The position numbers and the translations under genes are program-made. Of a DNA stretch of 64,000 nucleotides, positions 1 to 64,000 are shown one piece after another. The notes under the pieces were generated by a model that made no database searches, was not told the origin of the DNA, and was given only the letters and a program-made list of their open reading frames with translations. How positions within the stretch are numbered: position 1 is the first letter of the stretch; the number at the start of each line of letters is the position of its first letter. This stretch comes from Branchiostoma floridae (Eukaryota; Chordata; Leptocardii; Amphioxiformes; Branchiostomatidae), in NCBI RefSeq assembly GCF_000003815.2, contig NC_049981.1:25167875-25231874 (forward strand). The letters are read 5' to 3'.

Positions 1-399
1 TAGACAATGTCAATAGGTCTTCGTTCCCACCGCAAACCGTGAATAAACAACGTTCGCTGAAATCCCTACCTACAATTCCGCGAACAAAAGTAACTAGTGT
101 TCCTTTCAGCGTTCTGCGAACTTCCCAAACAATGTTGGCGCGCTTCCGCACGGGTGTACAGATGACTGGATAATTACAGAGACTAAACGTGCACAATGGT
201 AGAGTTGACATACGATATACCGTGGGAACGTAATGGACTAGTGTCCCAAAATATAATCGTCCCGGAGTCAAGATTGAAATACAAGATTAATTGGGTGTTG
301 AAAAGTCCTGCTGCGGGCTCTGATGCGTCACCATGCGGGTCGCCACGTGACCTGCAGGCTGGGATCAAACAACACAGCTACAGGTGGGAGATTTCTCCA

Positions 400-680
400 T
401 TCTGTACTGGTTACTTCCATGAAAAATGGAGACATTGTCTTTGGTGTGTACATATCTGTATGTGCTTTCGTTAGTATAACGTTTGGGTGGACTTTGATGA
501 TATTCAGTATGTAGGCAGCTTGGTATCGGGGAGACAGAAATAAAAGTTATAGTTTGGGCCTCCTGGTGGCTGTCCTTGGTATTGTAGCAGAACTTCCGGT
601 TTTTGTATCTTTTGTCCTCGACATGCTATGGTTGTATTCGGAGAAGAACGTTCATGTCCAGACCACATAAACACTGGAAT
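400..680 (+). repeat. Dispersed repeat copy (CCATGAAAAATGGAG family)
   Basis: Starts CCATGAAAAATGGAGACATT and includes CAGAACTTCCGGTTTTTGTA and ACATGCTATGG, all shared with copies near 21405-22500, 44205-44810, 45228-45330 and 47975-48335. Confidence 0.75.
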
Positions 681-1115
681 GGGGTAATGTACGCTTCTGG
701 GGATCAGTAGACACCGTTACGAAAGAGTGCTATAATAATAAAACTACAGGTGGAAGATTTCTCATTTATTTACTAGTACTAGTTTCGGGGGGAACTTTTT
801 TGTCTGGAGAAATTTGTATGAAAATATTGCTTTCGTCTGCTTTCAGTAAGCTGGGAAATACTGAAATCTAACAGAAAGAAACGAAAATATGATAATCATA
901 TCTCCGCTGTTACTTTATCAATCATATTGTACAAGGTACTAGTATGATTGGGAAGCTAATCCATTACCCTCTACAAATGCCGCATTTGCTACGATCGTAC
1001 ATCCATAGTCAAACAACAGGGCTGTTTGTGGGTGGGTCGTAATAAAAAAAGTTTCTCTATATCCATTTTTTATACTTAATTACCTTTTATACCATTACTT
1101 TTTATGTATCTGATA

Positions 1116-1457
1116 TCATTTATTGTTTTTATTTCCCTTGAAATGATACCTCATTTGTGATGACCATTCTCTTGCGAGGAACACCGGGACTGATTGTGTA
1201 GGCGGGCCACAACAAAAGGGCCTGTGCGGCACCCGAACAGAAACAAATTTTTTAGCTGAGTTAACGATTATAGCAAATATTAATGAGATATGTACAAACA
1301 GGTTGTCGTTGGTTAACTCTTTACATCGTGTATCTACTACATTCAGAGCACTGATAAAAGAGTTGCGCATATCATTGTATAAAGGACACTCTAATATAAA
1401 ATGGACTTCATTCTCTATACGGTTGGAGTGCAATTGATACGTTTTCCTATCACGCAA
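1116..1457 (-). mobile_element. LINE ORF2 C-terminal zinc-finger remnant
   Basis: The frame contains ENEVHFILECPLYNDMRNSF, the histidine/cysteine signature found after the reverse transcriptase domain in many non-LTR elements. The rest of the element is not recognisable. Two copies of the same kind of fragment occur in this window (see 52205-52500). Confidence 0.6.
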
Positions 1458-2424
1458 TGCAATACGTTCTCATCCTCACCCAGAAATAAGGTGCACAGCT
1501 CAAATCTCGGGGCATAATCACACGGTATGAAGTCTTTTATCAATAATATCCACCAAATTTCAAATCACTATTGTCACCGCTTTCCAGTCGACGTCAGTTT
1601 TGAAAAAAACGTAAGGACTAGTATTTAAAGTGGTTAGAAAAGCAAGTGTGACCTGTGATCAGAGCTGTGTGGGTCTTTTACCTTATGCCGTGAAATCTTC
1701 GAAGATATTCTCCAAATGTTTGATAAGGATTCCCTTCGTATGTCAACTAGAAAGGAGTGTGTCTCTGACTTTCAGCAAGCTGACCCGCACACCTCGGGTC
1801 GCAGTTCATGAGGTTTTCCCTTCTCTCCCACCGAATGTAGCGGAGTACCGCCATGGGAATTGAAAGTGTTCAATACTACCACATAGAAGGCACAATATAA
1901 AACAACAACATCAACAGACAGGTGTGTCTGTATACCCAAATAAGGCTTCCAGCCAAATAGCTGATAAGAATCAACTCCTCTAACAAAGAAAACAATGTTA
2001 ACTATAGTGATAGATTGTAACTTGTTAAGATATAAACATAGAAACATTTATATAGATCATATTACATATGAAATTCAAAAGTTAACGTAACTCGACAGTG
2101 AAGATTATATTGTACTTGTGTCTTTTGCAGTAGTCACCTACTCGCCACAAAAACATCATTTTGTATGCATTGATTTGATATTTTGCCGTTTCTACTACGC
2201 TTTCGCTTTGAAGTAAACAAAGAAATATGTCATTAAAAGAAAAATGTTTTCCCACGTAAAAAAAACAACGACAAAAATGCGCACGTGTTACACTATTGGT
2301 GGGATAGGTGAAATGAGGTGAGATTATGGGTCATGTGAGGTCATGGGCCTTATCGCAATCGGCGTGGACTCGAGGACGGGTAACTGTGTTCCACTTAGGA
2401 CCGGTTGGTGTGTGTATCTATATA

Positions 2425-3627
2425 GCCGGCGTAAAGCCATACGGACGCCGGCCGAATTTGTAGCTCGGTCAGAGCTCGCCGAATGTCAACATCGCCCGAG
2501 TATCGGCTGTATTTTTCGTTGAAAATCTGTCCCCTTTACAAATGGACGGAGCCCGCCCGACTTCCGTCCAACACAACTGATTATAATTTGTTAATGAGAT
2601 TGTACTATGTCTTGAACATGGACGAAGTCAGAACTGACTAACCTTGTAAAAAGCCAATATGTGTGTAAAATTTAATTTCTGAGTTGCGGGATATATGCAT
2701 GACATGAGTGGAGTGGACGGGCACACTGAAAACAATAATATCAACAGGAATGTTGTGATACACCAATCCGAAAACTATCACAAGAGCCATAAAGTTAACA
2801 GACCAGTCTTATTCAACATAATACAATAGTTTTGACGTTGCGGAAATCGGGCGAACCTCGGGCAAACCTTGGGCGAACCTCGAGCGAAGGCCGGCAAAGG
2901 CCGTTCGAGTTTTAGACTGGAAACCTTCAGACATGAAGAATATATGATCTCACACATCCAAACCTATAGCAAAAAAATAAATAGAAAGTACTGTCTTCGT
3001 GTCCCTTCGTGTGCCCTTATATTATAAGAGGTACGCAGCTTTCTTAGAAAAGTTCATACAATAGTCTTTATTTATCTTATATTTCGGACAAACTTTTTAC
3101 TAAAGATGAAAGCCCAAAACAAAGGCACGTATTCAACACAGGTGTCAAATTGATTAGTTGACAGTTCTGCCGGAGCCCTCCCGAGCTCCCAGCGACACCA
3201 GCACAACGCTCGCTCAAAGCACGCCCAACATGTTAAAAGTCCGACGGAATATCGTCCGGTTATTGCAGGAAGCCCGAACGAGTCTGGCGCGAGGCAGAAG
3301 ACTTCGGGCAAACTCCGACCGAAAAAGAGAGAGTCAAAAACCGTCGGGTTGCCGCCCGAGTATTGGCCAAGTCTTGGCCATTGCTCGGACAAGCTCCGGT
3401 CGAGCTACAGGCAATCCATTGACGAGCTCTCCGAGCTCAACACTCGCCGCCGAGGCCTCGCTGAAATTAAGCGCAGCTGCAAGTGTCCCGCAAACGCCGG
3501 CCGAGCTGCTAAATATCGGCCGAGGTCCGCATAATCGCCCAAACTCCGGTCATACTCCGGCCGAAAATGTCCATTTGGAGCTCGCCAACAACTCGGCCGA
3601 GCTAAATTCTTGATTTGTAAAGGGGGC
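2425..3627. repeat. Degenerate 11-bp GC-rich periodic array, three blocks
   Basis: Blocks at 2425-2500, 2835-2910 and 3160-3615 are built from 11-bp units close to ACTCCGGCCGA. Clear runs include ACCTCGGGCAA-ACCTTGGGC and GTATTGGCCAA-GTCTTGGCC. CCCCTTTACAAAT occurs at 2530-2542 and inverted at 3613-3626, so the 2.5-3.6 kb part may be a transposon with subterminal repeats. Confidence 0.65.
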
Positions 3628-4300
3628 ATAACACACCAGCTTCGCAGGCACGCGGCGCGGCAGCAGCTGGTTATATTACACCGAACGACTCGTTACCCCT
3701 AACTTTTGCACATCTATCTGCAAGAGTTCTTTTAATAAAACTACCCAGAGAAGATGCCCCTACTGTACTTGGTGATAACAAATTCCACTCTACGATAGTT
3801 CTGGGAAAGTACGAATTTTTGAACACATCAATCCTAGGTTGGTAACTCTGGTATTTGAAGGCATGACTGTTTCTTGTTCTTGTTTGAGCTGGTATTGGAT
3901 ACTTATCAGTTGGTACGTCCACCAGTTTATTGGTCATTTTGTACATCATGGAAAGTCTGCAGCTGGACATTTTCCTTCTGTCTTCAAGTGACATCCACTG
4001 CAAATCTGTTTTCATTTTGGTAATACTAGAATACCTGTTATAGTTGTTTGTGCAGAATCGGGCAGCTTGGTTCTGTACCCTTTCAAGTTTATCTTTGTCT
4101 TTCTTTGTATACGGTCCCTTACTGTAGCGGCATATTCAAGGTTAGGTCTTACTAGTGACGTGTATGCAAGTGATTTTACCCTGGTTGGGCATGCCCACAA
4201 GTTGCGTTTGATTACTCCCAATGTCTGTTTAGCCTTGGTTGTTATTTTGTTAACATGGACACCCCACTTCAGCCCTTTATTTGTGGTAAGCATATGTCAT
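3617..4300 (-). mobile_element. 3' end of a CR1/L2-like non-LTR retrotransposon, frameshifted
   Basis: Two overlapping minus-strand frames (4012-4293 and 3671-4015) read as the C-terminal part of a reverse transcriptase ORF: HVNKITTKAKQTLGVIKRNL, SLAYTSLVRPNLEYAATV, then the post-RT tail VDVFK-type segment FPRTIVEWNLL. A frameshift at about 4012 and loss of the usual VWDP motif show decay. The next 55 bp (3617-3672) match a 3' UTR segment seen again at 39220-39275. Confidence 0.85.
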
Positions 4301-7300
4301 TGAACATTTCATTCACTTCAATACACTTCAAAATTAACAAAAGCTCGGGGCCAATTTTCAATACATTTCAGCTCCATTTGCTGGGTTTCAAATTCCCTTC
4401 TATCCAGGCAACGATTATAAAAGATTCATTCCTAATCATTCCATTTTTGTATCAATGCTAAAACACTTGTCGTTTGGTTATAATTTGTCTGTATTATTAA
4501 GTTGTACTGATTTAAGTTGATTTTTAAAGCACGTTTTTGATAGTTACTTTTTGTACCTGTCGCATGTTCTTTGATTTTGATCAGAATGTCGGGCGTTCAA
4601 AAAGAACCGTCGGCGCCTATCCCCAATGACAACTACCAGACAAAGAATGATCAAAAGTCTACATGAAAGAGAACAAAAGACGAAATGACCTTGTACCTGA
4701 ATCGGTGATCTTGGGAAAACTGGTCTTCCTTTTTTCACATGGGATTACGGATCAACAGGTGACTTAAGTAGCATTAAGGCAAGGACAAGATAACGATCGA
4801 TTAAGAACCGACACGTGACAGAAATGTTCTGATAAGTATCAAGGTTGTAACATTGCCTTGGGCCCAGGATCTGGTCCTGTGTAGTGCACTAGTGCAGAAT
4901 ACACAATTTGTTATGCCACATTGAGTTTATAAATGGCATATCCGAAATGGTGTGAGAGGGCGAAAACAAGAAGAAAAGGTCCAGGTGATCACCAAGGTTC
5001 TAACCTCAATTCAACACACAGAATATCACGTGTCCTCCCCGAGGGTGTAGATTTTCTGTTTCAGAATATTTGGGAATTAGCTCATTTTGCGTTTTTTTTT
5101 ACGATTTGAAGTATTGTTGCATTATATTTACCTGTAGTTCTCAGGGGCGTAAATTTTCTTACAGCCGGTGAACCATGGATGCGCGAGGGGATGGCAAACA
5201 CAGTTCAGAAACTAATTTCAGTTTATCATCTCCGTCCCTTGTAACATTAAATCAATCATTGGAAAGCGTATCTATCATCCTTGATATTCCATTTTCAACA
5301 TTCATAGGGCTGCTTATGTACGTCCTGGTCAGTGCCGAAATTACCCTCGAACATATGCCCGTTAGCATTGTCTCTCCCACATCGTTGAAGGGATATTGAC
5401 GTTTTCCAATGATACGCAATGGTTGTTTCTAATGCTAACACAGAGAAAGGTCGGCTTTATTTTTTCTGCGTATCACTCACATAAACAGCCCTGGTGCTCG
5501 ACCCGAGCTTTTGCGAGTTACAAGCTTCATGGGAGGCCAAGAATTTTAAAAAGAATGTTGGTGTTTACAAAATATTCAGCGAGAGTCAGTGATTTTTGTT
5601 ATTTTGCTGCTTCAGTGAGCGCCACCTGCCGTTTTTTGTTGCAATAACAATGTTGTGTCTTCCTTTTTGTTTCTTTTCTAGTCCGTGGAACAAGAGAGCG
5701 CCATCATGCACTCTTAGGTTCTTGGCAGAGCGGAAAACGGCCGCCATTTTCCTTTCAGAGCAAGGGGCAAGTAGCGTTTGACCCCTTGGCCCCATCGGAG
5801 TGTTAGTCTGTGTGCATTGTTGAAGGGCTCTAAGGTCTTCATTAAAACGACTCACTCTTCTTTTCCTAAACCCCAGCTTGAACAGAAACTAAAATGATTT
5901 GTTTTTACCTACCAATAATAGCAAAATTTGTTTATGTAAGGAAATATAGTAAAATAGTATAGTAAACACCAAAATGGTGTATGTACAAATTCAGAATGAA
6001 GGGTTGTGCACAAAAATAGAAATCTATGACCAGGTCAATTGATACTAATTATAGAGAACAGGAGCCTGAAATATACATTTTGGATTAAAAATGGGCATAG
6101 AAAACTCAATAAAAGATTTTTTTCTACATTTAAAAACCATGTATGAAAAAAAGTCAATGGTCATTTATCCATATCAAATTTCAGATCATTTGTTCTCTCA
6201 AAATGAAAGAACTGAATTATTTGTTACCAAAAATGGCAAAGTAAAACGAGGAAAAATGGTACACCAGTATTTCCATCCCTAATGTGAAATCTAAGTACAG
6301 TGTGTATAGGACAATCCATGACAGAAATATGTTGGCAGGTATACTGGTACCTTGTAAAAGGTTGTTATCATCAGACATGGCTCAAAATACTATTTAAAGC
6401 TTTCATATATTTCATACCAGTTATTTTTCTTGTTAATCTAACAGTGAAAACTGAATAGTTATACAGGAAGATGTAGAGACAAAAGAAAATGCAATAGCAA
6501 GGATATCTTACAAAAGTTTATTCTGACAGACACTACAAAATAGTTTTAATCTGGGTACAGTCCTGGCCCCTTGAATAATGCTTCAGTCCCACCTGATCTC
6601 AGCAAACCCTCATTGGCCATGACTGTCACTGTATCACTATCAGCAAATTTACTGCTGGACTATGTAAATTGTACTTCAGGAGCAATATGCTAGGTGGCAT
6701 CACAGTGTGGTATAGACACTGTTTGGGTAGACTGTATAAATACACAATAGCATCCATCGGTTCCATCCAAGTTTCCCACATCATAGAAAATCTAGCATTA
6801 TCTCAGTCACTATTACTGTCTCAGATATAACAGCTAACCAGAATTTTAGCCGCAGTTCTGTTGTCAGCGGCTAGGTAACCCTCTTTCTGATGATACCTAC
6901 CATATTTCCTTGAATAAAGAACACACTTTGAAACTTCTTAAAATTCTGTGCTGCAAGTCATTGCCAAATTCAGTTGTGTACTTAATATGAGGTTATTGCA
7001 CAGCTAAATCTGAAAAGGACCTCAAATAGAGCAACACCTCTAGATCTAGTTAGGATGCAAAACTATTTTTTTTTACATTTCTTCTATTCTGATGGATTTT
7101 GTAACTTGTGGTTTGTGATTTACAAGTTTGTAAAGACAATGCCAGCAGGGAACACTAGTGTTTTTACAAACTGTATAGAAGTCTTATAAATTTGAATTTA
7201 TGCAGTTCAAGATGTTTTCAAGATAGGTTAGGAAGGGTGCGTAATGCGTACTCTATTTCAGTTTTTCCATTTTAAGTTTCAGTCCCACAGATTTATCTGT

Positions 7301-8435
7301 CAGAGACTTGACCCAAACTGGGGGTGCATATTTCAATTGGGGTGCGTACTTTAATCGGGAAAACATGGTGTTACTTAAATATGTATATATATATATATAC
7401 AGACCTAAATTGAGACAATTAATATTACTCTGCAGTTCTCTGGGTTAGTGATAGAGGGAGTAAGGGTAAGGTAGCTCTTGAGGTTATTCCTAATGTTCCT
7501 AACGTTATATTCACAATAGTTGGCAACCAGGAAAGTTGTCGTCTTGGTTACCACATTCCAATATGTCAAATTATCTTCGTTTTGACCCCCCAACATTATT
7601 CTTGCTTTTTAAGAAAATTCTTTCCCTCACTACAGAAAACTACATGGGCATGGTACTGCAATAATGAATAAACCGCTATGAAGAGTGCTCAAAAAGCCCC
7701 TTTCCTTTGAAGCTGCTAAATTCTTATCTGCCATGTGTACGGACCAGCCTTGTGAGATGTAGCCAAAAAATATGAATTCCTTGGGAATGTAGTTGACGAC
7801 TCTCACAAAGGTGGAATCCTTAGAATATCTTCAAGCCAAGAACAATTGTGTCAAGCTGGCTCTGTCCCAAAGACGTTGCCAAAAAGTGGTGCATCCTGCA
7901 ACCTCTCTAGTTCCTGTCAAATGTGATTAGAGTACTGGAGAGTACCCAGCCAAGTCAATCTTTGTGACTGAAGTAAGTGGTTGTGCACGTGGAAGACTAA
8001 TCCTAGGTTCTGACTGGGATAGATCATGTGCAAACTGATCCATCATTGCCTTCTTCCTAGCCTGGTATCCATATTCCCATTCCAGGTCCAGTTCTCTTCT
8101 CTGATTGCTTCCCTGCCCAATACAATAGTCTGGCACCCTTTCCTATTCAAATGTTTGGACCATACCTCAATAATCATTTTTGATATCAAATATTGGGGAT
8201 TGCACTTTGCGACTCAAACCCAACAACAGCAATCACTTGTATCTTAGGCCAATACTCAAATGCAAATTGTATCTCTATCATTATCAAGTGGCACTAGACT
8301 ATTGTGAAAAGAAGCTATGAAAGGAGTGAACCAGAGCTAGTATAGAATGGATACTATTGGATACCATACTACTGTAGTTTCTACCCCCCTACCCTTGCAT
8401 TATAAAAGACAGTCCATGTTGAGAGATGTTTGTGT
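4301..8435. other. Non-coding stretch, nothing recognised
   Basis: Only short open frames without domain signatures, AT-rich sequence, a TA microsatellite near 7385, and one short dispersed repeat near 8000-8160. The 3' UTR of MAD2L1 should lie below 8436 but no clear poly(A) signal was identified. Confidence 0.6.
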
Positions 8436-11400
8436 TCAGTCAGCGTTCTTGTAGCAGACCATGGCGTCCACCTTGTGGATGGAGGTACTGAAGGACCGGA
8501 GTCGAACCTCCTCAGACTTGGCGATGAAGTGAGGTCCGGACTCCTCCCAGGTCTCTGGGACCTGCAGATCCTTGTCTGTGTAGATGAGCAGGTCAAAGGA
8601 ACCTGCAAGGGGAGAGGAGATGAAATTCTGTAAGTACGTAAACTACAGAATACTCAGAAAGCACAAAAACAAAAGCTATCAAAGTTATTGTTATTGGGTG
8701 GGCCGACTACTCACTCTTTGCACCCAGGGGCTGAATTGCGAGGAGCTTACAATAGGCGGGGCTAGATCGCAAGGGTCTGGAGCGAGCTGCCATTCGGTGC
8801 CACTCAGGTGACCTCAATACAACTGTCGCACGTGTCTGCAGTGAGCTGCCATTCGGCGCCACTCAGGTGACCTCAATACGACAGAAATTGCCCTATGTGC
8901 GGCCAAGGCACTGTACGTTTTGGACTCACACAGCACCATCGCACGTGTGGTGGGTTCTGTAACGTGCCTGGGGTATGGCTCTCCCCAGACACGGGACCTC
9001 CACTTAACGTCCTATCCGAGGGACGGCCCTAGCCGAAGCTAGGTACTCATTTTCACCTGAGTTAAGTGAGGAAAGTCGTGTAAAGTGCCTTTCCCAAGGA
9101 CACAAGATCGGTGACACGCAGCTGGATTCAAACCCGCAACCTCTTGGTCACGGGCCGAACACAATACCACTGTGCTACGTGGACCCTGACATTGATCTTC
9201 GGCTGCAATTGTTGCCAGAAGGTTGCTGAATTTCAAAACAGTCCAAGAGATGATAGGTAGTTTTCACCTGAAAATCTACCTTATCACATCGAAGAGGGCT
9301 CAGTCTCCTACAGTCCATTGATGACCTCTAAGCATTGTGCAGGACACCAGCTGTATTGCTGCTGAAAATGTCAGCTCAACATAATTGAATTTTAAGCCTG
9401 CAAACCTGTTGAGTGAGCTATTTTCCTGCATTGTGATGCTAGATTGAACACTGGAAGAGAAAGGTTGGCCTTTTTGAGCTTTGCACCCACCAGATCAGAC
9501 ATGCTGCGCATCATATCAGACATGCTGCACATCATGCAAGTGAAATCATTAGAATGATAGAAAGAAATAGAATCATGGTCAAGGGGTATTTCTGTACTTT
9601 TCACCTGCGAGCTGCTTATATAAGCAGTCCTCTTGCTTGACCCATGGATGTACAATTATAGCAAAAGCTGCACCAGTGTAACAAACACGCTTTTTAATCA
9701 CCTAGGATAAAAAAAACAATTGATAAACCGAAATCAAGTCTCAAATTTTAAGTTTATATTAATTGACTCACAGTTTTCCTCCAGTAGAGGCAGGAATGTC
9801 ACTGAGGCTGTGATCTGTCGTATCACTGCTTTGATCTCATCATTGATCTCCTTCAGTGGTTTCTCACGAGGTTTACTGCAGAGAACACATATAAGACAAT
9901 TGGATGACCTTGATCCAGATTTAATCACATTTCTAGTGGCCCTCCCACATTCCTGTGTGGAAGGGCTCCATATTGAGTCCTGGAGAGTGAGAGTTTGTGT
10001 TAGACTATTCCATCAGTCTGGAATCCATCCTATTCCAGCTCTGGTTTGCTCCTATGGTCGCTTCCTGCCAAATGGTCTGGTACCCGCCAATTTAGGATCA
10101 ACTGGCATTTTAATATCCGCACAAAACATACACATTGGCATTTCAATATCTGTGTAAGTGAGAGCTCTGAGTAGCTGCATGGTCCTCTGTAAAAAAAAAC
10201 GTTATTAAAAAACAAATTCAAAAAGGCATTTAGTTCTGTAAACTATCTGAAACTGAAAATAATCAATGGCAAAAGTGACAAACATTTCAATATGTATGGT
10301 TGCCAGACTACATGCAAGTGTTTTATGTGTTTCATATATATATATGTATTTTGTGAGGAATCGATCAGAGGGGCAAACAAAAGCTAGGATAGGATGGATA
10401 CCATTTCAATAGAGCCCTGAACAGTGAGAGTGTGGGTTACATAGACTACTACTACTAGATGCCTGTACATCCAGAAATCTAAACATAGCTGGCCTGCCTT
10501 CCTTTATCTTCAGGTAGTCACAACTTTGCATCTTGTTTGGAAGAGGGCAGATGAAGGTCAAAACTATTCAGGAGTCATGGGAGAACTTTCAGAATCTCCA
10601 CTATCAATCTGCTGACCTTTGCCTACCATTAGAACTAATGACAAGGTTACAGCATATAGTTTGGGCACTAAACCATTCTGTGACAGGAAATTGCTATGAC
10701 GTAAAGACTTACGTACCAAGGCAGCTCTTAATCACAAGGCTTTACTCCTTCACTTCCGAAGTCATCTACTTGCTATTGCAGTCACAGATTTAAGTCACCA
10801 CTCTAAGACCGCTGTAGCTTTTTACAGCAACACATCATATAATTTCATATTCAACAGTATGGAAATAGTAGCCGTCTAGAAGTGACCAAAAAAGGGGTTA
10901 TGAGACTATGAAGTAACAGTAATGTCCCAGGGGGAAGCAATTTTGTGGGAGTTAAAAGAAAGGTCACAAAAGGGTGGCAAAGCGGGATTGAATGTATTTT
11001 GTTGCCTGCTTTCCAAGAAATAGACACAAGGAAAAATTTGAACTAGACTTTAAAAGTGTGCTGTAAGAAATACAGGCATCTGTGCCTGCCAAGCAATTGC
11101 ATAACCTATGAAGTTTTGCAAATATAAACTTCTGAGATGTTGCCTAATAGTAATACAAAATCAACTTTCAAAAATGTTAATCATGTACATAGTACACATT
11201 CACAACAATCATCAATAACATTATACTGTATCCATCAGTAGTACAAAATGTACTGTACTCACCTATCTTCTGTCATTGTTTTGTCACACTCAATGTCAAA
11301 CTGCCATCTCTCCAGTACTTCTTGTGTGTCGATGCTTGTTACCACCACGACCAACTTCTCTACAGTTTTGTCCAGTAGCCAGTCTGAAAAGCAAAGTGAT

Positions 11401-14400
11401 GAAACAATGTCTACTACAAAACTACATTTGTATACTGAAGAAAATAATTTCTAAAACCCCTGACTTCACAATCCCAACATTCAAAGTTGTTGACCCAAAT
11501 TTTCCCTTTCAGTATTCTGCTTTGCAGTGCTTTATTTCCTGACAGCGGCACTTGTTATTCTGGTAGATACCCTCCAACGTCATTAGCTTCGAGTATGGAA
11601 AACTTATCTACTTGATCAAGGGCTCTTTCATCTTGTCTAAATTAGTCTTTGGGGTAAAGGAACACCCCTTAAGAAGCATGTCAAGCAGGTCATCTATCTG
11701 CTGACGTCATTACGCGTCTCTGACAACAGCTCATGAATTTTCTGTGAGTTACTTTTCAAGGACCTTGACTTACTTACTGCAAATTAATTTAAGTTTGTTG
11801 CACTTAAATTCTGTGGCACTGTGAAAATAAAGAGTTTGCACTTTTTCTTTAGTTTGCAGTTCAAACAACAGTAGCGACACAAAGGAAGACAACCTTCATA
11901 ATATTATTATAAATAATACTAATAGTACACACTTGCTAAGGCCAGTTATCCAAGGACCAATAAAATCTTGTCTATGCAAGGAGGCTGAAAAAGAGTTTTC
12001 AACCTCCTTGGTCTATGTGAACAGGTGGCCACTATAGACAGGATTCTGAGTGCCAATGAAAAAGGAACAGTGGCAAGGAGGTCCTTATAACAGAGGTTAT
12101 CACTTGTACAGGTATCTTTTTAAATTCATGATAAAGATCAAATATCTATCGCAATGACAAACCTTTCAGTTGCATCAGGACATTGTTTAGATACGTCTTC
12201 AGCTCGTTGTCTGTGGTGACCAGTAAAGTCAGGCCGTACTTCTGCACACGGCTGAACGTCTCCGGAGGGTAGATGCCACGCTGGTACAGAATGGAGTTTA
12301 TACCGTACGCTACATCCAAACAAAACAAGAACAGAACTTTACCAACTGAAACAGCTATGGTTGCTAATGATACAGAATTGTATCAAGTTAAAACATTACT
12401 ATTACATGTACTATATTAGACGCAGGGCTCAAAATTCAGTTTTGGGAATAGGTGCACTGGTGCACCCAACCTAGAAAATTGGGTGCACCAAAATATTTTT
12501 GGGTGCACCACATAAAAGAAAGTAGAATATCAGAATAACCTAATTGCAAACCTACTAAATTGGTAATTTGAACGGAGAAATCGGAAGTACTATCACAGTC
12601 ATTTTATTATCTTTCTAACACATAGATGTCAAGAATATGGTGTTTACTTAGTATACTGATCATGACATCTTTACATATATAAGCCTATGAAAAAAATTGG
12701 GTAAACAGTTCCAATGTGCACAAAACCCCAGTATTTCGAGCCCTGAGACGTCATTTCCCCCTCAACCTCAAAATCAAGCTGAAGTACACAAAACTGAAAG
12801 TACATCAATGCTTTTGCCAGATCAACACACTGTACAAGTACTTGTGGAACAATAGCTGTTGGTTAAGATGACCTAGCATGAGAAGTCTCATATTTAGAAA
12901 TAATAATGGCCCATCAATAAGCATTTTCACAGAGATCAGAATGCATTTGCGGTGACAGCCCTTGCCTTAACCATTGTTTCGATTTCCATATAACAATGTC
13001 CAGGGGTGCCTAAGCATTTGCACGAACCCTATGAAATTCGTACGAATATTATGTGATACACACGAATCACTATGCGAAAATGCACGAAAATTATGAAATT
13101 CGCACGAATCACTATGCAAAAACGCACAAATATTATGAAATTCGCACGAATCACTATGTGATTCACTCGAAGTCACGAACCTTAATTTTATGAGATTTGC
13201 ACGATCCTTATGCGAAATTACGCAACCACTGCCGGGGTCACGTGACAGACGGAGCGGGATTTTCAAGATGGCGGCTTCGATCGGCGACGACGGAAAATAC
13301 GATGTAACATGCCGAAATGAAGCAAAACAGTAGCTCACAGGCTATCAAATACATCTTTGGGACGGTTAATGTCCATTCCATGCCTTGAAATATAAATATC
13401 ACGGGTAGAAACGCTCAAAATCATGCCTCCTCCCGGCCGCCGTTTTTGCACAAGGATCGTGCAAATCTCATAAGGTTCGTGTGAATCACATAGTAATTCG
13501 TGCGAATTTCATAATATTCGTGCGTTTTTGCATAGTGATTCGTGCGAATTTCATAATATTCGTGCGTTTTCGCATAGTGATTCGTGTGTATCACATAATA
13601 TTCGTACGAATTTCATAGGGTTCGTGAAAATGCTTAGGCACCCCTGATGTCCAGGCGGTTTTTGTTTTGTTCTTCCCAGGCCTTTACCTTTGACATATTA
13701 CCAAGAATTCCTGTCGCTGCACATGCGTTCTGATCTCTGTGAAAGGGCTTATAACCAAAGGATGGAACAGAAATTGGGAACATTCTACTGTCTGAATTAT
13801 TATTTTTCAGAGAGTATTCAATCTCAAACCAACAACGTCTTTTGTATCAACTGAATTGATTACTAGTAGTATACAAATAATTAAGACTTTACAAAGTGAA
13901 TGTAACTACTACTTCGTCTGCTCCACCTCATACGAGGATGAACGATGATGATGTAACTACAGTCTTTCAAATCAATATTGGGCCCCTGTATGATTTGGGC
14001 GGCATTAGACTAAGTAGAGACAGAACAAAGGGTGGGGATTATTGATAGTGCGGTAGAAATGACGATCGTTGCGCAATTACGAATAATAGTAACCCTGAAT
14101 ATCAGAACCTTAGTAAAGATAAAACATCATCATCGTTTGATGAAAGGGAAAATAATTTGCACCTATCTTGTTGCTTACTATTTCAGTCAGCCATAATTTT
14201 TCGGTCTCAGCTGAAATAACCATTTCCTTCTTTAGTACACCACGGATGTGCGTCAAAAATACGTCAATGTAAATGAAATTGCTGCAAGAGAATATAAACT
14301 AAAGGGAGTTACAGCCATGATGACAGAAGCTGCCGCATGCCCCTCCCCCCAAAGGAGCTCCTTGACATGTGCGCCATTTCATCGATGTTTTTCAGAAAAA

Positions 14401-14556
14401 GTCGGGGTCATCGTTTTAACCAGAGACATCAGAAACGGTCTACGGGGGTTCCTTGTTAACTTGTGACAAGTGTTACTCACAGAAAAACTCCGATACAATT
14501 TCTGCGGACCCTTTTAACGTGATGGAGTTTTTAGCTGCCTGCAGAACGCCCGCCAT
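8436..14556 (-). CDS. MAD2L1: Mitotic spindle assembly checkpoint protein MAD2A, complete, 5 exons
   Basis: HORMA-domain protein that binds MAD1 and CDC20 at unattached kinetochores and restrains the anaphase-promoting complex. Exons on the minus strand: 14481-14556, 12163-12309, 11263-11383, 9772-9875, 8436-8602. All junctions are GT-AG and the phases (1,1,2,1) join to 615 nt, 204 residues plus stop; human MAD2 is 205. Landmarks read directly: N-terminal ITLKGSAEIVSEFFSYGINS, then ILYQRGIYPPETF, VQKYGLTLLV, ERWQFDIECDKT, VIRQITASVTFLPLLEENC, SFDLLIYTDKDL, and a C-terminal safety-belt region ending in SIHKVDAMVCYKNAD. The start is fixed by the MAGVLQAAKNS exon, with ATG in an AAGATGGCGG context. 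Intron 1 (12310-14480) carries two hAT-like elements. No frameshift or missing segment is seen, so the gene appears intact. Identity is certain at family level; MAD2L2 is excluded by the close match to MAD2A. Confidence 0.97.
8680..9195 (-). mobile_element. tRNA-derived SINE, about 510 bp
   Basis: Read on the minus strand, a tRNA-like head has a box A region near GTAGCACAGTGGT and a B box within GCGGGTTTGAATCC (9115-9190). The body contains GGAAAGGCACTTTACACGAC and GAAAATGAGTACC. An internal duplicated segment (about 62-bp spacing, 8780-8880) follows, then a CAATAACAATAA tail. Confidence 0.75.
12423..12745. mobile_element. hAT-like MITE with 5-bp target duplication
   Basis: Ends CAGGGCTCAAAATTCAG and its inverse (CAGGGCTCGAAATACTGG) are flanked by AGACG at 12418-12422 and 12746-12750. 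Internal GGTGCACC palindromes are repeated four times. Confidence 0.85.
13001..13646. mobile_element. Fold-back hAT-like element, 646 bp, long inverted arms
   Basis: Arms of about 210 bp (13001-13215 and 13440-13646) are near-perfect inverted copies starting CAGGGGTGCCTAAGCATTT. The 5-bp ATGTC flanks it on both sides (12996-13000 and 13647-13651). Arms are themselves built of roughly 45-bp subrepeats (TTCGCACGAATCACTATG). The loop is GC-rich and holds AAGATGGCGGC with a 21-codon frame. Confidence 0.92.
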
Positions 14557-14645
14557 CTTCTTTGAAATCTAAGCACGTCTAACAAGACAACTGTTTTCAT
14601 TGGCTAGCTTTGCCGCCATAATGTGAACCATTTTCCCATTGGTCG
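14557..14645 (-). promoter_or_regulatory. MAD2L1 proximal promoter with two CCAAT boxes and a CHR-like site
   Basis: On the minus strand, CCAAT pentamers lie at 14638-14642 and 14599-14603. A TTTGAA/TTCAAA hexamer, the core of the cell-cycle homology region, lies at 14561-14566, just 5' of the start codon. Paired NF-Y sites upstream of a CHR are the standard layout of G2/M genes in animals. The motifs are short, so function is an inference from position and from the gene's role. Confidence 0.4.
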
Positions 14646-15078
14646 ATGTTTGATTTCCCGTCATGCTATAAAACTTCGTACATTCTCGATCATCACGCGA
14701 GATTTCGTTACTCCACCAGAACTTTCGGACGAGAGGAGACGCCAAGTTGAGGTAGGTGAAACTATTTTTTATTATTTTCCCTCCAAGCAACCATCTCCTT
14801 CCCTTGCTGACACTTTAAACATTTACGTAGGTGCCGTAGACACGTATGCAAGTTATGTTGTGCCGACTCGGGGCCGAATGTTCGCACGATTTCGCATTTC
14901 TACCAGTCGGGATGATATGTCAACAGCAGACGACACTGATTCCTCAACTCCAAGGCCGACACTTTACACGTTGGCAAATGATCCCTGTCTTTTGAACCGA
15001 TGCCTGAACTTTTTCCGATCGTTCTCCGATATACTTAAACGACGTACAAAAACCCTCCTACGTGTCCAGAAGCGTTAG
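14623..15078 (+). other. Divergent open frame beside MAD2L1, coding status doubtful
   Basis: A 151-codon open frame begins about 65 bp from the MAD2L1 start, in the opposite direction. It matches no family I know, and there is no domain, signal peptide or membrane segment. A good donor-like GAG|GTAGGT occurs at about 14749-14757. The stretch may therefore be a transcribed 5' exon of a divergent gene rather than protein coding. Confidence 0.2.
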
Positions 15079-16454
15079 ATTTTAGAATTTTGGGAACCAT
15101 CCAAAGTCTTAGAAAAATCGAGACGAGACAAACCAAACGGGGGCCCGGGGTGAGACGACATTTAAAATACCGACGCGCACGGAAGTGGTGGAACAATGCC
15201 CAAACAACAAAGTCTACTGTCTAGACCCCATCACTTTCAGGGTCTTCTAAACGTCTTGAGATGTTCCGGTACGTTCTGGAAGTCGCCATTTTGAGACCCA
15301 AGGCCCGCACGTAGTGGTAGAGGGTCACGTAGACCCAGGGGAAGGAGGAGTCGAATTACTCTCCTCGCATCTGGTCCACATTGGCAGATTGATAATCAAA
15401 TGCTGGCGTACTTTTCACAGCAGGTCAAGCCAAAGTAGACGTATTTGCCCTCTAACCATTGCCTAGTTCATGGCCATCACATCTAGTGGCCAGCTGATGT
15501 CAGAAACCTATAGCATCAGATAACAGATGTCAAAAACTCACTGTAAGGCTTTTGAAAGTTTGTTTTATGCATTGTTTGGACATGAGAATCACATCATGGA
15601 TCAAACCATGGTCACAGATTTGTGGGTGAGATATTTGAAAGTGGGAAAAAGGAAGAGAAGGAAAAAGTACGAATATGAAAGATGAAGTCATCATTAATTC
15701 TACAAGCTGACTTGTAACATAGGTAAACAAAACAGTGGACTACTGTGTTGATTTGATTTTGCAAGGAAGGAAATTACATATTCATACACCCTTCTGAGTT
15801 ATCCTGGTCCATCCCTAATTTATTTAGATTCGAGTGTGTGTATTAACAACCTAGTGCAGCCCTGTGAACAGTGTATTTTTATGCAAATGCCAAAACAGAA
15901 GTAATAGGAGAAGCCTTAACAGTCTTTTTGTCACACCGTTAAGATGATGTGTATTTTTTTCAAGGGCTGTGAATTGGCACTGAGTCACATGATCCTTTGT
16001 AACAAATTTGAACAGGAATTCAGAAGTTGCAGTTTTGGTGCTTCTAAAAGCTACTTGATACTCGGAAAAATTCAAGACCCCCTATCCAAATGTTTAAATG
16101 GGGACTGTGCCAGACAGGGAAGCCATCAAACTCAAAGGAGCGAATCCGAGCTAGAGTACAATATTAGGATGGATTCCAGGCTATGTATCTTTGCTCTTGT
16201 CGTTAAATGCGGTCAGTCCAACCCATAACCTGTCCAAGCCAATTAGATGTGCTTACCAACACTTGTGCCTTTTAATTTAAACCTTAGCACACTGCACGTT
16301 TGGCTACCAATTCAGGTGTTGGGCAGCAGGGAAGATTTAATACAGCATCATGTGTAAATTTAGTTCTTGAAGGGTAAAATGTTCAAGGGATGTTTCTTGT
16401 CAAACAGACTGCTGGGGTAATGTTGCTTGGCAAAGGCTGTACCAGGTGTTTATA

Positions 16455-16560
16455 ATGATTGATTGATTGATTGAAGACCTTTATTGCACATATATGCAGC
16501 ACCGGCCTAAGAGAAAGTACAGGTCACAACAAGACTTTTGACAGATACAAAATGAAACTA
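16455..16560 (-). mobile_element. LINE 3' tail with GATT tetranucleotide repeat
   Basis: Four GATT units at about 16457-16475 are followed by GAAGACCTTTATTGCAC. This is the reversed 3' terminus of a CR1/Crack-type LINE, with a terminal TCAA-type repeat. Confidence 0.55.
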
Positions 16561-16999
16561 TAGTTGGATAAATTCAACTTTTTACTTTTCTGTTATAGTG
16601 GAGATAAAAGAACAGATATGTTTTATGATAGATGATTTGTCTGGTTGCATTAGGAATGTGAATTTTTTCTACAGAACTTAGGTGTGGATGAAAATTTATA
16701 AAACAGACATGGGTCAAATGTTATGGATCCAGAAGGCTTAGGTTTTGTGGAAGCTTTTGGTTGTTGTTAATGTTAGCCTCTGGAATCTCACCTGTGCTTG
16801 TAAAATAACTCAACAATCATCAAGAAGAGAAAATGCTAGATGTCATTGGCTGAAAGCGTGAGCCATATTAAACAACGTCACATCATACAACTAGGAGTAA
16901 AAAAAAATCTGTCTGGCTCTGAGGTTAAATCAGTTTTCTCTATCATGTTATTGGGAACCAGGGACTTGAAGCCATGATTGTTTTGGTCTACAGCTGAAG

Positions 17000-17105
17000 C
17001 AAGATTGCCTTAGCATGTGCAGTCCAGTGGTTGGTGACTCTGCCCCTGGACCAAGAGGTTTGGGATTGAATTCACTACAAGTCCAGGCTAATGTCGCTCA
17101 CCCGA
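17000..17105 (+). mobile_element. Degenerate tRNA-like SINE head
   Basis: The plus strand has CAGTGGTTGGTGACTC and CCAAGAGGTTTGGGATTGAA, a decayed A box and B box pair in the order and spacing of the SINE head at 9115-9190. Confidence 0.4.
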
Positions 17106-17744
17106 GATTCACGCTACTTTAAAGGGGCAACGTTTAGCTGGCTGTATTTTCACGATTAGGCTAAAAAAATATAATGCAGGAAACAAACCACTGTGCTGGC
17201 ATGGCAGTAAATGTCTCTAATGTCACACGATTTGGGTCAACAGACTTGTTCAAGTTGTCGTACTGTCCGACTCGTACATGTATGATATTGTATCTAAACT
17301 TCAGTAAAGTTCACTACTTGACATACTGCATACTATACCTGAGAGTGAGAGCAAATAAGAGATTATACGAAAAGTCAAAGGAGGCTTGTTTTAACGCTCA
17401 TTTCTTGTATAGCAACATATTTTTGCTTGTTTAAGAGGCTGATCATTTGTTTATGTCTGTGTGTCTTTGCGTGTGTGTGTGTGTCTGTTTGCTAGTCTAT
17501 CTGGCTGTGTGCTTGTTCCTTGTGTGTATGTGTACACATGTGTGTGTGTATGAGTCTATGACTTGCAAATATCATTGGTGAAATCACGATGTAAAGTGTG
17601 GAATGCAAAGTACTAGTATGTAATTTTGCGCTGTGATTATTTTTAAAGTGGAAAGGTCACTGCAAAACCTTCAAATATGAAACCAACGCAAGCTGACAAG
17701 CATTTTTATGTGCAGTTCTTCAAATGTACTTTACACATGTCATG

Positions 17745-17885
17745 ATGAGTCAGTGAGGAAATTGATGTAGAGTGCCTTTACCAATGGCACAACATAAGGA
17801 CCTGTCTGGAGTTCAAACTCATTACATTACCTCCAGGAAACTGAGTCGACAACCCTAACCACAAGGCCACTGTCTGCCGCGCTCA
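17745..17885 (-). mobile_element. tRNA-derived SINE fragment
   Basis: The minus strand reads GTGGCCTTGTGGTTAGGGTT as box A and GAGTTTGAACTCC as box B. It then has a GGTAAAGGCACTCTAC and TTTCCTCACT body like the element at 8680-9195. Confidence 0.6.
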
Positions 17886-20800
17886 CTTTTCCAGGTTTTG
17901 TCTCTTTCTTTTCCTTTGTACAAATTGTAGGAACATAAGAGTAAGAGTAAAATGCTGGTGTATAACAGGCAAGTGTGGATGTAATTGAGATACTACTTAT
18001 AGAGATAATACAGAGAACTTGAATTTAAAAAACAAACAGTTAGCATGCAATATGATCTCAAAATTTACAAGCCTTCAAATTACTGTAAATTGATTTATTC
18101 TTGCTTGGACTTGATTTCGTGGTAGGAATGGATGGTTGTTAATTTCCAGATGAATTTTATATATGGTCGTGGTTGAAACAATTCTATGGTACAATGGTGA
18201 TGCACTGGAAACGCACATTTCAGCATAATAAAGTCTTGAGTCACTTGAAAATACAACTGCCGTAAATATTTCGAGATACACTGTATATAATAGTAGGATA
18301 GCAACATCATAAGGCTTGAGAAAATTAGTCTGATTCCCACAGGGCAATTACAGCAGGCATATTTGATTAAATTGATTTAATCATAGTTACTTTTCCCTGA
18401 ATTATTGATAAGTCGGCACAACAGGGCACACCATAATTATATCAGTATGATCACAAAGCCAGGTTTTGGTTTGATAAATAATAGAAAAACAGTCATTGAC
18501 AGGACATTGATTATAGGTATTCCTTTAAGTGGATTAAGATACAGTAATATTTTATAACCTTCAGAATGGTACTTCGAGTGACAGTACTTAGTTATGAACA
18601 AAAGTTCTATGTAGAGATAATGGTCTAAAGCCAACTGGAATTCTGAGAAATTGGAGAGTTTGCTATCATTATTGGCCTTCTGACTGATCAGGCTTCTCTG
18701 ACATTACAACCACTGGCTATTAAAGGAAAAGGTTTTAGTAGTGGAACATCAACCACTGTTGAAAAATACAGGCAGCCCGTAAAAAGTTGATTGACAATGG
18801 TAACGGGGTATCAATTGACTTGTTTGTTTTTTCTTTGAAACCTGATTTCCAGAGTCAGAATCAGCCATGCATTTATAAATATTTATGGAAACAAAAACTG
18901 GTTAAAAGCAGTTCTTCTGCATTTTGTTAGGTCTTGTGTGAGAGAGAAACAGGTTTGGATAGAACATGATGATAATTCAACGCTGAACTTGTCAACCACG
19001 ATTTAGAGAGGATCTCCTAAATATTGTAAGAAACATGTATCAATTCTCTCTGTAGATTCTATCTGAAAGCTTTAAACAAATCTGTGTTCTCCAGAAATAC
19101 ATTGCCAACCCTTAACTTGACTCTGAAGTGACCATGCCAAGCTTGACCTGTTTAGTCCATCCAAGTTTAAGGCTGTTGATTGCCTGCGTACAACAATGGT
19201 AGAACTGTCTTTGATTGCAGTCCACCATCACTGCAGTCCCAAGGTCAACCCTCTACCATAAATAACACAGCTTGCCTGGCTGTAACCTTTCCTCTTGTCC
19301 AATCCAATTTAGGGAAGTGGTAGCAATCCAATACTGCAGTGAACACTGTGCGCTGTACTGGGTACCATTTTGATTCCATGCAATTCCTTCAGGTACACTT
19401 CCAAAATGACCAATGCCAGTGTATTGTACCTAAATAAGAATATGTGCAAATACTTCTTTTTTATTTTGTGACAAAAAAAAACCTCAAATTCTGACCATAA
19501 GATGGAATCCTAGCACTTAAGTTTAAAAAGATGGAAACATTGTATGGGCATTGAGATCAGCACTACATTGGATTTGGTGAGAATAGACTCCATGTCATAT
19601 ACCTACATGTGATTTAAGACAAGATAGGTTACAATGTAGAAGTGTTCAGGTACAGGTTCACCATCTAAACCTCTGCACCTTTAGGCTGTAGCTAATGTTG
19701 TTCAATGTCATTACATTATAGTTCACAGCCTTATATATACCTTCTTGATACATGTAAATGAGTAAAACTATTGCCTCTTCACTTCACTTAGTAGGCAGCA
19801 ATTGCAGTGCAATCTCACTCAGTCACTGGGACCCAAATGGGATCTGTGTAATCCATAGAATATCATGAAAAATTGCAATTTCATGCCAGATACATAGAAG
19901 CATGACTGAAAAGACAACAACACTAAAAGCGTAGAAAAGAAGTTTTCTATTTGTAGCATTCGCATCATCAAGTCTTTCGGTCACAGCGAGGTCGTTACCT
20001 TAGTGGAATGGGAGTGTAAGTGTGTATCAGACAAGTATCAAACCCAGAGTAAATAGCTATATGGCATTGAGGACAGCCCTGTAGCTAGACTGTTGACAGT
20101 AGCCACCCTGTAGCTAGACTGTTGACAGTCTGGCTAGGTGGGGTCTGCCTACTTCCTTCTATTGCCAGCCAAACTTGGAAGACAGTCTGGTCATGGGTAC
20201 TGTAATTCTTAAAACATTTGCAGTAGTATGACTATGATGATTGCAGGGTTTTTTACATTGACATTGAGTCCTCCCCCCACATACAGATTCTCTGTGTTTG
20301 CCCACAGCCACTTTAAACGCTGTAAGTGATCAGATACAGATACGGATATGTCTCCTTTCCCCAAACAGCAAGATGAAGTGTCCTTGAACTTAAAGGAATT
20401 TACAGTAGGTTAAGCATTAAGGAAATGGCAAATACTGCGCCAGTAGCAGTGGTTATTTAAAAAAATTGTTTAATTAGTACTTAGAATTGCAGGCATACAT
20501 CCCAGTGATGTCATTGAAATGTCATGTGAAATGTCATTGGAGTAAACTCTCCTGTGCCCTGGAGCTAACTTCAATTGACCAACATTAAGTTGCTCAAGTA
20601 AAACATTTCAGTCTGACCCCTGTAAAAGAGTCCTAACACAGCCAAGAAGAGTATAGATAATCCTCACAGTATACTGAGCTAAAACACAAGCTGTACTACA
20701 ATTTGCTACTTTCAAACCCCCAGCAGATGTTATATAGACGGTTGTCAAGTTTTCTGACTGGCTAGCTTTTCTGTCCACCCAACATCTGCTTGGAGATCAG

Positions 20801-21404
20801 TCATAGCCTGCAGCTACAAGAATAGCCCTATTTGATGAATGACCAGGCATGCCAGGATGCAGCACCACATGTGCAACTTGAACTCCTGCCAAGTTCTGCA
20901 AACAGATTTTCTTCATTTGCTGTATCTCCAGTCCAGTCCCAGAATTTTTTTTTGATAAAGGTAGTCAAAACACCATTATCCAGTATATGGATGGCACTTG
21001 GTATTCTAGAAAGTATAACTATGGTACAATTTTGAGTTATAATTTCTATCCATTCCATCTTCTTCAAGTTCTTGTCAAGTTATTGCATCATGATTGGCAT
21101 CTAAGCTAGAAAACAGTGAGGGCTATCTAATTCTAAGTTTATTCCAAATTCTAATTAGGACTATTATAATTTTTGTATATTGATTAAAATTTAGATATTA
21201 TAACTATTGGCCAGTTCACACAAGGAAAATTTCTGGTCTTCCGACAATGACATTCATAAGACACATCTTTGACATAAAGCACATTGTCAACAGATATTTT
21301 ATGGCCCAGTCATACATAAAGGATTGCAAAAAGTAGGCTTGAGTAGGCTTACCAAAAAGTATAACTTGGTAAGGCTGTTATCCCCAACTGAGGTGAAGCA
21401 TGAT

Positions 21405-21447
21405 TATTACCTCCATGAAAAAATGGAGGTATAGTTTTGAGTGTGTC

Positions 21448-21482
<35 letters not shown>

Positions 21483-22500
21483 GTCTGTGTGTCCGCATAT
21501 TTGTGGTCATCATAACTTGAGAACCTCTTGATGGACTACTATGATATTTGGTATGTAGGTAGGGGTTGGGAAGACGAAGGTCAAGGTCAATTTTGGGCCC
21601 CCTGGTGTGTGGCCTTGGTACTGCAGCGCAACTTCCGGTTTTGCTATCTCGGTGTTCTGAACATGCTATGGTCAAGATTTTTGAGCATTAGATAGCTCTT
21701 GTGCTCAGGAAAAAATTACGTAAGTTTGGGCCCCCTAGCGTCAAGTTTGGGAATAGCAGGGGCATTTTTGTCAAAAACTTCTGACGAGGATAACTCAAGA
21801 AGGGAACAACGGATTCTCATCATTTTTGGTATGTGGGTACCTTAGACAATTTTGTACAAGATTAAATACTAATTATGCAAAATAGGAGTACATTTGCATA
21901 ATTAATGAGGATATTATATCATGGCAGTTTTTTCAATGTATCTCTTGTCCTGGATGTGATATGGTCTTGACATTTGGCTGGTAGATAGCTTGCAGTGTCA
22001 TGACAAAGTGGGGCAGGTTTCAGCCCCCTAACATTTAATTGCGGAACTGCAGGGGCGTTTTTGTCAAGACATTCTAAAGAGGATAAGTGCAGAAAGGATT
22101 GATGGATTGGCATCATACTAGGCATGCGGGTACCTTAGGCAAATATGTTCATAATGACATACATTTTATGCAAATGAGGACTTAATTTGCATGATTAATG
22201 AGGAAATTGTATAATTCCATTGTTTTCAATAACTGGACTTCAATAAATGTAACACATGTTAACTATGATAGGTGGAATATAAGCAGATACCAAATATGGT
22301 AATGAGGAACTTATTTGCATAATTTATGTAAAAATTGCAAAAACGCTTTATGATTAATAATGGGAATTTTATAATGGTGACATGTGTACGTTAGTCAATG
22401 ATGAACAATACCATGCATAAATTATGTTAATGTGCTAGTCAATTGCATGAAATTTACGAAAGCTCTAAATTTTCATGGAGGTATGAGGTCGCCGAACTCT
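21405..22500 (+). repeat. Longest dispersed repeat copy of the same family
   Basis: Begins TTACCTCCATGAAAAAATGG and ends CATGGAGGTATGAGG, so the two termini are inverted around ACCTCCATGAAAA. It includes a GT microsatellite (21438-21490) and runs of TTTGCATAATTAATGAGGA. No coding potential. Confidence 0.75.
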
Positions 22501-22749
22501 AGTTTAACTAGTAGTAGGTCATGGCAGCTTTGATGCCAAACACACCTGGTGTCAACCCTTACTCTTCTTGATAAGTGTGATGGATAATTATACTGCCAGA
22601 AATTTTGATGCCTGAAGCTTCCATTCATGATAGGGCAGCCAACTTTGTAAAGGACCAATACAAACAATGGAGAATTTGAAATGGAAAAATTGCACTTCTG
22701 AAAATTAAAATGGGGAAAGAAAAATGTCTTTCTTTTAAAAGGACCCTTA

Positions 22750-24001
22750 TGCCACACCAATTTAATTTCTTGGTTCACGGATTCGCTCGCTCCTATTTTT
22801 TGCAAGTGCAAGGAATAATCACGTAGCATACGAAGTTCGCTGTCAACTGTCACACGACTGTTTGGAACTCTTACCATCAGCCGCGGCCTTTGATGAAGTC
22901 GGCGAAAAGGTGCACTGCCTTTGCAACAAGGAAGCCGACGGTCTCACGGTGAGCGGGGCCACATGACGAGGCTTGCCCCGAAAGCCCCGGCCCCGAAAGG
23001 AAATGCCCGGGTTTTACATACAAACTTACGATGGTTTGTACTTTACGTTGCCGAACCAAAGAGCTTCAAATTTAGAACAGGAAATTTGGGAAGCGACCCG
23101 CCCTTGCTCTAGAAATGTGTCAGAGAGAATTGATTTTATTTTCCGCGCTGAAAAAGAAATGACGCAACTAATAGTAAGAGCCTATGTGATCAACCCCGCT
23201 CCCCATATAAGGAGATTCCCGGGAAAATCTGGCTGCTCCGGGGAGGGATCCCACCCCGCTATAATAGGACCGCGCCGGATCAAACCGTGGGTGATTATTT
23301 CAAGTGATTCGTTGTACATGCTTGCCGACTTGCCGTCTATGTTTCCAATCTTTGTAAAGTGTTAAGATGCTACTTACCTCGTTCAGATGAACTGACAGAT
23401 GAAGTGTGTTGTGTTAAGCGACGGTTTCTCTCATCGGCGACGGTAGGAATTGACATGAACTTTGATACGACTTAACTAAGTAAGACGCAAACGGCCGGTG
23501 TTGAAAATGTTTTATTCTCGCCGATGTGAGGGCGCCGTTATCCCTTGTATGTGCTATTGTGCTTGTGTATATTTCTCGTAGGACGTAGATACGTAATAAA
23601 TTTTTGTTGTACTAAACGTGCTGTTTCTTTTCTGTGCAAATTCTATACAATATAGAAGTGCAGCTGTGTAACATGCTTACAATCTTACCCTCATACCAGA
23701 AATCTGTGTGATCACTGCGGTGGCGGTAGCATCGGCCCCTTTCCAAAATAAAATCCAGCGTAAAACCCTCGTGTAATTTCCTTTACAAAACAGATGTATT
23801 AACAGCTCAAAATGCTGGAAATAGCGTTTTAGAGGGTCTAGATTTCAAAATTTTCCGGGGGCATAGGAACGTCGTGCCTTTGGCGCAACATCTCGCGCCT
23901 ACGGCGCTCGATAGGATTTTCAGTCAAAAGTGGGGGGACAGAAAATGATTTCGGGCTGGCTACAACCCTGCCGTGAACCAAGAAATTAAATTGGTGTGGC
24001 C
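22750..24001. mobile_element. PIF/Harbinger-like inverted-repeat element, 1252 bp, CpG-rich core
   Basis: 31-bp terminal inverted repeats with one mismatch (22750-22780 and 23971-24001), beginning GGCCACACCAATTTAATTTC on the right end read inward. TTA flanks both sides (22747-22749, 24002-24004), the Harbinger target size. No transposase is present. The core 22860-23560 is GC-rich with donor-like GTAAG sites on the minus strand (about 22872 and 23378). Confidence 0.75.
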
Positions 24002-24004
24002 TTA

Positions 24005-27000
24005 TTAGACTCTTCTTTTCCTGTCATTACAAAGTTGTCAAACTCAAACTCATACTTTCAATGTCTGGGAGTTCATTGAACCATATTGGGGCTGTCCCAC
24101 CCCTTGTCAGTATGATGCATGGGTTTGCTATTCCTGTCCCCTACTTCTACATGTAGGTCTGCTAATACACCACAGTTGTAACCTATGTCAAAAGTCATGC
24201 CTAAGGCTATCAAAGTTGTGAACTTCTGAATCATGTCAAACATCATGCCCATGGCTGTCCAGCTGTTTTGTCACAAGTTTGAAATGGCTTTAAACTCAGA
24301 AAGGTGCATGGCTAGATCTTAACAGTTTGTTAAGAACTGGAGATTCCAGGTAAAAAAGAAACAAATAGAAGTTATTTCAGGTGCATTATCACCAATGTAT
24401 TTTTGTCCTCTAAGACTCAAGATGCTTTTCAAAGACAGGTTGCAATTTCCCAGTGGGTTACCTAATTAATTGTCTTCTTGTCTTGACTTGTCTTTGCAAT
24501 CAGAGATCATCTTGGGTTCAGTCCACACCCACTGCAGGAATGAATGCTGATGGCAACCTGATTATATTTTATAAGCTAATGAAATCACCTTGTCAAATTG
24601 CTGCAGTTCCATTTTAGTATTTTTACTATTTTTTTTTTAGAAATCTACATTTTAGCTGCTTAAAGTTTTACTGTTAAAATTTGGAAAAAAGACAATTGAA
24701 AACCAGTATGATTTTTCCAGTATGAAAACCAGTATGATCTTAATTGCAAACCCAGATCTGGTATTGACTTAACGTTACTCCTCGCTTAGCACACTGAGAT
24801 AGATATGGCTTGCACAATGTTCTTTGTCCCAGAATTACATGTAGGTAAAGCGCTGCTCTACCTCAGTTCGTAATTTAATTAAAAAAGATATATGGTGGCA
24901 TGGTGCAACTGGGCAACTGTGTATTTTGATCCTAAGGTATGCTGTGGTCAGGGCCATAAATTGCAGCAATAAAATCAATAATGGTGAAAGGGGGACTGGA
25001 GGTTTGATAGTGTTATAAAAAATGCTTGTGAAGGGCACTCTGCCATTTAGGCCAAGGGCATTGCTATTGGTACACATAGTTTGATCAGCAGTCCTGGAAA
25101 AAGTACTGGTCAGTAAATCTACCTATTCTAGTGCAATTGCATGTACACATGTACTGGCCTGCATGTCCCTGGAATGTGCTGAGCGCTTGTGAGGCATGTT
25201 TGTGCTTATAAGTAAGGATAATATCTCATACAAATGTATGTATAGTTGTGTCCAAAGAGGAATTGTATGCTAGACATGGCAGATGGCTTTGTCACAAATT
25301 AGTAACAATTGAAAACCAATTGAACAGTCAGGCTGAATACACATATTCTTTGGGATAAATTTTGAACAGAGAAATTAGCTTTGGCAATCACCACTGCATC
25401 AACTGTTTTATTAGATAAATTCTAGTACTTGCAGCTAGTGCTTTTCGGAAAAAACATTCCAAGAACTAGAAGGATTAGTTAATTGGTATATGGGTAAAGA
25501 TAAAGTCACCATTCTCAATTGAGATGAGGCAGGATGCTTTTTCAAGTAGCTAGAACTAGTAGAAGTATAATATAACTTTGGTCTTGGCTGAGTCAGTTTT
25601 AGTCAAGTACACTGAATCACCCCTACTCTTTTCCTTAAGTTTCTTTCATGTGCAGAGGTCTAGGTTTGATTTCTCAGACTTATGCCCGAAGTTCCCAAAC
25701 ACATAGGGCCGCCTGCATCCCCATCTGATGGGACGAATGTGATTGTAATCACAAAGATGAAAGAAGCTTCAGGAGTAGCTACTGACAAAGTGCACTGACA
25801 TGTTATCTTCTGTCGTTAATGTAAGTCACATGCCTGAAATAGCCGGCACCATTATTGGATGGAGTCGCTTTGTTGCATGGTTTATGTCTGCACTGGGCTT
25901 CAGACACAAGGTCACTTTGGAGCCTTGAATTAAGGGCCCAACATGCAGGTCTCCTCGATATGATCAGCAATTCCAGCAGTGATTGGCTGTAGCTCTTAAC
26001 TTGATCATGCCAAGCAGAGTCATAACTCCAAACTATATACGCCATTGGTTGTAAGTTTGACCATTCAATTTAAGCAGAGAGAGTCAGGGATATTTTGAGT
26101 AATACCTTGTGTCCTTTGTCTGATTAGAGTATTTGTAAGTGTAAGTGGACAGGCTCACAGAGATCTTTCTGGAAATTCAGATTATTTTAGCATTATGGTG
26201 CTTGCAGTACAACTATTGGAATTGGCTCACAAATTTGTCCAGGAGGGATACGACTCGCTTCTTGGTGATGGAAGTTTAAGCATTTTACTTTGTCAAATGC
26301 TGATGATGGCCATGTCCTGGGAGTAGAGCTTTACATCACATCTAATATTGCATTCATTTCAAGGACAATAAAATATTCCGTAGAAAAACCCAATTTTTTG
26401 AAAATCCAATTTGATGGTGCTGAGATTATAGTATGATTGCTGGGCGCCATTGCTTTATTCTTTAATACCCGTCACATTATCCACGATCGATGGAAGATTG
26501 GCCATATTTCAGATCGACAGAGGGTTTCTCGTATTTTTCACCTGAAAACCGTCCCTGTCACATATAAGTTCATACTTTGTACCTTGTAGGCTTGTACAAC
26601 TGTTGTGCAATAAAGTTATTGTTATAAGCGAGGCTCGGGCGATTGCCGCAGAATTGTCGTCCGATCGATTTTTGCCAAATGTGATGGGTATAAGCATGCA
26701 TCACACTGTTGATGACCTATGGTTTTATTTGTTGATCACCAGAAGATTGCCTGATTTTACAATTGACAAACAAACTACAAAATGTAAAAAGGGCCTGGTG
26801 ATATGTGAGTATTTGCCAATCGTGCAGTTACAAAGAGGACACAGACGTATTGTCTGCCAAAAATGTTCTTTTAGAGCATGCAAGCTATTTTCGTGACGTC
26901 TGATGCTGGCTTTAGAAAGATCCCTAGAGTTTTATGGAATTTGCATTTCAGCTTTGCAAATAAGCCGGATTTGGATGTTTGACAGCAGACTTGTTACATC

Positions 27001-27260
27001 AGTCCTTGATATAAAGGCTTGCAGTCTGCACCATTAACATTACACAGGTGTGAATGACAACTCTGTCAGTCTGTGTTATAGAAGCCTTCTCGTCAGGAAT
27101 GTTTTGAACTTGGATATCTGAAGTGAATGATTTCTGATGCTGCATTGGTACCTGTCTTAAAATTTATGCAGCGAGACTGAATTGACGTTACCTTACATCT
27201 CTTTTGTGTGAACGAGTTCAAAAACTACATTTTTGTACATGCTTTTGTTATTTTTTGCAG
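24005..27260 (+). other. Upstream region or first intron of P4HA
   Basis: No coding exon seen. The acceptor TTTTTTGCAG ending at 27260 precedes 25 nt of 5' UTR before the start codon, so at least one non-coding exon lies in or beyond this stretch. Confidence 0.55.
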
Positions 27261-27285
27261 GTGCTTTTTAGGCATTTCCATCACC

Positions 27286-28388
27286 ATGTTTGTGCCAAGA
27301 CCAATGGCGGTGCTACCAGTGGGTATCATGCTGCTGTTCCTGGGGCAGGCCTCTGTGGATGCGGAGGTGTTCACAGCCCTGTGTGATATGGAGTACCTGG
27401 TACACATGGAGAAGGACCTGGTGGAATCCCTAGACCAGTACATACAGCAGGAAGAGGACAAGTTGAACAAAATTAAGACGTGAGTTTTTAAAGAATTTTT
27501 CATGGCCCACAGTCCGGCCACTATTTTTAAAGGCCCCTATTATTTCATGGGAAGGATTTGGAAAATTAAATAATCTTGTCATTCTTGTCAGTCTTTTACT
27601 AAATTGTAAATTGAATCCACCTCATCATACTACCTAGTGACATTGTGATGTTGTCGTGCTATATACATGTAAATGAGTTCTATGTCCAGGACCTTAAGAA
27701 TTTGTTTACAACTTGGCCCTGGTTTGGTTCAAATTTGCTGGTCATCTTTTGGCCATAGATGAACACTAGAGTTGGACATGTGATAACAAAAATATGCTAT
27801 TTATTAATGCTACAAACATAAAAAAAGTTTTTATTCTGGAGAATATTTCCACGTTTTTTTGGCAAAATGTGTACAAATACTGTAAATGCCTTTAAGTTCG
27901 TCAAGATGTTATTTCTTGGTAGCTGGAAAAACGACTTTTCGCGGTGGTTTTAAGTTCGCGGAAGCACCATGCACTGCAGTCTCTTACTGCCATGGAAAAA
28001 TGTTCGCGGTGGTTTTAAGTTTGCGCTGAAGTGGCCACTGCGAAAACCGCGAAAATTAAACCACTGCAAGTTTCTGCACAAAAATGCACATACATTTTAC
28101 AATGCTCATGGTCAATAAATACTTTAATTCTTTAGGATACATGATGCAAGGTAATCCATGTTTAAGATGCATTTGCCACAAAGACTTTGAATTTGTCCTT
28201 TTTTTGACAGCTTTCAGTCGAGGATCAAGGAAGTGTCCCAGATGGCGATGGAGGAGCCCAGCACACACCTGCACCACCCAGTCAATGCCTACCTCCTGGT
28301 GAAGAGGTACACTCGAGACTGGCCCCTCCTGGAGGCTTTGGTACAGGAGGATACTGCAGAAGGTAGGTCACACACACGCGCACACACT

Positions 28389-28421
<33 letters not shown>

Positions 28422-28580
28422 TTGAGACTGGCCCCTCCTGGAGGCTTTGGTACAGGAGGATACTGCAGAAGGTAGGTCACAGAGACGTTAGCATGCTAAG
28501 CACTAAAAAGCAGAGCACTGTGGGGAACTGAAGTAGGAAAACATATACCTTGACAATATAGGCTATACCGACATGCATGT

Positions 28581-28611
<31 letters not shown>

Positions 28612-31600
28612 TAGGGTGATATTTTGTACAAATTATAGATTTTGGAGCAAGAAAAGAAATTTTGAACAAATGAGAAAGAAAGGGAGACAGATACAGAGAG
28701 AGAAAGAAAGAATATATGCATGAGTAATCACACAACATGGGAATATATCTTTTTTTTTAGAAAACTACTGTAAAAGTTAAATTTTTGAAGGATAAAACTA
28801 AAAGATTTGAATAGTACAATTTTTCTCACAAATACTTCTTATTTCTTTGTCAGATTTTCTGTACAACTTGACCAAAGTGAAGGAGTCGTTCCCATCAGAC
28901 GAGGACTACATGGGTGCAGGAAAGGCCCTGGTGAGACTCCAGGACACGTATGACCTCTCCACTCAGAACATCGCCAAGGGCATGATGGGTCGGGAAATAG
29001 GTATGGCAAGAGTATTACACCTTGTACACACCTCAGGTGCTACTTTCACCTGAATTGTTTCCATCCCTTGTTTTGGTTTTCTGTATTTCCTTTGGTATTT
29101 GCTAACTTCTATTTATTTCTTTATGATTTGTAGATCATGTGTATCAAATCTAATCAAGAGAAGTTAGGAATTAGGAATGAGTAGAACTTGGGATAGTGGT
29201 AGTCAGATATGTTGCTTACACTGACAACACAGAATTGCAGAATAATGGCTTGCTTGATAAGTCTGTAAGCTCAAAGAGTCAAAATGACATTTTCAGTCAG
29301 ATTATGTTAGTGTTCTCTCTTTCACTCATGATTTTTAAAGAATTGGCAGATAAACGAGATCCATATAACTGGGCAGGGTGGGCCCTGTTCATGGTGAAGG
29401 TAGATGTTCAGGTGAAAAATATGTTTCATAATGAATTTGGCCAGTTAACTGACTATATGACTCTTATTATAGTTTCCATGTGGATCTACCACAGTAAAGT
29501 TATACAGGTTTTGATTATCTGATGCAGGTATTTAGAGAAAACTATTTGTGCAATCCTTCAAGTTACAAAAACAGGTGACCTGTAATTTCTGTTGAAGTGT
29601 GCTTTGTGCATTTAGCTGTCTTTGCAGTGGTGTCTTCCTTTATGTTGTTCCTGATGCAATACAGTACTGGCTGTTAATGTTGTACTTGTAGAAAAAATGC
29701 CTCTTTGTGTATACCCCAAACCTTGGTCTTACCTGTAGCTGCTGCTAATCGACCAGAACTAGGCTATACCAAGAGTCCAGAGCTGTCATCAGAGGACTGT
29801 TTTGAGCTGGGCCGGCTGGCGTATATCGACCAGGACTACTACCACTGTGCCCTGTGGATGGAGGAGTCGATGGCCAGATTCCAGCCCGACCCGACCTCCG
29901 ATCTCACCAAAGATACCATTCTGGATTATCTGGCATATGCCAGTTACCAGGTATGGCTCGGGGAGTACGGAACTGTGAGTCGCTTTTACTGCTCTGCACG
30001 TAAACACACTAACGCTTGCTTGCTTGCTTTAACAAATAACTGGTAAGATTTCTGGTAAATGGAAGGGAACATGCTACTGATTAGGCTAACGTTACATTTC
30101 CACAAAGGGGCCAGGCTGGGTAGTTTTGGAGAACGACAAGTACGATATAAATGACAACAAAAACACGAAATAATAAGATAGTTCAAAAGCATGCCTTGTG
30201 CATATTTAGTAGCACAAATTTTAATTTTTCGTTTCCACAAACAGCCCGGCTGGGCCCCAGGTAGGAAATGTGACGTAGGCCTTAGGTGGTTTGTTGAGAG
30301 ACAGCAAAATATCTATGGGCTGGGTTGTGTGCTTGTTATGTGAGGCATTCAGCAACTTGAAATAGATTAAAAGTTGGTCATAATTTAACAGTTACAGTAA
30401 GTACTAACAAACAGTATGTTTTTGTTTCTTATCATTTGATACTTTCAACCGGACGTATGTTATGCTGTATGTTATGTTGTTTTCCGCCATGTTTGTGTTC
30501 AGTAAGTGTTTATAACTGAACTACATCTTCATCTTTTTATGTTTAATCAAAATCATGTAAAATGGCATTTTTATTTTCAGCAAAACAATATCGAGCGTGC
30601 ATACCAGGCTACCAAGGAGCTCCTTAGAATCAGTAAGTTAAGTTTTCATTTAACATCTGAGAATAAAATTCTGCTGGGTTCCTTAAGCTAAAAAGAACAA
30701 AGAAAACACTTATCAAAGTCTTCTCAAGAATGTCTTGAAAACCTGGGTGTCTAAAGTGTCATACCTCGGGGGTCACCAACACCATCCAGAGTGCCTGGAT
30801 GGTGTTGGCGTTCACAGCCTAGATTTGAAGGGAATCATTAATTGGAACAATCCAAGAAACTCCTTGCCAAAACACATGAATGTTAGACATCCAGGTAATA
30901 GTGCATGCCAAATAGCAGTTACTAAAGCAACTGGATATGATTTTGGAAACGGTCAGATGTTTTGGATAAGATCGGATCCGTTATCTTTCATCAGTGACGT
31001 TCAATAGTTAGCATTAGGGGTGGGTACCGTTTTTTCTTATTGGACCGGTCCAGAAAAACCGGACCTGAAAAAATTGAATGGACCAATTTATAAATTTACA
31101 TATTATATGATCAGGCATTCACACGTTTTGGGGCTTACTGGTCTAAGAAAATACCAAGAGCGAAGTAGAGTACAGTTTAAAATCATTTCTACCAAGTTTT
31201 ACAGTCCATTTTACAGACTCTGAGGCAGTTAGCCTTGTAGGATTTTAAAACAGCAGTGGGAGTCGTATAAATGTCTTTCTAGCTAAATGGACCATTGTTT
31301 TGAGTATCGTCCATTCACAAGTTTTCACATACCCATTCAGGTCCAGGTTCAGGTCCGCACCTGGACCTGATCCTCTGGACCTGAACCGGACCTGGACCTG
31401 AATATTCTGTATTAAGGATATAAAAAACTCTCCAACTAGATCTCTTCAGTGTCACTGACAAAAGATAATGGATGTTATCTGAAATGGCTGACGTTTCCAA
31501 ATTAATATCCAGCTGCTTGTGTAATTGCTATTTGGCATTCCTTGCCAAAACCTTTTGCAAGTCAATGTATGATTAAGCATTGCTGGCTCTGTTGATTAAT

Positions 31601-34600
31601 TGGCCTCATAGGTTTACCATTAAGCAAGTGCTAGGAACCACAAGTGTACATTGTAAACCCTCTAAAATGTGCTGACGTTTTTGTTTGTTTTTTAAATCAG
31701 ATCCTGAGCACACTCGTGCGATCAACAACATGAAGTTCTTTGAGAAAGAGATGGAGAAGTCCCAGAACCTGGTGGCACCCCCGAAGGATGAAGATGTTGC
31801 ATCCATAGAGCGAGGAGAATACAAACGTGACTTGGCCAGAGACTACCTCCCAGAGAGAGAGATCTACGAGCTTCTGTGTCAGGCAGAGCAACCAGACATG
31901 TTCAACATTGTAAGTGATTAAACTATTGTCTTGCATTCTTTTTGATACTGTACTTTTTTCTGCCAATTGATTTACCTGCAATTTACCCAAACGACTTCTT
32001 GCAATGTCCAACCCTTGCAAGACAGGGAACAATAGATGCTAAACGGGATAGTTAGTGAGTGAGTGTTGCTTTTGATTTATTGCGATTGATGTAGGTAAGA
32101 TCGTAAGCTTCAATCCTACGTTGAGCTACCACGACTTTTTATTCAACTGTTGTGCCTAATTTTCTCCATATGTACAATGTGCTGCAAACATTCACAATTT
32201 ACACTACTACTGACAAACATTTACAGTACTGCCTACTTTTTTATGCATTTGTCTTACAATGTTGACAATTGTGACATCTCACAATATCTTTCAACAACTT
32301 TCAATGTCCCATACCTACTCAGTCCCCCAAAAGGTCTTACTATTGAGACTTTTTCATCGAATAATGCAACAAGAATGAGAGTGGAAAAGATTTGATGCAC
32401 TGGAAATTCTCTTCATCAATGAAGTATCTTCTTTAAGTTTAAGGAATTAATCCTTGCTATCTTCAGAAACAGTTTTAACAGCTAATGTTGTATTCTTTTC
32501 CTACCTTCTCCTCTTAGACCCCTTCGAGGGCAAAGCACCTGAAGTGCCGGTACTTCACCAACAACAACCACCCACGTCTGCTGCTGGCACCCCAGAAGCT
32601 GGAGCAGGTCTTCGACAAGCCCAAGATGTGGATCTTCCACAACATCCTGACTGATCCGGAGATGAAGGTCATCAAAGATCTGGCTCAGCCACGGGTACGT
32701 CTCCGTCTCTGTTTGTGTCTACTTTTTTTTTAATTCAAAGTCCTTTTTCTCCTTTCTTTTTACATTGAAAGAAAAATCCATGTTGGATAGGTGTTGGTCA
32801 TCATGATATTTGGATACCCACATTCACTGTGTTGAAGTGTCACTAACTATCACTGATGTTTGCTTTGTTTTGTAATATGTCTTGAATTGAACTGAACTGA
32901 ACTGATCATGTGTTTTTCTAATTAATTTCCTGTTATCTGTGGGATCAAATGACATGATGTACAATTAATGTCACTTATTAATTTAATCTTTGAGAGATAA
33001 AATGAGGAGTAAAATTGTTCTATTAAAAGTGTATTTATAAAAAGACATCATGTTGTTATTGTTTTGAACTAAAAACGCTTGACTTGGATATTTGTTTTAT
33101 GTATAAATCGGGGTCATATTGTTGTGGAACACTGTTGTTAAAATTGTTCACTTACAGCATGTTTTTGTAAACTTACTAGAAGAAAGCACAGTACAATGTG
33201 GGAACATAAAAAAAATTCAAAATAGCAGAAAAGTGATACAAAATATTACAGCTTCAGGTATCAAATATGAGGGAACCATAATCACTTCTCTATTTATTAT
33301 TGTCATTCATTGCATGTTTGAGAAAAGGAAACAGGGATGCTTTTTTTCACAAGTTAGTTCATGAAATTAGAAATGCTAAAAATTATAATTACAATTGCTA
33401 ACTTCATTCCATGCTCAAAGTAGGCTGACTAAATCTTGCTCCTAGCGGCCTGCCTGACTAACAAGCCTTCTGGGGGAAATGCTCAATTAGCCCCTGACTG
33501 TGAGAGATTTTATAACAGGCTAGTGTGCAAAGCATTTACTGGAACTGCAAAAGGCTGCCACACATACTTGTATGGTAAGCCACCCCTGTCTTGGTGTTTG
33601 ATATGTTATGACATTATTGGGGGTAAACAAGGTCCAGAAATAAGTTGTTTGTTTTTTTGTTTGTCTTGGCTGCAGCTGTAACTGACAGGTGTACAAGTGA
33701 ATGTTGGGCTGCGTACTGGTATGATACCACAAAAATTGTTTAGGCAGACACAATAGATGTCAATATACCTAAAAGAAGTTAAACTGAAGTACATGTATAC
33801 ACAAATTTTGTTACCAAGGACGTGTAATTCCTACCACAACAAAAACATTACGTGGTCATCAAAATCAACATCATATTTTATTTGAGATCCTCTATGAGTG
33901 AACATTCTTTTCAAGTTCAAACAAATATCAAGACTGCTTAATGACATTTTATAAAGACAGCCTGCCAGGTTACTTTGTTGCATCGTTCAGGTGCAGGTAC
34001 AGGTACAGACTTGTAAGTAAGCCACAGTCCTTGACACTACGTTTCAGTATGCAGCCCTAACTGATGTTATAACATGGCTGCATACCACCGCTGTTCATGT
34101 CAAAGTTGATGTTCTGCACATTGCCTCATCATACTCACCTCTGTCTCCCCTCCAGTTACGACGAGCTACAATCCAAAATTCCATTACAGGGGAGTTAGAA
34201 CACGCATCCTACCGCATTAGCAAGAGGTGAGTGATTGTGATAGGGATCTGAACGTACAGCTTTCCAGCATTTCATCACTAACTAACGATTCTTCCCGTAT
34301 CCTTCCCTAGCTTAGACGTTCGACTGCGCGAAATTTAATCACGGGACAGTATGAACCTGCTTTCTACAGAATAAGTAAGAGGTGAGTGCCTCACACATCC
34401 AGAAAAACTGGTTTGTTTGGTGGCAAGTCTTGGGCTCGCATTGTTCACAGTGGGGTTTTTGAATCATATTTTGATTAGATTTTGGTCAACTTTCAGTTCA
34501 AACTGGTTAGATTTTGTGAACACGATGTACCCTCATCGAATTTGAAATGGTTTATTCTCAACTGACTTAAACCAAATCAAGAGATAAATCCAATTTAAAA

Positions 34601-37600
34601 CTGATTTAAACGTTCACATTCACAAATGTACCCTGTTTATGTCAGGTTTGTTCAAAAGTAATTCCAGTTTATCAAACCCCATTGTGAATAGGGCTTTTAT
34701 GCTCCCAAGATTTGTGTAAGTGGCCCTGGGTTTTAACAGTTTCCTGCAATAAGGAAAAAGGAGAATAACACTCTTGTTTCGTCTGCTGGTACATGAATAA
34801 ACCACCCTCCCCTGCCCAAACTCATATTTTTCACATATACAACAAGTACAGTCAACACACATATCTGATATGAAGAATGCCATTTTGTTATAACTACATT
34901 TTGTACTTTATTTTCTGGCTAGCTATCAGGTGAAATGGCTATCATTACGCAAGAAATTCATATTGGCTCTTAACCAATGATACAATTTTTTTTCTTTCAC
35001 TCTTGTAACATTGCCCTTTATGCTCACCAATACTCTCCCTTCTCAGAGATCAAACTATATATTCAGACTGACCATTATTGCTAACTTGCCTGTGCAGTTT
35101 CTTTCCAGCAGACATATATGTCAGGGTAGCGATTGCAATCTGGAAGGATTGTCGATTCTTCTAGTAGATGTCCCATGGCTAGTCGGAGTCTTTGTCAACA
35201 GAGATCACCATCATCAGGATGCTAGGAATGTGTTACAGTGGTGTCACAGATTTATAAATCCTGAATTCCAAGTCAGTCCATCAATCTTAAGTGACATGAA
35301 TTGTACTTTATTATAGTGGAGGAGATCCCTATCTGTTGATGGAAAGTATGATCACGATCTCTAGCAGCAGAATAGGCAATTCTGCCAGATTGCAATATAC
35401 ATCTACCCTGACAGATATACAAAGACACACACAAGGAGAGCAGATTGTAGTAGTGGCAACTATTACACCATCATCAGTTGATGATCTCACGTATACTATG
35501 GCTTATTTTGCTTTGAAGCTAACCTTTATGGTATGTTGTTGTTGTAGCATTATATTTATAACTAAAATTAAACTAATCTGTGCATCCTGCATGAGTTTGC
35601 TGCTTGGCTAATTTTAGTCCTTCTTGATATTGTAGAATTGTCTGTCTTTGATATTTATTTGTTAGATCCAAGGTGTACTTCAACTACATGGTAGAAACAT
35701 TTGATGTTACTATAAGTGTAGACTTCTGTTTAAAGTCTTAAGATTCCTATGGCCTCTGTTGTTTTTACAACCTTCTTGGAGAAAGCTCTAATACAGACAC
35801 ATGATTTGTTTTCAAGCTTCCAACATTTCTTTTATTTCCCATTTATACTCTTGATAAACACCCCCATGAGGGTTGAAATGTTGATATGCAGCATTGTGTA
35901 CTTTATTCTTGGCATGCCACTTGCAGCATTTTGTTTTGAAAATAAATGTTTGAGGCCCCCGCCCAAGCATAGACTGGTATCCTATTCTAGCTCTTGTATG
36001 CTCTTCCCTGTCAAATAATCTGGCAGTCGTCGATAGATAATTGATTGGAATTTGACTGATCACATAAAATATGAGCTCTGATAACTTATTCAGCTTTAGT
36101 AAAAGATTTACTTTGTATCTTTATTTATTGTACAGTGCATGGCTCCAGGGCTGGGAACACAAGGTGATTCGCCGAGTGAACCAGAGAGTAGAGGATGTGA
36201 CAGGTCTTACCATGGAGACAGCAGAAGAGTTACAGGTAAACACCAACTACCTTCCTCAGAACTTTGTACATGTAGAGTGTTTTCACATGATGCCTTGTTG
36301 GTGTACCTATTTGCATTTCTGTAAATCATGGGTCAAGAGTTTTCAAAGATGAAAGATCTGACCCTCGGATATACAGTAACCAATGTTGAGAAACAGTTGA
36401 TTGTCTACAACTCATAAAAAGAATACTTGATTACTCGCTGATAAAATACATAAATTCTGTGTACGGTTGAATTATACGCTTCAGTTACAAACCATGCATT
36501 GACGCCAGCTTGATGGTCAGCACCTGCCTCCTTCATTATCATATTATTACTATTAGTAAATTAAAATGCTCTATGGAGAAGGAGTGGGCTTTTACAAGAT
36601 CTTGCCAGTAGTGTTAGGCCATATTAATTTGATCTCTTGCAATTGGTTCTTGGACTCACTTCAGCAAAAAGTATAATGCTGTTTCTATGCTACATGATTA
36701 CATTAAATTTTGTATGTACCAGGACTGTCTCCAGGACCCGTCCCTTTGTCCTAGGACGGAAATTTGATGGTTGAGACGAAAAAAATATTACCCCATCCGT
36801 CCTGAAAACCTGAATGTCATAAAACTGTTGAAAATCTATTTTCATAAACTTAAAATGACACGTTTAACCAGAAAAATCAACAAAAACAGCTGGAAAAAAT
36901 GAGTGGAATTGAAACAAAATTTAAAGCTGGAGGCAGTCCTATTATGTACCCTGTTGGATCAGTACAGATCTAGAGACATGTAAAATGTATGTACATTAAA
37001 ACTACATGATTTACCCTCACACAGGTTGTCAACTATGGCATGGGTGGACACTATGAACCGCACTTTGATTTTGCAAGAGTAAGTAGCATGATCTTTTTGT
37101 CAGTCCATTGAAGTCCGTACACGAAGAGGAAAAGTTATGCCAACATCAGAGCCTGCCACTTTGTAGAATGTTGTAGCATTGCAGTTGTGATAGTTGTAGG
37201 TATGTGTGAAACTGCATCTGTATTTAAAGATTTTTCGTAGAAAAAAATGCCTGCCAGAAGCTGTTACGATGCAATGATAAAGTGACGTAATGATTCGAAG
37301 GGACTGAAACATACCACATTATTTTGCTGTCAACCTATCCTACAGATACCTACAGTAATTCAATCCTTTATTTGGTATAATTTTGCATGCGACAATTTGA
37401 CATGTTCCTCACTACCCTGTGGCTGATTAAAAAGCTCATTTCAATCCCCATGTCTTTTCTTTTGCACCCCCTCCCTCCAACATCACGTAGAAAGAGGAGA
37501 AGAGTGCATTTGACCCCAAGGAAGGCAACAGAATTGCTACAATGCTGTTTTATGTGAGTCTTTCTTGAGTGACGTGACGTGGTAAAAGGGGTGCAAGAAG

Positions 37601-40600
37601 CAAGACATTGTCAGCCAGCAAGGAACCTGTAAAATGCATCTTTGAATCTTTTCAATTCCTCAGCACTTACTTGATACATTTCATATCTTTAAGATGGCAT
37701 GGCATCTGGTATATCGACTTTGGTAGAGGGTTACTAAGAAATTTTTTTTGATATCCACATCGCTCCTGTGCTGGTGGCTGCGTCTGACTTCTTTGCATCC
37801 GAGTCACGTTAGTGTTTACATGAACCCATTGAAATGAATGAACCAGCTGGACAATCTAGCCCAGTATCCATCCTATTCTCCAGCCTTGGTTTGTTCCTCT
37901 GAATGCTTCTCCACAGTCTTGAATCTGTCCCATTGAAATGTTTAGTCCTTATTCAGAAATCAAATATTTTCAGAAGCAGAGTAACATACTTTTGAACACT
38001 GTTCTAAGTACTGTGTAACTTGGAGCCAATCAGACCTCTCCAATATTCAATTGCCAATCTTTTCTCAGTTAACGGACGCCAGACAGTTTGGCAAGGAAAG
38101 GTTTTGGAGAAATGAACCAGAGCTAGATTGAGATGGATACCAGACTAGGACTTTGTCTAGCAGAACATGTATTCATTTTGCTGGGTTTGTGTAAGACTAG
38201 CAGTGATGTTATTTAAGATGTAACATTTTGCATGTGGTTTTCTTCCCCTCCTTTAGAAAGAAGAGGTTAATGCGTTCAAAAGCCTAGGGACAGGAAACAG
38301 AATTGCTACCATGCTGTTCTATGTGAGTTCTCTTGCCCCGTTTTTGAAGCGGCAACACGGTAACCCATTTTTGCGAGCTCAGCTGCGACGCCCATATCAT
38401 CAGCAGGCCAAATAAATCAAATCAATCAAATAGTGTTACAATTTTCAACAAAAACTGCTCTGACAATGTTTTTCATTTACAAACATGACACACAATTTCA
38501 GGCCTACTTATAGGTTTTTCCTCAATCTGTCTGTCTGTGTCAACTGTACTAATTTTTATGTTGTATTATCATAATTTCCCAATCTTTGTAACAGAAAAGA
38601 AGAAATACCAACTTATTGAAAACTTGCCACAAAAGATTGCATGATTAACATAAAGGGCATACCATTTCATGCATTGCAGTAGATAAGTAACTCTAGTATT
38701 TCACCTAATAGTTGTTTGTGTTGTTGTTTTTTTTATGTTGTGTCAGTCAAATATGTGACTAACAGACATTTGTCTACCACTTGTAGAAAAGTGTGTTTGG
38801 TTGAGCCTTCTTTAAATCATGCTTCAAGCAACCCTCTGAACAGTAGATTCTTTAGGCACTCGACTGCAGATACCTGTAAACTGGGGGAATCAACGTTACT
38901 AAGTATACTGAGTTAGAAGCACCCAGTTGGCCAGTTGTGCTGCGCAACCATATTTTGTTAGACCCAACATAGTTTCAATCTCAGTTAGTCCAGAGTGCTG
39001 CCTTGCTTTTGAGAGGACACTGTTAAAAAAAGAAGGAATAGTCATGCCTTCGAGTATCAGAGTTAACAAGCTAGGATCAAAAATTTGTATTTTCCCAGAA
39101 CTATCGTAGGGTGGAATTGTTATCACCAAGCATCTTCGATGGAGAGTTTTAAAGAAAACTTGCATATAGATGTGCAAATGTTAGTTGTAACAGGTCGTTC
39201 AGTGTAATATGTACTAGTAACCAGCTGCTGCCGTGCCGCGTTCCTGCAAAGCTGGTGTGTTATGCCAAAGGGCTGTTATACCAGCTATATTGATACTGAT
39301 ACAGAAGCTGGTGTGTTATGCCAAAGGGCGGTTATACCAGCTATATTGATACTGATACAGAAGCTGGTGTGTTATGCCAAAGGGCGATTATACCAGCTAT
39401 ATTGATACTGATACAGAAGCTGGTGTGTTCTGTTATGCCAAAGGGCTGTTATACTGGCTATATAGATACAGATTCAGATACAGAGGGTCTTGCAATTGGA
39501 CTACCACTGAGTGCACCAAGGATCATGATCAGTGTTTAAACAACAGGTCAAGGCTTGACATATAAAATTGAATATTGAGCTATCATACTGATTCAAATTG
39601 ACAATCCTCCGGGATTTTGTGAAATTTATTGACATTTACTGGTTTACAGCGCAGTCTGATGTCGCTTTTCAGCAGAATTTGTGTTTTGGTCAATTTTTCT
39701 TTTGGTTATTTCTTGTTTGTGGAATTTTGACAAATATAGGAGAACAAAATTTACACATAACCAACTCTAGTTTTTAGAGTTATTTGTTGCAGAATGCAAT
39801 GTATGAAAAAATTGCCCCAAATCTAAAAGAAATAGGCTCAGCTGCTCTGTAATCAGGATGTACTCCACCAGACAACGGCGCACTGAGTCCTACCGGAGTG
39901 AACTCCTACAATGACGAGGTGACGTTCACCTGAGCATGCCAAAGGCAGTCTATTTTTTCTTGCTACTGGAGACTTTGCCTCTGGACTTTTTTTATCCATG
40001 TGTGCATTTTTCTACTACCGGTATGAACAATCTTTTATCTCGTACTAAAAGTTTCACAGTGGAACACCAGTTTGTGTCTTTGTTTGCAGACTAGTCTTAC
40101 CAATTACACCCTATGAATACAATTATTATAGAACAATCCAAGGAAATCATTCCTGAATGTTCCGGACTTGTATCCATCTATACTGTCACATCTACTAACA
40201 TAGTTCTGCCAGGTCACATACATCCACCCTCAAAAATGTGTCTCTAAGATCTTTAATGCAACGTTTCCCTGGGGGCTTCTGTCCTCGAGATCTCTCAAAC
40301 ACACTGTTTTCAACGCATGGTAATAAAAGTATTCATACTCAACTGAGGATGCTTTTTGATGTAGCTAGTGGTACTACCAGTAAAATGCAACTTGGCTATG
40401 GCTAATTTTTTTTGGCCAAGCAAACCAGGACACCTTCACTCTTCTTAATACATGTAAGTGTGTTCCTAGTTTTACATGCAGATTTTTTTAATATTTGAGT
40501 CTGGTGCCAAAAGCTCCCTCACACACAGGGCTACTGACTTTACGTCCCCATGAAAAGGATGCAACTTTTTTGTCAGTTGTGTTGTGACCTGGACCTGAAC

Positions 40601-41709
40601 TCCGGCTTGCTGATTCCGTGAAACTTGAATTGCGTGGTGGATGGCAGAGTGCCCAGGCCTTCACATCATGCACGCACACCTGTTTTTCCAGAGTGGTGGA
40701 TATATGTAACCCGGCAGATAAATGTTAAAATGGAGTTTATGTTTTAGGATTCTGACTGATGCCTACCCGTTTTTACTTGTAAAAAGAATGTCTACAATAT
40801 TTTGTCCCTCCATCCTTACAGATGAGTGATGTGGAAGCTGGTGGGGCCACTGTTTTCCCACAAGTTGGTGCTAGACTAGTGCCAGAAAAGGTAGGGAATA
40901 ATCAAAATAATGAAATAATGTTATAGGGTTTGTAAATCAACGATCATTTGAAGATGGTGACTGGTGGTTTAGGAGTGTTGTGTGATCAAAATATACTCAT
41001 AATTCAATGCTTTTTTTAATGTCTTCACAAGACTTAGTGTGTATTTTGTAACTAACTAACTTGAAGTTTGTCACACTAGGTTCTAAAGCTTATATGTCAA
41101 AGTATCTGTGGCACACACACATGTGGAATTCCATTGCTTAGGGAGACGCCTGGATGAAAACTGTAACACATGGTTGATCTCTATTTCAGGGAGCTGGCGC
41201 GTTCTGGTACAACTTGTTTAAGAATGGGGAGGGCGACATGCTGACCAGACATGCTGCCTGTCCTGTCCTGGTAGGAAGTAAATGGGGTAGGTGGACATGC
41301 AATATTGCCAACTTTCAGTTACATGTTATTGTGTTTTCAAGTAACAATTTCAGTTATGTTGTGTTTTTAAGTGGCAATTTCAGTTAGCCATAGGCAGGAT
41401 TGTGAAATTTTTGCCAATTTTATGATGATGAAACAGATTTCAAGCTTGGTTTAAAATGGACAGAAAGCCATGAAACAATCAGACCAAAAATCAATTGCAA
41501 ATCCTTCCAACCCATAAAGTTAAAACCAACATGGCAGAATTTTACTGCTTGAAAAGAAATTTCTGATAAGAAGCTCAAACCATCAAAAAGTCAGCCAAAT
41601 TTTAATCACACTGTCTTGATTTTTCCACTGTATTACAGTGTCCAATAAGTGGATCCATGAACGAGGTCAAGAATTCCGCAGGAAATGTGGACTGTCTCCA
41701 GAGGACTAG
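27286..41709 (+). CDS. P4HA: Collagen prolyl 4-hydroxylase subunit alpha, complete, with two alternative exon pairs
   Basis: ER-lumen 2-oxoglutarate/Fe(II) dioxygenase subunit that hydroxylates proline in procollagen as a tetramer with PDI. Exons: 27286-27479, 28211-28362, 28854-29000, 29739-29950, 30581-30632, 31701-31909, 32518-32694, 34156-34226 or 34311-34381, 36136-36235, 37025-37078, 37491-37553 or 38257-38322, 40822-40890, 41190-41286, 41639-41709. All are GT-AG and in phase: 556 residues with the 66-nt exon, 555 with the 63-nt one (human about 534). Residues 1-26 are a signal peptide (IMLLFLGQASVDA). An N-terminal helical dimerisation region is followed by a TPR-like peptide-binding domain (about 165-260, including AYQATKELLRINPEHTRA) and the catalytic domain. 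The iron ligands H451 and D453 (EPHFD) and H522 (TRHAACPV), and 2-oxoglutarate lysine K532 (GSKW), keep human spacing exactly. There is no KDEL tail, as expected. An acceptor at 27260 implies an upstream 5' UTR exon; a second in-frame ATG follows at 27304. Confidence 0.96.
27878..28075. mobile_element. MITE of the same family in P4HA intron 1
   Basis: The left end TACTGTAAATGCCTTTAAG matches the element at 47278. The interior has three GCGGTGGTTTTAAGTT copies and an inverted AACCGCGAAAATTAAACC near the right end. The right terminus is eroded. Confidence 0.65.
28311..28481 (+). repeat. Partial duplication of P4HA exon 2 end with its splice donor, around a CA microsatellite
   Basis: About 60 bp covering the last 50 nt of exon 2 plus the GTAGGTCACA donor (28311-28371) recurs almost unchanged at 28422-28481. 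The copies are separated by a CA/CG dinucleotide tract (28371-28420). The second donor is at 28472. Using it would add 109 nt (not a multiple of 3) and shift the frame. Confidence 0.85.
34156..34381 (+). other. P4HA: P4HA mutually exclusive exon pair, 71 nt each
   Basis: Exon a (34156-34226) encodes LRRATIQNSITGELEH and on to YRISK. Exon b (34311-34381) encodes LRRSTARNLITGQYEP and on to YRISK. Each has its own acceptor and a GTGAGT donor, is exactly 71 nt, and fits the same phase (0 in, 2 out). Including both, or neither, breaks the frame, so only one can be used per transcript. The intron between them is only 84 nt. Human P4HA1 is known for a mutually exclusive pair at this same position (exons 9 and 10). 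Confidence 0.92.
36721..36942. mobile_element. hAT-like MITE with 8-bp target duplication in P4HA intron
   Basis: Inverted ends AGGACTGTCTCCAG and AGGACTGCCTCCAG. TATGTACC occurs at 36713-36720 and again at 36943-36950, two bases past the apparent right end. Confidence 0.8.
37491..38322 (+). other. P4HA: P4HA alternative exon pair, 63 and 66 nt, in the catalytic domain
   Basis: The first exon (37491-37553) encodes KEEKSAFDPKEGNRIATMLF plus Y; the second (38257-38322) encodes KEEVNAFKSLGTGNRIATML plus FY. Both begin and end in phase 0, have GT-AG sites, and share the second half (GNRIATMLFY). They differ in the loop that follows the HxD iron motif. The second resembles the P4HA1-type loop (LGTGNR), while the first has the shorter EGNR loop of the alternative human P4HA2 form. 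Both are frame-neutral, so exclusivity is not forced by phase; tandem inclusion would insert about 21 extra residues between iron ligands and is unlikely to be active. Confidence 0.88.
37840..38155. repeat. Inverted pair of a dispersed short repeat in P4HA intron
   Basis: Contains ATCCATCCTATTCTCCAGCC on one side and GAACCAGAGCTAGATTGAGA on the other. Related single copies occur near 8000-8160, 9990-10100, 10375-10440, 16085-16170 and 35960-36020. Confidence 0.5.
39207..39490 (+). repeat. LINE-tail segment with 56-bp minisatellite in P4HA intron
   Basis: Units beginning GCTGGTGTGTTATGCCAAAG start at 39251, 39307, 39363 and 39419 (56-bp spacing); the fourth is interrupted and ends in GATACAG-type repeats. 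The sequence before it (39220-39250, CAGCTGCTGCCG and on) is the reverse complement of 3617-3672, which directly follows the reverse-transcriptase stop. Confidence 0.85.
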
Positions 41710-44204
41710 CGACAGCCCCCCACCCCCTCATCCCAGGCCCATGTATAAACTAGCAGTACCCACAGTATACAGTATGAGTGTGAAACCTCAAACTGCTAAG
41801 TCATAGATTTTACCTGTACCATTTTAGTCTTAAAAATTAAGTTTTTGTAGCTAAATGCTTGTGCAGCCACTATTCAAACACAAAATCATGATTATTAAGT
41901 CTAAACATGGTGCTTTTAATTACATGTTGCATTGTATTTTAATCTTAATGTGATGAAGAATGTTTTACACTCAGTTTTTAAAGACCGCGAGTGAATTCTG
42001 GAAATCTTGTCATTTTATTCAATGCTTATTTAAGTCGTAACAAACTTACAGTAGAAGGGAATTCTACTTGCTATTTGTCAAAATGTGTACATTTGTACAC
42101 AATGTATCTTTACAGTAGTCAGTGACACAAAGGAGCTGAGTAGAAAATGTGTCGCTGAAGCAGATACGCACTGCTGAATAATATGCGGAGCTTCATGCAT
42201 TGCTCTAACAGCTGAACAGAATGGAGTGCTGAAAGCTGGCATAGGAACTAGGACAGTGTCTAGTGGAGCTCTTAGTAATAAATTAAACTTGTCTCCAAAA
42301 TACCTACATGTGAAAAACTGTTCAAATCTCAGGAGCTGGAACAAAGTATAATATATGTAAACCTTAGACTGTCACAGCAAACTCGAAAGCAACTCTCTGG
42401 TTATCACTTAGACTGTATTCTAATATTTTTGTTTGCTTCCAGGTATTTCAAGAAATACTTTCAATTGTTTTTTTTAGGTACAAGCAAGACATAGGAATTG
42501 TTGCTGATGCACTATTGGTACTCTTCTGTTTTTACAAGATATACATCTTTTAGCCGTGAAAAAGTGTTACAAAGTAAAGACATGTTCTGTAGCAATTTTT
42601 TCTGTTAATTTGACTTATAGCAAATCCAATAGTTCAAGTGCATATTTAACTTTATTTTTGTCCTATTATTGCAAACAACTTTATCTGACAGAAGTTCCTG
42701 ATCAGTGCAACATATCATTTGTGTACCTTAAGTTGATAATATTCAGTATACTGCAAAATACTTGGTATTGTACAATTGTATGTGTCAAGTTATTACTGGT
42801 ATTACCTTAAGACCACTGTACAATGGACAACTGTACCTCCATCATATAACGAGATGGATATGGCAGACTCGATTTGAGTTGACTTGATAATTTGTAATCA
42901 CACTTGCCCACAGAAAGCCTTATTGTCACGGCACCTAGCACTAAAAATTAAAAGGGCAGACAAAATGTTGTGGCTTATGAGTTTTCTCTGTCCATTGTCA
43001 GTTTTTCCTTTAATAATATGGAAAATGTTGAGATGTCAGGTCTTGGAAGCATTCTTTACATGAATCAAAATTCCTATTGAACAGTTGCAGTACTGCAACA
43101 GCAAGGCGGTAGAATGCTGCAGTAGTATCAATACAAAATTTAATGTATTCACCAGATGTCTCCACGTGCCTCAGCCTCACAACTTGACTATTTAAGCTAT
43201 CATGTCCACACTTCTGAGACTCCTCTATATCACCATACAGTTTTAAATATCTAATGATCCCAAAAATAAATAACGCCACTCATTTGCTCACATCAAAATG
43301 ACAATATTTATTTCATCTTTGTTACAAGAAAATAATGTAGCAAGACGAGTGACAGGACACGCCTCTTTTCAACCCCTGTCCAACTTTTAAGTTTTGCCTC
43401 TTAATAGTACAACAATAAGTCTAGTTCACACTGGTACTACTTCAAGTAATATAGAATGCAAATACATACGAATACAAATACATATAGCCTGAATGGCATC
43501 CTGTACTCCAGCACAGTACAATTCATGAGGGAGCGAGTATGAGAGCCCTGTAAACTAAATAGGATGGTACCCAGGTGAAAATATTTCATTAGATAGATAC
43601 AGAAATGGACCTCATGATGCTTAACTGCAATGCTGCTAGAAAATGAACAAGAGTCTTGTTGTTGAATGACAACTACATCACAGTGGCCAGTCCATAATTC
43701 CTGGTCTTTCACAACACTTTGATACTTTTGATACAAAACAAAGTTCCAACACTCAACATATATTTTCATCCATATTCATTTTCCACATCTACTATTACAC
43801 AGTGTGGCCAACATCACAATCAACAGTTCATGATTCTCATGTGGAACTTTGCGTTCTTGTTGCTACAATTCCTTTTAGATTTCCTAGTAAGGGATGAGAC
43901 CATCATATATAATTCATCACTATGTGACTCCTATGCCAGTGTCATGTTGTATGTCGAACTGTAAACATCTACTGTACTATCAAGCCACAGCAAGTGAATT
44001 TTATGGATTCAGAAGCTCATTGATTTTAGGTTGATTTAAAAATTGTACCAATGACGAACAAAATAACCAGAAAATATTGAATGTAGGAAAATATGTTGTT
44101 AAATCTTATTTGCAAAATATCCCAAATACCATGAAACTAGGTGTAGAAGTGCACAGTGTGGTAGCCTTGAGTGTAGTTGTAGTTGTATGGCAGCCTTGAG
44201 TATA

Positions 44205-44810
44205 ATGAAAAATGGAGATATTGTTTTAGGTGTGTGTGTGTGTGTGTGTGTCTGTCTGCATTGTGTGTTTGTGTTTCTGCATATTTCTGGTTAACATAAC
44301 TCAAGAACCTTTGAATGGATTGTAACGTTAATGATATTTAGATAGTGGATAGAAACTGGGAAGATGAGGGTCAAGGTCGATTTTTTGCCCCCTGGTATGT
44401 GACTATGGTTGCAGCAGAACTTCCGGTGTTTGTATCTTTTGACCTAAACATGCTATGGTTTGGATGTTTTTGTTGCTAATAGTTTGTGATGTAAGGAAGG
44501 AATTGTGTAGGTTTGGACCCCCTTGCAGCTCTGGAACTGCAGGGGCTTTTGTCAAAATCTTCAGAGGAGAATAACAGAAGAAAGGAATGACAGATCTCCA
44601 TAATATTATCAGTAGAGATGTACATAATGGAGTGCAAATTTATACAAATAATGGTTTGATTTGCATGATTAATGCAGGAAATCTATATTTGCATGTTTCC
44701 AGGACTCAAATACATGTAAAATATGTACTTTATGGCAGGTGGAGCATTAACAGATACCAATTATGCTAATAAGTTCCTTATTTGCATAATTTATGCCATT
44801 ATAGCATAAT
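44205..44810 (+). repeat. Dispersed repeat copy, same family
   Basis: GAAAAATGGAGATATTGTTT start, GT tract, CAGAACTTCCGGTGTTTGTA and CATGCTATGG landmarks as in 21405-22500. Shorter copies of the family follow at 45228-45330 and 47975-48335. Confidence 0.7.
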
Positions 44811-45464
44811 TCTAAGTGCCATTATTCATAACTAGTAAATGATTGGACTGTCAACACTTTGACTGTAAAGGTGTTTACAACCATCATAGATTATGCAGAA
44901 GTCATTTATACATCAGAATATTTTTGTAGAAGTGACACTAGTGAGGTAGCCTTGAGTTGTCGGAAGTGACACCATTAAGGTAGCTTTGAAAGTATAGTTG
45001 TAGAAGCAGCACTTAAGTGACTGAGGTAGCATTGTTATGGATTTTTGTAGTCAGCCAAACTCAATAACCTTTGATTGATGATATATGTAAGATGTTGTGA
45101 AGACAACAGTTAAGGCAGCACAACTTCCCTTTTTTGAAAATCTTTTGACCTGGATAATTATGCTATGGCCTTGAATTTTGGGGGATAGCTTGTTGTACAA
45201 GTGATACTAGTAGCTATGAGTGTAGTTACCTCTGTGAAAAATGGAGTTATTGTTTGTCGTGTGTGTGTGTGAGAGAGTGTGTGTGTGTGTGTGTTTCTGG
45301 ATATTTGTGGTCTGCATAACTTTTCAACCTCTTGTTTTTCACATTGGATTTGGGGTCTGCAGAATTTGTCATCCATAAAATTTACTTGCTGTTGCCTTAT
45401 GTGCTATGTGCTATTTATTGCAAGATTTCCTTAGAAAGTTGGCAAGTATGGCAAGGTTGTTGTT

Positions 45465-45605
45465 GTCTATTGTTCAGAATGCTGCTGGATCAAAAGGTCC
45501 CGTGTTCAAATCTGGCAGCTGTTGTCACTCATTCGACTTGCTACAGGAAATGGTCACTATCCCTACGGTGGATTGCCATGGTCCAATGTCCATATTGTAG
45601 AAGTA
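45465..45605 (+). mobile_element. SINE-like fragment
   Basis: A GGTCCCGTGTTCAAATC B-box-like element is followed by a GGAAATGGTCACTATCC body that resembles the other SINEs here. Confidence 0.4.
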
Positions 45606-47277
45606 ACAAATTTCCCCGAGTACATTGAGTGAAATGTTAACTGTTCCTGAAACTATGTGAATGTTTTGCTTTATTGATGTTTTATATGAGTATCAGATTG
45701 TTATCTTGAATGCTTATCCTCATCTTATACTATGCGAAAATATGAGAATCAAAAGCTTTCTAAGAACAGTATAACATGTAAACTCCGCACATTTCTTGTA
45801 TAACTACAGGTCAAAGTTGTAGTACCCTTTCTTCAATGTTGTTTCCGACAAGCAACAACTTATTTTGTCCGAAACATTTCCAGCAATTAAGAGTTATTTC
45901 TGACAACAGTTTACTTTTACAGACATTCATTACATGTAATATAATAACACTTTACAAAATATGCCAATTAATAGTGATGATCTTAAGGAAATTACAGATA
46001 TTTCTTGTGACATTTCTGTCAACAACTGATTCATGCATAAATTTTTTTGTGTATTTGAATGTAAGTTCATATTTTTTATAGTAGGCATGAAGCATTGTCA
46101 GAATTTCAGAGCACTCCAATTCTTTTACATGTACCAATAAATATATTCAAACAGTATTCTGGCATGATTCATACAGTGCTAAAATGAATATACAATTAAT
46201 ATAATTAAAGAAAGTATTTTGATTCTACAAAACATCAATTATCATCTTTAGCATTATGAATTTTCTCAATAAAGTCTCAAAGATATATCTTAACAAGTAC
46301 CACTACTAGTTTTTCCCTGTTGATGTGTTTAAGTTATTGACTTTTTTAAGTTATTGACTTTTTTTACATCTAACTTGTAATGTTGTTTGTTTGTTGTACT
46401 CTTTTACAAGATACAATGTATCAATTTCCAACAAGAATGGAGTATAATGAATCAATACAATAGTTCCTTTAAGTTAGTAATTACAAGAGAATGTATGTTT
46501 TGCTTGAAATATTTGATGCTCTTTTTGGAGGGCGTAAAGGGTATATAATTTCTTGAAGAATAACGAATACTATAAAATGTACAACAGTTCATGCAACTGC
46601 TAATATCCATACAGAAGTTCAACTATCCTACTTCCTGGTTTCATCACAGAAAGACAAGGAAAGTGATAGTTTAAAGTTAGTAAAAGAGTGTTAATTGAGT
46701 ACCTTTACAGACTAGATACTTTCCTGGGAGAAGCCTGACCTTCAGTTGCACCTCAAACTTAAAGTACATTCACATTCATCTTACAACCGCCGTACCGTAT
46801 GATCGCAAACTGAGGGAACCCTATGAATAGTTGTGCATATGTCTTCTAAACTTCAGCTATCTTGTTATGGAAAAGGCTGTCTTCGCTCACTGGTGATGCC
46901 ATGCATGATAAATGATATGCTCCAGCCATGTTGTGGTGTCTTTCTCATAAGAATGCAAAATTTGGGCTATTTATCCCCATGTGTTGTTTTTATTTTTTAT
47001 AGAGGCCTTAAAGATTACTTTATTTAGTTTTTTTTTGGCTTTCTGTGTCATGAAAAAGACAACTGATCTGGAGTTTGGTATTGGGGTACATTTGTAGCTT
47101 TAGGGCTGGGAATGGAAAATGGGTATATTTTGCCTATATAGGGGTGTTCTAGAAGAGTCCATTTTTACAGTGTAATTTTTTTTAAAATGAAGCCATGGAG
47201 TTGGACTATGTTTTGGAATAGGTCAAGTTCTGCAAAAAGTTGATATGGAACAATACATTTAATTTTGTGGTGGTAAA

Positions 47278-47482
47278 CGTACTGTAAATGCATAAACTTT
47301 CGTGGTGGTTTAATGTTCGCAGTTTTCTCGGTGCCCTCTTCACCCTGAACTTAAAACCGAGAAGATTTTTTTTCCATAGCAGTAAAAGACTGCTACCACG
47401 AACTTAAAACTACTGCAAAAGGTTATTTTCCTGCTACCGCGAAATTAAACCCCCGCGACCCTAAATGCATTTATAGTACGTC
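47278..47482. mobile_element. TA-flanked MITE
   Basis: Inverted ends ACGTACTGTAAATGCAT and ACGTACTATAAATGCAT. The interior carries TTCGTGGTGGTTTAA and related CGCG/TTAA motifs in both orientations. Confidence 0.75.
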
Positions 47483-48474
47483 AAGCATAGATTATGTAGA
47501 TGTGGAAGTCATTTGCATAATCAAAATATGTCATGGAGATATGAGGACTCCAAACTCAAGAAAACATTCATGCAAGATTTTCTTTTTCATTCATGTTGAT
47601 TAAATAGAAGTCTGATATGGAATTTAAAGAGAAAGCAGAGGATAAAGATCGACTTTTCCACACAATATGTCAGAAACAACTGACTGAAATGTAACAGTTA
47701 ATTTTGTGGTTATGTCATGAAATATCTTTAGCAAATGATAACTAGTGATCTAACAGTAAATAGTCATGTTTTGTGATTTGTTTTAATCTATTGTTTTGGT
47801 CTAGTGTATTGTAATGTCTGGAGGGATTGAAACAAAATCTTCAGATTCAATGTGTACTTTGCATCAAATTCTATGCTGCCAGCTTTGGATTAATTCAGAT
47901 AAATCAAGTTCTACATAACAAGAAAATTCATTCTAGAATAAAAGCTCACATCTCTATCTTCACCTGTATCATCTCCATGAAAAATGGAGATATTGTTTGG
48001 GTTTGTTTGTCAAATACTGCCCCTTGTACTGCAGCATAACTTCCGTTTTTTGTATCTTTTGACCTGGACATGCTATGGTCTTGTTTATGATTTGTTTTAT
48101 GAGGAAAATCTATATTTATAGTGTTTTCCATTATAGGACTAGAATACACATGTCGCAAGACCTGTAATTTTTGGCAGGTGGAAGATTAGCAGATACTATA
48201 ATTCCTCTAAGTATAATTTGATGTTTGGATTGTGAACATTTTGAGCCGAGGACATAATCAAGCATAGATTATTCAGATGTGAAAATCATTTGTATAATCA
48301 GAATATTTGTTGGAGATATGAGGTCTTCGAACTCTTGTTTTGGTATGCAATTTTGTTGGATTGATAAAACCTTTCGATTCTATGTAAAGAAATTGTAGGA
48401 AAATATTCTTTTTGTATTGTCCTGATCTTACATGTACATACCCCAAAGCCCACTAAACATTTGTACTTTTACTA

Positions 48475-49365
48475 TCTTACTAGTGTCATCAAATAATGGA
48501 ATAGAGGGGTGTTGTCACATTATTTCACTAATAGACACTATCTTTGTACTCTTACTAGTGAAATAATGGAGTAGAGGAGTGCTGTCACATTATTTCACTT
48601 ATCATAGACACAATCTTTGTACTCTTACTAGTGAAACAATGGGATAGAGGTATGTTGTCACATTTTTGTCACATTTTTTCACTAATAGACACAATCTTAA
48701 TTCCTTTCACTAGTAAAATAATGGTATAGAGTTTTAGAGGGGTACTATCACATCATTTCACTAATAGACACAATATTAGTACTCTTACTAGTGAAATAAT
48801 GGAGTAGAGGAGTGCTATCACATTATTTCACTAATAGACACAATCTTAATTTCTTTTACTAGTGACCTAATAGGATAGAGTTTTAGAGGGGTGCTGTCAC
48901 ATTATTTCACTAATAGACACAATCTTTGTACTCTTACTCTTACTAGTGAAATAATGGGATAGAGATATGTTGTCACATTTTTTCACTAATAGACACAATC
49001 TTAATTCCTTTCACTAGTGAAATAATGGGATAGAGTTTTAGAGGGATGCTGTCACATTATTTCACTAATAGACACAATCTTGATTCCTTTCACTAGTAAA
49101 ACAATGGGATAGAGGGGCGTTGTCACATTATTTCACTAATCATCTTTATACTCTTACTAGTGAAACAATGGGGTAGAGGGGTGCTATCACATTTTTCAGT
49201 AATAGACACAATCTTAATTCCTTTTACTAGTAAAATAATGGGATGGAGGGGTGCTGTGGCATTATTTCACTAATAGACACAATCTTTGTATTCTTACTAG
49301 TGAAATAATGAGATAGAGGAGTGCTATCACATTATTTCACCAATAGACACAATCTTAATTTCTCT
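48475..49365. repeat. Minisatellite, about 75-85 bp units, about 11 copies
   Basis: Each unit contains ACTAGTGAAATAATGG, a GGATAGAGGGGTGCTGTCAC spacer and CATTATTTCACTAATAGACA. The first and last parts are reverse complements over about 15 bp. Unit length varies by small insertions such as AGTTTTAGAGG. Confidence 0.92.
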
Positions 49366-49470
49366 ATCGACCAAAGGGGAGGGGCAGACGTAACTGTCTC
49401 CCCGACCGGTGGTGGGCTGACTACTATGGTTTTCATGGTGGCTATGTTGTCGGACTGGGTACCCGTCTCA

Positions 49471-52400
49471 CTACATGGGCGAGGCGGCAGGCTCGTAGCT
49501 ATTGGTCACAGGGGACTCTGCGGAGTTGCAGATTGCCTCGCTAAGGCCATGCTGGTCGCGTGTGTTGGTCAGAGTACGCTCTTTGTCAGTGACCAGGGTA
49601 TGGGAGTTGTAGCGGGGTGCCTTGCGGGAACACTTAGCGGCCTCTCTAGGGTCATTCTGGTCATATGTGCTCGACAGGGTGCGCTTTTGGTCAGTGGCCA
49701 GGGCAGGGGAGTTGTAGCAAGGTGCCTTGGGGGAACGCTTAGCGGCCTCTCTAGGGTCATTCTGGTCATATGTGCTCGACAGGGTGCGCTTTTGGTCAGT
49801 GGCCAGGGCAGGGGAGTTGTAGCAAGGCGCCTTGGGGGAACGCTTAGCGGTCTCCCTTGGGTCACGCTGGTCATATGGACTGGACAGGGTGCGCTTTTGG
49901 TCAGTGGCCAGGGCAGGTGAGTTGTAGCAAGGTGCCTTGGGGGAACGCTTAGCGGCCTCTCTAGGGTCACGCTGGTCACATGATGTGCCGGACAGGGTGC
50001 GCTCTTGGTCAGTGGCCAGGGCAGGGGAGTTGTAGCAAAGTGCCTTGCGGGAACTCTGAGCGGTCCTGGCATTCTGCTGGTAGGCAGAAGACCGGGTAGC
50101 GCCTGGATTGGGCAGAATGACTGGGTGCTGGTAGCAGCTTCGGCCGGACTTGCCACCGTTGCGGTTATCGCTACCTTTATGGCCATAGGCAGCCACGACG
50201 GCCCCTTCCCTGTTTGGTGTGTGACGGGGGCGCTCGGTGCTGTACGGGCGGGACGGCACGGGGTGTGTCTGCGCGCGGGCGCGGCCTGCGTACGCTGCGC
50301 ACAACTTCCCCTCCCCGTACGGGGTGACTTCAGATTGGGAAGAATCTGCCCTGCGCAAATCAGGGTGGTCCGCGAAACCGCCCTCAGCGTAAGGGCTGAT
50401 TACTGATTCTGACTCATTCAAGCTGTCGTGATCCTCGAAACCACCCTCAGCGTACGGACTGATCACTGATTCATCCATGTTGCCAACAAGCCACCTGGAG
50501 CAGGCAGTGATCTGATCGCCATTGCGGTTTTGACCTGCAGCATTCTCAGGGACTTTACGCCTGAGCCTACACCTGACATAGCGGACGCATCCCAAAACCC
50601 CGGTGGTAGCAACTCGCGACAACAGGCCAATTGCTGCACACAAGGCATACCATGTCATATCTCCATAGCCATCATCACTCGCGCAGGCGGACGGTGGTGT
50701 GGTGCATGTAGGCAGTGGTGTGGTGCTGGTGCTGGCTGAGAATGGTGTCGTGTTCGTGAGTGAGAGCTCTGTGGCTTGGGGTGTTGTTATGCCAGAGTGT
50801 GCGCGCTCACTCGCCATGAAAACGACAGTGTGGGAACCAGTTTCCGAAGAGGCAGTGCAAGTGATGTTCCCAAAGGACAAGGGCTCGGTGCTCTCTAGCC
50901 AAAGGGTGAATTTGGTCTTTCCCATGTAGTTAGAACACAGGCTGTGATTTGCCTCGGAATCCCCAAACGGGTTCTCTTCTGGCAACATACATTTCACCCA
51001 GCCCTCAGCCTTTAGGTCGGTCACTATTCTTACGTTTAGGCTGCCTGTCGGCAGACGGGCGTGTGTGGTTGTGTTTGTGTCGTGCGTTATGTCGAGCGCG
51101 TGGTGTGAGCCGTTGGGGAAGGCACACGACAATTGGGGCAATTGCTCCCAATACACGACGCCTTCTGTTTCGTACTTGTGCGCTGCAGTGCGTTCCACGT
51201 TCACGATCTCGACCAGCGGACCCGGGCAGGGCAGTGCTTTGGGACCGACTGGAGCGGGAGCATTTTGCACCCGCGACGTGGCAGGGCAGCCTGCTTTCGG
51301 GAACACACGTATTGCCGTGGTAAAACGCTGCTTCACGCTTGGGCTGTTGCCTTCGTGGTCGTACAACCAGCCATTCGCACAAGTGCAGCGCGGCAGATTA
51401 TCCATTGTAACACTGGCCCATTTTTCCAGGGACCTCTCTTCTAGCTTAATGGCTGCAATCGTATTTCCACGCACGAAAAGGTCGTTTGGAAATGACGATT
51501 TGAACCAACCACCGGACAGGAACACCAGCTGGTTTCCTGCCAGGTTTAGGGTGGACAATTCCGTGTTGGAGTGGAACGCGCCAGCAGCAATGTGAGAAAT
51601 TCTGTTACCTTCCAGGGCCAGGACTTCCAGCCGCTCAAGACCGTGGAACATCCCCACGCCGAGCGCTGTCAGTTTGTTCTCAACAGCGTGGACATATACT
51701 ACGGACTTGATCGCCTGCAAGGTCCCGGGTGGTACGTTAGAGATAAGATTGGCACTTACGTCAAACCACCGCGGCTGCACTCCCAGGAACGTGCCAGGAG
51801 ACAGGGTCAGGATTTGGTTGTCCACAAGGATGAGGTTGAGCAAGCTGGGCAACCCACCAAAGCAGCCATCCTGCAGCAGAAAGTATCTTCATTTATTTCT
51901 TTGTTTCGCCGGAAGGACCGTGTCACCCATGTCATATGGAACTTTAAGCAAGTAAAATTTTTTATGCAAAAAAAGACAATGTGTCTCCACAATCCCCCAA
52001 TTTTTTCATTATTATTATTGAAAGATACATGTAAAAATACAAATAAATGGACAAGGACAAAGTGATGGCGTACTCAAATTACATTCAACTTATTTTAGCG
52101 CCGCCACTTATACAAGAATTGAAAATAATAAATTACATAGGACGATAACAAATAAATTGTATATATATAGTGAACGTGAGTCTATCCCCCTACCAATAGA
52201 AAAATCAAACAAAGAATGATACTTGAAATTCTAAACGGTTTGTTGATGTTATGTAGACATGTGTTGCCGCTATAATTTTGCAGTTGACATTAAAAGAACA
52301 GAAAGCACTATCATGTAAGATCAACATTTCTTTGGCATTGTTTGCAAGACTGTTGAAATCAAGTATATGTACAAATAACCCAGAAAGCTTGCCGAAGAGG

Positions 52401-53499
52401 ACTGAGCGCTGGTAAGTATAGTTAGGGCAGTGCAAGGTAATGTGAAATCATTTCGTATGGACACCCGCAGCTGCAGGTTGGACTTGACACAAGACCCAGA
52501 GTAAAAAGACTATGATTCAAGCTGCAGGTGCCCATACGAAGTGAAATGAGAATACAGGAAAGTCGAGAACCGAAGCTAAAAAGTTGAATTTGAGAGGGCG
52601 TACCGTTTTAAAAAGATGTGTTCGAGATTTTGAGAAATCAAGCGTACGAAAATTTAAGTCCAAGTTGTTCCAAGCAGTGATGGAATATGTAAAAAGACGT
52701 ACGTATACTAAAGCGGTCAGTGGAAAATTTGATAGGTCTCAAATTTCTACTGTTTCTCAAATCATAAGTTTAATTTATGGTATATAGAGTGAAATACAAT
52801 GAAGAAGGAATCCCTGATCTTAAAAGCCACTCATATGATCACTGGTCCAAAACGATAACAAAAGAAGACTATTTTGTTAGAACCGTATGTTTTGAATCTT
52901 ACCTCCAGATGTGTCAGGTTGTTCTCCAACAGCAGAAGACGGTTGAGACCTTCCATCCCAGCAAACGTGCCGTTCCTCAGAGTCTGGACATTGCTCCGCC
53001 AGATGACCAGGGTGGAGACCTGTGGCAACTTAGCAAACGCCCCTCCCTCTATCGCCGTTAGGTTACAACCCACAAACCACAGCTTGCACACTCCACCACA
53101 CGGGATCTGAGAGATGATCTCTGCCTTTTCAATGCCAAGCTTACCGACGTTATTGTCAACGATCATGATGCTGGTTATCCATTGTGGGTTCTGAATGGGC
53201 CCCCCCAGGGTGGGCCTTGGATCATTTGAGCAGACCTGACAGGATTGGAACGCCTTGCTCAAAGAAACGGTTTGAAACGGGCCCGTATAGCTGGACGCTT
53301 CGTGCGGGTACTTGGTCCACTTGTACCGGTACGCTCCAATGTCATACCGGTACTCATGACCACCACTACCGCTATCGCCTACGCCACACTTCTCCACGGA
53401 CACCTGCCGGCAGCTCTGCCAGCTACCGGCGTCCACACTATGCACTAGCAGCTGCGAGAGCAGCAACAAGCAGACATTTGCCGCCAGCTTTATCGCCAT
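49471..53499 (-). CDS. LRR and Ig-like single-pass receptor with long repetitive cytoplasmic tail, 2 exons
   Basis: Exons 52903-53499 and 49471-51870 join in phase 0 (GAG|GTAAGA donor, CTGCAG acceptor) to give 998 residues. Order: signal peptide 1-24 (VCLLLLSQLLVHSVDA); a cysteine-containing N-terminal region to about 110; leucine-rich repeats to about 360 (LxxLxLxxN, e.g. LEVLALEGNRISHI); LRRCT from about 360 (RCTCANGWLYDH); one Ig-like domain about 448-540 (LSCAFPNGSH to ITCTASSETG); a Thr/Ser/Pro stalk; and a weak membrane segment about 606-629 that contains one arginine, followed by basic residues. The tail of about 365 residues has three related tyrosine motifs (SVISPYAEGGF twice, EVTPYGEGKL) and about five 35-residue repeats containing CYNSPALATDQKRTL. 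This is the LRRIG layout expanded in amphioxus, probably used in adhesion or immune recognition; ligand and function are unknown. The intron holds LINE debris. Confidence 0.9.
49530..50070 (-). repeat. Coding tandem repeat, 105-nt unit, in receptor tail
   Basis: Five copies with matching positions at 49606, 49711, 49816, 49921 and 50029: spacing 105, 105, 105 and 108 nt, always a multiple of three. Inner copies are nearly identical and outer ones more diverged (GTSCDQRDP at one end, TNTRDQHGL at the other). Each unit carries one tyrosine in CYNSPALATDQ or a close variant and a second in most TYDQ segments. Confidence 0.93.
51900..52840 (-). mobile_element. LINE debris in receptor-gene intron
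   Basis: Minus-strand residues CSCGCPYEMISHYLALP and, in the next frame, NYTYQRSVLFGKLSGLFVHI form a C-terminal RT zinc finger with one frameshift (52205-52500). A short segment is repeated in inverted orientation: CCATACGAA at 52453-52470 (reverse) and about 52530-52545 (forward). The remainder has no features. Confidence 0.6.
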
Positions 53500-54899
53500 G
53501 ATAGAGATTTAGTTGATAGCAATGAAATCTATATTACCACATCCGAAACGACTACAAGCAAATGGCTCTACAAAAGTAAAGTCTTACCGTTTTATAGTCT
53601 GCCCCCAAGCCGCTGCTTACGCAGAACCTGGACAGCCTGGGAGAACCGTGCTTCCTGCGGTGGCGCAACAGCGCTCTAACCGCACCGGACCTTGCAACAG
53701 TCCCTAACAGATTAAGTCTACGTTATTTCGAGGACACTTCATTCATATATAATTTCCTCGGTCGTGTCGTGCCTGCGTCGGAGCAGAAGCATTCTTAAGC
53801 GCCAGGTATTCACGTATGGCATGCTTTACCAGATTGGCTTTTATTAGTCTGCCCAATGGAGAAAAACAACACATTTCAAGGAAAGAATATACAGTTCATC
53901 TTCCAATGTTCTCTTTTAGAGGGCTAATTCGTGGTAAACCTGGTTTATTTGAACACATAATCGATAATCACCAGTTTCCATTAGACAATCTTTGTGTTAA
54001 ACATATCGCGTTTTCAGCTGTCTGGCTAGCTAGGCTACTGAATATATGCATTAGAAATCGGCCAAGCCTGTTTTGTTGTTTGTCGTTTGTCGAGTTTGGG
54101 CTTCTTCTCTGGCAAACACATGCACAAACACACGCGCGCGCGCACGCACACACACAGGCAGACATGCACACGCGCGCTCGCACACACACACACACACATA
54201 GAGAGAGAGAGAGAGAGAGAGAGAGTATCTAATGGCCATCTAAAGCCATGGAAGTTATCGCCATGTCCTCAAATCAAGGAAGTTGATATGTAGGAAGCAC
54301 AGTGTAGACCAGTAGTGTGTGTAGTCCAGTTGTTATTAGCGGCTATCGAAAAGGGTTGCAGTCCGTAGGACGAGACTTAAGCCGTGGTCCACTGTTCATT
54401 TTACGTGTCAAAAAGAGCAAGGGAAATGTACCCGGTACAATGGACCTTTGAATACTGTACACAGCGTCTGTCTTCTCTGTTACGACCAGTTGAAGAATAG
54501 CTCTTCAAGAGAAACAGCTGCGTTCCCTATGTATATCGATTTGAAGACATGATGCCAAGTTTGGCCTCAGATTAACCTGAGATACTCTGCCCCCTTATGA
54601 GTTAGCTTAAGTTACACCCAGACCTCACTGAACCACACTTGAATTATTACACAATACGTGTACATGGCGTTCAAAGTATGGCGGGTTTGGGCAACAAGTA
54701 CTTAGCAGCAGTCCTAATGAACTAATCTATTCTAAACAATTAAAACTTGTTATGATACTCATATCCTACGTACTAATATATTGATATCTAAATAAACGTT
54801 TCTTCACTTTGGAGTGTATTTTGTATGCATTGACTTTTCTTTTTAAATCCAAGATGGCGGCGAGTAGGTAGGACGCGTTGTACTGTGTGTGGCCAAAAA
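53500..54899. other. Upstream of the receptor gene, no gene seen
   Basis: Holds the receptor promoter region (minus strand) and the compound microsatellite at 54115-54228. No exon or conserved motif recognised elsewhere. Confidence 0.5.
54115..54228 (+). repeat. Compound CA/CG/GA microsatellite
   Basis: Alternating CACA, CGCG and then AGAG runs. The open frames across it are simple-sequence artefacts. Other simple tracts are GT at 17465-17545, TA at 7382-7401 and GA at 28578-28605. Confidence 0.95.
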
Positions 54900-57773
54900 A
54901 GTATCCTATTTGTCCTGAATCAGTCCTTGGCCCCTCCGTTATGAAGTGATGCGGAAATCGTCTGGAGCCTAAAGTCACCTAAGCGCTGAGACGACCGCCC
55001 TTAGGCGGGCGTCACCGTCCACGCAAAACAGAAATCTTGTCGAGGGCTGGGCGGGTGGGTCGTTTCAGGCTCCAGACGTAGCCGGAGGGCCACAGTTGGA
55101 CTGACAGTTTGGCATCTCTTGGTGCTGTGGGGTCAAGGGTCAAACTTTCGGGACCAATCACTGATCAGGTCAAATAGTATCCTATTTGTCCTGAATCAGT
55201 CCTTGGCCCCTCCGTTATGAAGTGATGCGGAAATCGTCTTCCGCCTTTGTCCTCTCTGGCTTCTTGAGCCTTTCCTTTCCTGTCCCCTAGTGCCTCCCTA
55301 CTATGATACTTTCCAAAGGTATCTAGTCGCTCCTTTCCTCTTCCTGAAAACTGTTATAAATCACCCCTATCTTCATCCCTTTCCCGTCTTCCCGTCCTTA
55401 TCAACACTCTCTCACCTTTCCTCTCCCCTTACATATCTAATCCCTTTCTTATTTCTCTCGACTTGTCCCCCACACTTCATCATGTTCTTCTCTGAACTTC
55501 GTCAAAACAACGTTTACCCACTCTAATCGGCCGCAGAGCGCGCTTCGAAAAAGTGAGAGAAAATCAACGCCAAGAAACCGATCTAAAATTCTCCACGTTA
55601 CATAAAATAGAGCGAAAACAGGAAGGAAAGAAAATTCTTCGAATGCTACCCTATCTTCTCGGCGACTTTGGGAACCACGCCCTTCTGAAGTCCCATAAAG
55701 GGAGCTCTCTAGTGCAACTGGCGAAATCCGCAATGTTCCGAAAGACAACAAAATCCTAAGCACACAATTAAAAAAAAAAAAACGCAAAACATATTGCTCA
55801 CTCCATTCCTAATGCCCGTGTCCCACATACACTATAACCAAGCCTCAGTCCGGACCAAGTCCTTGCACACTCCCGCATAGCATGTTATCCAGCCTTCCGC
55901 GAAACCCCGTCGCGCTGGATAAAATCGCTCAAAGTTAAAACAAGAGCGTACACAACTTTTAGGGTTTTCCAAGAATCCAGCTTTCCGCGGAACCCCTTCG
56001 CACTGGATGATATCACCACAAATCACGAAAAAAGGATTAAAAGAACACAAATTTCTCGGATCGTCCAGCCTTCCGCGGAAACCCTTCGCACTGGATAACG
56101 TCACACCAAGCTGAAGAAAGATTGCTCACTTTTTGGGTCATTCAGCTTACCGCGGAACCCCATCGCACTGAATGATATCTTGCCGTGCTAAAAAGAAAAA
56201 ATGGCGTCAGACCAAAGAACGTTCTTGGTCAGACCAGTCTCAAAACAGGGTTGCTCGATTAGTTCCTAACCCTCCAGCATCCCGCGGCACCCCATCGCAC
56301 TGGAGAACGACATTCAAAATCTATTCACGAAAAGTAGGGGGAAAATGACTTACAGTTCCTTGAGTTGTCGGCGGGGTTAGCTGAACTGACCGGCAGGGGC
56401 TGGGCGGTGTCGGGGACTGGAGCGCCAGTCGACCCTGATCCTCTGACCGCTGTCCCTTGTAGCACTATGTTCGGCACAAAGAACATGATTCACAACATAA
56501 AACATCACAGCCTAACTGTTCGGCTAACAGGTTTCCTGGCGCGTCTTGAGCCCTCTCTGCTGCTGAAGCTTGTGCAGGCCACCAACGGGTCCTATCGGGC
56601 CGCACATCTGGCGAGGTTGATGGTGGCTTGTGCCGGCTCTGGGTGGTGGTGTGTCCCGCGCATCCCTGTTGTAGGAGGGGGGAGGGCGTCAGACCTGTAT
56701 GAACAACACGTGAACCATGAGACAGTGGGAAGGGACGGGCGCCGGCAACAGGTCCGGTCCCAGACAGACAAATCTAAAACATACGCATCTTCCACACCGC
56801 CCAGCCCTCCCACAAACGGTCTAGGGTGCCGCGAACGCGGTTAGGACTGGGCCACGCGTGTCCACAACTCAGTCACCACGCCTTACAGGTACGCACTCAT
56901 ACACATGCGAACTAAAACAAATGGTAGCAGAAAACCCCAACACAGCCTCCTGGACCATGCCCTCGTCTTTCTCTGTTCCTGCCTGAAAATATTCACGAAA
57001 ATCAGAAAATGACATAAAATCTGGAAACTCTCGTTCTGCTCCACACCTCAGCATTAAAAGCCAACACCCACAGGTTTCCTTTGCAGAGGAAAAAGAGGAT
57101 GCAAAAAACATGGCAACAAAGGAATTTCAGAGAACCACCGGCTTGCCACGTGGGCACCAACTATCTGCTTGGATGTGGCTGTCGAACGCTGCTAAAAACA
57201 TACACCAAGTCACGAAACCACACAAGAATCACTCAGCTCCACGCAGAAACAGAACGCCAGCGTGAATTAAAAACGTCCTAGACTCGACCAGACCTAGGAG
57301 AAAAGGCTAAAGCTGTAAAACGAAAAATGGTGTAAGGCGGTCATCCTCCCACGAGCCGCTAAGAGCTCATACATACGAATACGTGATAGAAATGCAAATG
57401 TTAGAACAATACGGCCGGTCCTCAGAATTCGAGGCATCCAGCACAGCAAGAACAAAGACGGTACATGTAGCTCTGCACTCCTGAAAGCACACACGGTAAT
57501 TGAAACACGAGAGAACACAGAATATCTCGTCAAACCTTCCGGGGGACCAACGTCCCCCGTACACCGACCCGGCGATTTCGCTAAACCCTCGAGGTCCCTT
57601 CGGCGTCCCAGACCGACCTCAGCGGCGACGAGATTTCTGTTTTGGCGGTGGAGGCGGAGAGTGGAAGGTCCGTCGGAGACGAGGGCCACAGTTGGACTGA
57701 CAGTTTGGCATCTCTTGGTGCTGTGGGGTCAAGGGTCAAACTTTCGGGACCAATCACTGATCAGGTCAAATAG
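54900..57773. repeat. Duplicated A-B modules, short and long versions in tandem
   Basis: A (about 64 bp) occurs at 54900-54963 and 55176-55239; B (about 93 bp) at 55085-55177 and 57681-57773, almost identical. Order is A, 121 bp, B, A, 2.44 kb, B. The B-A junction shares AG. Confidence 0.9.
55885..56305. other. Five covarying hairpin units
   Basis: Units at 55885-55922, 55975-56008, 56063-56096, 56138-56175 and 56272-56305 share the loop core CCGCGGAACCCC-TCGCA. The closing stems change on both sides: ATCCAG/CTGGAT, GTCCAG/CTGGAT (one G-T pair), TCATTCAG/CTGAATGA, CTCCAG/CTGGAG. Spacers are unrelated and AT-rich. The units fall in different reading frames, so a protein repeat is excluded. 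Confidence 0.75.
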
Positions 57774-58237
57774 CTTTTCTTAGCTCTATTCCGCCAATTT
57801 GTTTGGTCCCAAATACTCCTACTTCGCCGGATACGAGCGACTGTATTCTTGTTGAACGAGCGAATGTATGCATTGACTTACATAGACGGACAGCGCGGCA
57901 TGCACAATGATAAATATTGGTTTGTGTACAAGGCTAGGTAATCTAACATCGGCCCTAGTTGGGACTGTATAGTGTCGGTAGTTATATATCATAGTTATGT
58001 ATATGTAATCCTCCATTGTCACAGAGGATTGGTAACCGTTGGTGGTGTCCAATCCACCAGATTTTCCACCTGTATGGCCCTGTATTGCTATTGCCAGACG
58101 TGTGGCCATGTCCGTCAAAACATCACTGCATACATACATACATATCTAGAACAAGGGCCAAAGCTAATAAGAAGCACAACTGATGGGGTGTTATACCATA
58201 TAACTCACCCATTGATTTGTTTACAGCTATAGTATGT

Positions 58238-61200
58238 TTACATTGTTGCAGTCATGAATCCACCAGAACTTCTCTTTTCTCTCAAGCTCCGTGTCTCATA
58301 AGATATCGGATATGTCAGTTTCTCCGGTTTCTTGACGGTTAGACGCAAAACGTCCGCCAGCTTCCCTATCGCGGCCGTCCTTGTGTTTCCGAATGCCAGG
58401 ACGATACAGAAGTGGGCGCCTGTGCTGCCGAAGAAATCGGTCACTTCTTCATCAGGCCCAGCAGTTAGGATGAAACGCACGTTTGGGTCGGTCCTCAGCT
58501 TGTCAATCTGAAAATCAAAAACATGACATCATTTATTGATTAGGTCACAGCAAATTGATTTTATGGATGACATCCTCTGCCGACTCCAAATGTAACGAGG
58601 GAGGGCGAGAAAAACAAGATGGGTGAAAAAGATGGCTAGATTTTCAAAATAGACCCCATAAACGTTTATATACCAAAACGAAATAACAAGCGACAAAACA
58701 TAGCATCACAGCAAACATGTCTTGTATTTCTGTATTCAAGAGGTTCACAGAGTGACACTTGTGTGGTAGACTGGTATCACTTACCAAGCTGACAACTACA
58801 GTCACATTGTGTATTTCTTTAACCCACCTGGCCAAAGTCCATGAGATTGCCGGCCCTCTCCAGTTCCTGGAACTTGACCAGGTACATGATGCCGTGTTTC
58901 CCAGTCGGGACGGGCGGGGCGTGCCGGATGCCGTGACCCGAGGACAGACTCACATAGTCCATGCGTCCATTCTCAAAGCAGACCGAATATAAGGACTGGT
59001 GATGCCTTGAAGCCCGCGCATTGACTTCAATCAACTTGAGCTGAAGTGAACACAATAGTGGGTAAACAAGCAAAATGATGAGAGGTTCAGATGCAACGTC
59101 GAGGAAATTCGCCAGGAGTGGCCCAAAATCTGATCATATCTGCGATGGGTCTAGACCTACATTTTAAACGACTCATTCATAGTTTTTTTAATGAAGAAGA
59201 ACTTTATTGCACGACAATTGTACATATGGTACAATGTATAGCTACAACTATTACACGAAGTACAAAATAGAGGTATAGGATAAAACTAAACAACCTAGTT
59301 TAATTATATTGTTTAACCATAAACAGAACCAGATACCATAAGAAACAAAAGCCTTCAAAAACACATCATCCATCTTTGAGAGTCGAGGGTCATGAAGGAA
59401 AACGTTCTCTACACAATGTGCAAAGAAGCGTAAGGAAATCAGGAGTGTGAAGAAATAATGATGCGCATACAACTCTCAAAAATAAGCCGATCAATTTCTT
59501 TAAAAGTACAAACAATTTACCAAATTCATGACAAAGCTCACTCGAAGCATACTGTGGTCATAAGAAAATCTACCTGCTTGTCTTTCATCTGAAAGACTTC
59601 GATGTGGACGAAGGAATTGTTGAAACCAAACCGGATCATCTTTGTCATCACGTCATCGTAAAAGTCCCAGATCGGTTTCTGCTGCTCGTGAGTAAGAGTG
59701 GTGGGACAGATCATGGTCACGAACCTGGCGTCCTGATCGTCATACCGGAGACTGTCCGTGATCTATGGGAATGGAAAATCACATTATATTCTTGATAGAA
59801 GACATTGTTAAAACCCTTGTCCTGGGTTGGACATACTCTTACCCCCGCCCCCCTTAATTACAAGATAACAGAATTCTATAAAATTTCTCGATGACCATCC
59901 AAAGAATGCCTTCAACTATTTGCTGGCATATATCTATCGTACGACCAATGTGACCGTGTACAAGTTTTGAACTCGACACTTACTGCCCAGTGCACGATCT
60001 GTCCATCGATGACACAGCCGTCGACAGTGTAGAAGTTCTCGGCATCTATGAAGGGTTCCACGACTACGGCATCGCGAAGAGCGAGAGGGTACTTCTTCAC
60101 ATCCACGTATTCCTCGTAAAAACTCCTGTGAAAAGAGTTAAACCCACTTTAAAATCATTTGAACACACATAAACACCATCACCAGTAGACTGGCCTCCAG
60201 CTGTAGTGTCTGTACAAAGTTGTGTGGACCAAGGGCTTCAGAATGAAGGTGGACGTCGCCATAGGCACCATGTGGAGGTCCGGGACTTTAACTTAAATGT
60301 AAATTTTGTGGAATAAAAAACAAACATACCAAATAAGATCCTAGAATACACTGGTGTTGCGTAGCAATCATTCCTATGTACACTTTCCGTATTGAATTTA
60401 CTGCAAATTATCATTAAACATTGAATATTTGGTTCACGGTTAATCAAAATTTGGACACCTGAATGCGATGTTTCTCATAACACCGACCATGCATGCCCAC
60501 CTGAAGAATGACGCACTCGGAGCTGAGAGGAAATTTGGGTATTTATCCCTCATTGTGCGTAGGTTCTGCAGCACGCTTGTCATTTCATCATCACTGTTCA
60601 CCTTCTTCACGCCCACAGACGCGAACCCTGTCGCTGGCTTCACGAAGGCTGGAAAACCTAACAGGACGTAGTTGTATGAAAAACTCATGTTCATTATCAT
60701 CAGCATATTCTCTGCACGTTCTCTATTCAGAACCGAGATATGTACAATGCAAAAATAGTGGACGTTTTGGTCACCTTCGTTGGGGCGATGCTGACTAGTT
60801 CTATTCCAAAACTAGGTGTCGCTCCAAAATTGAGGTCCCTACTAAAGTATGCTAATTTCCTCCATTCTTACCGACTTTTCTCAGGGCCTGTCTCGCATCC
60901 GTTAACATGGTAGACGAGTCCAGGTCTACCACGGCGTAGGGAGTGGTGCTGGCGGCTGGGTCCATGTATTGCCTTGTGTAAGCTTTGTTGAAAGCGAGGA
61001 AACTTGCTTCCACACTCGGACCCGGTACGCTGTGGAAGTCTCTGGCGACGGCGGAGTGGACAAACGTGGAGATGTCACTCAGAGCCAGGACGTTGTTGAT
61101 ACAGGCTTTCACGGTCTAGAAGAGTGTACACGATGACATTGGAGTTGCTTTTTGGCAATGCTCTCAGTGAGCAAGCCTAATAGTATAAAGGTTGGACTCT

Positions 61201-62038
61201 TGACTATAATACTGCTTGTCGAAGGAAGTCATGCCTTTGTTAGTGTGCGGTTACAAAATCACAATATCCCGTTTTTTAACTTTAAGCAGCCATGAACTGT
61301 CGGGCACATTACTGTATACAGTGCCATTCTGTATATGATTTGAAAATGATGTAACTACTAGTAATATAAGAATACCCTTGCTCACTTACTTTCTTTACTC
61401 GCTGAACATAGTCCAATAGTCGCTCGTTGTCATCGATATTGCTAAACTCAACTTTCTGGACCTGGAAGATAAGACAAAATATATTTCAATTAAACAATAG
61501 GTTCTATTTGCTTCATGAGTTTGCCTATTGAAGTTGAGGCATCTACAACGACGTTAGATTACGCATACAACATCGAAATCGTCGGAGACGAAATTTTCGC
61601 GTACGATCAGAAGTCTCTTCAGATGGTATTAATGTTTTTATTCTCTATAGTACATTACACGTGCAGAGGCTTAACACCTGAAGCTCTCACAAACAACGAA
61701 CAAATGCAGGTGTCACCATCCAAAGAGAAGAATGTATCTTCTCACAACCGTGTCCGAGCGGGGCTTGAACCTTGACAGACCCACCTTTACCCAATGGGCA
61801 GTTAGGCTGCGAGACATCAAGAAAACAGTACAAAATAGAAAGCCCGAAGTAAACGCCTTAGAAAACGTCAAACACAGCCGGAGCCTACCCTCTGCTTGAC
61901 AGCCGGAGCCTACCCTCCGCTTGGAGAGTATAGAATACCCACCTTTACCAATGGGCAGCACAGTAACTCCTGCTGCTCCTCCGGATTTCCGTCGGAAAAC
62001 GGAAGCAGAACAGACACGTCACTAGCGGTTGATGACAT
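58238..62038 (-). CDS. ATP-grasp ligase, carnosine-synthase-like, 8 exons, 5' end uncertain
   Basis: Exons (minus): 61943-62038, 61390-61461, 60872-61115, 60501-60657, 59984-60125, 59574-59762, 58828-59040, 58238-58507. All are GT-AG and the phases join to 1383 nt, 460 residues. ATP-grasp landmarks: lysine and glycine loop FVKPATGFASVGVKKV (about 142-157); VVVEPFIDAENFYTVDG, a probable adenine-pocket strand; FVHIEVFQMKD; and the metal-binding LKLIEVNARASRHH (301-314). Upstream VLALSDISTFVHSAVARDF and GPSVEASFLAFNKAYTRQYM are typical of ATP-grasp proteins related to carnosine synthase (CARNS1) and bacterial amino-acid ligases. It probably forms an amide bond between two small amino or carboxylic substrates using ATP; the substrates cannot be read from sequence. 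Vertebrate CARNS1 is much longer, so this is either a short form or lacks upstream exons beyond the gap. The first exon is the weakest part. Confidence 0.85.
59190..59480 (-). mobile_element. Probable LINE 3' UTR in ATP-grasp intron
   Basis: AAGAACTTTATTGCACGACA opens a stretch that resembles the reversed 3' end of the same LINE class as at 16455. No open frame survives. Confidence 0.4.
61700..61815 (-). mobile_element. SINE-like fragment in ATP-grasp intron 1
   Basis: The minus strand reads TGCCCATTGGGTAAAGGTGG, then AAGGTTCAAGCCCCGCTCG (B box), then a diverged body. Confidence 0.5.
61872..61925 (+). repeat. Short direct duplication
   Basis: CAGCCGGAGCCTACCCTC followed by TGCTTGA or CGCTTGG occurs twice in a row (about 25-bp unit), just 3' of the first ATP-grasp exon on the minus strand. 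Confidence 0.85.
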
Positions 62039-62634
62039 TGTTGAATTTGTTCGATCTTCAAATGACCAAGCAACTCCCAATTCAAGACCTGTAGTAAATA
62101 CACGGCCACTAATCTTTTGAAACAAGTAACACATAGTCACCACGTAAACTGAAGGTATGTTGATGAGTTACCATCAAATATGCTGTAATCGTTACGTCAA
62201 TCTGTTAATACGGGTGGAATATGGTTGAGCAGCGCAACTGTGAAATCGGGTATTCTTAAAGTCTTTGGCCATGACTCGGCCGGGATCGAAGTAACGACCT
62301 ACCAACTGCAAGGCTGGCATTCGTCTCATCAAGGAGGTTATAACCTCCTTGGTCTCATTAAGCCATTGTATTGGTTTGATTTTATTTATTCTAATTGCAA
62401 GCAAAAAGAAAGAAATTGTAAGAAATCCAAATAACCCACCTGTTATTAGATTGTATATTAGTCAGTGTAGAGCGCCGTCAGATTTTGCGAGGTTGTCCAG
62501 AATGAACCAGTGACTTGATCTAGACGTTTTCTATTGAGTACTATTATTTACATTCTTTTGTACCCTTCATACCACACGTCACATCGATCCTGTATAATGC
62601 ATGTCACGTTCACCCCCAAAGGCATGAAGCGTTT

Positions 62635-62865
62635 TAGTAATCTCCAAGCAGATCTTGCTGTGGCAAATGGGAAGGAGTNNNNNNNNNNNNNNNNNNNNNN
62701 NNNNNNNNNNNNNNNNNNNNNNNNNNNNNNNNNNNNNNNNNNNNNNNNNNNNNNNNNNNNNNNNNNNNNNNNNNNNNNAGCAAGGCCATAACTCCTCTGC
62801 CGGCTAAACTCTTTCCCATTTGCCACAGCAAGATCTGCTTGGAGATTAGCGTTTTAGGCCTAACC
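62635..62865. other. Assembly gap of 100 N flanked by inverted repeat
   Basis: N run 62679-62778. The left flank (TAATCTCCAAGCAGATCTTG and on to the gap) is the reverse complement of 62806-62850, with one or two mismatches. The missing DNA therefore lies inside a fold-back element. Confidence 0.95.
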
Positions 62866-63289
62866 GCTCCGGAAAGCAGCATTATGACCTATGGATAATC
62901 CAATTTGAAAAAAGTGACACACAAACAGGTAAACCAACAATTGCTAAGTCTCTTACTCTCTGGGCCATAGATTTCGTGCCTGTAATACCATCGACGTCCT
63001 CTCGATATGGTGACGAGACCGTCGGGAGCTGACCCGCCTGCGGACAGACCGAGAATGTCTCCGGCGCGGTGACCTTGAGTGGCTGGATGAGGAGGAACGA
63101 CTAGTCTCTACCAGACTTCGGATCGCTGGAAAAATCGTAGAAATGGAACAAATAGAGGAGAAAGCCGACCAGAGGAATATAGCCGGCCAGGGAACAGCAC
63201 GCGATCTGCGGCATTTTTTAAATTAATAAATGTATAAACATTGTCTCCAGTGCGTCACACAATGCTGTTGCCCCATATATACTGCATAT

Positions 63290-63347
63290 TATAGTCGTTT
63301 GTGGTCGTTTGTGGTCGTTTGTGGTTATTTGTGGTCGTTTGTGGTGT
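63290..63347 (+). repeat. 10-bp tandem repeat GTCGTTTGTG, five copies
   Basis: Units follow without spacers at about 63294-63343, one with a C to T and G to A change, ending next to the stop codon of the broken zinc-knuckle ORF. Confidence 0.9.
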
Positions 63348-63645
63348 TTAGGCAGACCGGTCCACGGCCTTCCTGAGCGCACGGTCCGCCCTCAAGTCAT
63401 TGATGGTGTGACGATCTTCCACAACTGGATCGCTGAGATCTGACCACATGGTCTTGGCAGCATCTTTGACCCTGCTCCGGGCGCGCAGCTTTTCCAGGAA
63501 ACGCTTCGTGTCCTCGTCCTGGCGCATGGAAATGTATTCCTCGTCCCATAGGGGAGTTTAGCGCTCGGCATTTGCCCTTGCCGTGGGGTCCAGGGTGACC
63601 CAAAACCGGTAGCAAACAGACCCGGCAGGTCTTTGGCTTGGTCAT
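63348..63645 (-). pseudogene. Broken zinc-knuckle ORF, probably from a mobile element
   Basis: An ATG at 63645 opens MTKPKTCRVCLLPVLGHPGP and continues to HGKGKC, a Cys-x2-Cys...His...Cys knuckle. The sensible protein then continues in another frame (63348-63557) with EEYISMRQDEDTKRFLEKLR and TMWSDLSDPVVEDRHTINDL, acidic and helical, ending in a stop. A one-base shift near 63558-63570 separates the halves, so this copy is broken unless an intron or programmed shift is involved. Similar GHPGP zinc motifs occur at the start of retroelement or recombinase-type ORFs; that link is from memory. Confidence 0.5.
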
Positions 63646-64000
63646 GGTAACGTAGGTTCCGGACGCAGGCCGTAGGAAGAAATAGTGCAACAAACGATTG
63701 GAAATGGAAGAGAGAGCAGTAGGGACGTCTGGACGCGTGAAGAACCGAAGAGAGAATGAGGCAGCCAGGGGGAGGTGACCGCCCACGTGGGACAGGGGCG
63801 AGACTAGTGGGAGGAGCTAGGAGCGGTGCCAGGCAGTAATTAAAGAAAATGACCCCTGTGGGACATTTTCCCGCGATTTGAGGTTATTGTCCGATGTTCG
63901 CAGGTCATAGGTCACAGATCGTGATGTCGTTCCGAAGGTCGCGAAAGTACATGTAAGACTGTCCCTTTTATGCCTTTGGGGGAAACTATGTTAATACAGG

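Follow-up and report, generated by a model that had tools for sequence, protein, structure and literature searches.

Does one gene of a non-vertebrate chordate hold both of the alternative exon pairs that are known separately from human P4HA1 and P4HA2, and did these pairs arise once or repeatedly? The question is raised by a locus in a 64,000-nucleotide stretch of Branchiostoma floridae DNA (hereafter the window), all features of which are given here on the forward strand. Considered as a whole, the locus is best explained, at a probability of about 80%, as a P4HA gene with two alternatively used exon pairs, each of which swaps one active-site loop.

Gene model and constant exons

The gene model spans 14 coding exon positions (27286-41709) and yields a full-length collagen prolyl 4-hydroxylase alpha subunit from about 1.7 kb of coding sequence. 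Constitutive exons e1-e7 (27286-27479, 28211-28362, 28854-29000, 29739-29950, 30581-30632, 31701-31909 and 32518-32694; 27286..32694 overall), with GT-AG boundaries and an open frame, supply the start codon, the N-terminal dimerisation domain, the peptide-substrate-binding domain, the linker and the start of the catalytic domain. Two further constitutive exons are e9 (36136..36235) and e10 (37025..37078), the latter bearing the HFD iron-binding motif, which was aligned with 7zsc_A and with the Chlamydomonas enzyme (Cr-P4H) and lies outside both exon pairs. Constitutive exons e12-e14 (40822-40890, 41190-41286 and 41639-41709; 40822..41709 overall), placed by the gene model and alignment, complete the 2OG-Fe(II) oxygenase core, presumably with the second iron histidine and the 2OG-binding lysine, and end in the stop codon. 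The end of e2 is repeated, which creates a distal donor that was considered as a further alternative form; splicing there would lengthen the exon by 109 nt and put the message out of frame, and we therefore treated the repeat as an intronic duplication.

Translated with e8A and e11B, two of the alternative exons described below, the protein matches the Pfam domains P4Ha_N (6.7e-38) and TPR_P4H, the peptide-substrate-binding domain (1.4e-30), and 2OG-FeII_Oxy_3 (PF13640) is found at 5.6e-14, all above cut-off. Among solved structures the top match is the catalytic domain of human P4HA2 (7zsc, E 4.1e-99), followed by N-terminal structures of human P4HA1. Over the catalytic part, the gene is identical to P4HA2 at 147 of 249 positions and to P4HA1, in a provisional sequence, at 160 of 249, compared with 181 of 250 between P4HA1 and P4HA2. 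These identities suggest that the gene lies outside the two human paralogs as an outgroup, and the locus is probably the alpha-subunit gene of collagen prolyl 4-hydroxylase from a non-vertebrate animal, whose product would join PDI in an alpha2beta2 tetramer that hydroxylates collagen.

Two tandem exon pairs and four encoded forms

The first pair consists of e8A (34156..34226, LRRATIQNSITGELEHASYRISK(S)) and e8B (34311..34381, LRRSTARNLITGQYEPAFYRISK(S)), identified by the gene model, a cassette scan and loop mapping as two versions of the hairpin loop. Each is 71 nt long, a length that the alternative exons of human P4HA1 presumably share. Both have AG acceptors, gtgag donors and phases that fit the neighbouring exons, and 16 of their 24 residues are identical, the shared junction residue counted. 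The intron between them (34227..34310, 84 nt) is the shortest of the 15 gaps separating neighbouring exons and contains branch-point-like CTAAC adenines at distances of 55 and 59 nt from the donor. In a chance scan of 805 AG-71nt-GT/GC cassettes from both strands of the window, scored with BLOSUM62, each exon scored 74 against its partner, while the next cassettes reached only 5 and 9.

Pair 1 shows purifying selection, with 14.2 changes at 16.5 synonymous sites against 12.8 at 52.5 non-synonymous sites (Fisher P 9e-6, rounded counts), and its synonymous sites are near saturation. It is also frame-protected: the reading frame penalises inclusion of both exons, which brings a stop after 9 codons, as well as skipping of both, which brings one after 43.

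The second pair consists of e11A (37491..37553, 63 nt, KEEKSAFDPKEGNRIATMLFY) and e11B (38257..38322, 66 nt, KEEVNAFKSLGTGNRIATMLFY), recognised from the gene model and loop mapping as versions of the βII-βIII loop; as their lengths differ, the equal-length cassette scan was unable to pair them. These exons, too, have AG acceptors, gtgag donors and phases that fit their neighbours, are identical at 15 of 21 aligned residues, and stand out as a direct repeat (37523-37559 against 38292-38328) with 92% identity over 37 nt. The contrast between synonymous and non-synonymous change has the same direction as in pair 1 and is not significant (6.3 changes at 12.3 sites against 11.7 at 50.7, P 0.08). 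Including both e11 exons, or neither, preserves the reading frame; the frame therefore leaves this pair unprotected, and an active switch would be needed.

The first-pass annotation had described two tandem exon duplications with complete splice sites and a capacity for four catalytic forms, and both descriptions hold: the pairs have GT-AG boundaries at the coordinates above and lengths of 71/71 and 63/66 nt, and all four splice combinations translate without an internal stop, so that four forms are encoded and predicted. The cassette scan, which covered the window, showed no third same-length copy of any of the four exons, and similarity between the introns flanking the pairs, a sign of recent duplication, did not rise above that of shuffles (277, 115, 145 and 285 of 300 as good). 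Judged from the sequence, both members of each pair would be used, by mutually exclusive choice.

Swapped loops and a candidate splice switch

We mapped the differences between paired exons onto Cr-P4H by alignment, using the hairpin loop (77-94) and the βII-βIII loop (148-159) as delimited in passages of PMC9676403. All eight residues that differ between e8A and e8B (8/8) align to Cr-P4H 77-91, within the hairpin loop, and the seven columns at which e11A and e11B differ correspond to 151-158 and to one column without a Cr-P4H residue, thus falling in or beside the βII-βIII loop. The two loops clamp the collagen peptide, and each exon pair swaps one of them.

As we picture it, the choice between e8A and e8B would exchange the hairpin loop and that between e11A and e11B the βII-βIII loop, both of which would close over the peptide, with the remainder of the oxygenase core, including the HFD motif, held constant across forms. 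Two independent splice choices would then yield four enzymes with distinct substrate tunnels from one gene, and the loops may tune sequence preference along collagen.

The choice in pair 2 would be set by an active switch, for which the best candidate is a hairpin enclosing e11A. An inverted repeat (37450..37608), with arms at 37450-37470 and 37588-37608 that are 81% complementary, surrounds e11A together with its two splice sites, and the predicted fold of 37440-37615 has an energy of -53.4 kcal/mol and a z of -2.60, with 1 of 200 shuffles doing as well. The duplex formed by the flanks of e11A is the strongest among 16 exons, but within the introns of the gene 21 of 2864 positions match it (15 of 2122 when drawn again), as do 76 of 3682 positions of the window. 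That of e8A ranks second (matched by 74 of 2077 positions), barely above the duplex of constitutive e4 (107 of 1951), and the fold of e11B is unremarkable (z -0.86, with 40 of 200 shuffles doing as well). We regard the hairpin around e11A as a candidate splice switch.

The same hairpin could instead silence e11A permanently, and, together with the non-significant selection test of the e11 pair, it is what speaks for one copy of a pair being dead or rarely used, with only one or two forms made. We consider such a relic unlikely, as all four exons retain open frames, phases and splice sites, the amino acids of pair 1 have been kept despite near-saturated synonymous change, and the differences are confined to the loops.

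Shared or independent origin

The two loops are also those that splicing alters in human enzymes: passages of PMC9676403 describe C-P4H-I splice variants that alter the hairpin loop and C-P4H-II variants that alter the βII-βIII loop, which, with the Cr-P4H mapping, bears out the earlier statement that alternative exons are known for P4HA1 at the first site and for P4HA2 at the second. Human P4HA1 exons 9/10 (named 9a/9b or 10a/10b), like e8A and e8B, are alternative exons that are homologous to each other and encode the hairpin loop; 9a and 9b are reported to exclude each other and to have different effects on collagen deposition and invasion (passages of PMC11868403), and U2AF1 isoforms, PTBP1 and SRSF7 influence which of them is chosen in mouse cells (passages of PMC6821156). 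Likewise, human P4HA2 exons 12a/12b vary the sequence and length of the βII-βIII loop just after HxD, as do e11A and e11B (passages of PMC9676403). The variants reported concern only the hairpin loop in P4HA1 and only the βII-βIII loop in P4HA2, whereas the amphioxus gene adds a βII-βIII pair to the former and a hairpin-loop pair to the latter. P4HA exon pairs in amphioxus did not appear among the matches listed from open-licence papers, and the terms P4HA, prolyl, amphioxus and lancelet are absent from the main texts of PMC9741552, PMC4465641 and PMC5740500.

The letters of the human P4HA1 and P4HA2 alternative exons were not found in print in our literature search. Exon e11B matches the P4HA2 12b letters of 7zsc at FKxLGTGNR, which P4HA1 presumably also carries, and e11A shares with what we take to be the 12a letters a shorter loop ending in EGNR.

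We compared the exons in trees of 24 columns for pair 1 and 22 for pair 2, with several human exon letters provisional; the P4HA1 labels x9 and x10 used in them are names only, the genomic order of these two exons being uncertain. For pair 1, AU tests rejected 12 of the 15 five-exon trees, and the three survivors, two allowing a shared duplication and one an independent duplication, lie within 0.0001 in likelihood. For pair 2, the best tree (tree 7, AU 0.753) joins e11A with e11B and thus implies an independent duplication, and the shared-origin tree (tree 6), 0.76 log units behind, was not rejected (AU 0.578). Searches for further sequences, made with the e8A+e11B form over its catalytic part, gave 10 pattern matches in genome contigs, none confirmed, and no matches in viral contigs. 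Exon trees this short cannot tell a shared from an independent origin, and that of pair 2 leans slightly towards independence. The homology proposed in the first-pass annotation stands for the same two loops and the four encodable forms; for the same duplication events, pair 1 ties and pair 2 leans the other way. Since the trees do not establish the same events, reciprocal loss is put forward here as a hypothesis.

That hypothesis holds that each duplication was a single event preceding the genome duplications of vertebrates, after which P4HA1 lost a second-pair exon and P4HA2 a first-pair exon. The same exons encode the same loops in both lineages, and synonymous change in pair 1 is close to saturation. 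The lone site-1 exon of P4HA2 joins one of the two P4HA1 exons (P4HA1 letters provisional), so that the duplication would predate the P4HA1/P4HA2 split. The division of FKxLGTGNR and the shorter loop between e11B and e11A points the same way, with the 12a and P4HA1 letters provisional. On the other side stand, besides the tied site-1 trees and the independent best tree at site 2, the identity of the two e11 exons over their final ten residues, a pS of only 0.51 for pair 2, and the finding in passages of PMC9741552 that 35 of 42 coinciding human-fly events looked convergent. All told, we hold a single ancient origin as a tentative reading, at rather less than even odds.

Convergence, in which this lineage gained one or both pairs on its own at two substrate-clamping loops that are profitable places for variation, comes close to an even chance in our judgement. 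It accords with the best tree at site 2 and with one of the three tied trees at site 1, with the frequency of convergence among tandem exon events (passages of PMC9741552), and with a bias of both e8 exons towards one and the same provisional P4HA1 exon, which they match at 18/24 and 15/24, compared with 13/24 and 11/24 for its counterpart. Against it, both human-type loop signatures are present at site 2, one per exon (12a and P4HA1 letters provisional), and a random duplication among 14 positions would match the same two in about 1 of 91 cases, selection ignored.

Known cases offer partial parallels. Fgfr demonstrates that exclusive exons common to amphioxus and vertebrates exist: passages of PMC5703972 describe the IIIb/IIIc pair of the single amphioxus gene as kept in the vertebrate paralogs Fgfr1-3, with a shared origin shown by wide sampling, whereas the two P4HA events would be divided among paralogs. 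CACNA1F and CACNA1S resolved three ancestral exon pairs after gene duplication (passages of PMC9741552); these paralogs keep a different exon of every pair, whereas the P4HA paralogs would each keep a different whole pair.

Possibly, then, though we lean slightly away from it, the pre-vertebrate P4HA was a two-switch enzyme, made in four hydroxylase forms from one locus, and after the vertebrate genome duplications the hairpin-loop switch stayed with P4HA1 and the βII-βIII-loop switch with P4HA2. If true, this would be a compact case of two independently controlled splice choices of one ancestral gene being divided between two paralogs; even if convergent, the same two loops would have been chosen twice. 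No study in which the two loops of a single enzyme were both varied is known to us. By joining both loop-swapping exon pairs, which humans have split between two genes, the amphioxus gene would offer a natural two-by-two experiment relating the two loops to the substrate preference of collagen prolyl 4-hydroxylase.

A collagen prolyl 4-hydroxylase gene with two doubled exons

The plus strand of the window carries a complete collagen prolyl 4-hydroxylase alpha-subunit (P4HA) gene, running from a start codon at 27286 to a stop codon at 41709, with 14 coding exon positions (e1 to e14), two of them doubled, and a predicted protein of 555 or 556 residues. In the form containing exons e8A and e11B, P4Ha_N, peptide-substrate-binding TPR and 2OG-Fe(II) oxygenase domains were all detected above Pfam cut-offs. 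Of the solved chains, 7zsc_A, the catalytic domain of human P4HA2, is the closest (E 4.1e-99); the human P4HA1 N-terminal domains (4bta_A, E 2.8e-62) are also among the closest.

At the eighth position (pair 1), e8A (34156-34226) and e8B (34311-34381), both 71 nt on the plus strand, begin in phase 0, and the last two bases of each open a codon that e9 completes. At the eleventh (pair 2), the plus-strand exons e11A (37491-37553, 63 nt) and e11B (38257-38322, 66 nt) have phase 0 at either end. Each of these four exons has an AG acceptor and a gtgag donor, and with their matching phases this confirms the two exon duplications with full splice sites noted in the first-pass annotation, whose exon coordinates were exact.

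The two strands of the window contain 805 AG-71-GT/GC cassettes, and within this set e8A and e8B are each other's best match, scoring 74 where the runners-up score 5 and 9. The e11 exons, which are unequal in length, are visible as a 37-nt direct repeat (92%) and have 15 of 21 aligned residues in common. By Nei-Gojobori counting, pair 1 shows 14.2 changes over 16.5 synonymous sites versus 12.8 over 52.5 non-synonymous sites (Fisher P 9e-6, rounded counts), so this pair has been maintained as protein for a long time. The evidence for such maintenance is weaker for pair 2 (6.3/12.3 versus 11.7/50.7, P 0.08), where synonymous sites are unsaturated.

Several other features were observed in the window. 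The 3' part of e2 with its donor (28309-28372) is repeated in the next intron (28418-28481; 63 of 64 aligned bases identical, with a CA repeat between), and use of the second donor would lengthen the exon by 109 nt and change the reading frame. The e8B-e9 intron holds an inverted-repeat element (35114-35418, arms of 16 and 37 nt), possibly a small transposon, and the e11B-e12 intron a minisatellite (39249-39493) of four copies spaced 56-61 nt apart, of which the first three agree to 96% or better. On the minus strand, 49471-51888 and 52831-53508 encode leucine-rich-repeat protein or proteins (LRR_8), the long open frame closing with a tandemly repeated tail of ~35 residues (RSPKAPCYNSPALATDQKRTLSS...). 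A minus-strand frame at 60440-60811, matching the D-ala-D-ala ligase C-terminal domain barely above the Pfam cut-off (E 1.8e-6) and ATP-grasp_4 below it, probably belongs to an ATP-grasp enzyme gene as one of its exons. Overlapping minus-strand frames at 3671-4296 resemble, by eye, the final part of a LINE reverse transcriptase, and the frame at 3671-4135 matched no Pfam family at E 0.01. The only N in the window form a run of 100 (62679-62778).

Relation to the vertebrate exon pairs

The first-pass annotation had placed both duplications, if homologous to those of vertebrates, before the vertebrate genome duplications, with reciprocal loss afterwards. We evaluated all 15 topologies for five exons per site under LG with AU tests (24 columns at site 1, 22 at site 2), taking the P4HA2 site-1 exon and exon 12b from 7zsc, and using assumed sequences for both P4HA1 site-1 exons, the P4HA1 site-2 exon and P4HA2 exon 12a, so that the groupings of these four call for caution. 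At site 1, the single P4HA2 exon joins one (assumed) P4HA1 exon, while the second P4HA1 exon lies on the far side together with the two window exons, and 12 of 15 trees are rejected; this grouping suggests that the vertebrate pair arose before P4HA1 and P4HA2 split. Over the 24 columns the three surviving trees tie; an origin shared with the window pair is allowed by two of them but not by the third.

At site 2, the top tree over 22 columns joins e11A with e11B, as expected for an independent origin (AU 0.753), and a tree joining e11A with the assumed 12a sequence trails it by 0.76 log units (AU 0.578); AU fell below 0.05 for only 3 of 15 trees. The loop halves favour a shared origin: FKxLGTGNR is common to e11B, P4HA1 (assumed sequence) and 12b, and both e11A and 12a (assumed sequence) have a shorter loop followed by EGNR. 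In their second halves, by contrast, the two window exons do not differ and the two P4HA2 exons resemble each other; gene conversion could reconcile the two halves. Shared Fgfr exons described in amphioxus (PMC5703972) shift the prior towards a shared origin; the verdict of convergence for 35 of 42 coinciding human and fly events (PMC9741552) shifts it towards independence.

Over ~249 aligned residues of the catalytic part, the e8A+e11B form is identical to P4HA2 at 147 and to P4HA1 (assumed sequence) at 160, and the same human P4HA1 sequence matches P4HA2 at 181 of 250. These identities are as expected if the lineage of the window gene departed before the two human genes separated.

Choice within each pair

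Including both e8 exons shifts the frame, with a stop after 9 codons, and including neither gives a stop after 43 codons, so nonsense-mediated decay would hold stable mRNA to one of the two. Steric hindrance may contribute, the e8A-e8B intron being 84 nt long and its branch-point-like adenines lying 55 and 59 nt from the donor. Control of the P4ha1 pair in mouse cells has been ascribed to U2AF1 isoforms, PTBP1 and SRSF7 (PMC6821156), the human pair is listed as responding to U2AF35 knockdown (PMC5224494), and its 9a form is described as having a stronger effect than 9b in raising the collagen deposition and invasion of breast cancer cells (PMC11868403).

At e11, both-in and both-out keep the frame, so any exclusion there must depend on regulation. 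Exon e11A and both its splice sites are enclosed by an inverted repeat of 21 nt (arms 37450-37470 and 37588-37608); the fold of 37440-37615 reaches -53.4 kcal/mol (z -2.60), which 1 of 200 shuffles equalled or bettered, whereas nothing stands out in the stretch around e11B (z -0.86, 40 of 200). Of 16 exons, e11A has the strongest flank-to-flank duplex (-37.8), equalled at 21 of 2864 intronic positions of the gene and, across the window, at 76 of 3682 positions; that of e8A is second (equalled at 74 of 2077 positions, near constitutive e4). We regard the hairpin around e11A as a candidate regulator of exon choice, a lead and not a finding.

Loops altered by the exon pairs

The e8A+e11B form was aligned with HMMER to the Chlamydomonas enzyme (Cr-P4H), whose HxD histidine we take to be residue 143. 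With this numbering, the ends of three published loops land on residues named in PMC9676403. According to that report, two substrate-binding loops of Cr-P4H, the hairpin Ser77-Thr94 and the betaII-betaIII loop His148-Gly159, sequester the peptide, and splice variants alter the hairpin loop in human C-P4H-I, the P4HA1 enzyme, and the betaII-betaIII loop in C-P4H-II, the P4HA2 enzyme (PMC9676403). All 8 differences between e8A and e8B fall at Cr-P4H residues 77-91, and the 7 differing columns of e11A/e11B comprise residues 151-158 and one column without a Cr-P4H residue, adjoining Gly159.

Such an arrangement of a P4HA gene was not found among the matches listed in open-licence literature, a scope outside which most subscription journals and genome databases lie. 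All four exon combinations, corresponding to the four catalytic forms envisaged in the first-pass annotation, have an open frame. A reading of two loop switches in one gene, allowing four potential forms, is well supported by anatomy and structure; with the differences confined to the two loops and the HFD motif encoded by constitutive e10, each jaw of the peptide clamp would be swappable while the metal site is unchanged.
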